A stretch of 40,990 bases of DNA from Planctomycetota bacterium (GTDB taxonomy: Bacteria > Planctomycetota > PLA2 > JAEUHO01). The first letter of the stretch is position 1; every line of letters begins with the position of its first letter. The notes under the pieces were generated by a model. It did not search any database and was not told the origin of the DNA. It saw nothing but the letters and a program-made list of their open reading frames with translations. The translations under genes were made by a program, and so were the position numbers. Positions 1-40,990 of the stretch are shown piece by piece. The stretch is from NCBI GenBank assembly GCA_030065025.1, contig JASJDY010000083.1:1-40990 (forward strand). Reading direction: 5' to 3'.

Positions 1-1653
1 AGCAGCGAGACGCTGCTCAACGCCACGCTCGACTGGGTCTATCCCGAGGAGCTCGGACACAGGACGGCCGCGTGGTTCTCGCCGGACAGCAAGCACATCG
101 CCTACTTGCAGATGGACCAGACGAACGTGCCGCGCTACCGCGTGCCGGGCATCCTGCCGCTGCGTTCGCAGGGCCGCGAGATGTTCTATCCCAAGGCGGG
201 CGATCCGAATCCCAAGGTCCGCATCGGTGTCGTGCCGGTGAAGGGCGGCGAGACGCGCTGGCTGCCATTCCCGAAGTCGGCCGAATACGTGCTCCAGGTG
301 AGCTGGCGGACGGACCGTGACGGCCGGCATGACCCCTACGTGCTCTATGGCAATCGTGCGCAGTCGGTCATGTGGTCGCACCAGGACGGCATCGACGTCG
401 GCACGCTGAGGACACGTTCGGGTTGGCTGAGCAATCAGCTGAGCGGGCGCTGGATCGGCCCGGAGCGGCGCCTCGTGCGCTGGAAGCCCGACGCGACGCG
501 TTGGTACATCTTCGACGCGAAGGACATCCAGGACCCGGAGCAGTTCCATCAGGACGTGACGCCCAAGGGCGTCGACGCGAACCGAGTCCTGCACATCGAG
601 CCGACCTCGGGTGCGGTGCTCTACAGCGGCATCGTGCACGGTGAGGTCACGCAGGGTGTGTTCGTCGGCGGGCCCGGCGTGAAGGGCATCCACCGCGCGC
701 CCTTCGCCAAGGACGCAACGAAGTGGACGAGTGCGAGTGTCGACCACAGCGGCACGTACGCGCTGGTCACCACGTCGGACGCGCTGACGCCGCAGAAGAC
801 CGTCCTGGCGCGCGTGAAGGACGGCCAGGTCGTGCGCGAGATCGGAAGCGCCTACACGAAGAAGCTCGACACGCTGAAGCTCGCCGTGCCGGAGTACGGC
901 CGCATCCCCGTCGAGGGGCACACCGGCGAGATCCAGTGGCGGCTGTGGAAGCCGCACGACTTCGATCCGAAGAAGCGCTACGGCCTGATCGTGCACGTCT
1001 ACGGCGGCCCCGGCTCGAACATGGTGCGCAACCGCTGGGGGCGCGGGCCGCTCATGCAGACGATGCTCTGCGACAAGGGCTACCTCGTGCTGCAGGTGGA
1101 CGGGCGCGGGAGCGGCGGCCAGGGCACGGAGTGGCTCTACAGCGTGTACGGCAAGCTCGGCGTCCTCGAGATCGAGGACCAGGCCACGGCCGTGCAGGCG
1201 ATCCTGAAGCGCGGCTACGTGGATCCCGAGCGCGTGGGCATCTGGGGCTGGTCGTACGGCGGGACGATGGCCTGTAACGGGCTCACGATGCGGCCCGATG
1301 TGTTCAAGGCGGGCGTGGCCGTGGCGCCGGTCACGGACTGGAAGCTCTACGACACCATCTACACCGAGCGCTACATGGGCCTGCCGAAGGACAACGCGGA
1401 CGGCTACAAGCAGTCGTCAGCGATCACGCACGTGAAGAAGATGACGGGGCATCTGCTGCTGATGCACGGCATCAGTGATGACAACGTGCACGTACAGAAC
1501 ACCCTGCGCCTGCAGGAGGCTTTCATCAAGGCCGGCAAGCTCAACTACGACGTGATGCTGTACCCGCGGCGCGGGCACGGCATCGGCGGTGCGTCGCTCG
1601 ACGTATTCACGCGGTTGGTGGCGTGGTTCGACGAGCACATCGGGGGGCGGTGA
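1..1653 (+). CDS. Dipeptidyl-peptidase IV-type S9 prolyl oligopeptidase, N-terminus cut by window edge
   Basis: The frame is open from base 1, so only the last 550 residues are visible. Near the left edge (bases 31-54) lies DWVYPEEL. It matches the DWVYEEE region of DPP-IV, whose paired glutamates bind the free amino end of the substrate; both Glu codons (46-51) are kept. The C-terminal alpha/beta-hydrolase domain has the nucleophile motif GWSYGG (Ser codon 1252-1254), a SDDNVH motif with the catalytic Asp (about 1477-1482) and GHG with the catalytic His (1576-1578). The DGRGSGGQG stretch upstream of the nucleophile is also typical of the S9B group. The enzyme should remove N-terminal dipeptides, usually with Pro or Ala second, in the periplasm or at the cell surface. 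The signal region lies outside the window, so location is inferred. It converges on rpsD, with a repeat element between them. Confidence 0.93.
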   Translation, partial: SSETLLNATLDWVYPEELGHRTAAWFSPDSKHIAYLQMDQTNVPRYRVPGILPLRSQGREMFYPKAGDPNPKVRIGVVPVKGGETRWLPFPKSAEYVLQVSWRTDRDGRHDPYVLYGNRAQSVMWSHQDGIDVGTLRTRSGWLSNQLSGRWIGPERRLVRWKPDATRWYIFDAKDIQDPEQFHQDVTPKGVDANRVLHIEPTSGAVLYSGIVHGEVTQGVFVGGPGVKGIHRAPFAKDATKWTSASVDHSGTYALVTTSDALTPQKTVLARVKDGQVVREIGSAYTKKLDTLKLAVPEYGRIPVEGHTGEIQWRLWKPHDFDPKKRYGLIVHVYGGPGSNMVRNRWGRGPLMQTMLCDKGYLVLQVDGRGSGGQGTEWLYSVYGKLGVLEIEDQATAVQAILKRGYVDPERVGIWGWSYGGTMACNGLTMRPDVFKAGVAVAPVTDWKLYDTIYTERYMGLPKDNADGYKQSSAITHVKKMTGHLLLMHGISDDNVHVQNTLRLQEAFIKAGKLNYDVMLYPRRGHGIGGASLDVFTRLVAWFDEHIGGR

Positions 1654-1761
1654 CGGGCAGGTCGCCCGTCGCATGCAACCTGGCGTTCGATCGGGCGACC
1701 ATTCCGCTTCGACACTTCGACGAGCTGCGCTCGCTCAGTGTCTCGCTCAGGTCGCCCCTAC
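1652..1761 (-). repeat. Dispersed intergenic repeat, copy 1
   Basis: This intergenic stretch between two convergent genes shares blocks with the element at 7669-7800. On the minus strand it begins GTAGGGGCGACC at 1761. It then has CCTGAGCGAGAC (complement of 1740-1751) and CGCCCGATCGAACGCC (complement of 1682-1697), both identical to blocks in that copy. It holds internal inverted pieces: a 7-bp hairpin at 1652-1658/1664-1670 that begins at the peptidase stop codon, and GGTCGCCC (1660-1667) facing GGGCGACC (1693-1700). This looks like a REP-like non-coding repeat. Its function is unknown, and its position between converging genes would suit transcription termination. Confidence 0.7.
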
Positions 1762-1763
1762 AC

Positions 1764-1786
1764 GTAACGACGCTACGCGTCGTTAC
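1764..1786 (-). terminator. Hairpin overlapping the rpsD stop codon
   Basis: GTAACGACG (1764-1772) is a perfect 9-bp inverted repeat of CGTCGTTAC (1778-1786), with a 5-nt loop. The right arm contains the rpsD TAA stop. No T-run follows, so this would be at most a weak or Rho-assisted terminator, or an mRNA 3' end stabiliser. Confidence 0.4.
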
Positions 1787-2388
1787 TTCATGAACTCGAC
1801 GACCGCCAGCATGTTCGTCTCGAACGGGCGGAAGATCTCTTCCGGCTGCGGCAGACGCTCGACCTTGCACTTGAGGCCGTCGACCTGCATCCACGGCGGG
1901 ATGATGTTGCCGGCGTCGACCGACTCGCTCATCGCCGTGACCGACTTCTGGCTCTTCTGACGCACGCCGATCTCGTCGCCGGGCTTCACCATGAAGCTCG
2001 GACGGTCGACCTTCTTGCCGTTCACGGTGATGTGACCGTGCACGACCACCTGGCGGGCCTGCCAGATCGTGCGCGCCAGGCCGGCGCGGCGGACGACGTT
2101 GTCGAGACGACGCTCGAGCAGCTCGTTGAGCTTGTCGCCGGTGTTCATGCGCGAGCGCTTGGCCTCGCCCATGTAGCGCTTCATCTGCTTGTCCGACACG
2201 TGATAGAAGAACGCCAGCTTCTGCTTCTCGCGCAGACGCTCGCCGTAGATCGTGAGCTTGCGGCGGCGGCTGAAGCCGTGCACGCCGGGGCCGCGATCGA
2301 GATCGGCCTTGAGGTGCTTCGTCGTGTCGGAGATGGGCGCGCGGACGCGCTTGCTCTTCTTGACCTTCGGTCCGGTGTAACGACCCAT
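1783..2388 (-). CDS. rpsD: Small ribosomal subunit protein S4 (uS4)
   Basis: The product is 201 residues, the usual length for S4, starting MGRYTGPKVKKSKRVRAP. It is a primary 16S rRNA-binding protein that starts 30S assembly. The S4 RNA-binding fold is clear at about residues 92-142 (LDNVVRRAGLA, then VVHGHITVNGKKV and KPGDEIGV). The zinc-binding cysteines found near the N-terminus of some S4 proteins are absent, so this is the Cys-less form. The ATG at 2388 has GGGAG eight bases upstream; a longer open frame extends further but lacks family support. The gene stands alone, outside the usual rpsM-rpsK-rpsD-rpoA cluster. Confidence 0.97.
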   Translation of the reverse strand: MGRYTGPKVKKSKRVRAPISDTTKHLKADLDRGPGVHGFSRRRKLTIYGERLREKQKLAFFYHVSDKQMKRYMGEAKRSRMNTGDKLNELLERRLDNVVRRAGLARTIWQARQVVVHGHITVNGKKVDRPSFMVKPGDEIGVRQKSQKSVTAMSESVDAGNIIPPWMQVDGLKCKVERLPQPEEIFRPFETNMLAVVEFMK

Positions 2389-2647
2389 GGGTCGACTCCC
2401 AGGCGACTGGATCCCTCCAAGGGCGACGCCGGGGCGCGCCCCACGGGGCGGCCGACGCCGGCTCCGGACACGTGCGCCCGGAGCACCAGCGAGCCCAGAA
2501 GGGTAGCCGCGGGCGGTTCCGGGGCAAGCCCAGGCACCTGCGTCCCTGGAATGGCCCCTACGACGGTCGCGTTTGCCTCGACGTTGCCCTCGCCAGAGGC
2601 GAAACTGGCCCCTGCACCGTTTCGCAGCCCCCCAGGAGCCGGACCTC
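2389..2647. promoter_or_regulatory. Divergent intergenic region between rpsD and the His/Gly lipoprotein gene
   Basis: This 259-bp gap separates two genes that point away from each other, so it must hold both promoters. The visible translation signals are GGGAG before rpsD and AGGAG at 2634-2638, nine bases before the ATG at 2648. No convincing pair of -35 and -10 boxes was recognised, and I see no further gene. Confidence 0.4.
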
Positions 2648-3850
2648 ATGCGCCGAGCCACCCTTCTGCTCGCCCCGCTGCTCGCCGCCTGCGCCCTGCT
2701 GGCCGCCTGCGGCCAGGGCGAGGAGACCCACGAGTTCAGCGACATCCGCGACCGCACGAAGCCGCGTAGCACCGTGCCCCCGAACATCACGGCGGCGCAG
2801 CGCTATGGCTACCGCGACCCGCGCGCCATGGGGCCGCACGGTGGCGATCCGCACGGTGGCAACCCGCACGGCGGCGACCCCCATGCCGGCATGGCGGGCA
2901 TGGGCCACGGCGGAACCATGGGCGCGGGTGCGAAGCCCTTCACCTGGAAGACGCCCGAGGGCTGGGAAGAAGTCAAGGGCTCGTCGAGCCGCGACGGTTC
3001 CTGGCGCGTGAAGGGCGAGCCTCAGACCGACATCTCGCTGAGCAAGCTGCGTGGGACCGGCGGTGGGACGCTCCTGAACGTGAACCGCTGGCGCAAGCAG
3101 ATGGGCGCGGCGGATCTCGACCAGGCTGCCCTCGATGCGCTGCCGAAGCTCAAGGTCCTCGATCGTGACGCCGTCTACGTCAACATCCCCGGGCGCTACG
3201 GCGGCGGCATGGGGAGCAAGGGCGCCTCGATCGAGGATGCACGCATGCTCGGCGTCGTCCTGACGTTGCCGACCGCGGCGATCTTCGTCAAGTTCACCGG
3301 CCCGTCGAAGGTGGTCGAAGCGAACCAGGCCAAGTTCGAGCAGCTCGTGGCCTCGATCGAGATGGCGGCACACGGTGGCGCGGCCCCCCCCGCGCAGCCC
3401 GCGCCCAAGCGCGGTGGCCTGCCCTCCTTCACGTGGACCATCCCCGAGAGCTGGGAGCAGCGGAAGGGGCGGATGGGCCGCGTCGTGACCGTCGCGCCCA
3501 AGGGCGCCAAGGAGACCGACTGCTACCTGTATCTCCTCGGCGGTGACGGCGGCGGCATCGACCTCAACATCAACCGCTGGCGCGGGCAGATGGGCCAGAA
3601 GCCGCTCACGCCCGAGGAGATTGCCGGGTTGGAGCGCGTCGACGCGCTCGGCACCAAGGCCGTGCTCATGAAGGCCGGCGGTGCCTATGGCGGCCAGAGC
3701 GGCGAGAACATCCAGGGCGCGACGCTCTACGGCGCCGTGATCCTGAAGGACAGCTACCTGCTGACCGTGAAGATGCGCGGGCCTGCCTCCGAGCTCGAGG
3801 GCGAGTGGGACAACTTCGTCGCCTTCCTGCGGTCGGTGAAGGAGAAGTAG
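2648..3850 (+). CDS. Lipoprotein with His/Gly pentapeptide repeat and a duplicated envelope domain
   Basis: The product is 400 residues. A lipoprotein signal with LLAAC lipobox candidates occupies residues 1-21. Residues 63-82 are four PHGG-type pentapeptides, followed by more His, Met and Gly, a composition that suggests binding of a transition metal or heme. Two related domains follow: one starts FTWKTPEGW near residue 98, the other FTWTIPESW near residue 261. They share an NxNRWRxQMG motif at residues 144 and 307, so the domain is an internal duplication. I do not recognise a named family. The stop codon lies 5 bases before the GTG candidate for resB, so the three genes lipoprotein-resB-ccsA are probably co-transcribed. 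A role in handling metal or heme for cytochrome c assembly is an inference from this position and the His-rich segment. Confidence 0.85.
   Translation: MRRATLLLAPLLAACALLAACGQGEETHEFSDIRDRTKPRSTVPPNITAAQRYGYRDPRAMGPHGGDPHGGNPHGGDPHAGMAGMGHGGTMGAGAKPFTWKTPEGWEEVKGSSSRDGSWRVKGEPQTDISLSKLRGTGGGTLLNVNRWRKQMGAADLDQAALDALPKLKVLDRDAVYVNIPGRYGGGMGSKGASIEDARMLGVVLTLPTAAIFVKFTGPSKVVEANQAKFEQLVASIEMAAHGGAAPPAQPAPKRGGLPSFTWTIPESWEQRKGRMGRVVTVAPKGAKETDCYLYLLGGDGGGIDLNINRWRGQMGQKPLTPEEIAGLERVDALGTKAVLMKAGGAYGGQSGENIQGATLYGAVILKDSYLLTVKMRGPASELEGEWDNFVAFLRSVKEK
2834..2893 (+). repeat. Four 15-bp tandem units encoding PHGG(D/N)
   Basis: Four consecutive 15-base units encode Pro-His-Gly-Gly-Asp/Asn, the last one degenerate (PHAGM). 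The units differ mostly at third codon positions, which suggests that the peptide repeat is kept by selection. Confidence 0.85.
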
Positions 3851-3855
3851 CGGAC

Positions 3856-5163
3856 GTGACCGAGACCACCATGCGTACTTTCTGGCAGAAGTTCATCGAC
3901 TTCCTCGGCTCATTCGAGCTGGCGTTCGCCCTGCTCGTGCTGCTGGGCCTCGTGACGTTCGTCGGCACGATGGATCAGCAGAACCTCAGCCTCTACGACG
4001 TGCAGAAGAAGTACTTCGAGTCGTGGATCGTGACGTCGCCCGTGCCGATGTTCGGCGGACGCCTGCTGCTCAGCGTGTTCTTCGTGAACATGATCGTGGG
4101 CGGCATCGTTCGCATCCGGAAGGGCAAGTCGACGCTGGGCATCCTCATCTCGCACGTCGGGATCGTCGCGCTGCTGTTCGGCAGCTTCATCGAGGACCAG
4201 TTCAAGACCGAGGGGCAGCTCACCCTCTGGGCTCCCGAGCGCTTCTCCGACATCAACGGCAATGGCGTCTTCGACCCCGGCGAGCGCTTCCTCGACAGCA
4301 ACAACAACGGTCGCTTCGACGACGGCGAGAGCGGCGCGCAGTACCGCGACCCCGACACCTGGGAGGTCGCCGTCACCGAGCTCATGCCCACAGGCGCCGC
4401 GCGTGAGTACGTGGTTCCCCAGGAGCACTTCGAGAAGCTCGAGGACGGCGGCTCCACGCGCTACCAGCACGGGCAGCTGCCCTTCGACGTCGTCCTCTCC
4501 GGCTACGCGCGCAACGCGCGCCCCCGACCCGTGACGGCGGGCGAGGCGAGGGACGGCATCGGCCTGGGCGGCTTCGTCCTCGCGTCCCGCCCCGCCGTGC
4601 GCGCCGGTGAGCGGGCCCGCAACTGGCCGGGCCTGGTCGTGACGCTACAGCCCAAGGACGGCAGTCGTGCCCAGGCCACGCTCCTGTGCAAGTCGGCCTC
4701 GGAGAGCCAGGGCATCATTCCGTGGCCCGTGCGAATGGGGGAGCGACGCTTCCAGGTCGACCTGCGCAACCGCGTGTGGGACCTGCCCTTCCGCGTACGC
4801 CTCAACCGCTTCGTGCACGAGAAGCACCCCGGCATCCAGATGGCCAAGGAGTACTCGAGCTACGTCACGAAGTTCCAGGGCACCCGAGCCACCGACCTCC
4901 ACATCACGATGAACGAGCCGCTGCGCCACGAGGGCTACACGCTGTATCAGTCCGGTTGGGGGCCTCCGCCCGAGATCGACCCCAACCCGTCGCGCCTCTA
5001 CTCGACGTTCTCGGTCGTTGCCAACCCGTCCGACCAGGTGCCGCTGTGGTCCTGCCTCGTCATTGCGCTGGGCCTCCTGATCCACTTCATGCGTAAGCTG
5101 GTCCTGCACCTGAAAGCGGAGTCCCGCCGCCGCACCCCCAAGCCCCAGGGAGAGATGGCATGA
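3856..5163 (+). CDS. resB: Cytochrome c biogenesis protein ResB, with an EF-hand-like insert
   Basis: ResB/Ccs1 is one half of the system II heme-delivery and ligation complex that joins heme to apocytochrome c outside the inner membrane. The 435-residue product has the family layout: a first membrane helix (SFELAFALLVLLGLVTFVG), a second (LLLSVFFVNMIVGGI), a third (LGILISHVGIVALLFGSF), a large periplasmic domain with NEPLRHEGYTLYQSGWG, and a last helix near the C-terminus. An odd insert at residues about 132-158 carries DINGNGVFDPGE and DSNNNGRFDDGE, two acidic loops like calcium-binding EF-hand/dockerin motifs. The GTG at 3856 is chosen for the AAGGAG 11 bases upstream; ATG 3871 is an alternative. 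The end overlaps ccsA by ATGA. Confidence 0.92.
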   Translation: MTETTMRTFWQKFIDFLGSFELAFALLVLLGLVTFVGTMDQQNLSLYDVQKKYFESWIVTSPVPMFGGRLLLSVFFVNMIVGGIVRIRKGKSTLGILISHVGIVALLFGSFIEDQFKTEGQLTLWAPERFSDINGNGVFDPGERFLDSNNNGRFDDGESGAQYRDPDTWEVAVTELMPTGAAREYVVPQEHFEKLEDGGSTRYQHGQLPFDVVLSGYARNARPRPVTAGEARDGIGLGGFVLASRPAVRAGERARNWPGLVVTLQPKDGSRAQATLLCKSASESQGIIPWPVRMGERRFQVDLRNRVWDLPFRVRLNRFVHEKHPGIQMAKEYSSYVTKFQGTRATDLHITMNEPLRHEGYTLYQSGWGPPPEIDPNPSRLYSTFSVVANPSDQVPLWSCLVIALGLLIHFMRKLVLHLKAESRRRTPKPQGEMA

Positions 5164-7247
5164 AGCTTCCGCGCCTGCTTCACCGCTCCACGTCCCCCAA
5201 GACCGCCCTCCTGACGTTCTGCGCCATCGCCCTGCTGGCGGCCGGCTGGGCCGGCCACGCCAGCGCCGGTGACGCCGGCGCGGGCTCCGGTGCACCGGCC
5301 ACGGCGCCGGCTACGACCTGGAACGGGCGCTGGTCCGAGGAGGTGCTCGAGCTCGTCGCGACCATCCCCGTTCAGTCCCAGGGTCGCGTGAAGCCGCTGC
5401 ACACGTGGGCCGGCTTCGCCCTGCTCGGCAGCAACCACCGCCGTTCCTGCAAGGACGCCGACGGCAACAAGCTCAAGCCGCTCGAGTGGTTCATGGACGC
5501 CGTGTTCCGCCCCGAGCACTCGAAGAACCACCGCTGCTTCCTCATTGCCACGACCGAGGTGCTCGACGCCATTGGGCTGACGGAGGACGTGCGCGAGCGG
5601 CGCAAGATCAAGAAGCGCGACCGGTACAGCTACAACGACCTCTTCGCGGACGAGAAGGACCGTCGCAAGCTGCAGTCACTCGCCGCCGACTTCCACAAGG
5701 TCGACGCGAAGAAGCGCACCCGCGTCGAGATGGGCATCGTGATGCTCGAGACCTCGGTGCGGATGCTCGAGGGCCTCAACCATCTCGTCGCCTTCGCGGG
5801 CGTCCAGATGCCGGTCTCCGAGGTCCCCGGCATGGGCGAGCGCTTCCCGGCCGGCACGAAGGCCGGGTTCATGGAGATCCTCGAGGCGACGCCGCGCCTG
5901 CATGCGCTCGTGAAGTCGGAGCGCGGCGCGATGGACCCGCACGCCGGCCACGGACATGACCACGGCGCCAAGGACCCCAAGCTCTCGAAGCAGGGGCAGG
6001 CCGCCGATGACGTCCTGACCGGCGCCTTCGCCGCCGTGCGGCGCAGCCTGAGCATCGGCATGTTCCCGCCGAGCGGCCCCATCTCGCAGGAGAAGCAGTG
6101 GTTCGCAGTCACCGACGTCGTCGGGCTCTCGACCCTGCGCGGCATGCTGGATCCGGGCCACCTCGAGGCCATGCGCGTCCTCGGCGACATGGCCGCCTCC
6201 GTCGGTGACCAGCGCCAGTTCACGGCGCACCTGAAGGACTACCACGAGCGCGTTCGCAAGATGGCCGAGGCGCGCGGCGAGTACGAGAAGATCGAGCAGG
6301 AGGTCGCCTTCTATCAGCTCGATCCCTTCGGCAAGAGCCTCGTGCTCTACCTCATTGCGTTCGCCCTGCTGGGCGTCACGTGGCTGCGTCCGCAGTGGCG
6401 CTGGCTCGAGATCGCGGCCTGGGGCCTGGTCTGGGGCACGCTGGCCCTGCACACGTACGGCATCGTGCAGCGCTGCCTGATCCGCGACCGCCCGCCGATC
6501 AGCACGCTCTACGAGACCGTAATCTTCATCACGGGCACCGGCGTGCTCACGATGCTGTTGATCGAGCACATGGGCCGGCACAAGGTCGCGCTCGCGCTCG
6601 CTCCCATCGTCGGCGCGCTCGGTCTCTTCATCGGTGCTCGCTACGAGGTGCTCAAGGGCACCGACACGATGCCCCAGCTCGTCGCCGTGCTCGACACCAA
6701 CTTCTGGCTGGCCACGCACGTGACGGCCATCTCCATCGGCTACTGTGCCGGCCTCATCGCGGGACTCATCGCGCACGTCTACGTGCTCGGGAAGGTCTTC
6801 CGCATCAAGCAGGACGACCCGGGCTTCTACCGGGTGGTCGGCAAGATGGTCTACGGCACGCTCTGCTTCGCGCTGCTCTTCTCGCTCGTGGGCACGATCC
6901 TCGGCGGGATCTGGGCCAACGACTCGTGGGGCCGCTTCTGGGGCTGGGATCCGAAGGAGAACGGCGCGCTGCTCATCTGCATCGCCCAGCTCGCGATCCT
7001 GCACGGCCGCATGGGTGGTCTGTTCAAGACCTTCGGCGTGTGCCAGGGCGCGATCTTCGGCGGCATGATCGTCGCGTTCTCGTGGTGGGGCGTGAACCTG
7101 CTCGGGATCGGCCTGCACAGCTACGGCTTCACCAGCGGCGTCATGCGCGGCCTCATGATCTTCTACGGGATCGAGGCGGCGGTGATGCTGGCGGGCACGT
7201 ACGCGTGGTGGCGTGATCGTCCGAAGAAGAAGGCCGTCGCGGCGTAG
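5160..7247 (+). CDS. ccsA: Cytochrome c assembly protein CcsA/ResC, long form
   Basis: CcsA is the heme-handling membrane partner of ResB in system II. The 695-residue protein has an N-terminal hydrophobic signal or helix. A soluble, charged segment of about 370 residues with a His cluster (HAGHGHDHG, near residue 261) follows. The C-terminal multi-helix domain ends with the WWD-type heme motif WGRFWGWDPKEN (about residues 590-601). Further family marks are RPPISTLYE, FWLATHVTAISIGY and NLLGIGLHSYGF, which hold likely heme-ligand histidines. Typical stand-alone CcsA proteins are much shorter, so the front half is a large lineage extension. It shares an ATGA overlap with resB and is certainly in the same operon. 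Confidence 0.94.
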   Translation: MKLPRLLHRSTSPKTALLTFCAIALLAAGWAGHASAGDAGAGSGAPATAPATTWNGRWSEEVLELVATIPVQSQGRVKPLHTWAGFALLGSNHRRSCKDADGNKLKPLEWFMDAVFRPEHSKNHRCFLIATTEVLDAIGLTEDVRERRKIKKRDRYSYNDLFADEKDRRKLQSLAADFHKVDAKKRTRVEMGIVMLETSVRMLEGLNHLVAFAGVQMPVSEVPGMGERFPAGTKAGFMEILEATPRLHALVKSERGAMDPHAGHGHDHGAKDPKLSKQGQAADDVLTGAFAAVRRSLSIGMFPPSGPISQEKQWFAVTDVVGLSTLRGMLDPGHLEAMRVLGDMAASVGDQRQFTAHLKDYHERVRKMAEARGEYEKIEQEVAFYQLDPFGKSLVLYLIAFALLGVTWLRPQWRWLEIAAWGLVWGTLALHTYGIVQRCLIRDRPPISTLYETVIFITGTGVLTMLLIEHMGRHKVALALAPIVGALGLFIGARYEVLKGTDTMPQLVAVLDTNFWLATHVTAISIGYCAGLIAGLIAHVYVLGKVFRIKQDDPGFYRVVGKMVYGTLCFALLFSLVGTILGGIWANDSWGRFWGWDPKENGALLICIAQLAILHGRMGGLFKTFGVCQGAIFGGMIVAFSWWGVNLLGIGLHSYGFTSGVMRGLMIFYGIEAAVMLAGTYAWWRDRPKKKAVAA

Positions 7248-7280
7248 CTCACTCTCCCAAGGCCGCTCCCTCCCCCTTGG

Positions 7281-7286
7281 TATCGT
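7281..7286 (+). promoter_or_regulatory. Possible -10 box TATCGT before the TSUP gene
   Basis: TATCGT lies 29 bases before the ATG at 7316, and a GGAGGG ribosome site follows at 7304-7309. No recognisable -35 box precedes it, so the gene may also be read through from ccsA. Confidence 0.3.
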
Positions 7287-7315
7287 TCGCGACGCCGACG
7301 GATGGAGGGCAAGGC

Positions 7316-7672
7316 ATGGAGATCGCACTGCTGATCGGGGTCGGCTTCCTGGCCGGCTGCCTTGGAGCGCTGCTGGGTCTGGGCGGCGGCTTCCTCGTCG
7401 TGCCGGCGCTCGTGTTCCTGCGCAGCATGGACATGAAGATCGCGTCGGGCACCGCCGTCGCGGTGATCGTCCCCGCGATGCTCGTGGCCGTGTGGCAGCG
7501 GGCCGGCAAGGGTCACGTCGACTGGAAGGTCGCCGGCTTCCTCGCCATCGGGGCCGTGATCGGGCCGTTCCTCGGCGCGTGGCTCTCCGGCGTCCTGCCC
7601 TCGGCGGTCATCCGCAAGGTGTTCGCCTTCGTCCTCGTCGGCCTCGCGGCGTTGCTCTACTTCAAGGAGTAG
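7316..7672 (+). CDS. Half-size TSUP (TauE/SafE-type) membrane permease
   Basis: The product is only 118 residues. It begins with the glycine-rich TSUP repeat motif (GCLGALLGLGGGFLVVPAL) followed by a conserved GTAVAVIVPAML stretch, and it is strongly hydrophobic with about four membrane segments. Full TauE/SafE anion exporters are usually about 240-270 residues with two such repeats. This protein holds one and may work as a dimer. The substrate cannot be read; sulfur oxyanions or organic acids are typical. ATG 7316 has GGAGGG six bases upstream. It lies 68 bases after ccsA on the same strand. The TAG stop falls inside the first arm of a palindromic repeat. Confidence 0.82.
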   Translation: MEIALLIGVGFLAGCLGALLGLGGGFLVVPALVFLRSMDMKIASGTAVAVIVPAMLVAVWQRAGKGHVDWKVAGFLAIGAVIGPFLGAWLSGVLPSAVIRKVFAFVLVGLAALLYFKE

Positions 7673-7800
7673 GGGCGGCCGGAGCCCTGAGCGAGACGGA
7701 GTCGAGTCGAAGGGCGAACGCCCGCCCGATCGAACGCCCCTCGGTGCCCGCGGGCGGGCGTTCACCTGCGCCTCGCGGCGCAGGTTTCGGCCGCCCCTAC
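7669..7800 (+). repeat. Dispersed intergenic repeat, copy 2: nested inverted-repeat element
   Basis: The ends are perfect 13-bp inverted repeats: GTAGGGGCGGCCG (7669-7681) and CGGCCGCCCCTAC (7788-7800). Inside lies a second perfect 13-bp pair, GAACGCCCGCCCG (7716-7728) and CGGGCGGGCGTTC (7751-7763), around a 22-nt loop. The left half is repeated at 30170-30222 in the other orientation, and other blocks recur at 1652-1761. It fills the space between two convergent genes and begins at the stop codon of the first. No target-site duplication is evident at the edges. It may be a REP/MITE-like element that also serves as a two-way terminator. Confidence 0.85.
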
Positions 7801-7822
7801 GGGTGCATCGGCATCCGACCGG

Positions 7823-8779
7823 TCACGCGTGCTGCGGTTCGTCGATCAGCGCGCGGACCTTGGGGATGAGGTCGTCGCTCATGCCGTCGAGGTCGAACTC
7901 GTGGTTCCAGCCCCAGTCCGCCCGTGCGCGTGAGTCGTCGAGCGCGTCCGGCCACGAGTCGAGGATCGCCTGCAGGGCCTCGTTCGGCTCGAAGGTGAGC
8001 TCGACGCCGGGGATGCGGGCGCGCACGGCGTCGGCGATCTCCGCCGCCGTCGGCGACATCGCCGCGATGTTGTAGATCGACTGCGTCAGCTTCTCCTTCG
8101 GCGCATCGGAGAGCTCGAGCGTCGCTCGGATCGCGTCGGGCATGTACATGAACGGGATCATGGCCTCCGGCGTGCAGAACGCCGCGTAGCGGCCCTCGCG
8201 CATGCCGTCGACGAACATGAACAGCGCGTAGTCGCTCGTGCCTCCGCCGGGGATGCCCGCGTTGATCAGGCCCGGGAAGCGCACGCCGCGGAAGTCGATA
8301 CCAAACTTCTGCTCGTAGTACTCGCCGAGCAGCTCGCCCGCGACCTTGGTGAGCCCGTACATCGTGGTGGGACGGAGGGAGACCTGGTCGCCCACGGGCT
8401 GATCCAGACCCGGTCCGAATGCCGCGATCGTGCTCGTGTAGAAGACCTGCTCGACGTCGAACAGCCGTGCCGCCTCGAAGATGTTGTAGGTGCCGTCCAT
8501 GTTCACGCGCCACGCGCGGTGGGGGACGCCCTCGCCGACGGCCGACAGGATCGCCGCGAGATGGAAGATGCGGTCCGGCTGGAAGCGCTCGACCGCGGTG
8601 TTCACCTCTTCCGCGTAGGTGATGTCGCCGCGGACCCACTCGACCTCGGGCGGACAGGTGTCCGGGCGCGGCGCGAGGTCGAAGGCGAGGACCTCATCCC
8701 CACGGGCCACGAGGATCGGGAGCATGTCCGTGCCGATCTGGCCACCGGCACCCGTGAGCAGGATCTTCATGGCGGCCAT
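7823..8779 (-). CDS. NAD-dependent L-threonine 3-dehydrogenase, SDR/UDP-galactose-epimerase type
   Basis: The enzyme oxidises L-threonine to 2-amino-3-ketobutyrate, the first step of conversion to glycine. The 318-residue product has the NAD-binding motif GAGGQIG near the N-terminus and the extended-SDR catalytic YGLTK (Tyr141, Lys145). It also has stretches I associate with the short-chain threonine dehydrogenases: RPTTMYGLTKVAGE, RFPGLINAGIPGGGTSDYA, MYMPDAIRATLEL and DSWPDALDDSRARADWGW. A 2-amino-3-ketobutyrate ligase is not adjacent. The start is uncertain: ATG at 8779 and ATG at 8770 are both possible and neither has a clear ribosome site. A more general epimerase role cannot be excluded, but the match across the whole length is close. 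Confidence 0.88.
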   Translation of the reverse strand: MAAMKILLTGAGGQIGTDMLPILVARGDEVLAFDLAPRPDTCPPEVEWVRGDITYAEEVNTAVERFQPDRIFHLAAILSAVGEGVPHRAWRVNMDGTYNIFEAARLFDVEQVFYTSTIAAFGPGLDQPVGDQVSLRPTTMYGLTKVAGELLGEYYEQKFGIDFRGVRFPGLINAGIPGGGTSDYALFMFVDGMREGRYAAFCTPEAMIPFMYMPDAIRATLELSDAPKEKLTQSIYNIAAMSPTAAEIADAVRARIPGVELTFEPNEALQAILDSWPDALDDSRARADWGWNHEFDLDGMSDDLIPKVRALIDEPQHA

Positions 8780-8833
8780 GATCGGTCCGCGGGCCCACAC
8801 GGTCCACGGATTCCGGGCTGCTCCGTTGCAGGC

Positions 8834-9109
8834 CTACTCAGCGCTGCAGCTGTCGCCGTGGTCGTGGAGCGGCGGCTCGCCGGCGGCTTCGCGGCGCAGG
8901 CGCTCGCGACAGCGCTCCAGCACGCCGGAGGGCATGTTGACCGGCTGGAGGCGATGCAGGACGTCACAGACCTCGTCGTACCCGTTCAGCAGGTCGAGGC
9001 AGGAGGGACAGTACTGCAGGTGTTCCTTGATGAACGGCTCTTCGGTCTCTTCGAGCTCGCCGTCTCGATAGGCCAGGAGGCGTTCGGCAACTTCACGACA
9101 GAGGTTCAT
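8834..9109 (-). CDS. Zinc-finger anti-sigma factor (zf-HC2/ZAS type)
   Basis: This 91-residue protein has the ZAS motif His30-x3-Cys34-x2-Cys37 (EHLQYCPSC) with an upstream Cys4, the usual zinc set. Such domains bind and hold the cognate ECF sigma factor. It has no membrane segment, so it would be a soluble, possibly redox- or zinc-responsive, anti-sigma factor. Its ATG overlaps the sigma gene stop by ATGA, so the two are translationally coupled. The C-terminal tail is acidic with scattered His and Cys. Confidence 0.9.
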   Translation of the reverse strand: MNLCREVAERLLAYRDGELEETEEPFIKEHLQYCPSCLDLLNGYDEVCDVLHRLQPVNMPSGVLERCRERLRREAAGEPPLHDHGDSCSAE

Positions 9110-9723
9110 GACTTGGCCTCCCCGTCGGTGGTTGCGGTTGCTGCGTCACGATCGGCCCAGAACCTCTCGAGCACGTTGCGCAGGTGCAGCCGCGCGCGGT
9201 GCAGACGCGTCTTGAATCCGCCCAGGCTCAGGCCCATCAGCTGGGCGGCCTCGGCGTAGGGAACGCCTTCGAGGTCGTACAGGACCACGGCCTCGCGGTA
9301 GCCGTCGGGCAGCTCCTGGATGGCGTCGCGGATGCGATCGTCGATCTCGCCCGCCATGGCGGACTTGTCGGGGCGCCCTGCGATGTCGCTCACGCCCACG
9401 GCGTGCTGGGTCTCGTCGAAGTCGATCGGCAGCGCGTCGAGGCTCACGGCAGGCCGGCGCTTGCGCTTGCGATGCAGCTCGCGGGCCTCGTTCAGCGTGA
9501 TGCGGTAGATCCACCCCATGGGGTCGGATTCCCCACGGTAGCTGTCAGCCTTGCGCAGGATCTTGATGAGGGTGTTCTGCATCACGTCTTCGGCGTCGGC
9601 ATCGCTGTTGGACATGCGGCGGGCGAGGCGGTAGATGCGCTCGCCGTAGCGGTCCAAGAGCAGATCCGGGTCCAGGAGGGCCGAGTTGGGGGCGTCAGAC
9701 GTCAAGCAGGCTCCAGCTGTCAC
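9106..9723 (-). CDS. ECF-type RNA polymerase sigma factor
   Basis: The product is 205 residues with the two-domain layout of group 4 sigma factors. Region 2 spans about residues 24-92 (YRLARRMSNSDADAEDVMQ, then GWIYRITLNEARE). Region 4 spans about 130-190, with a helix-turn-helix around GVPYAEAAQLMGLSLGGFKT. It directs RNA polymerase to a specific set of promoters and should be held by the anti-sigma factor encoded just downstream. The GTG at 9723 has a GGGAGGGAG ribosome site six to seven bases upstream. The signal sensed cannot be read from the sequence. Confidence 0.93.
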   Translation of the reverse strand: MTAGACLTSDAPNSALLDPDLLLDRYGERIYRLARRMSNSDADAEDVMQNTLIKILRKADSYRGESDPMGWIYRITLNEARELHRKRKRRPAVSLDALPIDFDETQHAVGVSDIAGRPDKSAMAGEIDDRIRDAIQELPDGYREAVVLYDLEGVPYAEAAQLMGLSLGGFKTRLHRARLHLRNVLERFWADRDAATATTDGEAKS

Positions 9724-9843
9724 GCGAACTCCCTCCCCGATGCGGAATCACAACCGGGCAAGGGTGCGCGCAGCATACAAGGCCTCGAGACGACCGCAGG
9801 AAGCGGCACTCACAGGAACCGATGAGCCTGGGGCCCGAGGGTT

Positions 9844-10740
9844 TCAGCCCGCCTGCGCGGTGAAGTGCTCGGCGAGGAGCTTCAGGAGTCCCGTCGTCAG
9901 GAGACCGGGGCTTCGGTCCTTGCGCCGGACGACCGCGATGCGGCGTGCGGGCAGGGTCCCCGGCAGGCTGCGGACGGCCATTCGTCGCCGATCGGTGCCG
10001 GTCAGGCACATCTCGGGCACGATCGAGAGGCCCAGGTCGCCGGCCACGTAGGTCTTCACGACCTCCAGGTTGCCGGACTCCATGACGACCGTGAGCTCGA
10101 CGCCGGCGGCCCTCAGGCCCCGGTCGATCAGGGCACGGGTCTCGGCCGGCTTGGCCAGCATCACCGCCGCTTCGCCCTGGAGGTCGCGGAGGGTGACCCG
10201 CTTGCGCTCGGCCAGGGGGTGCTTGCGCGGCAGCACGAGGACGAGCGGGTCCTCGAGCAGGGTTCGGGACCACAGCGCCGGATCCAGCCACGGGGGGCGC
10301 GTCACGATGCCCAGGTCCGCCTCGCGGTTCAGCAGCATGTCGAGGATCGCCCGGGAGCCCTCGTTGCGGACCTGCACCTCGGCCAGGGGATGCTGCTTGC
10401 GGAAGCGCGTCAGCACCGGCGGCAGCAGGTGGAGCGCAACCGTGTCCCCGCAGGCGAGGACGACCGTGCCCCGCTCCGGAGCCTGGAGCTCCTCGATCCG
10501 CCGGGCGGCCTCCTGGAGGTTCGCCAGCGCGGCGTCCGCGGCCTCGAGCAGCACGGTGCCCGCGTCCGTCAGGCGCACGCCGCGGCCGTCGCGGTCGAGC
10601 AGGCGGGTGCCCAGCTCCTCCTCCAGGGCCTTGATGTGGAGGCTCACCGCCGGCTGCGTCATGTGCAGCTTCTTGGCCGCGGCCGTGAACGAGCCCTCGC
10701 GTACGACGGCCCGGAACGACTGGAGCTGACGGATCTCCAC
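9844..10740 (-). CDS. LysR-family transcriptional regulator
   Basis: This 298-residue protein begins MEIRQLQSFRAVV, a classic LysR start. The winged helix-turn-helix follows (SFTAAAKKLHMTQPAVSLHI, about residues 15-35), then a substrate-binding-like effector domain (GTVVLACGDTVALHLLP onwards). The GTG at 10740 is preferred because GGGAG lies eight bases before it; a GTG at 10749 overlaps that site. Most LysR regulators control a divergent neighbour, but here the gene upstream is on the same strand, so the target is unclear. A palindrome with LysR-box form lies 38-55 bases upstream and suggests autoregulation. Confidence 0.92.
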   Translation of the reverse strand: MEIRQLQSFRAVVREGSFTAAAKKLHMTQPAVSLHIKALEEELGTRLLDRDGRGVRLTDAGTVLLEAADAALANLQEAARRIEELQAPERGTVVLACGDTVALHLLPPVLTRFRKQHPLAEVQVRNEGSRAILDMLLNREADLGIVTRPPWLDPALWSRTLLEDPLVLVLPRKHPLAERKRVTLRDLQGEAAVMLAKPAETRALIDRGLRAAGVELTVVMESGNLEVVKTYVAGDLGLSIVPEMCLTGTDRRRMAVRSLPGTLPARRIAVVRRKDRSPGLLTTGLLKLLAEHFTAQAG

Positions 10741-10771
10741 AGCGCGCACTCCCGCAGCAGACGGCGGGGGA

Positions 10772-10777
10772 AGTCTA
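10772..10777 (-). promoter_or_regulatory. Probable -10 box TAGACT for the lysR gene
   Basis: TAGACT on the minus strand lies 31 bases before the GTG at 10740. It has the TANNNT form seen before several other genes here, and it immediately follows the palindrome at 10779-10795. Confidence 0.45.
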
Positions 10778-10778
10778 C

Positions 10779-10795
10779 GATAAGCGCGGCTTATC
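10779..10795. promoter_or_regulatory. LysR-box palindrome upstream of lysR
   Basis: GATAAGC and GCTTATC form a perfect 7-bp inverted repeat around GCG. It contains ATAA-N7-TTAT and so the T-N11-A core of LysR sites. It sits just upstream of a TAGACT box, where a repressor would block RNA polymerase, and covers the stop codon of the preceding gene (10791-10793). Binding is inferred. As RNA it would also form a hairpin. Confidence 0.55.
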
Positions 10796-13673
10796 GGATA
10801 GCGGGTGGCGGCGGGGGCATGCCGGGCCGCCGCGGCGCGGGGGCGCCGCGCTTCTTCAGGCGGATCACCACCTCGGTCATGCGGCCGGTGCGCACGTCGA
10901 CCTGCTGGCGCTCACCTGCCGGCGTATAGCCGCTCTTGGTCGCCCACACCGTGACGACACCGGGCGGAACGTGGTAGCGCACCAGCACGCCCTCGGCGTT
11001 CGTGTTCCACAGCGCGCGCCAGTCGTAGGGGCCCTCGATGAGGCCGTCGCGGCGCATCGCTGTCGTGTTCACGCCCACGTAGGAACCGGTGGCCGACTGG
11101 ATGTTCGGTCGCGCGTCGGCGAGCGGCTCGCCCTTCTCGTCCAGCACCGTGAAGTGGATCGAGCCCGGCGACCGCTTGACCAGGTCGAGCGTGCGCCGCT
11201 CGCTCTGCGCGAGGTCCACCTGCTCGCTGACCTGCGACCCGCCGACGTACGCACTGATCGTGTACGTGCCCGCCCCGAGGCCCTTGAGCTCGTACGCGCC
11301 CTTGGCGTCCGTCCGGCCGTACGTGCTGGGCAGCGTCTGGCCCGTGGCCGACTTCCCGCTCGCGTTGACCCAGGCGTTGGGCACGCCGCGGCCGGTCTCG
11401 TCGTCGCGCACGGTGCCGGTGACGCGCGCGCCCTCCGTCAGCTCCAGCTGGGCTTCGCGGGACCCGCGGCCGTCCATGACCGTGACGACGTCCTCTTGGA
11501 GCGCGATGAGGCCGTCGTTCGTGCTGACCTGCACCGTGTAGTCGCCGGCTTGCAGCCCCTTGACCTGGAAGCGGCCGTCGGAGGTGTTGAACGTGCGCTG
11601 CTGCTGGCCGGGGAACCAGCGGCCGGACATGGCCATCATCTCCATGCTGCGGTTACCGCCCTGCACGGGACGGGCCATCACCGTGAACATGCCGGCGTAG
11701 GGCCGCCCCTCCTTGCTCACGACGCCCTCGATCCAGCCGAGCGCCTTCAGGCGGATCTGGATCTCGGTGTCACCCTGGCGCGCGTTCTTGTGCTGCGCGC
11801 TGCCGTAGCCGGCCGCGTAGGCCCACATGTTGTAGGTGTCGTCCGTCACGCCGCGGAGCACGAATCTGCCGTCGCTCTGCGAGCGCCCGCTCGGCCGCCG
11901 GCGCCACCAGCCGAAGCGGCGGTTGTTCGCCGGATTGGCCGAGACGTAGGCGCCCACGACGGGCTTGCCGTCGGAGTCGAGGATCCAGCCCTCGATCGTG
12001 CCGCCCTCGCCGAGCGCGATGTCGGCCGTCGCTTCGTCGCCTTCGCGCACGACGACGGCCTCGGGCAGCGTGTGCTGGTCCAGCCCGAAGGAGGCCATGA
12101 CCTGGTAGGCCAGCGCCGGCACGCCGGTCACCGTGTACGTCCCGTCCATGCCCGTCACGGCGCTGAGGTTGTGGTGCTGGCCGTTGTTGATGACGTTCAG
12201 GACCTGCCAGTTGAACGTCCCTGCGCGGGCCGACTCGCGGGCGGTCTTCCAGTCGGGCGTGAGGCTCACGACGGCGCCCTGCACGGGCTGGCCGCCGCCG
12301 TCCTTCACCGTGCCCGAGATCGAGCCCGTGCCGCCCAGCTGGATCTCCACCTGCTTGGCACGCGGCTGGCCCTTGCGGGGCACGCTCACCTGCTTCGTGC
12401 CCAGGCCGTGCTCCGCTGAGGTGGCGACGACGGTCCAGCCCGATCCGGGGCCCGCCCAGGCGGGCAGCGCGAGCACGAAGGTGCCGTCCTCCTGCGTCTC
12501 GGCGCTCGGCACCTTGTGCTTGGGCTCGTTCTGTAGCCACGCGTAGGTGACGCTGACCCCGCCCACGGGCTGGTTGTCGGCGTCCACGACCCGGCCCTCC
12601 AGGGCCTCGCCGGTCTTGAAGAGCTTGAACTCGAGGTCGCCCTTGCTCTGGGCGTTGCGCCACATGCGGCCCTCGGCGAACCCGTCCTTCACTGCGTGCA
12701 CCGAGACCTGCTCCTGGCCGCTGACGTCGGCGCTGATCTTGAAGCGGCCTTCCTCGTCCGTCTTGGTGTTCTTGAAGGGCTCCATGTTGAGGGTGGGCAG
12801 CTGGGGGTAGCGCAGCGAGACGACCACACCCGCCAGCGGACGCTGCGTCTCGCCGTCCACGACGCTGCCGCTGATCTCGGTGCCCTTCGGGAGCACGAGC
12901 GTGCGGGTCTCGGTCTTGCCCGGCGCCACGGCGACGTTCTGGTCGCGCACGGCGCCGTAGCCGTCCTTCGTGACGACGAGGGTGCCGGTGCCCGTAGGCA
13001 GCGACGCGAAGCGCGCGTGGCCTTCCTCGTCCGTGGGGGCCGCGGACACGACGTTCCCGGCCTGGTGGACCGCCGTCGCCCCGGCCACGGGCTTGCCCAG
13101 CACGTCGATCACGCGCAGGTCGAGGCGACCGCCCTTGTCGAGGATGAAGTCGACGCGCACACCGATCCGTCGCACCCGCTGCACGCTGGCCGCGTAGCCG
13201 CCGGCCTCGGCGCGGATCTTCACGTGGGGGTCGTCGGTGGGCGAGGGTCCGACGACGTACTCGCCGTCGTCGTTCGTCGTGGCCGTGGCGAGCGGCATGC
13301 TGTCGGGTACGCCCTGACGCCGCCGGTCGCCGGGCGGATCCAGGATCATCGTCACGGTCGCTCCGGCGATCGGGCGATCGCGCGCGTCCGTGACGATGCC
13401 GAAGACGCCCTCTTCCTTCGTCACCTTGCGCGCGGCGGCTTCGGCGCGCGCCCGCTCGGCGGCGAGCTCCTCGGCGGTCTTCGGCGCCGTGCCCTTCGTC
13501 TCGAGGCTGGCGCCGGCCGAGCCGAGCAGATCGGGCATCCCGCTGCCGTCACCGCCGGCGTAGCCGCTCGTTGCGGCACCGTCCTCCAGCGCGTCGCCGA
13601 ACAGCAGGTAGACCACGGCGAAGACGGCCAGGGCCATCAACAGCAGCATGAGGAAGCTGCCCGAGCGGTTCAT
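10791..13673 (-). CDS. Membrane-anchored protein with many carboxypeptidase-regulatory-like repeats (960 aa)
   Basis: A short cytoplasmic start and one hydrophobic helix (FLMLLLMALAVFAVVYLLFG) anchor the protein; the rest is outside the membrane. The body is a chain of beta-sandwich repeats of about 80-100 residues. Each has the pattern G-x-V-x-D-x-x-G-x-P-(I/V)-x-G-A and then DG-x-(Y/F)-x-(L/V)-x-G-L, as in GIVTDARDRPIAGATVTM, GRVVDADNQPVGGVSVTY and GTVKDGGGQPVQGAVVSL. No catalytic residues are visible. These domains serve as structural or adhesive modules. ATG 13673 has GGAGG about five bases upstream. It is a paralogue in style of the proteins at 24503 and 30335. A specific ligand cannot be named. 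Confidence 0.88.
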   Translation of the reverse strand: MNRSGSFLMLLLMALAVFAVVYLLFGDALEDGAATSGYAGGDGSGMPDLLGSAGASLETKGTAPKTAEELAAERARAEAAARKVTKEEGVFGIVTDARDRPIAGATVTMILDPPGDRRRQGVPDSMPLATATTNDDGEYVVGPSPTDDPHVKIRAEAGGYAASVQRVRRIGVRVDFILDKGGRLDLRVIDVLGKPVAGATAVHQAGNVVSAAPTDEEGHARFASLPTGTGTLVVTKDGYGAVRDQNVAVAPGKTETRTLVLPKGTEISGSVVDGETQRPLAGVVVSLRYPQLPTLNMEPFKNTKTDEEGRFKISADVSGQEQVSVHAVKDGFAEGRMWRNAQSKGDLEFKLFKTGEALEGRVVDADNQPVGGVSVTYAWLQNEPKHKVPSAETQEDGTFVLALPAWAGPGSGWTVVATSAEHGLGTKQVSVPRKGQPRAKQVEIQLGGTGSISGTVKDGGGQPVQGAVVSLTPDWKTARESARAGTFNWQVLNVINNGQHHNLSAVTGMDGTYTVTGVPALAYQVMASFGLDQHTLPEAVVVREGDEATADIALGEGGTIEGWILDSDGKPVVGAYVSANPANNRRFGWWRRRPSGRSQSDGRFVLRGVTDDTYNMWAYAAGYGSAQHKNARQGDTEIQIRLKALGWIEGVVSKEGRPYAGMFTVMARPVQGGNRSMEMMAMSGRWFPGQQQRTFNTSDGRFQVKGLQAGDYTVQVSTNDGLIALQEDVVTVMDGRGSREAQLELTEGARVTGTVRDDETGRGVPNAWVNASGKSATGQTLPSTYGRTDAKGAYELKGLGAGTYTISAYVGGSQVSEQVDLAQSERRTLDLVKRSPGSIHFTVLDEKGEPLADARPNIQSATGSYVGVNTTAMRRDGLIEGPYDWRALWNTNAEGVLVRYHVPPGVVTVWATKSGYTPAGERQQVDVRTGRMTEVVIRLKKRGAPAPRRPGMPPPPPAIR

Positions 13674-13721
13674 TCAACCTCCACCACACAGGGAACGATC
13701 CCCACGTCACCCGTACGTCCC

Positions 13722-13727
13722 ACTGTA
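13722..13727 (-). promoter_or_regulatory. Possible -10 box TACAGT for the 960-residue repeat protein
   Basis: TACAGT on the minus strand lies 48 bases before the ATG at 13673, inside the palindrome CTGTACAG (13723-13730). The leader would contain the GGAGG ribosome site. No -35 box was recognised. Confidence 0.3.
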
Positions 13728-13769
13728 CAGACGCAGACGGATCGCGTCCGTTCGCCGGAAGGCGCGAAT

Positions 13770-14477
13770 TCAGGGCCGGAGGCGCCAGACGCCGTCGAAC
13801 GTGGCCTTGCGGCTGAGCTTGATCTCGGTGCCCGACGGCGCGGTCAGGACCATCTCGAGTCGCACGTGGGCACGGAACGGGCCGATCGGGCGGCGGACGT
13901 CGCGCGGGATGGACACGTGGACGTCGAATCCGCCGGACGCGTGCGGGATCACCTTCGTCGCGAGGACGTCGGGTACCGACACGGCGCGCGCGAGGCCGAT
14001 CGTGTAGTCGCTCATCGGCCGCACGCGGATGACGCGCGCCTCGTAGTTGGCCGGACGGCCGTCGATCGTGCCGAAGCGGAAGCTCTTCGGCTGCAGCGTG
14101 AAGGCTTCGAAGATCTCGCCTTCGATGGGGATCACGACGCCGGGTACGCCCGGATGGTCGGTGTTCAGCGTGACCCACTTGCCCTGGACCGGCCCCGTCA
14201 GGTGCGCCGTGTCGAGCAGCACGTGGAACTCCTGCGTCTGGCCCGGATCGAGCGGCCGTAGGCCGTGTGCCACCGCGAGGCACGCGCAGTTCGGGACGGC
14301 CTTGAACGCCACCGTGCGCTCGCCGTTGTTCTTCACCTTGAACGAGATCTCGCGCGTCTCCCCCTGCATGACCCGGCCGAAGTCGTGCTTCGACGGCGTC
14401 ACCTGGATCAGCTCGGGCGGGCCGCCGCACGCTGAGACCAGCAACGCGAGCAGGGAGATCGTCGGGAGGACACGCAC
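13770..14477 (-). CDS. DUF1573-domain lipoprotein
   Basis: The 235-residue product has a lipoprotein signal (LLALLVSACGG) and then an Ig-like DUF1573 domain. Its marks are HDFGRVMQGETREISFKVKN, then NCACLA in the place of the usual CxC motif, then DPGQTQEFHVLLDT. DUF1573 proteins are common in Planctomycetota and Bacteroidota envelopes; no reaction is known. A second beta-rich region fills the C-terminal half. The GTG start has no ribosome site, but TACACT lies six bases before it, suggesting a leaderless transcript. It precedes the 960-residue repeat protein on the same strand with a 96-bp gap. Confidence 0.85.
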   Translation of the reverse strand: MRVLPTISLLALLVSACGGPPELIQVTPSKHDFGRVMQGETREISFKVKNNGERTVAFKAVPNCACLAVAHGLRPLDPGQTQEFHVLLDTAHLTGPVQGKWVTLNTDHPGVPGVVIPIEGEIFEAFTLQPKSFRFGTIDGRPANYEARVIRVRPMSDYTIGLARAVSVPDVLATKVIPHASGGFDVHVSIPRDVRRPIGPFRAHVRLEMVLTAPSGTEIKLSRKATFDGVWRLRP

Positions 14478-14483
14478 GCCGTC

Positions 14484-14489
14484 AGTGTA
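14484..14489 (-). promoter_or_regulatory. TACACT -10 box, leaderless arrangement
   Basis: TACACT on the minus strand ends six bases before the GTG of the DUF1573 gene. At this distance transcription would start at or next to the start codon. No ribosome site is present. Confidence 0.5.
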
Positions 14490-14539
14490 GGGAGCCGCGT
14501 GGCGCGCGGCCTCGACGGCCGCATGAGTTTACGGACGCG

Positions 14540-14806
14540 TTACCGGCGGCCGGCGATGCGGCCGCGCGTGGGGCGCGGCCCGACGGGGGGCGTCTCGACG
14601 GTCAGGCCGCCGACCGGACCCGCGGCGTCGATGAAGCGGCTGCCCGTGTCGGTCGTGGTCTCGCTCCGTGTGGGGGTGGGCTGGGAGCTCGTTCGCGAGC
14701 TGCCGGCGTCATCGCTGATGCAGCCGCCGAGGGCGAGCAGCGCGGCCAGCGCGAGAGCGGCCCGGGCCCGGGCGGGATTGCGCTGAGACGGCTGTTCCAG
14801 GGGCAT
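14540..14806 (-). CDS. Small lipoprotein of unknown function (88 aa)
   Basis: The ATG at 14806 has GGGAGGA about ten bases upstream and gives an 88-residue protein. The signal is lipoprotein-like (ALALAALLALGGC, lipobox LGGC). The mature part is short, rich in Ser, Thr, Pro and Arg, and has no recognisable domain. It may be a low-complexity tethered peptide. It is divergent from fabL, with 81 bases between the starts. Confidence 0.6.
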   Translation of the reverse strand: MPLEQPSQRNPARARAALALAALLALGGCISDDAGSSRTSSQPTPTRSETTTDTGSRFIDAAGPVGGLTVETPPVGPRPTRGRIAGRR

Positions 14807-14887
14807 GGCGGCTGGATCCTCCCTTACGGCGCGGCCGTCCATGGCCGCTTGCACGTCATCCAGGGTACCGTTCCCCCGGGAGGCACC

Positions 14888-15655
14888 ATGTCAGGAATCG
14901 GGATCGACTTGACCGGACGCAAGGCGCTCGTGACGGGCGGCAGCCGCGGCATCGGCCGCGCCATCGCGGTCCGACTCGCCGAGGCAGGCTGCGACGTGGC
15001 CATCAACTACCTGCGCAGCCGCGGTCCCGCGGCCGAGACGGCCGCTGCGGTCGAGGCCTGCGGGCGCAAGGCGATGACCTACAAGGTCAACGTCGCGCGC
15101 ACCGATCGCATCGCGGGCATGTTCGAAGCCGTCCGTGACGAGTGGGGCAGCCTCGACATCCTCGTGAGCAACGCCGCGTCGGGCGTCATCAAGCCCGCCA
15201 TGGAGCTCACGCGCCGGCACTGGGAATGGACGATGGACATCAACGCCAGCGCCCTCATCCCGCTGTCCCAGCAGGCGGCCGCCCTCATGGGGGAGAACGG
15301 CGGCCACATCATCGCCGTCTCCAGTCTCGGCGCGGTGCGCGCGATCCCGAACTACGCGGCCGTCGGTGCCAGCAAGGCCGCGCTCGAGAGCCTCGTGCGC
15401 CACCTCGCCGTCGAGCTCGCCCCGCGGGGCATCCGCGTCAACGCGATCTCGGCGGGCGTCGTCGACACCGACGCGCTCAAGCACTTCTCGAACCGCAACG
15501 AGCTGCTGGAGGAGAGCGCGCGTCGCACGCCTGCAGGACGTCTGACCGAGCCGGCCGACGTGGCCGACATGGCCCTCTTCCTGGCGAGTCCGTTGGCCGA
15601 CATGATGGTCGGCCAGACCGTCGTCGTGGACGGCGGCTACTCCATCATGGGGTGA
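14888..15655 (+). CDS. fabL: Enoyl-[acyl-carrier-protein] reductase, FabL-type SDR
   Basis: FabL reduces trans-2-enoyl-ACP with NADPH, the last step of each fatty-acid elongation cycle. The 255-residue protein has the nucleotide motif TGGSRGIGRA and the Tyr-x6-Lys spacing of enoyl reductases (YAAVGASK), not the Tyr-x3-Lys of ordinary SDRs. It also has the FabL-like stretch DTDALKHFSNRNELLEE followed by TPAGRLTEPADV and GQTVVVDGG. ATG 14888 has GGGAGG five bases upstream. It is followed 16 bases later by the GGDEF gene, with no evident functional link. Confidence 0.87.
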   Translation: MSGIGIDLTGRKALVTGGSRGIGRAIAVRLAEAGCDVAINYLRSRGPAAETAAAVEACGRKAMTYKVNVARTDRIAGMFEAVRDEWGSLDILVSNAASGVIKPAMELTRRHWEWTMDINASALIPLSQQAAALMGENGGHIIAVSSLGAVRAIPNYAAVGASKAALESLVRHLAVELAPRGIRVNAISAGVVDTDALKHFSNRNELLEESARRTPAGRLTEPADVADMALFLASPLADMMVGQTVVVDGGYSIMG

Positions 15656-15671
15656 TCGGGAACCGAGTCTC

Positions 15672-16973
15672 GTGCACATCCTCGTCGTCGAGCACAACCC
15701 GGAACGCCGCCGTGCCGTGACCGCAGCGCTCACGGGCGCGGGGCACCATCCGCAGGTCGTCGAGAGCGCCGAAGCGGCGCTCGCGCTCCTGGCGCGGCCC
15801 ACGGCGCCCGACCTCGTGCTCATCGAGGAGCACCTGCCCGACATGCCGGCCCTCGACTTCCTCCAGGCGGCCGACGGGCTCGCGCGCTCCGCGCCGGTCG
15901 TCGTCGTCGGCCAGGACGAGGCCGCCGGACGCTGGGTGGAGGCCGCCCGCCTCGGCGCGGTCGACTTCGTCGTGCGCGATCACGACGGCGCCTACCTGCA
16001 GACGCTCGCGGCACGCCTGCAGGCCGCCGTCGAGCGTGACGCCCAGCGCGACCGCGGTGCGCGGATGGCAGACGCGCTCGCGTCGACGGCCTCCGCCGTC
16101 GTCATCGCCAGCCAGAAGGGCGCGGTCGAGATGGTCAACGAGGCGTGCGCGCGCCTGCTCGGTCGCGACGTCGAGTCCGCAGCACGCGGCACGTTGTCGG
16201 ACCTCTTCCCGCTCGACGACGAACCGCGGGTGAAGGCAGACCTCTTCGGCGCGGTGTCCGCCGGCGGTGAGTGGGCGGGCGAGGTCGCCGTGCAGACGGC
16301 GGCGGGGGAGCGCGTGCCCTGCATCGTCACGCTATCGCCTATCCGTCGCGCGAGCGGCCGCGTGGACGGCCTCGTGCTGACGCTACGCAACGTCGCCGAC
16401 CGCGTCGCCATGGAGGACGCGCTGCGTGCGGCCAACCGTCGTCTGGCGGAGCAGGCCTCGCGCGATCCGCTGACGGGTCTCTACAACCGCGGATATCTCC
16501 ACGAGGTGCTCGAGCGCGAGATGGCGCGCGCGCTGCGCTACGGCGACGTGCTCTCGCTCCTGATGATCGACCTCGACGACTTCAAGGACGTCAACGACGA
16601 GTTCGGTCACGCTGCCGGGGACGAGGTGCTACGCAAGGTCGCGCGCATGCTGCGTCCGGGGCTGCGCGACGGCGACGTGCTCGCGCGCTACGGCGGCGAC
16701 GAGTTCTGCGTGCTCCTGCCGAACACCGACGCCGGCGCCGGCACCGTCGTGGCGGATCGCCTGCGCGCGCAGGTGGCCGAGTCGGCGAAGGACGCCGAGA
16801 AGGGCGTGCGCGTGCTGCTCAGCGCCGGACTGGCCACCTCGCAGGACGTGCCCGAGGACGCAGACGGCCCCACGGACATGCTGCTGCGTCTCGCCGACCA
16901 GGCGCTCTACGCCGCGAAGAAGGCAGGCGGCGACCGGGTCACCGTGTGGACGAAGGACCTGGAGGCGGCCTGA
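15672..16973 (+). CDS. REC-PAS-GGDEF diguanylate cyclase with degenerate receiver
   Basis: The 433-residue protein should make the second messenger c-di-GMP. Residues 1-120 have a receiver-like fold. The acid pair is replaced by Glu7-His8, the phosphate-accepting Asp by Glu52 (DLVLIEEHLPD) and the usual Lys is missing, so phosphorylation is unlikely. A PAS domain covers about 130-245. The GGDEF domain begins at DPLTGLYNRGYL and keeps the active motif GGDEF (341-345). An inhibitory RxxD site (RDGD, 332-335) lies exactly five residues before it, so product inhibition is expected. The start is a GTG with only a weak ribosome site. Confidence 0.93.
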   Translation: MHILVVEHNPERRRAVTAALTGAGHHPQVVESAEAALALLARPTAPDLVLIEEHLPDMPALDFLQAADGLARSAPVVVVGQDEAAGRWVEAARLGAVDFVVRDHDGAYLQTLAARLQAAVERDAQRDRGARMADALASTASAVVIASQKGAVEMVNEACARLLGRDVESAARGTLSDLFPLDDEPRVKADLFGAVSAGGEWAGEVAVQTAAGERVPCIVTLSPIRRASGRVDGLVLTLRNVADRVAMEDALRAANRRLAEQASRDPLTGLYNRGYLHEVLEREMARALRYGDVLSLLMIDLDDFKDVNDEFGHAAGDEVLRKVARMLRPGLRDGDVLARYGGDEFCVLLPNTDAGAGTVVADRLRAQVAESAKDAEKGVRVLLSAGLATSQDVPEDADGPTDMLLRLADQALYAAKKAGGDRVTVWTKDLEAA

Positions 16974-16991
16974 GGGCCGCCGCCGCGCCGC

Positions 16992-18437
16992 TCAATACAT
17001 ATAGAGCCGCCGGTACTCGCTCCACCGGCCCTTCTCGCCCTCGGACGTGACGCCGCGCACGCGCCAGCGGTAGCGGCCGCGCTCGATCTTCGCCGGGCGG
17101 TGACGCGGACCGGTGACCGTCGTCGTCGACTTGGTCTGCCACGCGCCGCTCGGCAGCTCCTCCTGGAGCTCGAGCTCGTAGCTCGCCGCACCGCCCACGG
17201 CCGTCCAGCGGAAGTCCGCGCCGTACTTGAACGGGTAGCTCTCGCCCGCCGGCGGCTCGGACAGCGACGGCGCGCCGAGCATCGGCTTGGGCTCAGGCTT
17301 CGGCTCCACGGGCTGGGGCGGCGTCGGCGCCGGCTGCGTCGGCGCGGGCTGCGTGGGTGCAGGCTCGACGGGCGGCCGTGCCGGACGCGGCTCGTCCGCC
17401 CCGGGCTCGATCGGCATCGTGCCCGCCCCGGCCGGCGGCAGGTCGTCGCTCGGCTGCGCGGGCGCCGGCTGCGTCGGTGACGGCTGCATGGGTGCGGGCT
17501 GCGTGGGGGCGTCGGCGCTGTACGCACCCGGGCCGCGGCCGACGAAGATGCGCACGATCTGGCCGCCGAGCTCCAGCGTGCCGGGCTGCGGCGACTGCGC
17601 GACGACGCGGCCGCGGTTCGCCGCGCTGCTGGCGACGCTCACGGGCTCGGGCACGAAGCCGCCCTTCTCGATGTTCTGGATGGAGTCGAACCAGTCGCGT
17701 CCCTCGACCTGCGGCACGTAGCGGTGCTGCACGCTCGGGCGCTCCGCGACAGCCGTCACGATCGTGAGCGTGTCGCCGGCGGCGACGTTGGAGCCGGCCG
17801 GCGGCCACTGGTTGACGATCTTGCCGACGAGCTGCGGTACGGCGAGCGTCTGCTCGACGCGGACGTTCCAACCGCGCAGCGCCTGGCGCGCCTGGGCCAC
17901 GGTCTGACCGAGCACGCTCGGTACCTCGGGGCCGTTGCCCTCCGGCAGGAAGCCCTCGGGAATCGCCTTGCCGTTCCACACGAGCGCGCCGGCCGCGGGC
18001 GTCGTCGGCTGCGCGGGCGCGGGCTGGCTCGGCGCCGGCTCCGTCGGTGCCGGCTGCGTGGGTGCGGGTTGCGTCGGTGCATCCGCGCCCGGCTCGATCG
18101 GCATCGTGCCCGCACCTGCCGGCGGCAGGTCGTCGCTCGGCGGCTTGGGCGTGTCGACCGAAGGCTTCGGCGTGGGGCCACCCACACGCAGCGTCACGGG
18201 CTTGCTCGTGTCGAGCGTGGAGAAGCCGCCCGGCGACTGCGAGAAGACGAAGCCGATCTTCTTGCCCTGCGCGTACTCCATGCGCACGGTGAAGCCGGCC
18301 TGCTCCAGCAGGCTCTTGGCCGCGTCGGCCTGCATGCCGCAGACATCGGGAACGGTCTCCTCGCCGGCGTAGGCCGGTAGCGCAAAGGCCGCAGCGAGGG
18401 CGAAGGCGCACAGGGCGCTCAAGCAGAGTCGGGTCAT
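16992..18437 (-). CDS. Exported PASTA-repeat protein with Pro-rich linkers and a FnIII-like C-terminus
   Basis: The 481-residue protein has a cleavable signal peptide (ALAAAFALPAYAG). Three PASTA-like domains are visible, starting VPDVCGMQADAAKSLLEQAG, VPSVLGQTVAQARQALRGW and YVPQVEGRDWFDSIQN. They are joined by Pro-Ala-Gln-Thr linkers made of PTQPAPTQPAP units. The last 100 residues (from about PSLSEPPAGESYPF) look like a fibronectin type III domain ending WSEYRRLYMY. PASTA domains bind peptidoglycan stem peptides or beta-lactams and usually sit on kinases or penicillin-binding proteins. Here there is no catalytic domain. A GGGAGGGAG ribosome site precedes the ATG. Confidence 0.87.
   Translation of the reverse strand: MTRLCLSALCAFALAAAFALPAYAGEETVPDVCGMQADAAKSLLEQAGFTVRMEYAQGKKIGFVFSQSPGGFSTLDTSKPVTLRVGGPTPKPSVDTPKPPSDDLPPAGAGTMPIEPGADAPTQPAPTQPAPTEPAPSQPAPAQPTTPAAGALVWNGKAIPEGFLPEGNGPEVPSVLGQTVAQARQALRGWNVRVEQTLAVPQLVGKIVNQWPPAGSNVAAGDTLTIVTAVAERPSVQHRYVPQVEGRDWFDSIQNIEKGGFVPEPVSVASSAANRGRVVAQSPQPGTLELGGQIVRIFVGRGPGAYSADAPTQPAPMQPSPTQPAPAQPSDDLPPAGAGTMPIEPGADEPRPARPPVEPAPTQPAPTQPAPTPPQPVEPKPEPKPMLGAPSLSEPPAGESYPFKYGADFRWTAVGGAASYELELQEELPSGAWQTKSTTTVTGPRHRPAKIERGRYRWRVRGVTSEGEKGRWSEYRRLYMY
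17404..17454. repeat. 51-bp direct repeat in the PASTA gene, copy A (copy B at 18091-18141)
   Basis: This 51-base segment recurs at 18091-18141 with two mismatches. It encodes the linker phrase SDDLPPAGAGTMPIEPGAD. The copies are 687 bases apart in the same frame. They show a recent internal duplication or gene conversion of the linker. Confidence 0.85.
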
Positions 18438-18456
18438 CGCGGGCTCCCTCCCGTCG

Positions 18457-19101
18457 TCACGGCCCGCCGGCGCGAGGCGGGCTCTCGTCGTTCGGTGCTA
18501 CAGGGTAGCGCAGCGGAGCCGGGCCCGAATCCGCATCCACGCCGTTCTCGCAAACCGGCTGCGAGGCCGCGGCGGCCGCCTCGGGGCCCTGGAAGACCGT
18601 CTCCACCAGCTGCATGGCCCGGCTGGAGGCGTAGGCGTCTTCTCCCGCCGTCTCGGCGGCCTCGACACAGTCGGCGCACCAGCGGCTGTCGGCCGCCCGC
18701 CGGCGGCGCTCCAGGACCACGCCACACACCGGGCAGCGGTACCGGAAGACGCGCCCCGGCAGCCAACGGCTGTGCAGCAGGCCCCCGGCGGCCTCGCACG
18801 TCGTGCGGAATTCCGCGCCGTGGCCGAACGGGCGGCCGAGGTACGCGAGTCCCACGTGCACCGCCTCGTGGACGAGGATGCCCCGCAGGTCCTCGGGGTA
18901 GACCTCGAAGTAGACCGGCGAGATCTCGATGAAGGCCGCGCGGAAGCGCGATCCGCGCCGATCGATGACCGCGCGCCCGGCGCGCCGCAGCCGGCGATTC
19001 CAGCGCAGGGGGACGTCCGGCCAACGCTCGATGAAGAGCACGCGCCCCACGGCCTCGAGCGCGAGGCGGAACTCCACGTCGAGGGCGGCCGGTGAGATCA
19101 C
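18457..19101 (-). CDS. SprT-like zinc metalloprotease-family protein
   Basis: The 214-residue product has the SprT/Spartan active-site motif HEAVH (78-82), with GHG at 93-95 giving the third zinc ligand (PFGHGAEF). A C-terminal zinc ribbon follows: Cys123-x2-Cys126 (CPVCG) and Cys142-x2-Cys145. SprT-like proteins cleave DNA-protein crosslinks or have general peptidase roles in the cytoplasm. The tail of about 60 residues is low in complexity. The GTG start has no ribosome site, but TAGCCT lies six bases before it. Confidence 0.88.
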   Translation of the reverse strand: MISPAALDVEFRLALEAVGRVLFIERWPDVPLRWNRRLRRAGRAVIDRRGSRFRAAFIEISPVYFEVYPEDLRGILVHEAVHVGLAYLGRPFGHGAEFRTTCEAAGGLLHSRWLPGRVFRYRCPVCGVVLERRRRAADSRWCADCVEAAETAGEDAYASSRAMQLVETVFQGPEAAAAASQPVCENGVDADSGPAPLRYPVAPNDESPPRAGGP

Positions 19102-19107
19102 CGCCCA

Positions 19108-19113
19108 AGGCTA
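19108..19113 (-). promoter_or_regulatory. TAGCCT -10 box, leaderless arrangement
   Basis: TAGCCT on the minus strand is six bases before the GTG of the SprT-like gene. Its partner on the plus strand (19163-19168) serves the next, divergent gene. Confidence 0.45.
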
Positions 19114-19162
19114 CGGCCCCGGGCAGACGCCACGCGTTCCGTGAGCCCGACCCTGCGGCCAC

Positions 19163-19168
19163 TACGAT
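19163..19168 (+). promoter_or_regulatory. TACGAT -10 box, leaderless arrangement
   Basis: TACGAT ends six bases before the GTG at 19175, and no ribosome site can fit between. This suggests that the mRNA begins at the start codon. Confidence 0.45.
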
Positions 19169-19174
19169 GAGCGC

Positions 19175-19657
19175 GTGCGCAGCGTCCTCGGCATCCTCGG
19201 CATCCTCGGCGTCCTCGGCGTCCTCGTCCTGACCGGCGCCTGCGGTGGCGAGGACGGGCTGGACCGTACGGATGCGATTGCGGTGTTCCGCGCCACGATG
19301 GCGGCGGTGCACGACGGGGACTGGCCGCGCCTGAAGGAACTCCTGACCGACGAGGCGCGCCGCGAGACCGAGCGCACGCTCGTGCGGCTGCGCGATAGGC
19401 TGCGGGATCCGCAGGAGCCCCTGCGAGCGCAGCTCGGTGACGAGGAGGCGCTCGACCGAGCGCTTGGAGGAGGGCCTGCCGACATGCTCCGTCTCTGCGT
19501 GCAGCTGATGCCCCGGGAGCGCACGCCCGAAGCGCGCGGCAGCCGGGAGACCGCGCTGGGCCGGACGTTCCTCTACGCGACGGCCGCGGGCACCCTGAGG
19601 CCCGTGCGCCTCGTCGAGCGTGACGGGGTCTGGTACGTGGCGGACCTCCAGCTATGA
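19175..19657 (+). CDS. Lipoprotein of unknown function with a repetitive signal peptide
   Basis: This 160-residue protein has a lipoprotein signal with lipobox TGAC. Its hydrophobic core is four tandem Leu-Gly-Ile/Val units. The mature part (DAIAVFRATMAAVHDGDWP, then a charged helical region and ERDGVWYVADLQL at the end) resembles small NTF2/SnoaL-like lipoproteins in pattern, but the family is not certain. It overlaps the next lipoprotein gene by ATGA, so the two probably act together or at least are made together. Confidence 0.75.
   Translation: MRSVLGILGILGVLGVLVLTGACGGEDGLDRTDAIAVFRATMAAVHDGDWPRLKELLTDEARRETERTLVRLRDRLRDPQEPLRAQLGDEEALDRALGGGPADMLRLCVQLMPRERTPEARGSRETALGRTFLYATAAGTLRPVRLVERDGVWYVADLQL
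19187..19222 (+). repeat. 9-bp tandem repeat in a signal peptide
   Basis: Four in-frame 9-base units (CTCGGCATC twice, then CTCGGCGTC twice) encode Leu-Gly-Ile/Val. A change in unit number would lengthen or shorten the signal core by three residues without a frameshift. Confidence 0.8.
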
Positions 19658-20136
19658 GTCGTTCCTTTCGCCCCCTCGCCTTGCTGTTCCTGCTGCTCGT
19701 CGCGGCCTGCGGGGCGGAGTCCGACGTGCCGGCTTCGGAGCTGGTCGGGACGTGGTTGCTCGACCGCGATCGGTTGGCGCGCACGCTGCTCGCCGAGCGT
19801 GTCGACGCCCTCGACGCCGCGGCGCGAAAGGCGCTGACCGCGGAGGGCCGCCGCAGCCTCTACACCGAGTCACGCAAGGTGGCCGGCGAGTCGGACCTGC
19901 GCCTCGACGTCATGGAAGACGGGACGTTCGTCGTTCGCTACCGGTTCGGTCGCGAGCAGGGGGCCCGCAAGGGTGAGTGGCGCCGCGAGGACGGCCGGCT
20001 CGTGATGCGGACCACCGAGACTGCGACGGGACCGCTCGCGCGCCCGCACGAGGTGCGCTGCACGTTGGCCGACGGGCTCCTCGTCTTCCCCGCCACCGAC
20101 GCGGTACCCCACGCTTTCAGCCTGCGACGGCGCTGA
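19654..20136 (+). CDS. Lipoprotein, lipocalin-like pattern, function unknown
   Basis: This 160-residue protein has a lipoprotein signal (LLFLLLVAACG, lipobox VAAC). The mature part starts ASELVGTWLLDRDRL, and a beta-rich second half contains DVMEDGTFVVRY and GEWRREDGRLVM. A G-x-W motif near the start of a small beta-rich domain suggests a lipocalin-like barrel, but this is a pattern guess. It is translationally coupled to the lipoprotein gene upstream. Confidence 0.75.
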   Translation: MSRSFRPLALLFLLLVAACGAESDVPASELVGTWLLDRDRLARTLLAERVDALDAAARKALTAEGRRSLYTESRKVAGESDLRLDVMEDGTFVVRYRFGREQGARKGEWRREDGRLVMRTTETATGPLARPHEVRCTLADGLLVFPATDAVPHAFSLRRR

Positions 20137-20187
20137 GGCAGCCGGGTTGATGGGTCGCCGGGGCTCTGCGACACTGGACTGAGCCCC

Positions 20188-20529
20188 ATGAGTCCCAACG
20201 ACGTTCCCGTCCTGACGCCGCCTGCCGAGATCACGGAGCGCTCCGTCGAGGAGCTCCGCTCGGTCCTGCAGCCGCACATGGAGGGGGAGGGGCCCGGGGT
20301 CGTGCTCGACCTCGAGGAGGTCACGTTCATCAACAGCTCCGGCCTCGGCACGCTTGTCCAGGTCGGCATGCGGCTCGACGGGGCCGGCCGGCGCCTTGCG
20401 TTCGCACGTCCCAACAAGACGATCGAGCGCATGCTGAAGCTCGTCGGCCTCGACTCGAAGATGCCGATGTTCCGCAGCGTCGAGGAGGCCCGCGGTTCGA
20501 TCGGGCCGTCCGCCGCGTCCCGCGGATAG
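20188..20529 (+). CDS. STAS-domain anti-anti-sigma factor
   Basis: The 113-residue protein is a single STAS domain. The phosphorylation loop FINSSGLGTLV keeps Ser50 and Ser51 in the place where SpoIIAA-like proteins are phosphorylated by an anti-sigma kinase. VVLDLEEVTF is the typical preceding strand. In known systems the unphosphorylated form releases a sigma factor or tunes another partner. No serine kinase or phosphatase is encoded nearby. The second STAS gene at 22388 differs at this site. Confidence 0.9.
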   Translation: MSPNDVPVLTPPAEITERSVEELRSVLQPHMEGEGPGVVLDLEEVTFINSSGLGTLVQVGMRLDGAGRRLAFARPNKTIERMLKLVGLDSKMPMFRSVEEARGSIGPSAASRG

Positions 20530-20556
20530 GCTCGAGACGCCGCGCGAGAGATCCCC

Positions 20557-20931
20557 ATGCACGACACGGTCTTCGTCCGCGACCTCGAGGTACGCGCGAT
20601 CATCGGCATCAACGACTGGGAGCGTCGCGAGCTCCAGACGATCCTCATCGATCTGGACATGGCCACCGACGTCCGGCCCGCCGCGGTCGACGAGGACATC
20701 GAGAAGACGGTCAACTACCGGTCCGTCTCCAAGGCCGTGATGAAGCTGACGATCGAAGGCGAGTTCTTCCTCGTCGAGACGCTCGCCGAGCGCATCGCGA
20801 CCATGATCCGCACGGACTTCGGCGTGCCGTGGGTGCGCGTGAGCGTCCGCAAGCCGGGCGCCGTGCGCTTCAGTCGCGAGGTCGGCGTCGAGATCCAGCG
20901 CGGCTCGCGCACGGGCGGAGACGGCGCTTGA
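20557..20931 (+). CDS. folB: Dihydroneopterin aldolase
   Basis: FolB splits 7,8-dihydroneopterin into 6-hydroxymethyl-dihydropterin and glycolaldehyde in folate synthesis. The 124-residue length is standard. Family residues are visible: GINDWERRELQ with substrate-binding Glu22, VNYRSV, FFLVETLAERI with Glu74, and catalytic Lys99 in VRKPGAV. The next gene overlaps its stop codon and encodes the following enzyme of the path. Confidence 0.95.
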   Translation: MHDTVFVRDLEVRAIIGINDWERRELQTILIDLDMATDVRPAAVDEDIEKTVNYRSVSKAVMKLTIEGEFFLVETLAERIATMIRTDFGVPWVRVSVRKPGAVRFSREVGVEIQRGSRTGGDGA

Positions 20932-21425
20932 GCCGGCGACCGCACGAGTACCTCCTCTCCGTCGGCAGCAACATCGAGCCCGCGCGCTGGATCCCCTTCG
21001 CCCTCGACCTGCTGGCCGAGCGCGTCGAGGTCGTCGCGGCCTCTCCCTGGTACGCCGTGCCCGCCGAGGGACGGTCGGGCCAGCCCGACTTCGTGAACCT
21101 CGCGATTCGGGTCCGCACCGACCTGCCGCCGCGCGCGCTGCGCACGGCGATGCGCAGCCTGGAGGCGCGCTGCGGCCGCGTTCGCAGCGAGGACCGGTAC
21201 GCGCCGCGGACTCTGGACGTCGACGTCGTGTTCGGCAGCGCCGACTGGCCGGCTTCCGAGCGCTTGCCCGATCCGGATCTCACGCGGGCGGGCTACGTTC
21301 TCGTGCCGTGTGCGGACGTGTGGCCGGAGGCGGTGGATCCCGCGTCCGGTCGTACGCTGCGCGACCTGGTGGAAGCGGGCTTCGCAGCATGGGCGGCGGA
21401 GCACCGCCGCGTAGAGGAGGCGTGA
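20928..21425 (+). CDS. folK: 2-amino-4-hydroxy-6-hydroxymethyldihydropteridine diphosphokinase
   Basis: FolK transfers pyrophosphate from ATP to 6-hydroxymethyl-dihydropterin, the step after FolB. The 165-residue protein has the N-terminal LSVGSNIEP, the EGRSGQPDFVNLAI segment and RYAPRTLDVDVVF, whose two Asp residues bind magnesium. The start is a TTG at 20928, which overlaps the folB TGA and has GGAG eight bases upstream. A longer open frame begins inside folB but adds only out-of-frame shadow sequence. Coupled translation of folB and folK fits their pathway order. Confidence 0.93.
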   Translation: MSRRPHEYLLSVGSNIEPARWIPFALDLLAERVEVVAASPWYAVPAEGRSGQPDFVNLAIRVRTDLPPRALRTAMRSLEARCGRVRSEDRYAPRTLDVDVVFGSADWPASERLPDPDLTRAGYVLVPCADVWPEAVDPASGRTLRDLVEAGFAAWAAEHRRVEEA

Positions 21426-21426
21426 G

Positions 21427-22365
21427 ATGACGCGTGGCTGGGCGCTGCTGCTGTTGCTCCTGCTGGCTGCCTGCGGTGACGACGCGCCTCAGCCGGCGCC
21501 GCAGACCGCCGGCCACTGGCGACACTGTCGTGTCGACGGCCTCGCAGGTGCGTCGGGCCTCACGATCTTCGGCGACGACCTCATTGCCGTGGCGGGTGGT
21601 GGCGATCGCGCCGTCTATGTGATCCCGCTCGACGCCCTCGAGCACGAGGGGCGCGCGCGTGCGCGGAAGCTGAAGGTGGACGTGCGGGACGCGGCGCTGC
21701 TGCTCGGCGCCGAGCCGTTCGCGCTCCAGGGCTACACGCTCGAGCACCTGTGGCCGCTGGCCGTCGACTTCCAGGGCGTCGCTGTCCAGGCGCCCGACTT
21801 CCTGTACGTGGGCGACCGGGTGCGTCGCATCGTGTACTGGGGCCGGCTGCGCCGCGACGCGGCCGGCAAGTTGAGCCGCGTCAGCTTCGACGAGGCGTGC
21901 GTGGCGCCCGGCGGGAAGCGCACGAAGGTCGACGCCGGCGACTGGCGCGACCACGGCCCCGGCCTAGCAGGTCTCCTGGCGCTGACGGGACGCCGCCGCA
22001 TGGAGGACCTGTACGTCCTCGACCGCGCGCCCCATGGCGGACCCGCCCTGCGCATCCACCGCATGGACCGCTACGGCAGCACGCTCGGCACGATCGTCGT
22101 GAAGCACGACTTCGGCGACGCGCTCGAGTGTCACGCCCTGTCGTGGGATGGCTCGCGCTACGTCGTGCACTACGGCGGCGGCCGCGGTCGCCTCGGCGGC
22201 GTCAAGGAGCCCGATGCGCTCCGTTCGACCGCGCTCGGGGCCGGCTCGCCGGGCCCCGACGTGGAGGGCGTGAAGGCATGGACGGGCCTGACACACGGCG
22301 AGGACGGCACGGTCTACATCGTGGCGGGCTCGGATCCTGCCGTCATCGCCTGGAGGCAGCCGTAG
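21427..22365 (+). CDS. Lipoprotein of unknown function, propeller-like pattern
   Basis: The 312-residue product has a lipoprotein signal (LLLLLLLAACG). The mature part is beta-rich, with blocks such as ASGLTIFGDDLIAVAGGGDR, DLYVLDRAP and EDGTVYIVAGSDP. These resemble the blades of esterase-like or SdiA-regulated propellers. I cannot assign a family. ATG 21427 has GAGGAGG about eight bases upstream and is two bases after folK, so it is in the folB-folK transcript although nothing links it to folate. Confidence 0.75.
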   Translation: MTRGWALLLLLLLAACGDDAPQPAPQTAGHWRHCRVDGLAGASGLTIFGDDLIAVAGGGDRAVYVIPLDALEHEGRARARKLKVDVRDAALLLGAEPFALQGYTLEHLWPLAVDFQGVAVQAPDFLYVGDRVRRIVYWGRLRRDAAGKLSRVSFDEACVAPGGKRTKVDAGDWRDHGPGLAGLLALTGRRRMEDLYVLDRAPHGGPALRIHRMDRYGSTLGTIVVKHDFGDALECHALSWDGSRYVVHYGGGRGRLGGVKEPDALRSTALGAGSPGPDVEGVKAWTGLTHGEDGTVYIVAGSDPAVIAWRQP

Positions 22366-22374
22366 CGTCTCCGG

Positions 22375-22380
22375 TAGGCT
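22375..22380 (+). promoter_or_regulatory. TAGGCT -10 box, leaderless arrangement
   Basis: TAGGCT ends seven bases before the ATG at 22388, leaving no room for a ribosome site. Confidence 0.5.
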
Positions 22381-22387
22381 CCTGGGC

Positions 22388-22726
22388 ATGCGGATCCGGG
22401 AAGAGGTCATCGGCGGTGTCACGGTGCTCACGCCTCACGGGGACCTCGACATCACGACGCTGCCCGCGTTCGAGGCGCGTGTCCGGGATCTCGTGGACGG
22501 CGGTACGCGTCTCCTGCTGTGGGACCTCAGCGAGGTGGGGGTGCTGCCCTCGACGGCGGCGGGCTTCCTCCTCCAGACGGCCCGGCGCCTGAAGGACGTG
22601 GGCGGCCGGATGGCGCTCTCGGGTGGCAGCCCGCTCGTGATGGGCACGCTGCGCACGATGGGGGTGCTGGCCGTGTTCCGCACGTTTGGGACGCGGGCCG
22701 AGGGGTTGCGGGCGATGGAGGGGTAG
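22388..22726 (+). CDS. STAS-domain protein (anti-anti-sigma-like)
   Basis: The 112-residue protein has the STAS fold: VTVLTPHGDLDITTLPAFE at the start, then LLLWDLSEVGVLPSTAAGF. Ser55-Thr56 lies at the phosphorylation site, but the usual D/N-S-S-G is replaced by PSTAAG, so regulation may differ from that of the STAS protein at 20188. It would act in the cytoplasm on an anti-sigma kinase or another partner not encoded here. A strong hairpin follows it. Confidence 0.88.
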   Translation: MRIREEVIGGVTVLTPHGDLDITTLPAFEARVRDLVDGGTRLLLWDLSEVGVLPSTAAGFLLQTARRLKDVGGRMALSGGSPLVMGTLRTMGVLAVFRTFGTRAEGLRAMEG

Positions 22727-22761
22727 CCCCGATCGACATCTGCTCACGGCCACGGCGCACT

Positions 22762-22845
22762 CTCGCGCTCCCGCTCGCACACGCGCTCGACCCTCGGCGG
22801 CGAATCCGGGTGCGCCCGTAGGTCGAGCGCGAGCGGGAGCGCGAG
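22762..22845. terminator. Long GC-rich hairpin between convergent genes
   Basis: The arm at 22762-22792 pairs with that at 22821-22845. The shared sequence begins CTCGCGCTCCCGCTCGC and ends GCGCTCGACC, with one short insertion in the left arm. The loop is about 28 bases. The arms consist of hexamers of the GAGCGC/GAGCGG kind. No T-run follows. The site suits a two-way stop for the genes ending at 22726 and 22890. Confidence 0.65.
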
Positions 22846-22889
22846 CGCGAGATCATGCGGCTGGGCGCACGCCTGAGAGGAGTTGCCAG

Positions 22890-23279
22890 CTATGCCGGCG
22901 GCAGCAGCGGCACGATATGCAGATCCCCGTAGCGGCCCAGCTCACCCAGCGTCCCCAGCGCCTCGGCCTCTTCGAGCTGCTCGTCGTCCACGCCCGGCGC
23001 CGCCTCGAACAGACCCGCTCCCGGCAGCGTCCAGCAGCCCTCGATCTCGGCGTCCGACGGCACCTCCACGTCGAGCACCTCGTCGCCGATGCCCAGCTGG
23101 AGCACGTCCCCCCGGAGCTCCGCCCAGCTCGCCTCGTCCAGGCGCACCTCGACGAAGAGGTCGAGGTCCACGACCCAAGCGCCGGAGCCCATCGGCTCCC
23201 CGGCCTGATACCAGCCCTCGGGCACCTCCTGGTCCGCCTTGAAGCGGGCGTGCTGCGCGAAGAGGCTCTCGTCGTCCAT
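22890..23279 (-). CDS. Small acidic protein of unknown function (129 aa)
   Basis: The ATG at 23279 gives a 129-residue acidic protein starting MDDESLFAQHARFKADQ, with VVDLDLFVEVRLDEASWAEL and GDLHIVPLLPPA at the end. It has no signal peptide, membrane segment or known motif. Its start has a TAGGCT box eight bases upstream and no ribosome site. It is divergent from the TolB-like gene by 70 bases. Confidence 0.65.
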   Translation of the reverse strand: MDDESLFAQHARFKADQEVPEGWYQAGEPMGSGAWVVDLDLFVEVRLDEASWAELRGDVLQLGIGDEVLDVEVPSDAEIEGCWTLPGAGLFEAAPGVDDEQLEEAEALGTLGELGRYGDLHIVPLLPPA

Positions 23280-23287
23280 GGAGGCGT

Positions 23288-23293
23288 AGCCTA
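23288..23293 (-). promoter_or_regulatory. TAGGCT -10 box, leaderless arrangement
   Basis: TAGGCT on the minus strand lies eight bases before the ATG at 23279, identical to the box before the STAS gene at 22388. Confidence 0.5.
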
Positions 23294-23349
23294 CCCCCCG
23301 GGTGCGCGCAGTCGTTGAGGCGCCCTGGCGCTCCGGGGATGCTACGCCG

Positions 23350-24495
23350 ATGCCTAGCCCCCGCGCCGAAGCCCCCTCGGGCATGGAATGGTTCCTCCTC
23401 CTCGCCGGTCTCGCCCTGGCGGGCGCCGCTGCCCTCGTCTGGGTGTTCGGTGCCGACTTCGGCACGGCCGAAGGCCCGCCGGCCGTCGAGCGCGAGCCCT
23501 TCGCGAAGGAGGTGCATCTCGCGAACCTGCGCCAGCTCACGTTCGCGGGTGAGAACGCCGAGGCCTACTGGTCCTTCGCCGAGGACGCGCTGATCTTCCA
23601 GTCGACCCGCCCGCCCTTCAAGGCCGACCAGATCTTCACGATGAAGCCCGACGGCAGCGACGTGCGCCGCGTCAGCACGGGCCTCGGACGCACGACCTGC
23701 GCCTACTTCCTGCCGGGCGACGAGCGCATCGTCTACGCGTCGACGCACGCGGCGGGCAAGGCGCCGCCGAAGCCGCCCAAGCGCGACCGCAAGCTGGGCT
23801 ACGTGTGGCCGATCTACAACGCGTACGAGATCTACTCGGCCAAGCGGGACGGCTCCGACCTGCGCGTGCTCACAAGCTCGCCCGGCTACGACGCCGAGCC
23901 CACCGTCTCGCCGGCCGGCGACCGCATCGTGTTCACTTCGACCCGCGACGGCGACCTCGACGTCTACTCCATGAACGTCGACGGCAGCGACGTGAAGCGC
24001 CTCACGACGACCGTGGGCTACGACGGCGGCGCGTTCTTCTCGTGGGACGGGAAGAAGATCGTCTGGCGCGCGCCGAACCGCGACGACGTGGACATCGAGG
24101 AGTCGAAGGCGCTGCTGAAGCGGCAGCTCGTGCGCCCGAACAAGCTCGAGATCTGGATCATGAATGCCGACGGCAGCGGCAAGAAGATGGTGACGAACAA
24201 CGGCGCCGCCAACTTCGCCCCCTTCTGGCATCCGGACGGCAAGCGCATCATCTTCAGCTCGAACATGCACGATCCGCGCGGCAGCAACTTCGAGCTCTAC
24301 CTGGTGAACATCGAGACGCTCGAGACGAAGCGCATCACGTACTTCGAGCGCAGGCGCCCCGGCGCCTACCGCAGCGACGACTTCGACGGCTTCCCGATGT
24401 TCACGCGGGACGGCAAGCGGCTCGTGTTCTGCAGCAACCGCTTCAATGACAAGCCGAACGAGACGAACATCTTCGTGGCGGACTTCGTCGAGTAG
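23350..24495 (+). CDS. TolB-like WD40/PD40 beta-propeller protein, membrane-anchored
   Basis: From ATG 23350 the product has 381 residues; ATG 23383 (MEWFLLLAGLALAG) is a second choice. One N-terminal hydrophobic helix anchors a periplasmic domain. The domain is built of TolB-type PD40 blades with the pattern S-P-A/D-G-x-x-I-V-F-T-S and an ending like MNVDGSDVKRLT, MNADGSGKKMVT or MKPDGSDVRRVS. At least five blades are visible. Such proteins bind partner proteins or sugars; no enzyme site is seen. It ends 7 bases from the convergent lipoprotein gene. Confidence 0.87.
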   Translation: MPSPRAEAPSGMEWFLLLAGLALAGAAALVWVFGADFGTAEGPPAVEREPFAKEVHLANLRQLTFAGENAEAYWSFAEDALIFQSTRPPFKADQIFTMKPDGSDVRRVSTGLGRTTCAYFLPGDERIVYASTHAAGKAPPKPPKRDRKLGYVWPIYNAYEIYSAKRDGSDLRVLTSSPGYDAEPTVSPAGDRIVFTSTRDGDLDVYSMNVDGSDVKRLTTTVGYDGGAFFSWDGKKIVWRAPNRDDVDIEESKALLKRQLVRPNKLEIWIMNADGSGKKMVTNNGAANFAPFWHPDGKRIIFSSNMHDPRGSNFELYLVNIETLETKRITYFERRRPGAYRSDDFDGFPMFTRDGKRLVFCSNRFNDKPNETNIFVADFVE

Positions 24496-24502
24496 GTCCT
24501 CA

Positions 24503-26707
24503 CTAGCGTTCCGGCAGCGTCACCACGATCTCGCGCGTCTCCCCGGGCTTCAGCACGATCCGGCGTTCCTCGCCCCGATAGCCCGGGGCGCACACCACCA
24601 GCCGCACTGCGCCTGCGGGCACCTCGTCGAACGTGAAGCGCCCGGGCGGCGCATCCTCGTCGAACCCGTCGGCGTCCGTTTCCAGCACCTCGCCGGCGAA
24701 GAGCGCGACCGCGTCTTCCAGGGGGCCGTCGGGGCCGCGGACGTCGAGCAGGACGCGAGCCGAGCCCGTCTGTTGGATCCACGGGCCCGGGCCTTCGAGC
24801 ACACCGCCGTGGTCGAGAAGCGCCCGCGTGTTCCACACGGCCCGCGCGCCCTCTCGCAGCAGATGGCTGACCGCCACGCCCTGGGCATCGGTCTCGGCGT
24901 CGTCCGCCAGAAGCTCGCGCGTGACGGGGTCGAACCAGGTGACCTCGACGTCGATCCCCTCGAGCGGCCGGCCCTGCGCGTCCCGCAGCGTCAGCTGTCC
25001 GAGCGTGCGCTTCGCGTAGTCGAGCGCGGGCAGAGGCACGACGGCGCCTGCTGCCGGCGGGACCTCGACCAGCTGCGATCCGGAGGCTAGCTCCTCGTTG
25101 TACTTACCGAGCTTGAGGATGCGCAGGCGTAGCCGTCCCTCGAGCTGCGTGCGCACCAGCACCTCGCCTTGTTCGATCTCGAAGTCGTGCTCGATGCCGC
25201 CGAGCTCGACGTGTCCGATGTCGTCGGGCGCCTCGAAGCGGAGCGTGTTGTCCTTCGGCCAGTCGATCACCGCTACGCGGCGACCGTCTGCGGCCGGCCC
25301 TACGTCGAAGAAGCGGGTGATGGTGTACGTGCGCACGCTCACCCGAGCCGTCGCCGTGGCGGGCAGGTGGACGGGATACTCGTCTTCGAACTCCGTCTCC
25401 ACCTCCGCGCCATCGTGGTCGATGCGCCCGTCCGGCCGCGTGACCGTCAGGTGGCACTCGAACTTCTCGTCGGGCGCCTGCGCGAGCTGGAGAACGAGTC
25501 GCGGCTGCGCGCTCGCCTGGATCACGATCGTGCGCGGCTTGCCTTCTTCGACCGTGAAGCGGTACGGCGGCGCAACCCAGCGTGAGGTCGGATCGCCGAC
25601 GACCGCTTCGTACTCGCCGGCGAAGAGCTCGAATACGTCCTCGCCGTCGTCCGAGCTGTCATGGTCCGCCTCGAAGCCGTCGGCGACGCGGTAGACCGAG
25701 ATGCCCACGGGTCGCACGTCATTGCCGTCAGGCCCCACGACGCGCCAGCGGACCTCGACCTCATCGTCGCTGTCGAGCTCGTCTTCGTCCGCGGCCGGAT
25801 GTTGCTTGCGCACGTCCCAGACAAGCGGCGCGTGACGCCGGAACTCGTCAGTGTCGATGCGGCGGCCCTCGCCGTCGGGCGCCCAGTACAGCTCGAGCAG
25901 GCTCTCGCGCGCCACGCCCTCGAGGACGAACCTGCCGTCATCGCCGATGCGCGTCACGACGCCGCGCGTCGTGGTCAGGCTGTGCACGACCCGCGGCGCG
26001 AGCTCCTCCGGCTTCGCGCCGATGAGGCGTCCCTCGAATCGCACGGCCGGCTCGGCTGCGATGGTGAACGGCGTCTCGTCGAGCCGGCGTAGCGGCCCGC
26101 CGAAGTAGTCCACGCGCACCCCGGGACCGCGATAGTGCACGTCGCCGTTCGCGGCCACGCCGCGCAGCACGAAGCGGCCGTCCGCGTCGGTCTTCGTGTC
26201 GAAGACCGAGGGTGCGTGCGCGCAGCCCAGCTTGTAGCCGATCGGCAGGCCCGCCGCGGGGCGGCCCATGGCGTCGACGATGCGGCCGTGGACGTCGCGC
26301 CCAGGCAGCAGGGCGATTTCCTCCTCCGGCGCCACGGCGTAGGTCTCATCCGAGCCGTAGCCCTCGGCGTGCGCGACCCAGTGCGCGCTCCACTCGCGCA
26401 CCTCCTGGATGGGGATCACGGCGATGCCGTGTTCGTCCGTGCGCGTCTCCTCGAAGGACGGACCCCAGCCGTCAGGCCCCATCTCCATCTCGAGGTGCCG
26501 GCGCACGATCGCACCGACGATCGGCTCGCCCGTGCGCTCGTCGATGACACGCACGACGCCGGTGTGCTCGGGCGCCGTGCCCGGAAGCCAGCCGTCATAC
26601 GGCCGGACCCACTCTGCGACTTCTTCGGGCGGGGCTCCGGGAGGCGCCGGCTCCTCGCCGCCGCATGCCGAGAGGATCAACAACAAGAACCACGCCGCGT
26701 GCCGCAT
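24503..26707 (-). CDS. Lipoprotein with carboxypeptidase-regulatory-like repeats (734 aa)
   Basis: A lipoprotein signal (FLLLILSACGG) is followed by repeated beta-sandwich units. Examples are GVVRVIDERTGEPIVGAIVR, GRIVDAMGRPAAGLPIGYK with DADGRFVLRGVAANG, and near the end RFTFDEVPAGAVRLVV with GETREIVVTLPER. The middle is more diverged and rich in Asp and Glu. No catalytic motif is seen. GGGAG lies five bases before the ATG. This is the lipid-anchored member of three long repeat proteins in the window; the other two use a membrane helix. Confidence 0.86.
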   Translation of the reverse strand: MRHAAWFLLLILSACGGEEPAPPGAPPEEVAEWVRPYDGWLPGTAPEHTGVVRVIDERTGEPIVGAIVRRHLEMEMGPDGWGPSFEETRTDEHGIAVIPIQEVREWSAHWVAHAEGYGSDETYAVAPEEEIALLPGRDVHGRIVDAMGRPAAGLPIGYKLGCAHAPSVFDTKTDADGRFVLRGVAANGDVHYRGPGVRVDYFGGPLRRLDETPFTIAAEPAVRFEGRLIGAKPEELAPRVVHSLTTTRGVVTRIGDDGRFVLEGVARESLLELYWAPDGEGRRIDTDEFRRHAPLVWDVRKQHPAADEDELDSDDEVEVRWRVVGPDGNDVRPVGISVYRVADGFEADHDSSDDGEDVFELFAGEYEAVVGDPTSRWVAPPYRFTVEEGKPRTIVIQASAQPRLVLQLAQAPDEKFECHLTVTRPDGRIDHDGAEVETEFEDEYPVHLPATATARVSVRTYTITRFFDVGPAADGRRVAVIDWPKDNTLRFEAPDDIGHVELGGIEHDFEIEQGEVLVRTQLEGRLRLRILKLGKYNEELASGSQLVEVPPAAGAVVPLPALDYAKRTLGQLTLRDAQGRPLEGIDVEVTWFDPVTRELLADDAETDAQGVAVSHLLREGARAVWNTRALLDHGGVLEGPGPWIQQTGSARVLLDVRGPDGPLEDAVALFAGEVLETDADGFDEDAPPGRFTFDEVPAGAVRLVVCAPGYRGEERRIVLKPGETREIVVTLPER

Positions 26708-26708
26708 C

Positions 26709-27770
26709 TCACTCCCGGTGGAGAACGTCCAGGCGCCGGATCTCCGCGCGGCAGCCCTGCGCGAGGATCCCCACGTAGCCGCCTTCGCGGCCCTTCGGCC
26801 GCTCGATCTTGTGGACCTCGCGGCCGTTCACGAGCGCGTGGATGAAGTCCTTGCGGTAGCGCAGCTCGTACACCGTCCAGGCCGACGGGTCGTAGGGCTT
26901 CTTCAGCGCGGACGCGTCGCGCATGAAGACGCGATCCTTGTCGTCTTCGCCCTTGTACTCGAACCAGCGCAGCGCGCCGGAGAGCGTGCCGAGCCGTGAG
27001 TGGTCGTACTCCGCCTTCCAGGCCGCCATCAGCGCGACGAACGGCGACTCGTCGTAGGCCTTGGCGATGCGGGCCTCCATGACGACGTCGAAGTTCCCGC
27101 GGATCTCCTTCTGGTTGCGGATGTACGTGGCGAGGCCCTTCGTCTCGCCGACGATCACGCCGTCCACGACCTTCCACCACTGACCGCGACCGCCGTCCCA
27201 GTCGGCGATCTGCTTGCCGTCGAAGATGGCCTCCTTGCGCGCGCCGCGGCGGGACATGGTGCCGAGCATCTCGTTCGCACGCTTGTGTTCGGGGCGCAGC
27301 GTGAGGATGACCTCGAGCGCGCGCTGGGCGAGATCGGGGTCCTTCGTGCGGTACTTGGAGGCGATGCGCAGCACCTTGGCGACGTGTGCGTCGATCAGCT
27401 TCTCGAGCTCGCGCCCGTTGTCGTCGTGTTCCTCGAGTCGATCGAGTGCGCCCGCCTCGTAGTCCTTCCACGCCGCGGGGATGCCCGGGCTCGAGCGCAC
27501 CTCGCGCACGACCTGGCGGAACGCGACGACCGCGGCCTTCGTCTTCTCGGCGCCGAGCAGAGCTTCGCCGAGGCCGTAGCGCGCAGGCAGGCAGCCCGCC
27601 TCTTCCTCCAGGGCCTGGCGGTAGAGCTTCTCGGCCGCGGCGTAATTCTTCGCCTTCAGCGCCGCGTCGCCCTCGTCCACGAGGTCGAGGGCCGTATCCA
27701 TGTCGGCGAAGACCGTCGCCGCCGCCGCGGCGAGTAGGACCAGGACGAGAAGGACGCGCAGCGGGCTCAT
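26709..27770 (-). CDS. TPR-like plus DUF1080 (3-keto-disaccharide hydrolase-like) exported protein
   Basis: The 353-residue protein has a signal peptide (LLVLVLLAAAAATVFA). TPR-like helices cover about residues 25-150 (DEGDAALKAKNYAAAEKLYR). The C-terminal beta-jelly-roll of the DUF1080 type shows IFDGKQIADWDGG, WWKVVDGVIVGE and EIRGNFDVVMEARI. DUF1080 domains are often tied to sugar breakdown in Planctomycetota. The ATG overlaps the stop of the gene upstream by ATGA, and the upstream protein has the same plan, so the pair arose by duplication. Confidence 0.87.
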   Translation of the reverse strand: MSPLRVLLVLVLLAAAAATVFADMDTALDLVDEGDAALKAKNYAAAEKLYRQALEEEAGCLPARYGLGEALLGAEKTKAAVVAFRQVVREVRSSPGIPAAWKDYEAGALDRLEEHDDNGRELEKLIDAHVAKVLRIASKYRTKDPDLAQRALEVILTLRPEHKRANEMLGTMSRRGARKEAIFDGKQIADWDGGRGQWWKVVDGVIVGETKGLATYIRNQKEIRGNFDVVMEARIAKAYDESPFVALMAAWKAEYDHSRLGTLSGALRWFEYKGEDDKDRVFMRDASALKKPYDPSAWTVYELRYRKDFIHALVNGREVHKIERPKGREGGYVGILAQGCRAEIRRLDVLHRE

Positions 27771-28894
27771 CGCTTCGTCCCCACGCGCAGCACGCGGATC
27801 TCGGCGGCACAGCGCTGGTGGAACAGACCCAGGCGTCCGCTCAGCTCCTTGCGGCCGGCGACCGAGGCGTTCAGCACCTGCTTGCCGTCGAGGAAGACGC
27901 GCACCTTCCGCCCTTGGATGGCGACGGTCAGGCGGTGCCAGGTGCCCAGCCGCGAGGACTTCCGTGCGGCCTCGCCCACGTCGATGTTCTTGCCGCCCGA
28001 TGCGTGCACGATCGTCACGAGCGACTTCTGGGCGAAGGCCATGACGAACTCGTGCCCGCCGCGCCGCGCGACCGTCTCGTCCTGCGCGAACGCGAAGCCG
28101 AGCAGGTAGCCGTTGGCGTGCTCCTTCGTGAAGCGGAACTCCATGTCGTAGACGAACTCCTCCGGCGCGAGCTTGGCCGGGTCCGTCCAGAAGATCGTGT
28201 TGCCCTCGTTGTCGATCGTGAGCACCTTGCGCTTGTACGACGTGTTGTTCCCCGGCGGGATCGCACGCCGCGCCAGCAGGTCGTCCCAGCGCTCGATGCC
28301 GGGGATCGGCGACGCCTTGGGATCGATGGTGCCGTCGTCGGTGCTCGTCCCCTTCAGCTCGCCCAGCAGGCGGTTCGCCGCCTCGTGCTGCGGCTCGACG
28401 GACAGCAAGCGCTCGAGCGCATCGACCGCGATGTCCTCGTCGTCGCGCTGCAGCCGGGTGGCGAAGCCCACGAGCTTGGCACCGAACGCGGCCTGCAGTT
28501 TCTCGAGCTCCCTCTCGCCCTTGCCCAGCGTCGCGATGCGCTTCTCGGCGCGCTTGAGCAGGCGGGCGAGCTTCTTGTCCAGCGCGTCGCCCTGCACGCG
28601 GCACCCGTCACGGAAGGCGCGGTAGGCGCCCAGCGCCTCGCCCGGCTTCTTCATCTTTTCGAAGACCTGGCCGAGCAGGTACGCCGCCTCGAGGAGCTTC
28701 GGATCCTCCTCGCGCGCCCGGCGCAGCTTGACGACCGCTTCGTCGTACTTGCGGACCGAGATCGCCTTCTTCGCCTGCTGCAGGAGGAACGCGGCGACGT
28801 CCTCGTCGGCGCGGGCGCTCGGGGGGCCAAGCGGCGCCGAGAGCGCGGTCAGCACGATCCAGGCACAGATCCCGAGGCCGATCAGCCGGCGCAT
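27767..28894 (-). CDS. TPR-like plus LamG/DUF1080-like exported protein
   Basis: The 375-residue product starts at ATG 28894 (MRRLIGLGICAWIVLTAL), with a signal peptide ending near ARA and GGGAGAG upstream. TPR-like helices (AKKAISVRKYDEAVVKLRRA, LLEAAYLLGQVFEKMKKPGE) are followed by a beta-sandwich domain with WHRLTVAIQGRKVRVFLDGK, typical of concanavalin-like or DUF1080 folds. It is coupled to its downstream relative. No catalytic residues can be named. Confidence 0.85.
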   Translation of the reverse strand: MRRLIGLGICAWIVLTALSAPLGPPSARADEDVAAFLLQQAKKAISVRKYDEAVVKLRRAREEDPKLLEAAYLLGQVFEKMKKPGEALGAYRAFRDGCRVQGDALDKKLARLLKRAEKRIATLGKGERELEKLQAAFGAKLVGFATRLQRDDEDIAVDALERLLSVEPQHEAANRLLGELKGTSTDDGTIDPKASPIPGIERWDDLLARRAIPPGNNTSYKRKVLTIDNEGNTIFWTDPAKLAPEEFVYDMEFRFTKEHANGYLLGFAFAQDETVARRGGHEFVMAFAQKSLVTIVHASGGKNIDVGEAARKSSRLGTWHRLTVAIQGRKVRVFLDGKQVLNASVAGRKELSGRLGLFHQRCAAEIRVLRVGTKR

Positions 28895-28987
28895 ACGAGG
28901 TGCTCTCCCTGGCGGCGAGGATACCCGAAACCCAACGCTCCGCCGGGCGCACTGCCACAATGGTCTCCGACCGTCGGAGGGTCACCC

Positions 28988-30073
28988 ATGGCTGCACCGC
29001 TGCAGGACTTCGGGCGCGTGATGCGTGCCCTGTTCCGATTCGCGCGCTACATCTCGTTCGGGATCATCGGCCTGATGATCGTGTTCCTCGCGTTCCGCGT
29101 CGCCGAGGTCTACCGCTTCTTCGCCGACATCGAGCCGTGGCTCGGTACTGCGTTCCTCGTGGTGTTCGGGCTGCTGCTCGTGTTGCTCGTCGGTCGGCCG
29201 GTCTACCGCTTCCTGAAGGTGCCCGCTGCGCTGAAGCCGCCGCCGCTGCCGCCGATGGAGGAACGCCGCGGCAGGGACCTCGTGCGCCACCTCGCGTTCG
29301 TCGAGGGCTACCTCGCTGCGCTCGTGAAGAACCCCGAGTGGGAAGGGGCGCCTGCAGAAGTCGAAGCCGCGATCGAGCGCTGTCGCGCGCTGCGTGAGGA
29401 GGCGGCCCACGCGGGGCGCGAGGCTGTGGCCGCGCTGTCCGACCGCGTGGGCGAGCTCGAGCGCGACACCGTTCAGCGCCTGCTCGAGCCGCTCGACCGC
29501 AAGGTGCGTACCGTCATCCGACAGGAAGCCGTCGGCGTCGGCATCGCTACCGCCGTGTCGTGGAACGGAACGATCGACGCGTTCATCGTGCTCTGGCGCA
29601 ACTGCAACCTCGTGTCGCGGGTCGCGCGCATCTACTACGGCCGTCCCGGCGTGCGCGGCACGCTCGCGATCCTGCGCGACGTGTCGGCCGCGACCATCGC
29701 CGGCGCGTACCTGCAGGACCTCACCGAGGCGGCCGGCGGCGCGCTGGGCGGCCTGTTCGGCAAGACGGTCGGCGCGCTCGGCGGGCCGCTGCTCGACGGC
29801 GCCGTGAACGGCGTGGTGACGCTGCGTATCGGCTACATGGCCAAGGCCCGCTGCCGCTCGTTCAGCGCGTGGAACGAGGCCGGTCGCGTCGAGGCCGCGC
29901 GGGACGCCTTCAAGGAGGCGGGCGCGTTCTCGAAGGACGTGGTCACGGAGATCTTCAAGACGGTCGGCACCGGGCTGTGGAAGATCCCCGGCAAGGCGAT
30001 CGGCAAGCTCGGCGACGCGCTCGGCGGCTTCTTCAAGAAGCCCGAGGAGGGCGTGGAGCCTGCGGGGGCTTGA
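28988..30073 (+). CDS. YcjF/DUF697-family membrane protein
   Basis: The 361-residue protein has two close membrane helices at about residues 22-42 and 52-72. A soluble helical stretch follows, and then the DUF697 signature NGTIDAFIVLWRNCNLVSRV and YYGRPGVRGTL. Proteins of this type (YcjF) usually sit beside a YcjX GTPase; none is seen here. GGAGG lies eight bases before the ATG. The long open frame that continues upstream is a shadow of the opposite-strand gene. The C-terminus is glycine-rich and then lysine-rich. Confidence 0.84.
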   Translation: MAAPLQDFGRVMRALFRFARYISFGIIGLMIVFLAFRVAEVYRFFADIEPWLGTAFLVVFGLLLVLLVGRPVYRFLKVPAALKPPPLPPMEERRGRDLVRHLAFVEGYLAALVKNPEWEGAPAEVEAAIERCRALREEAAHAGREAVAALSDRVGELERDTVQRLLEPLDRKVRTVIRQEAVGVGIATAVSWNGTIDAFIVLWRNCNLVSRVARIYYGRPGVRGTLAILRDVSAATIAGAYLQDLTEAAGGALGGLFGKTVGALGGPLLDGAVNGVVTLRIGYMAKARCRSFSAWNEAGRVEAARDAFKEAGAFSKDVVTEIFKTVGTGLWKIPGKAIGKLGDALGGFFKKPEEGVEPAGA

Positions 30074-30078
30074 GCCAC

Positions 30079-30108
30079 TTGCACTTGCACTTGCACCTGC
30101 ACTTGCAC
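30079..30108 (+). repeat. TTGCAC hexamer tandem repeat after a stop codon
   Basis: Five hexamers, four TTGCAC and one CTGCAC, start five bases after the stop codon of the YcjF-like gene. They are non-coding in any supported gene. Confidence 0.85.
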
Positions 30109-30169
30109 TCGAGCAACCAAGCGAGGTGGATCGGAGCCAGGCCCGTGCATCGCTGGAGCATGTGTTCCA

Positions 30170-30222
30170 CGGGCGGGCGTTCAGCCCTTCGACTGCGTCT
30201 CAGGGCTTCCGGCCGCCCCTAC
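30170..30222 (-). repeat. Dispersed intergenic repeat, copy 3 (half copy)
   Basis: This segment begins CGGGCGGGCGTTC and ends CGGCCGCCCCTAC, the same two 13-bp blocks that bound the left half of the element at 7669-7800, read on the opposite strand. The stretch between also matches, with small gaps. It lies in the gap 30074-30334 between two forward genes. Confidence 0.85.
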
Positions 30223-30295
30223 CGATCCCGTGCCCGACGAAAGCCGCAGGATGATCGGTCTGCCGCACGCAACCCGATCCCCCTCACGCCGCTGC

Positions 30296-30301
30296 TAATC
30301 T
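30296..30301 (+). promoter_or_regulatory. Possible -10 box TAATCT before the 1289-residue repeat protein
   Basis: TAATCT lies 33 bases before the ATG at 30335. A start seven bases later would give a leader of about 26 bases containing the GGGAGGGAAG ribosome site. No -35 box is evident. Confidence 0.4.
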
Positions 30302-30334
30302 GCGCGATGCAACCCCTGGGGAGGGAAGTCAGCC

Positions 30335-33300
30335 ATGCGTTCCGGTCTCATGTGGCTCATCGTCTTGCTCGCCGTCGCCGCGGCGGGGTGGTTCCTCTTC
30401 GGAGCAGGTGACACCGGCGAAGGCCCGGCGGGCGACGGCGCAGACACGTCACCGGGCGAGGAGAGCGCGGACGTCACCGAAGGCCCCGGGCCCGAGCTCA
30501 TGGGGAGCGGCGGCGATCGTCCCATCGTGCCCACCGAGATTCGCGGCCGCGGCATGCTCCAGGGCGTCGTCCGCCTCTCCGGCGTCGGCATCGAGGCCGA
30601 CGTCGAGCTGCGCCACGTGACCGAGGTCGATCCAACGAACCCGTACCAGGGTGGTATGGAGCGCATGTTCATCGAGCGGCTGCTCGACTCGGGCATCTCG
30701 CCGAAGAAGCCCATCGGTCGCACGAGCACGAGCGCCGACGGCCACTTCAAATTCAAGGGGCTCGCGCCCGGCCTGTACGAGGTGCGCGCGATGTCCGCCG
30801 ACGGTGCGCTCGGCTTCGCGTCGGGCATGCTCCCACAGCGCGGCGCCCGCGTGGAGGTCAACGTCGACCTGCCCGATGGGCAGCAGGGCCTCAAGGGCCG
30901 CATCCTGTACGCCGACGACAAGCCGTTCCGCGGCATGGTCGTCGCGACGCCCGGCCAGCAGGCGTTCGCGGCGGCGATGATGGGCGGCGGTGGCCAGGTG
31001 CGCCCTGGCTTCACTGACGAGGAAGGCCGCTTCGAGCTGACCGGTCTGGCCAAGGGGCGCTATCAGATCTCGGCGATCATCCCCGGCGCGCTGCGCGTGA
31101 TGGGCGCGCCGATCGACCTCCCGTACCAGGGTGAGTACGAGTTGAAGATCCTGGTCGGCGGCACCACCGTGAAGGGCAAGGTCATCGCGGCGGCCACGGA
31201 GGAGCCGGTTGCCGGCGCCAACGTCTTCGGCGGCGGCGGCAACCCCGAGGCGAACTTCTCGATCTTCAGCACCCAGTCCGGCGAGGACGGCACCTTCGAG
31301 CTGACGATCCCCGCCGGGCGCGGCGGCGGCATGTTCGTGCGCGCGGCCGGCTACGCGCCGCAGATGGTCGAGTTCCGCGGCGGCGTCGACGAGAACGTCG
31401 TCGTGAGCATGCTCGCCCTAGGCAAGCTCAGTGGTCGCGTGACGGCCCAGGAGGGCGGCTCGGCGATCCAGGGGGTCACGGTCTTCGCCACGCCCCAGTC
31501 CGGTCGTGGGATGCCGTTCGGTGGAGGCCTCAACGCGGCGATCACGGACGCCGATGGCCGCTACACCTTCGACGGCGTGCAGCCCGGCGCGGTGAAGGTG
31601 CACGCCCTCGGCGGAGGCTGGGTGAGCGTGGGCATGAGCGGATTCGGGTTCGGCGACGTCAACACGCCGTATGTCGTGGAGCTCGAGTCCGGCAGCAGCG
31701 CCGAGCAGGACCTCGAGGTCATCGCCTCGGGCAAGGTGAAGGGACGCGTGCTCACGGACGACGGCAGGCCCGTGCCCGGCGCCGTCGTGCAAGCCGGAGC
31801 GCCCACGGGCATCCGCGAGATGGTCGCGGCCATGATGACCATGGGCATCTCGTTCGCAAGCGACGTGACGGACGGCGACGGTGCGTACGAGATCGACATG
31901 ATCGTGCCCGGCACGGACTACCAGCTCGCAGCCAAGGCCCCCGAGCACCCCGACGCGTCCTCGCAGAAGTTCACCGGCGCCTCGGGCAAGACCGAGACGA
32001 TCGACATCCGCTTCCCGAAGTCGCGTTGGCTCGAGGTCACGGTCGTCGAGAGCGGCGGCGGTCCGATCGCCGGCGTGATGCTGCGCATCGCGCCGAAGCG
32101 CGAGGGCAACATGCGGGTGGTGGTCTCTGACTTCTTCGGCGCCGGCACCTTCTGGACCACGGACGCCGAGGGCAAGGCCCGCGTCGGGCCGCTGCCCGAG
32201 GGCGAGCTCGAGATCGGTGCGTCCGCGGCCGGCTACATCCAGGACGAGCGGGACGTGCCGGGCGGTGACGAAGCCAGCATCAAGCTCGAGCTGAGGAAGG
32301 GACTCGTCATCGCGGGCCGCATCGTGCTGCCCGAGGGCATTCCGGCGCAGAGCGTTCGCGTGCGCATCGAGCGCGACCGTGCAGGTCCGGGCGGCGAGTG
32401 GTTCTACGAGCGAGCACCGGTGGATGCCGCGGGGCGCTTCCGGCTCGACACGATCAAGTCGCCGGGCGAGTACAAGATCACAGGCAGCGGCAACTGGGAG
32501 AACCGTCGGTTCAGCGGCACGGCGCGGGCGGATGCCGGAGACGAAGATGTCGTCCTCGAGCTGACCGAGAGCGACCCGGAGAAGCGCGAGACGGTCGAGG
32601 TGAGCGTGCTCGACGCCGAGGGCAAGCCCGTGCCGTCGGGGCGCATCACGCTGTGGTCGTTCCGCCAGAACGGGAGCAACAGCAGCGGCACCCGCATCAA
32701 CAACGGCAAGGCGTTCTTCCGCGGGTTCCGGAGCGAGGGCGACCTGTACGTCGAGGTGTTCGAGCTCGTCGGCAGCACCCGCGGCGCGACGATCCAGCCC
32801 ATCAGCATCACCAGCGGCAAGGCGGAGGTGCGCCTACCGCGGCCTGTGTCCATCGCCGGCACGGTCAAGGGCCCCGACGGCAAGGGTGTCGCCGGCGTGC
32901 GCGTCTCGGCGCGTCCCGTGCACCCGCACCGCGGTACATCCCGCACCGGTCGCCAGCACGGTGAAGCGATCAGCGATGCCCAGGGACGCTTCGAGGTCCG
33001 CGGGCTCGGCCCGCTCACGTACAAGCTCGCGATCCGGGCGCCGTCCGAGTACGCACCCGTGCCGACGATCGACGCCCAGGGCGGCGATGAGCGCATCGCG
33101 GTGGAGCTGCGCACAGGCGCGGCCGCGACGCTGACGATCCTCGACTACGAAGGCAAGCCCGTCGCCGGCGCCTCGGCGTACTTGCGCGCCGTCCAGGAGG
33201 ATCGCGAGCAGCCCTCGTACCGCTCCTTCGGCGGGCCGACCTCCGATGCCCAGGGCGTGCTCGCCCTCAAGGGGCTCGAGCCTGGGGTCGTCTTCGACCT

Positions 33301-34204
33301 GACCGTCAACCCGCCCGGCACGCGCCGCCAGGACCTGCGCACCATTCAGCTCAAGAAGTGGTCGCCGGCGAACGAGACGCTCACCTTCCAGCGCGCCTAC
33401 ACCATCAAGGGGCAGGTGCGCACCACGGAGGGCAAGATCCCCACGGAGGTCAACCTGCGCTGGCGCAAGGTCGGCACCCAGCGCTGGCAGTACGGCGGCG
33501 ACGTGCAGGAAGACGGCAGCTTCACGATCTCCCAGCTCGAGGCCGGGCGCTACGAGCTGAAGGTCGGGGGCGGCGTCGAGGCGGTTGCCATGCCGCGGGC
33601 GCCGGGCGAGCCGGCGCCGCCGGAGCCCAACGTCGTCACGGCGCGCGCCGGCGCGACGGGGGTGCAGCTCGTCGTGGATCTGGGCGCGACGCTCACGGTC
33701 AAGGTGCGCGGGCTGAGCGGGACCGGCGAGGACCAGGGTCGCACCGCGTACCTGCGCGAGAGTGTGCAGCGCGGCGCGCAGTTCATCCACGGCCGGTGGG
33801 AGCGGAGCGACACCATCGCGTTCCGCGGCCTCAAGGCCGACTCGACGTACACCCTCTGGATCGGCGGCCTGCCCGGCGGCAGGTACGTGCGCCAGACCGG
33901 CGTGCGGGCGCAGCGGACGACGCTCACGGTCGACGCCCAGGAGGGCGGCACGATCCGCGGCGTCATCAAGGTGCCGCCCGAGGCGGGCACGCTGCGCCAC
34001 ATCCACGTGAGCGCCTTCCGCCAGGACGGCGCCGGCTCCAACGCGAACGCCGATCTGGAGACGGGCCGCTTCACGCTCGAGGGCCTGCCGGAGGGCGAGT
34101 GGACCCTGACCGCCTACGGCTGGGGTGAGGACTCCGGCCAGTGGCGCGGCACGGCCACGGCCTCCGTCGGCGGCGAGGTCGAGATCGTCCTCAAGAAGCA
34201 ATAG
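30335..34204 (+). CDS. Giant membrane-anchored protein with carboxypeptidase-regulatory-like repeats (1289 aa)
   Basis: One N-terminal helix (MWLIVLLAVAAAGWFLFGAG) anchors the protein; an acidic Gly/Asp-rich spacer follows. The rest is a string of roughly a dozen beta-sandwich repeats of about 90 residues, such as GRILYADDKPFRGMVVAT with DEEGRFELTGLAKGRYQI, GRVLTDDGRPVPGAVVQA and GTVKGPDGKGVAGVRVSA. The hallmark DAQGRFEVRGLGP recurs in most. No enzyme site is recognised. The plan matches the 960-residue protein at 10791. The protein may act as a long surface or periplasmic scaffold. A clear GGGAGGGAAG ribosome site precedes the ATG. Confidence 0.88.
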   Translation: MRSGLMWLIVLLAVAAAGWFLFGAGDTGEGPAGDGADTSPGEESADVTEGPGPELMGSGGDRPIVPTEIRGRGMLQGVVRLSGVGIEADVELRHVTEVDPTNPYQGGMERMFIERLLDSGISPKKPIGRTSTSADGHFKFKGLAPGLYEVRAMSADGALGFASGMLPQRGARVEVNVDLPDGQQGLKGRILYADDKPFRGMVVATPGQQAFAAAMMGGGGQVRPGFTDEEGRFELTGLAKGRYQISAIIPGALRVMGAPIDLPYQGEYELKILVGGTTVKGKVIAAATEEPVAGANVFGGGGNPEANFSIFSTQSGEDGTFELTIPAGRGGGMFVRAAGYAPQMVEFRGGVDENVVVSMLALGKLSGRVTAQEGGSAIQGVTVFATPQSGRGMPFGGGLNAAITDADGRYTFDGVQPGAVKVHALGGGWVSVGMSGFGFGDVNTPYVVELESGSSAEQDLEVIASGKVKGRVLTDDGRPVPGAVVQAGAPTGIREMVAAMMTMGISFASDVTDGDGAYEIDMIVPGTDYQLAAKAPEHPDASSQKFTGASGKTETIDIRFPKSRWLEVTVVESGGGPIAGVMLRIAPKREGNMRVVVSDFFGAGTFWTTDAEGKARVGPLPEGELEIGASAAGYIQDERDVPGGDEASIKLELRKGLVIAGRIVLPEGIPAQSVRVRIERDRAGPGGEWFYERAPVDAAGRFRLDTIKSPGEYKITGSGNWENRRFSGTARADAGDEDVVLELTESDPEKRETVEVSVLDAEGKPVPSGRITLWSFRQNGSNSSGTRINNGKAFFRGFRSEGDLYVEVFELVGSTRGATIQPISITSGKAEVRLPRPVSIAGTVKGPDGKGVAGVRVSARPVHPHRGTSRTGRQHGEAISDAQGRFEVRGLGPLTYKLAIRAPSEYAPVPTIDAQGGDERIAVELRTGAAATLTILDYEGKPVAGASAYLRAVQEDREQPSYRSFGGPTSDAQGVLALKGLEPGVVFDLTVNPPGTRRQDLRTIQLKKWSPANETLTFQRAYTIKGQVRTTEGKIPTEVNLRWRKVGTQRWQYGGDVQEDGSFTISQLEAGRYELKVGGGVEAVAMPRAPGEPAPPEPNVVTARAGATGVQLVVDLGATLTVKVRGLSGTGEDQGRTAYLRESVQRGAQFIHGRWERSDTIAFRGLKADSTYTLWIGGLPGGRYVRQTGVRAQRTTLTVDAQEGGTIRGVIKVPPEAGTLRHIHVSAFRQDGAGSNANADLETGRFTLEGLPEGEWTLTAYGWGEDSGQWRGTATASVGGEVEIVLKKQ

Positions 34205-34327
34205 ATCGGGCCCCTGGCCCCGTGTGTGTGCGTTAGGCCAATCGTCTGACTTCCGTGCTTGAGTCCTCCAGGCCCGGGGTCGAAGAGGGATCCGCGAAGC
34301 CTCATGACGGGGCGGAGGACGAGATCC

Positions 34328-34681
34328 ATGGCCAGCGGTGAATCCGTTGAGGTCCTGAACCTCAAGCGGCTCGAGGACAGCACGGGCGGAGATACCGAGC
34401 TCATCGTCGAGCTCGCGGAGCTCTACATCGCCGACACGGAGGCGCGCCTGCCCGAGCTGCTGGAGGCCGCCGAGGCCCAGGAGCTCGAGCGCGTCGGTCG
34501 CGTCGCGCACGGGCTCAAGGGCGCGTCGGCGTCCCTCGGCTGCGACGAGGCGGCTGCCGCCTTCCGTCGCATCGAGGAGATGGGCCGCCAGGGCATCGGG
34601 GACGACATGGATACGGCCGTAGAGCAGGCCCAGGCGGCTTGGCGCCGGGCGTGCGAGCGCTTGCGAGAGGTGGCGGCGTAG
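34328..34681 (+). CDS. Hpt-domain phosphotransfer protein
   Basis: The 117-residue protein is a single histidine-phosphotransfer domain. The motif RVAHGLKGASASLG holds the phosphate-accepting His61 and Lys64 (H-x2-K-G). Helices LIVELAELYIADTEARL before it fit the four-helix bundle. It passes phosphate between receivers in a phosphorelay. The response regulator gene 29 bases downstream is its likely partner. GGAGGA precedes the ATG. Confidence 0.92.
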   Translation: MASGESVEVLNLKRLEDSTGGDTELIVELAELYIADTEARLPELLEAAEAQELERVGRVAHGLKGASASLGCDEAAAAFRRIEEMGRQGIGDDMDTAVEQAQAAWRRACERLREVAA

Positions 34682-34710
34682 CCGCCTGAAGGCACCTGAA
34701 GGGAGGCGCC

Positions 34711-35331
34711 ATGAGGATCCTGATCGCGGACGACCAGGTGATCGCACGCCGCATTCTCGAGGAAGCGGTGGGCGACCTCGGCCACGAGGTCACCGTCGTG
34801 TGCGACGGGCGCGAGGCGTGGGATCAGCTCACCGCCACGCGCTATGACGTCGTCATCAGCGACTGGGTCATGCCGCGCATCGACGGCATCGAGCTCTGCC
34901 GCCGCATCCGCGGCCGCAAGGGCGAGCCCTTCACCTACGTGATGCTCGTGAGCGCGCGCAACTCCACCGAAGACGTCGTCAAGGGCATCATGGCGGGCGC
35001 GAACGACTTCATGACGAAGCCGATCGAGCGCGCCGAGCTGCGAGCGCGGCTGCATGCCGCCCAGCGGGCGGTCGACCTCGAGCGCTCGCTGGCGAGCCGG
35101 CTCATCGACCTCGAGCGCGCGCTCGAGGAGGTCGCCCAGCTGCGCAGCCTGCTGCCCATCTGCATGTACTGCAAGAGCATCCGCAACGACCAGCAGGCCT
35201 GGGACGACATCGAGGAGTATCTGCACCGGCACGCCAACGCCGAGTGCACGCACTCGATCTGCCCCGACTGCTACGAGCAGCACGTCCAGCCGATGCTCGA
35301 CGAGATGCACCGGAGCAAGAAAGCCTCGTAG
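34711..35331 (+). CDS. Response regulator with a C-terminal zinc-ribbon-like module
   Basis: The 206-residue protein begins with a complete receiver domain: Asp7-Asp8, phosphate-accepting Asp51 (DVVISDWVMP), Ser81 and Lys103 (MTKP). A helical linker leads to a C-terminal module LPICMYCKSIRND ... HSICPDC with Cys151, Cys154, His181, Cys184 and Cys187. This module recurs on signalling proteins in many bacteria, but its output is not known to me. There is no DNA-binding domain. The Hpt gene just upstream suggests a two-gene relay. Confidence 0.92.
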   Translation: MRILIADDQVIARRILEEAVGDLGHEVTVVCDGREAWDQLTATRYDVVISDWVMPRIDGIELCRRIRGRKGEPFTYVMLVSARNSTEDVVKGIMAGANDFMTKPIERAELRARLHAAQRAVDLERSLASRLIDLERALEEVAQLRSLLPICMYCKSIRNDQQAWDDIEEYLHRHANAECTHSICPDCYEQHVQPMLDEMHRSKKAS

Positions 35332-35354
35332 AGGCGCGGCCCCGCGCGGTCAGG

Positions 35355-35360
35355 TAGTCT
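35355..35360 (+). promoter_or_regulatory. TAGTCT -10 box before hemH, leaderless arrangement
   Basis: TAGTCT ends nine bases before the ATG of hemH, with no ribosome site between. It is one of the recurrent TANNNT boxes placed close to start codons here. Confidence 0.45.
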
Positions 35361-35369
35361 CCTCCGGCC

Positions 35370-36329
35370 ATGAAGACCGGCGTCTGCCTCGTCCAGCTCG
35401 GTACGCCCGATGAGCCCACCGTGCCCGCGGTGCGTCGCTACCTCGAGGAGTTCCTCCTCGACCGGCGCGTCGTGGATCTGACGCCCTGGCTGTGGAAGCC
35501 GATCCTCTACGGGATCATCCTGCGCACGCGGCCCAAGCGCTCCGCCGCGAACTACCAGCTCGTGTGGACCGACGAGGGCTCGCCCCTGCTGCTCTACACC
35601 GAGTCGCTCGCGCGCAAGCTCGGCGCCGCCCTCGGCGACGACTTCGTCGTGAACTGCGGCATGCGCATCGGCAACCCGTCCGTCGGCTCGCGACTCGACG
35701 AGCTCGTGGAGGCCGGCTGCGAGCGCATCCTCGTGCTGCCCTGCTATCCGCAGTGGTCCACGGCCACGAACCTCTCGGTGGAGGACGCGGTCGGCTGGTG
35801 GCGTGACGAGCGGCCCGATGCGCCGGAGACGGTGGTGATCGGTAGCTTCCCCGACCACCCGGCCTACATCGCCGCGCTCGCGCGCTCGGTGCGCGAGGCC
35901 GGTGTCGAAGCGAGCGCCGAAGCCCCGTTGGTGATCTCGTTCCACGGCATCCCGCAGAAGTACGCCGACAAGAAGGGCGACCCGTATCCGCAGGAGTGCG
36001 AGGCGACGGCGCGCGCGCTCGCGGCGGCTCTCGAGCTTCCTGAGGATGCCTGGCGCATCGCCTACCAGAGCCGCTTCGGTCCGGCGGCGTGGCTGCAGCC
36101 CTACTGCGACGAGCTGCTGCAGGAGCTTGCGGAGAGCGGCATCCGTACGGTGAGCGTGGTCTCGCCCTCCTTCCTCGCCGACTGCCTCGAGACGATCGAC
36201 GAGATCGGGCGCGAGCTGCGCGAGGAGTTCGAAGAGGCGGGCGGCACATCGTTCACGCGGGTGCCGTGCCTGAACGACGCGGACGACCTGGTGGACGCGC
36301 TGGCGGAGATCCTGCGGGCGAACGCTTGA
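35370..36329 (+). CDS. hemH: Ferrochelatase
   Basis: Ferrochelatase inserts iron into protoporphyrin IX, the last step of protoheme synthesis. The 319-residue length is normal. The catalytic His192 lies in VISFHGIP, and the conserved Glu274 lies in DCLETIDEI. YQSRFGPAAWLQPY matches the E. coli-type enzymes. Heme made here would feed the ResB-CcsA system encoded 28 kb away. The gene ends 9 bases before the convergent next gene, with no visible terminator. Confidence 0.96.
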   Translation: MKTGVCLVQLGTPDEPTVPAVRRYLEEFLLDRRVVDLTPWLWKPILYGIILRTRPKRSAANYQLVWTDEGSPLLLYTESLARKLGAALGDDFVVNCGMRIGNPSVGSRLDELVEAGCERILVLPCYPQWSTATNLSVEDAVGWWRDERPDAPETVVIGSFPDHPAYIAALARSVREAGVEASAEAPLVISFHGIPQKYADKKGDPYPQECEATARALAAALELPEDAWRIAYQSRFGPAAWLQPYCDELLQELAESGIRTVSVVSPSFLADCLETIDEIGRELREEFEEAGGTSFTRVPCLNDADDLVDALAEILRANA

Positions 36330-36338
36330 GCCGCAGCT

Positions 36339-37595
36339 TCAGTCCGTCGTCACCACGCGGTCCCGCGCGCGCGTCGCTCGCTTCAGGAACAGGATGCCGA
36401 ACGACGTGTGGACGTGGTCGCCCCAGCTGCCCAGCGAAGGCGCCTGCCGCTCCAGCAGCATGTCCGCGCCCTTCCGGTACCAGTCGTGCTCGCCCAGCCA
36501 GCGCCGGCCGGTGAGCATGCCCATGCGCTCGAGGCCGTACACGTAGTAGAGGTGGTGCGCGTTCCGCGGATGGCCCGGATTGCCGGTCACGCTGAAGTGC
36601 TCCTGCATCCACGCCAGGCCGTCGCGGATCGAGTCGCGTGACTTCTTGCGGTCGGCGCCCTTGAAGCGCCGGCTGCGCCACAGACCCTCCTGGCAGATCG
36701 CGACGCACGCCACCCCGGCCGTCGTCATCGAGCCCGTCTCGGGGTGGGTCCAGAGCGTCTTCTCACCGAGCGGGCCGTCCTTCTTGCCGGGGCTGTAGTG
36801 GAAGCCGCGCGCCTCCGCCGGCGTCTTCGACTGGAAGGCGTAGCCCTCGCGGACACGGTGGTCCAGCAGGTCGACCTTCGGCCCCTTCACGTGCTGGAGT
36901 GCGAGCAGTCCGTGGAGGGCGGAGCGCCAGACCTGGGCATCGACCTTGAACCCCATGTCCATGATCGCGCGCAAGCCCAGCAGCGCGTACTGCGCGTTGC
37001 TCAGGTCGTGGCCCGTTGCCGTGTCGGAGGCCTTGATGTCGTAGTGCCACAGGCCGCTCGCGTTCTGGGCCTTCAGCAGGTAGTCGAGGCCGGCCTTCAC
37101 GCGCTCGACCTCGCGCTTGCTGAGCTTCTTGCGTGTCTGCTTCGGCCGCAGGCGCTTGCTGCGCTTCGTCCCCACGTCGGTGTCACGCGTGTCGAGCTTG
37201 GGCTCGTGCGCCGCGTGGATGACCATCATGTACAGGCCGACGCTGTAGACACGCCGGAGGGGCATGCCGTCGAGGACGCGGAAGGCCTTCTCGACCTGGG
37301 CGTCCGAGCGCGGGACCCCGGACTTGAGCAGTGCCAGCAGGGGCAGCGCGGTGTGCCCCATTGCCTGGTCGTGGGCCGGGTTGCCCCAGTGCCCGGTGTC
37401 GGCCTGCTCCAGGCGCAGGTTCATGACGGCCTTCTTGATGGCCTCGTGGACCGCGAGCCGGAAGCTCGGGGGATAGCGCTCCACTTTCTTGGCGCCCTTG
37501 CGGGTCGGCGGCGCTCCCTGGGCCGGGCCCGCGCAGGCGAGTGCAAGCAGCAGGGCGGCCACGAGCCACGGGGTGGGGGAGCGCGAACGAGCCAT
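36339..37595 (-). CDS. Exported terpene-cyclase/prenyltransferase-like repeat protein
   Basis: The 418-residue product from ATG 37595 has a signal peptide (WLVAALLLALACAGPAQG). The rest is a helical alpha/alpha-barrel-like protein with repeats resembling squalene-hopene-cyclase motifs. Examples are QADTGHWGNPAHDQAMGHTA, QNASGLWHYD, TAGVACVAICQEGLW and RQAPSLGSWGDHVHTSFGIL. The acidic DxDD motif of true cyclases is not seen, and an exported protein would not be expected to make terpenes. Such proteins are common in Planctomycetota with unknown function. TAGACT lies eight bases before the ATG, with no ribosome site. Confidence 0.83.
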   Translation of the reverse strand: MARSRSPTPWLVAALLLALACAGPAQGAPPTRKGAKKVERYPPSFRLAVHEAIKKAVMNLRLEQADTGHWGNPAHDQAMGHTALPLLALLKSGVPRSDAQVEKAFRVLDGMPLRRVYSVGLYMMVIHAAHEPKLDTRDTDVGTKRSKRLRPKQTRKKLSKREVERVKAGLDYLLKAQNASGLWHYDIKASDTATGHDLSNAQYALLGLRAIMDMGFKVDAQVWRSALHGLLALQHVKGPKVDLLDHRVREGYAFQSKTPAEARGFHYSPGKKDGPLGEKTLWTHPETGSMTTAGVACVAICQEGLWRSRRFKGADRKKSRDSIRDGLAWMQEHFSVTGNPGHPRNAHHLYYVYGLERMGMLTGRRWLGEHDWYRKGADMLLERQAPSLGSWGDHVHTSFGILFLKRATRARDRVVTTD

Positions 37596-37603
37596 CCGCG
37601 ACG

Positions 37604-37609
37604 AGTCTA
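37604..37609 (-). promoter_or_regulatory. TAGACT -10 box, leaderless arrangement
   Basis: TAGACT on the minus strand lies eight bases before the ATG at 37595, and no ribosome site is present. The same hexamer precedes lysR. Confidence 0.5.
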
Positions 37610-37734
37610 GCAATGCCCGCGTCCCGGCGGACGGCGCCCGTCTCTCGGCGCCACGAACGCGACTCTTGAGCGTCCATCAAGGCCGCATAAAGCCCTCAGA
37701 ATCAACGAGTTCGGGCAAAGGTCTTCCCGGATCG

Positions 37735-37767
37735 CGGATTCGGGGGTAGAAATGTCGCCCGAATCCG
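37735..37767. promoter_or_regulatory. Perfect 10-bp inverted repeat upstream of the tiny lipoprotein gene
   Basis: CGGATTCGGG (37735-37744) and CCCGAATCCG (37758-37767) flank a 13-base spacer holding TAGAAAT, which has a -10-like form. The site lies 82 bases before the ATG at 37849. It could be an operator around a promoter or an RNA hairpin in the leader; the sequence alone does not decide. Confidence 0.55.
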
Positions 37768-37848
37768 TAGGAACCGCCTGCGGCCAACCAAGGGTAGAGG
37801 CGTAGGGACATCCCGACCGGAGTCTCGCGCACTCGAGGGAGAGATCCA

Positions 37849-37971
37849 ATGTCCAAGCTTCGCGCCATCCTGCTCGTCGCGCTCGTCCTGTGTGCCGGCA
37901 CCACCATGGCCGCCTGCAGCACGTTCGGCTGCGGTTGCCCCTGCAACCCCTGCGGCGAGGGCCCCAAGTAG
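37849..37971 (+). CDS. Tiny Cys-rich lipoprotein (40 aa)
   Basis: This 41-codon gene encodes MSKLRAILLVALVLCAGTTM, a signal peptide, and then AACSTFGCGCPCNPCGEGPK. The lipobox is MAAC. The mature peptide after cleavage would have only 18 residues with five Cys, including a CGCPCNPC cluster able to bind a metal. The ATG has GGGAGAG seven bases upstream. A structured upstream region and a textbook terminator bracket it, so it is an independent unit. It resembles the small entericidin-like class of lipoproteins in size only. Function is unknown. Confidence 0.8.
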   Translation: MSKLRAILLVALVLCAGTTMAACSTFGCGCPCNPCGEGPK

Positions 37972-37999
37972 TCTGACTACTTGACACCAAAACGATGGA

Positions 38000-38039
38000 G
38001 GCCGGTTCCGCTCACGCGGAACCGGCCTTCTTCTTTTTT
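38000..38039 (+). terminator. Strong Rho-independent terminator
   Basis: GGCCGGTTCCG (38000-38010) pairs perfectly with CGGAACCGGCC (38017-38027) around a 6-base loop, and TTCTTCTTTTTT follows. It ends the 40-residue lipoprotein unit. It is the only classical stem plus T-tract terminator I found in the window. It also lies directly after the tupC stop, where the opposite strand shows a weaker TCGTTTT tail. Confidence 0.93.
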
Positions 38040-38040
38040 G

Positions 38041-38607
38041 TCATGCGTGCAGGTCGATGACGCGCGTGATGCGCGCGGTTCCCAGGTCGGGCGCCGCGAT
38101 GACGAGCGTGCCTTCGTAGCTCACGAGCGCTTCGTTCACCGCAGTCGTGCCTTCGTCGTCCAGCGCGGCGTACGGTTCATCGAGGAGGAGCAGCTCCGGC
38201 TCGGTAGCCAGCGCACGCGCGATCGCGACACGCCGGCGCTCTCCGCCGGACATGGCCTTGGCCGGACGACCGGCGAGGTGCGCGGCGCCGAGGCGCGACA
38301 GCCAGGTGTCGGCTGCGGCAGCCGACTTGCCGTGCAGCCGCAGCGCATAGGCCACATTCGCGCGCGCAGAGCCGCGGAAGAAGTAGGGGCGCTGGTGGAC
38401 GAGCACCGCGCGCCCGCGCCGCGGCACGCCTTCGAGTGTTCCGCCCGAGAGCGTCTGCAGGCCGGCCAGGACGCGCAGCAGCGTCGACTTGCCGCTGCCG
38501 TTGGGTCCGCGGACGCCCAGGCGCTCGCCGCCCTGGATCTCCAGCGCAGCGAGCTGCAGCGCCTGCACGTCGCCGAAGCGTACGGAGAGGTCGCGCCCGC
38601 GGATCAC
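38041..38607 (-). CDS. tupC: Tungstate ABC transporter ATP-binding protein
   Basis: This 188-residue ATPase has Walker A GPNGSGKST (34-42), the signature SGGER (120-124) and Walker B LLLLDEP (Asp143, Glu144). It powers uptake by the permease encoded upstream. It is short for an ABC ATPase and has no extra C-terminal domain. The GTG at 38607 overlaps the permease stop as GTGA. The substrate is inferred from the TupA-like binding protein in the same cluster. Confidence 0.9.
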   Translation of the reverse strand: MIRGRDLSVRFGDVQALQLAALEIQGGERLGVRGPNGSGKSTLLRVLAGLQTLSGGTLEGVPRRGRAVLVHQRPYFFRGSARANVAYALRLHGKSAAAADTWLSRLGAAHLAGRPAKAMSGGERRRVAIARALATEPELLLLDEPYAALDDEGTTAVNEALVSYEGTLVIAAPDLGTARITRVIDLHA

Positions 38608-39299
38608 GACTCGCGCTCCCGCTCGAGCAGGAACGCGATCGTCGCGATCACGCACGCGAGCGCGATCAAGATCAGTCCCGGCGCGACGGCCTTCGCGAAG
38701 TTGCCCTTCGAGAGGTCGAGCACGATCGTCGAAGCCAGCGTGCGGGTGCGCAGCTCGAGGTTGCCGCCGACGGGAATCGCGACGCCGAGTTCCGAGAAGC
38801 AGCGCGCGAACGCGGCCAGGATCGCCGCGACGATCGGCACGCGCACCTCGCCCAGCATCGTGAGCATCGCCCGCTGCCGTCCCGCGCCAAGCGTCAGCGC
38901 CGTCTCGAGCGGCGTGCCGCGCTGCGCACGCACTGCCGCGTGCGTGAAGGTGCCGAGGATGGGGAAGGCGAGGAGGAACTCGCCCGCGACGATCGCCTGC
39001 TTCGTGTACAGCGAGTCGAGCCAGCCGAGCGGCCCCTGGCGACTCAGCATGCCGAAGACGATGAGGCCGACCACGACCGTTGGCACGAACATGCCCACAC
39101 GCAGCACGAACACCTGGAGGCGGTACCCGCGCGGGCGATAGAGGCCGAGCCACGCGCCGTAGGGAATCGCCACGAGCGCGGCGAGCGTGACCGCGGTGAC
39201 GGTGCAGTAGAGCGTGACGCCGACGGCGTGGAAGACCTGCTGGTCGCCGCCTACGACGAGCCGAAAAGCCTCCTGAATGCCCTCCCACAGGAACTCCAC
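38604..39299 (-). CDS. tupB: Tungstate ABC transporter permease
   Basis: The 231-residue membrane protein has about five to six helices, including GVTLYCTVTAVTLAALVAIP, LRVGMFVPTVVVGLIVFGML and AVAPGLILIALACVIATIAF. The cytoplasmic coupling loop is LGAGRQRAMLTMLGEVRVP. The GTG start has GGGAG ten bases upstream. It lies 5 bases after tupA and overlaps tupC. Confidence 0.9.
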   Translation of the reverse strand: MEFLWEGIQEAFRLVVGGDQQVFHAVGVTLYCTVTAVTLAALVAIPYGAWLGLYRPRGYRLQVFVLRVGMFVPTVVVGLIVFGMLSRQGPLGWLDSLYTKQAIVAGEFLLAFPILGTFTHAAVRAQRGTPLETALTLGAGRQRAMLTMLGEVRVPIVAAILAAFARCFSELGVAIPVGGNLELRTRTLASTIVLDLSKGNFAKAVAPGLILIALACVIATIAFLLERERES

Positions 39300-39304
39300 G
39301 TCTG

Positions 39305-40150
39305 TCAGTCTCCCGCAGCGTGGGGATGGAAGAGCACCTCGCCGTCCATGCGAAAGGCGCCGATGCGCGCCTGGCCCTCGGGTGAGGTCAGATGGTCGAG
39401 CAGGCGCCGCGCCGCGTCCGTACGCGCGTGGGGGTGCCGCTGCGGGTTCACGAGCATCGCGCCGTAGGCATTGCGCAGATGCGGGTCACCCTCCACGAGC
39501 ACCTCGAGATCCTTGGTTCTCCGCGCCGCGAGGAACGTGCCGCGATCCGTCAGCACGTAGGCGCGACGTTGATCGGCCATCGTCAGGCAGGGCCCCATGC
39601 CCTGGCCGGCCTTCAGGTAGGTATCGGCCCCGCTGCTCGGGTAGTTCGCGTACACGCCGGCGTGAGCCCACAGCTCGAGCTCGCGGATGTGCGTGCCCGA
39701 GTCGTCTCCGCGCGAGACGAACAACGCTCTGTTCGCTGCGATGGCGGCGAGCGCCTTGCCGGCGTCGCGCATGCCACGGATGCCGGCCGGATCCGATGGC
39801 GGACCGACGATGACGAAGTCGTTCCACATCACGTCGCGCCGGTCGATGCCGTGCCCCGCTGCGATGAACGCGTCTTCGCGCGAGCGCGCGTGAACCAGCA
39901 CGAGGTCTGCGTCGCCGCGCTCGCCGAGGGCCAGGGCCCGACCGGTGCCGACGGCGATGACCTTGACCTGGATACCGGTGGCCTCGGACCAGGGCTCGAG
40001 GAGATGGCTCAGGAGACCGGAGTTCTCGGTGCTCGTCGTCGTGGCGAGCGTGATGCTGCGCTCGCCGGCGGCAGGACCGTCGTAGCCGGACACGAAGAGT
40101 GCGATCGCACCCACCGCCAGCAGCAGCAGGGGCAGGAACGCGCGGCTCAT
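39305..40150 (-). CDS. tupA: Tungstate-binding periplasmic protein
   Basis: TupA captures tungstate outside the membrane for the TupBC importer. The 281-residue protein has one N-terminal hydrophobic segment (LPLLLLAVGAIALFVSG). The anion-binding motif TTTSTENSGLL (Thr37-Ser40) and SRGDDSGT (146-153) are the marks of the TupA/WtpA-like tungstate binders. They separate it from ModA molybdate proteins, which lack TTTS. It starts 12 bases after the molybdopterin oxidoreductase gene, which would use the metal. Confidence 0.91.
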   Translation of the reverse strand: MSRAFLPLLLLAVGAIALFVSGYDGPAAGERSITLATTTSTENSGLLSHLLEPWSEATGIQVKVIAVGTGRALALGERGDADLVLVHARSREDAFIAAGHGIDRRDVMWNDFVIVGPPSDPAGIRGMRDAGKALAAIAANRALFVSRGDDSGTHIRELELWAHAGVYANYPSSGADTYLKAGQGMGPCLTMADQRRAYVLTDRGTFLAARRTKDLEVLVEGDPHLRNAYGAMLVNPQRHPHARTDAARRLLDHLTSPEGQARIGAFRMDGEVLFHPHAAGD

Positions 40151-40162
40151 GGGGTGGTGGCC

Positions 40163-40990
40163 TCAGGCAGGTTCGACGCGCACGGCAGCGTACTTGAACG
40201 ACGGGATCTTGCCGAACGGGTCGAGCTCGTCGGTGGTGAGCAGGTTGGCCGCCGCCTCCCGGAAGCTGAACGGGAGGAAGACGCTGCCCTTCGACGTGCG
40301 CGTCGAGGCGCGCGCCTTCACGCGGAGGCTGTTGCGCCGCGTGGTCAGCTGCACGAAGCCTCCATCTTCGACACCGAGCGCCTGGAGGTCGTCCGGATGG
40401 ATCTCGCAGGCGGCTTCAGGCCGGATCGCGTCGAGCGCCTTGGCCCGGCGCGTCATCGAGCCGGTGTGCCAGTGCTGCAGCGAGCGGCCCGTGTTCAGGA
40501 CGAACGGATACTCGGCGCTCGGCAGCTCGGCCGGCGGGATGGTCTCCGCCGGCGAGAACTTCCCGCGGCCCGAGGGCGTGGGGTAGCCGTCGCCGAAGAG
40601 GACGACCTCGCCGTCCGACGTCTCGGGGTCTTCGCACGGCCACAGCTTGCCGGGGCCGCCGAGGTGGTCGTACGTGAGGCCCTTGTAGCTGTCGTTCAGC
40701 GCGAGGTGCTCGTTCCACACCTCCTCGACGCTGTCGTACTTCTGCGGGTAGCCCATGCGCGTCATGACGTCGCACAGGATCTCCCAATCGAGGCGCGCCT
40801 CGCCCGGCGGCTCGAGCGCCTTCACGCCGAGCTGCACGCGGCGGTCGGTGTTCGTGTACGTGCCTGTCTTCTCGAAGTAGCTCGTCGCAGGCAGCACGAC
40901 ATCCGCGGCCTCGGCTGTCTCCGTGAGGAAGATGTCCTGCACGACGAGGAAGTCGAGACTGCAGAACGCTTCGCGGGCGTGGGCGACGTT
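40163..40990 (-). CDS. Molybdopterin oxidoreductase, formate-dehydrogenase alpha-like, C-terminal part
   Basis: The frame is open to the window edge, so only the last 275 residues are seen. ETAEAADVVLPATSYFEKTG is the end of the molybdopterin domain. NTGRSLQHWHTGSMTRRAK starts the dinucleotide-binding C-terminal domain, and this pattern is typical of FdhF/FdhA-type formate dehydrogenases. The active-site Cys or Sec and the iron-sulfur motifs lie outside the window. Formate oxidation is the likely reaction. The tungstate transporter genes follow at once on the same strand, so the metal may be tungsten instead of molybdenum. Confidence 0.88.
   Translation of the reverse strand, partial: NVAHAREAFCSLDFLVVQDIFLTETAEAADVVLPATSYFEKTGTYTNTDRRVQLGVKALEPPGEARLDWEILCDVMTRMGYPQKYDSVEEVWNEHLALNDSYKGLTYDHLGGPGKLWPCEDPETSDGEVVLFGDGYPTPSGRGKFSPAETIPPAELPSAEYPFVLNTGRSLQHWHTGSMTRRAKALDAIRPEAACEIHPDDLQALGVEDGGFVQLTTRRNSLRVKARASTRTSKGSVFLPFSFREAAANLLTTDELDPFGKIPSFKYAAVRVEPA

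Follow-up and report, generated by a model that had tools for sequence, protein, structure and literature searches.

The question raised by this locus is whether a 40-codon open reading frame is a gene, and what its product, leader and terminator would do. The frame lies on the forward strand of a 40,990-nt stretch of DNA (the window) from a Planctomycetota genome (3.9 Mb, 89% complete); the relatives named below are Planctomycetota MAGs. Small lipoproteins are under-annotated, and the envelopes of Planctomycetota are unusual. An earlier note had described a stand-alone Cys-rich lipoprotein unit, with a tiny gene that has a ribosome site and a lipobox. The ORF was found as described, with GAGGGAG as the ribosome site and MAAC as the lipobox, and the unit is supported, together with a conserved leader and a strong terminator (Table 1).

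Table 1. Features of the lipoprotein locus and its neighbours (window coordinates)
Feature	Position	Strand	Evidence
Divergent secreted 424-aa protein, weakly similar to squalene-hopene cyclase repeats	36339–37613	−	G003/G005 orthologues without leader and lipoprotein
Conserved non-coding leader/regulatory region	about 37690–37848	+	86% (G002) and 77% (G004) identity
10-bp inverted repeat of the earlier note	37735–37767 (arms 37735–37744/37758–37767)	+	3′ arm invariant, 5′ arm not
Alternative 7-bp hairpin CCGYAGG-N5-CCUGCGG	37765–37783 (arms 37765–37771/37777–37783)	+	Present in each of the three genomes, with one U-G/C-G change
Ribosome-binding site GAGGGAG, ATG 7 nt downstream	37835–37841	+	AGGGAGAG kept in G002/G004
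Cys-rich lipoprotein CDS, 40 aa	37849–37971 (including stop)	+	G002/G004 orthologues; G007 homologue; pS 0.232 versus pN 0.011 (G002)
Predicted type II signal peptide, residues 1–22, lipobox MAA before Cys23	37849–37914	+	Sequence; lipobox Cys invariant in alignments
Predicted mature lipopeptide CSTFGCGCPCNPCGEGPK, lipidated Cys1 and four thiols in CxCxCxxC	37915–37968	+	Sequence; CGCPCNPCGEGP identical in G002/G004
Intrinsic terminator, strong, with a stem of 15 pairs and a T-rich + strand tail	37997–38040 (stem, loop and tail 37997–38030)		Hairpin in G002/G004, weaker T tail
Convergent ABC transporter ATPase, tupC-like (5′ end approximate)	38041–38640	−	PF00005
tupB-like permease	38604–39299	−	NF041773, 151 bits (below cut-off 320); NF038017 above cut-off
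tupA-like tungstate-type binding protein	39305–40150	−	PF12849; NF041772, 196 bits (below cut-off 400)

The 40-codon ORF is a real gene under natural selection in related uncultured Planctomycetota. In two genomes of the same genus (G002 and G004), an orthologue sits at the equivalent site, flanked by the divergent 424-aa gene and by the tup-type transporter, and encodes a protein 98% and 79% identical, respectively, to that of the window; a homologue with 57% identity was found in another genus of the same family (G007). The dN/dS comparison proposed in the earlier note gave seven synonymous changes and one non-synonymous change against G002. Constraint was weaker against G004 (pS 0.369, pN 0.184), with changes mostly in the signal peptide and none in the CGCPCNPCGEGP stretch. 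Frameshifts in relatives, which the same note had named as evidence against the gene, were absent: the indels in the G004 coding sequence are of 3 and 9 bases and keep the reading frame. Its suggested search for short ORFs with the lipobox–Cys pattern in relatives recovered the orthologues and a multigene family. Because the ORF has only 40 codons and spurious ORFs abound in this genome, it might be suspected of being open by chance in GC-rich DNA, but the frame-preserving indels, the low pN/pS against G002, the invariance of the lipobox Cys and of the CxC...NPC core, and the existence of paralogues refute this explanation, to which we assign a negligible probability.

The surroundings of the gene were compared among the relatives. 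The tup transporter and the lipoprotein gene lie between formate dehydrogenase-like and divergent genes both in the window (38041–40990) and in G004, and G002 agrees with this arrangement as far as its contig reaches. The lipoprotein gene was not found at the corresponding readable places of G001, G003 and G005, genomes whose incompleteness makes the absence uncertain. The formate dehydrogenase-like gene of G003 and G005 directly follows the divergent gene, as read from sequence; the tup genes, near which no lipoprotein candidate was detected, are located elsewhere in these genomes, so the tup–lipoprotein module moved or was gained. Since the divergent gene has orthologues in these two genomes without the leader and the lipoprotein, it is a neighbour only. 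Related stretches of the divergent 424-aa protein number 4–18 per genome in this family.

The ORF translates as MSKLRAILLVALVLCAGTTMAACSTFGCGCPCNPCGEGPK. The N-terminal MSKLR is followed by 17 mostly hydrophobic residues and then by MAAC, the sequence pattern of an Lsp substrate; the homologues carry LAGC, MVAC or similar at this position, and the lipobox Cys was invariant in alignments of 15 and of 26 family members. The Pfam lipid-attachment model PF08139 gave no match in the window protein and an E value of 0.44 for one paralogue. From signal-sequence rules, we infer export, diacylation on Cys23 and cleavage, with a predicted mature peptide of 18 residues. The earlier note had proposed a mature peptide of about this length with five Cys for binding. 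The length holds, but because the first mature Cys would be the lipidation site, four free thiols remain and not five; these four are packed within eight residues.

The window protein is a short member of a family of Cys-rich lipoproteins. About 35 small Cys-rich lipoproteins were catalogued in the same GTDB family by a combination of profiles and a script that accepted ORFs with a lipobox, four or more Cys and a ribosome site; within the window, the script picked ORF 37849–37971 only. The list of paralogues in the source genome itself comes from profile searches, which may have missed some. The window protein shares with the family the MxKxR-type signal peptide, the lipobox Cys and the subsequent GCGC/CC and (N/D)PC motifs, and scored E values of 1.3e-25, 3.7e-13 and 1.1e-8 against three profiles (A2, A4 and A6), all of which include the window sequence itself. 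Throughout the family, Cys makes up about 23% of the mature residues, the commonest Cys spacing is CxxC, and the mature parts contain no His and hardly any Met. Other members carry up to 17 thiols. The most Cys-dense long relative seen was a 96-aa lipoprotein of G009:C93 (L146 2317–2607) with 18 mature-part Cys and a tail reading CPAPCPAPC. Non-lipidated Cys were even in number in 25 of the 35 members (binomial p 0.008, for members that are related to each other and with one script parse corrected by hand).

Profile matches reached about ten per genome, some of them weak. Against 392 Planctomycetota genomes, convincing matches of the stricter profile were confined almost entirely to the same GTDB family, while the broader profile also reached another family (f33) with real short Cys-rich lipoproteins, which may be either homologous or convergent. 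Searches of Pfam, NCBIfam, PDB and PHROGs gave no match for the lipoprotein family. We conclude that these proteins form a new family within a known kind of protein, the small Cys-rich envelope lipoproteins, and belong to neither the OmcA nor the YTV group. So Cys-dense a multigene lipoprotein family, absent from Pfam and NCBIfam, points to an undescribed thiol or metal chemistry at the cell surface.

In five genomes (G000, G001, G004, G006 and G007), two to four of the Cys-rich lipoprotein genes are clustered beside purD, the identity of which was confirmed by TIGR00877 in G000; in G000, G004 and G007, a Fur-family gene is close to this cluster. The cluster encodes distinct lipoprotein types, one with PVYVSPCCPAPSQG (loci L157, L112, L149, L144, L148 and L160), and its genes in G004:C40 are located at L157 4096–4311 and 4607–4735 and at L112 2417–2635. 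Arsenic genes adjoin two other paralogues: that of G001:C133 (L158/L168) is next to ArsS (400 bits, cut-off 300) and an ArsC-like gene (below cut-off), and that of G003:C193 (L142/L164) is next to an ArsM-like gene (below cut-off) and ArsS (405 bits). The arsenic-gene neighbours of these two paralogues suggest a link to arsenic handling. A tie of the window gene itself to arsenic was rejected, since in neither G000 nor G002 did an ArsS match exceed the cut-off.

A lipid-anchored peptide with four thiols among eight residues, together with relatives carrying many more, suggests thiolate chemistry at the envelope. The likeliest function, which we propose tentatively from sequence features, is the binding of soft metals or metalloids by thiolates tethered to the membrane. 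The lipopeptide, with its thiols in the CxCxCxxC arrangement, would be held at the envelope membrane and, with its Cys-rich paralogues, would act much as a metallothionein does, its thiolates buffering or sequestering these metals or metalloids within the envelope; the leader would adjust lipoprotein production to demand. In favour of this function we counted the orthology, synteny and frame conservation of the gene, the selection on its leader, the multigene family with its CxxC preference and its lack of His and near-lack of Met, the arsenic genes by two paralogues, the Fur-family regulator by the purD cluster, and the tungstate-type ABC transporter that adjoins the window copy and both orthologues. 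These neighbours lean toward metals or metalloids, short of proof. Against it we counted that arsenic neighbours occur in 2 of about 35 members, with the lack of ArsS above cut-off in G000 and G002, and that the lipoprotein gene is convergent to tup and so is not co-transcribed with it. In addition, the four Cys could be oxidized in an aerobic envelope, and the even free-Cys bias fits disulfides at least as well as metal ligation.

This bias, which leans toward disulfides, bears on the main rival to the metal ligand, a structural envelope lipoprotein whose thiols would join other Cys-rich proteins into a stabilizing, disulfide cross-linked outer layer. Many paralogues per genome and the high Cys content would suit such a layer, and there are precedents for it, a similar part being presumed for Cys-rich wall proteins in Planctomycetes. 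OmcA of Chlamydia, from the same PVC superphylum, has 88 aa and 15% Cys, is proven to be a lipoprotein and is cross-linked in the outer membrane complex, and omcA is co-transcribed with omcB, a large Cys-rich gene (PMC1403754); Cys-rich YTV proteins occur in Planctomycete cell walls (PMC8567305). OmcA is the nearest described protein that the window lipoprotein may resemble in its action at the envelope. The comparison is by description only, and unlike the 88-aa, omcB-linked and cross-linked OmcA, the window protein has 40 aa and is encoded by a stand-alone gene, beside which no omcB-like partner was found, the neighbours being the cyclase-like secreted protein and the tup-type transporter. 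The YTV wall proteins are likewise Cys-rich envelope proteins of Planctomycetota, but they carry YTV domains and are reported from Planctomycetales only (PMC8567305); Pfam and NCBIfam searches found no YTV domain in the 40-aa window protein. A peptide of 18 residues, with its four Cys packed into eight of them, is also very small for a scaffold, the window gene has no large Cys-rich partner next to it, and the arsenic-gene and Fur-regulator neighbours of the paralogues misfit a purely structural role. We place a disulfide scaffold somewhat below the metal ligand in likelihood.

A third explanation is that the thiols serve at the envelope as a redox buffer, as a sensor or as a sink that takes up reactive electrophiles, with neither a dedicated metal nor a structural role. 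The dominance of CxxC spacing and the Fur/PerR-type regulator near the lipoprotein cluster are consistent with this explanation, but a thioredoxin fold and a nearby partner reductase are lacking and catalysis would demand a larger peptide, and we regard this explanation as improbable. As for the metal ligand, bacterial metallothioneins of the SmtA type are likewise very short, Cys-dense and able to bind soft metals via thiolates. Metallothioneins are, however, cytosolic and not lipidated, and no metallothionein family model in Pfam or NCBIfam matched the window protein. The earlier note had proposed metal binding or disulfides at the membrane: the Cys-rich lipoprotein stands, the five binding Cys do not, and either chemistry remains a matter of interpretation.

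The same note had ascribed to the gene a strong terminator of its own. Its stem contains 11 GC pairs, with a loop of 4 and the tail TTCTTTTTTG. Within the scanned stretches (1–20000 and 21000–40990), it was by far the strongest terminator, all others having at most 8 pairs, its own reverse-strand form apart; the number of terminators found in these stretches equalled the shuffled expectation. Its strength is therefore as described, but it is not purely the gene's own. It sits just where the lipoprotein gene and, from the other side, the ABC ATPase gene (stop at 38041) converge, and its stem can form on either strand, indicating that it probably serves both. We consider the terminator real and probably common to the lipoprotein gene and the convergent transporter gene.

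Upstream of the gene, the identity of the leader to G002 and G004 (86 and 77%) exceeds that at the 4-fold sites of the flanking tupB and divergent genes (57–59% to G002 and 48–53% to G004; Fisher p from 3e-4 to 4e-14), which shows that the leader is under selection. Identity drops to background upstream of about 37690, and the conservation spans about 150 nt, continuing right into the start of the CDS. Single-base frame-breaking indels among the relatives show that the leader is not a coding extension. Its assignment to the divergent 424-aa gene was rejected, the G003 and G005 orthologues of that gene having no such leader. Known Rfam riboswitches and leader RNAs resemble it in being conserved 5′ leaders before one gene, but at E values up to 10 no Rfam family reached its gathering score, the sub-threshold matches being to terminator-like, sRNA or miRNA models, and its identity with a known riboswitch or leader RNA was likewise rejected. 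A covariance model of the leader matched at the three orthologous loci only among 17 genomes of the class, with no match before the lipoprotein paralogues. The conserved leader is a concrete regulatory element that is open to testing.

Within this leader, the earlier note had pointed to a perfect 10-bp inverted repeat, of which a covariation check was advised, and to a −10-like TAGAAAT. The repeat exists, but such repeats (loop 3–20) are near chance expectation, with four distinct centres in the 41-kb window versus 0–2 in five shuffles, and it is not conserved as a stem: one pair is lost in G002 and two in G004, all changes are in the 5′ arm, and none is compensated. We therefore discarded it as a conserved RNA hairpin; its 3′ arm lies within an invariant 21-nt block. 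TAGAAAT was also dropped as a −10 element, as no sigma-70-like site passed the promoter scan anywhere. All three genomes have TTGA(G/A)C 14–15 nt before (C/T)(A/G)TAAA at about 37667–37692, with poor spacing.

The leader may act as a DNA regulatory region (an operator or promoters) and not as an RNA element, a possibility that we place somewhat short of even. The sequence is conserved with no consistent predicted fold, it includes the invariant block TAGAAATGTCGCCCGAATCCG, and it has no Rfam family match. The predicted ensembles differ among the three leaders, the start codon pairing with the 5′ GGGCA in the window and partly in G002 but not in G004, and a consensus fold predicted from these three sequences alone had 1 compensated pair of 41. 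Nevertheless, conservation over such a length and into the CDS start is long for an operator, the 7-bp hairpin is kept, and the fold of the window sequence has a z-score of −3.2 over 162 nt that include 12 nt of the CDS, against values between −0.8 and −2.3 for the leaders of the three genomes by themselves. If the leader acted as RNA, the invariant GGGCA near its 5′ end would have two alternative partners: UGUCC at the lipoprotein start codon, or GCCC within the invariant block. The full proposal, in which the leader is a new cis-regulatory RNA of this genus that responds to metals or redox state and serves an undescribed envelope metal/metalloid-buffering lipoprotein system, we hold to be a long shot. 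An upstream ORF (37752–37805, ATG at 37752, MSPESVGTACGQPRVEA) begins inside the invariant leader block, and its first codons are common to all three genomes; in G002 it and the main ORF form one continuous frame, and in G004 it has a different length.
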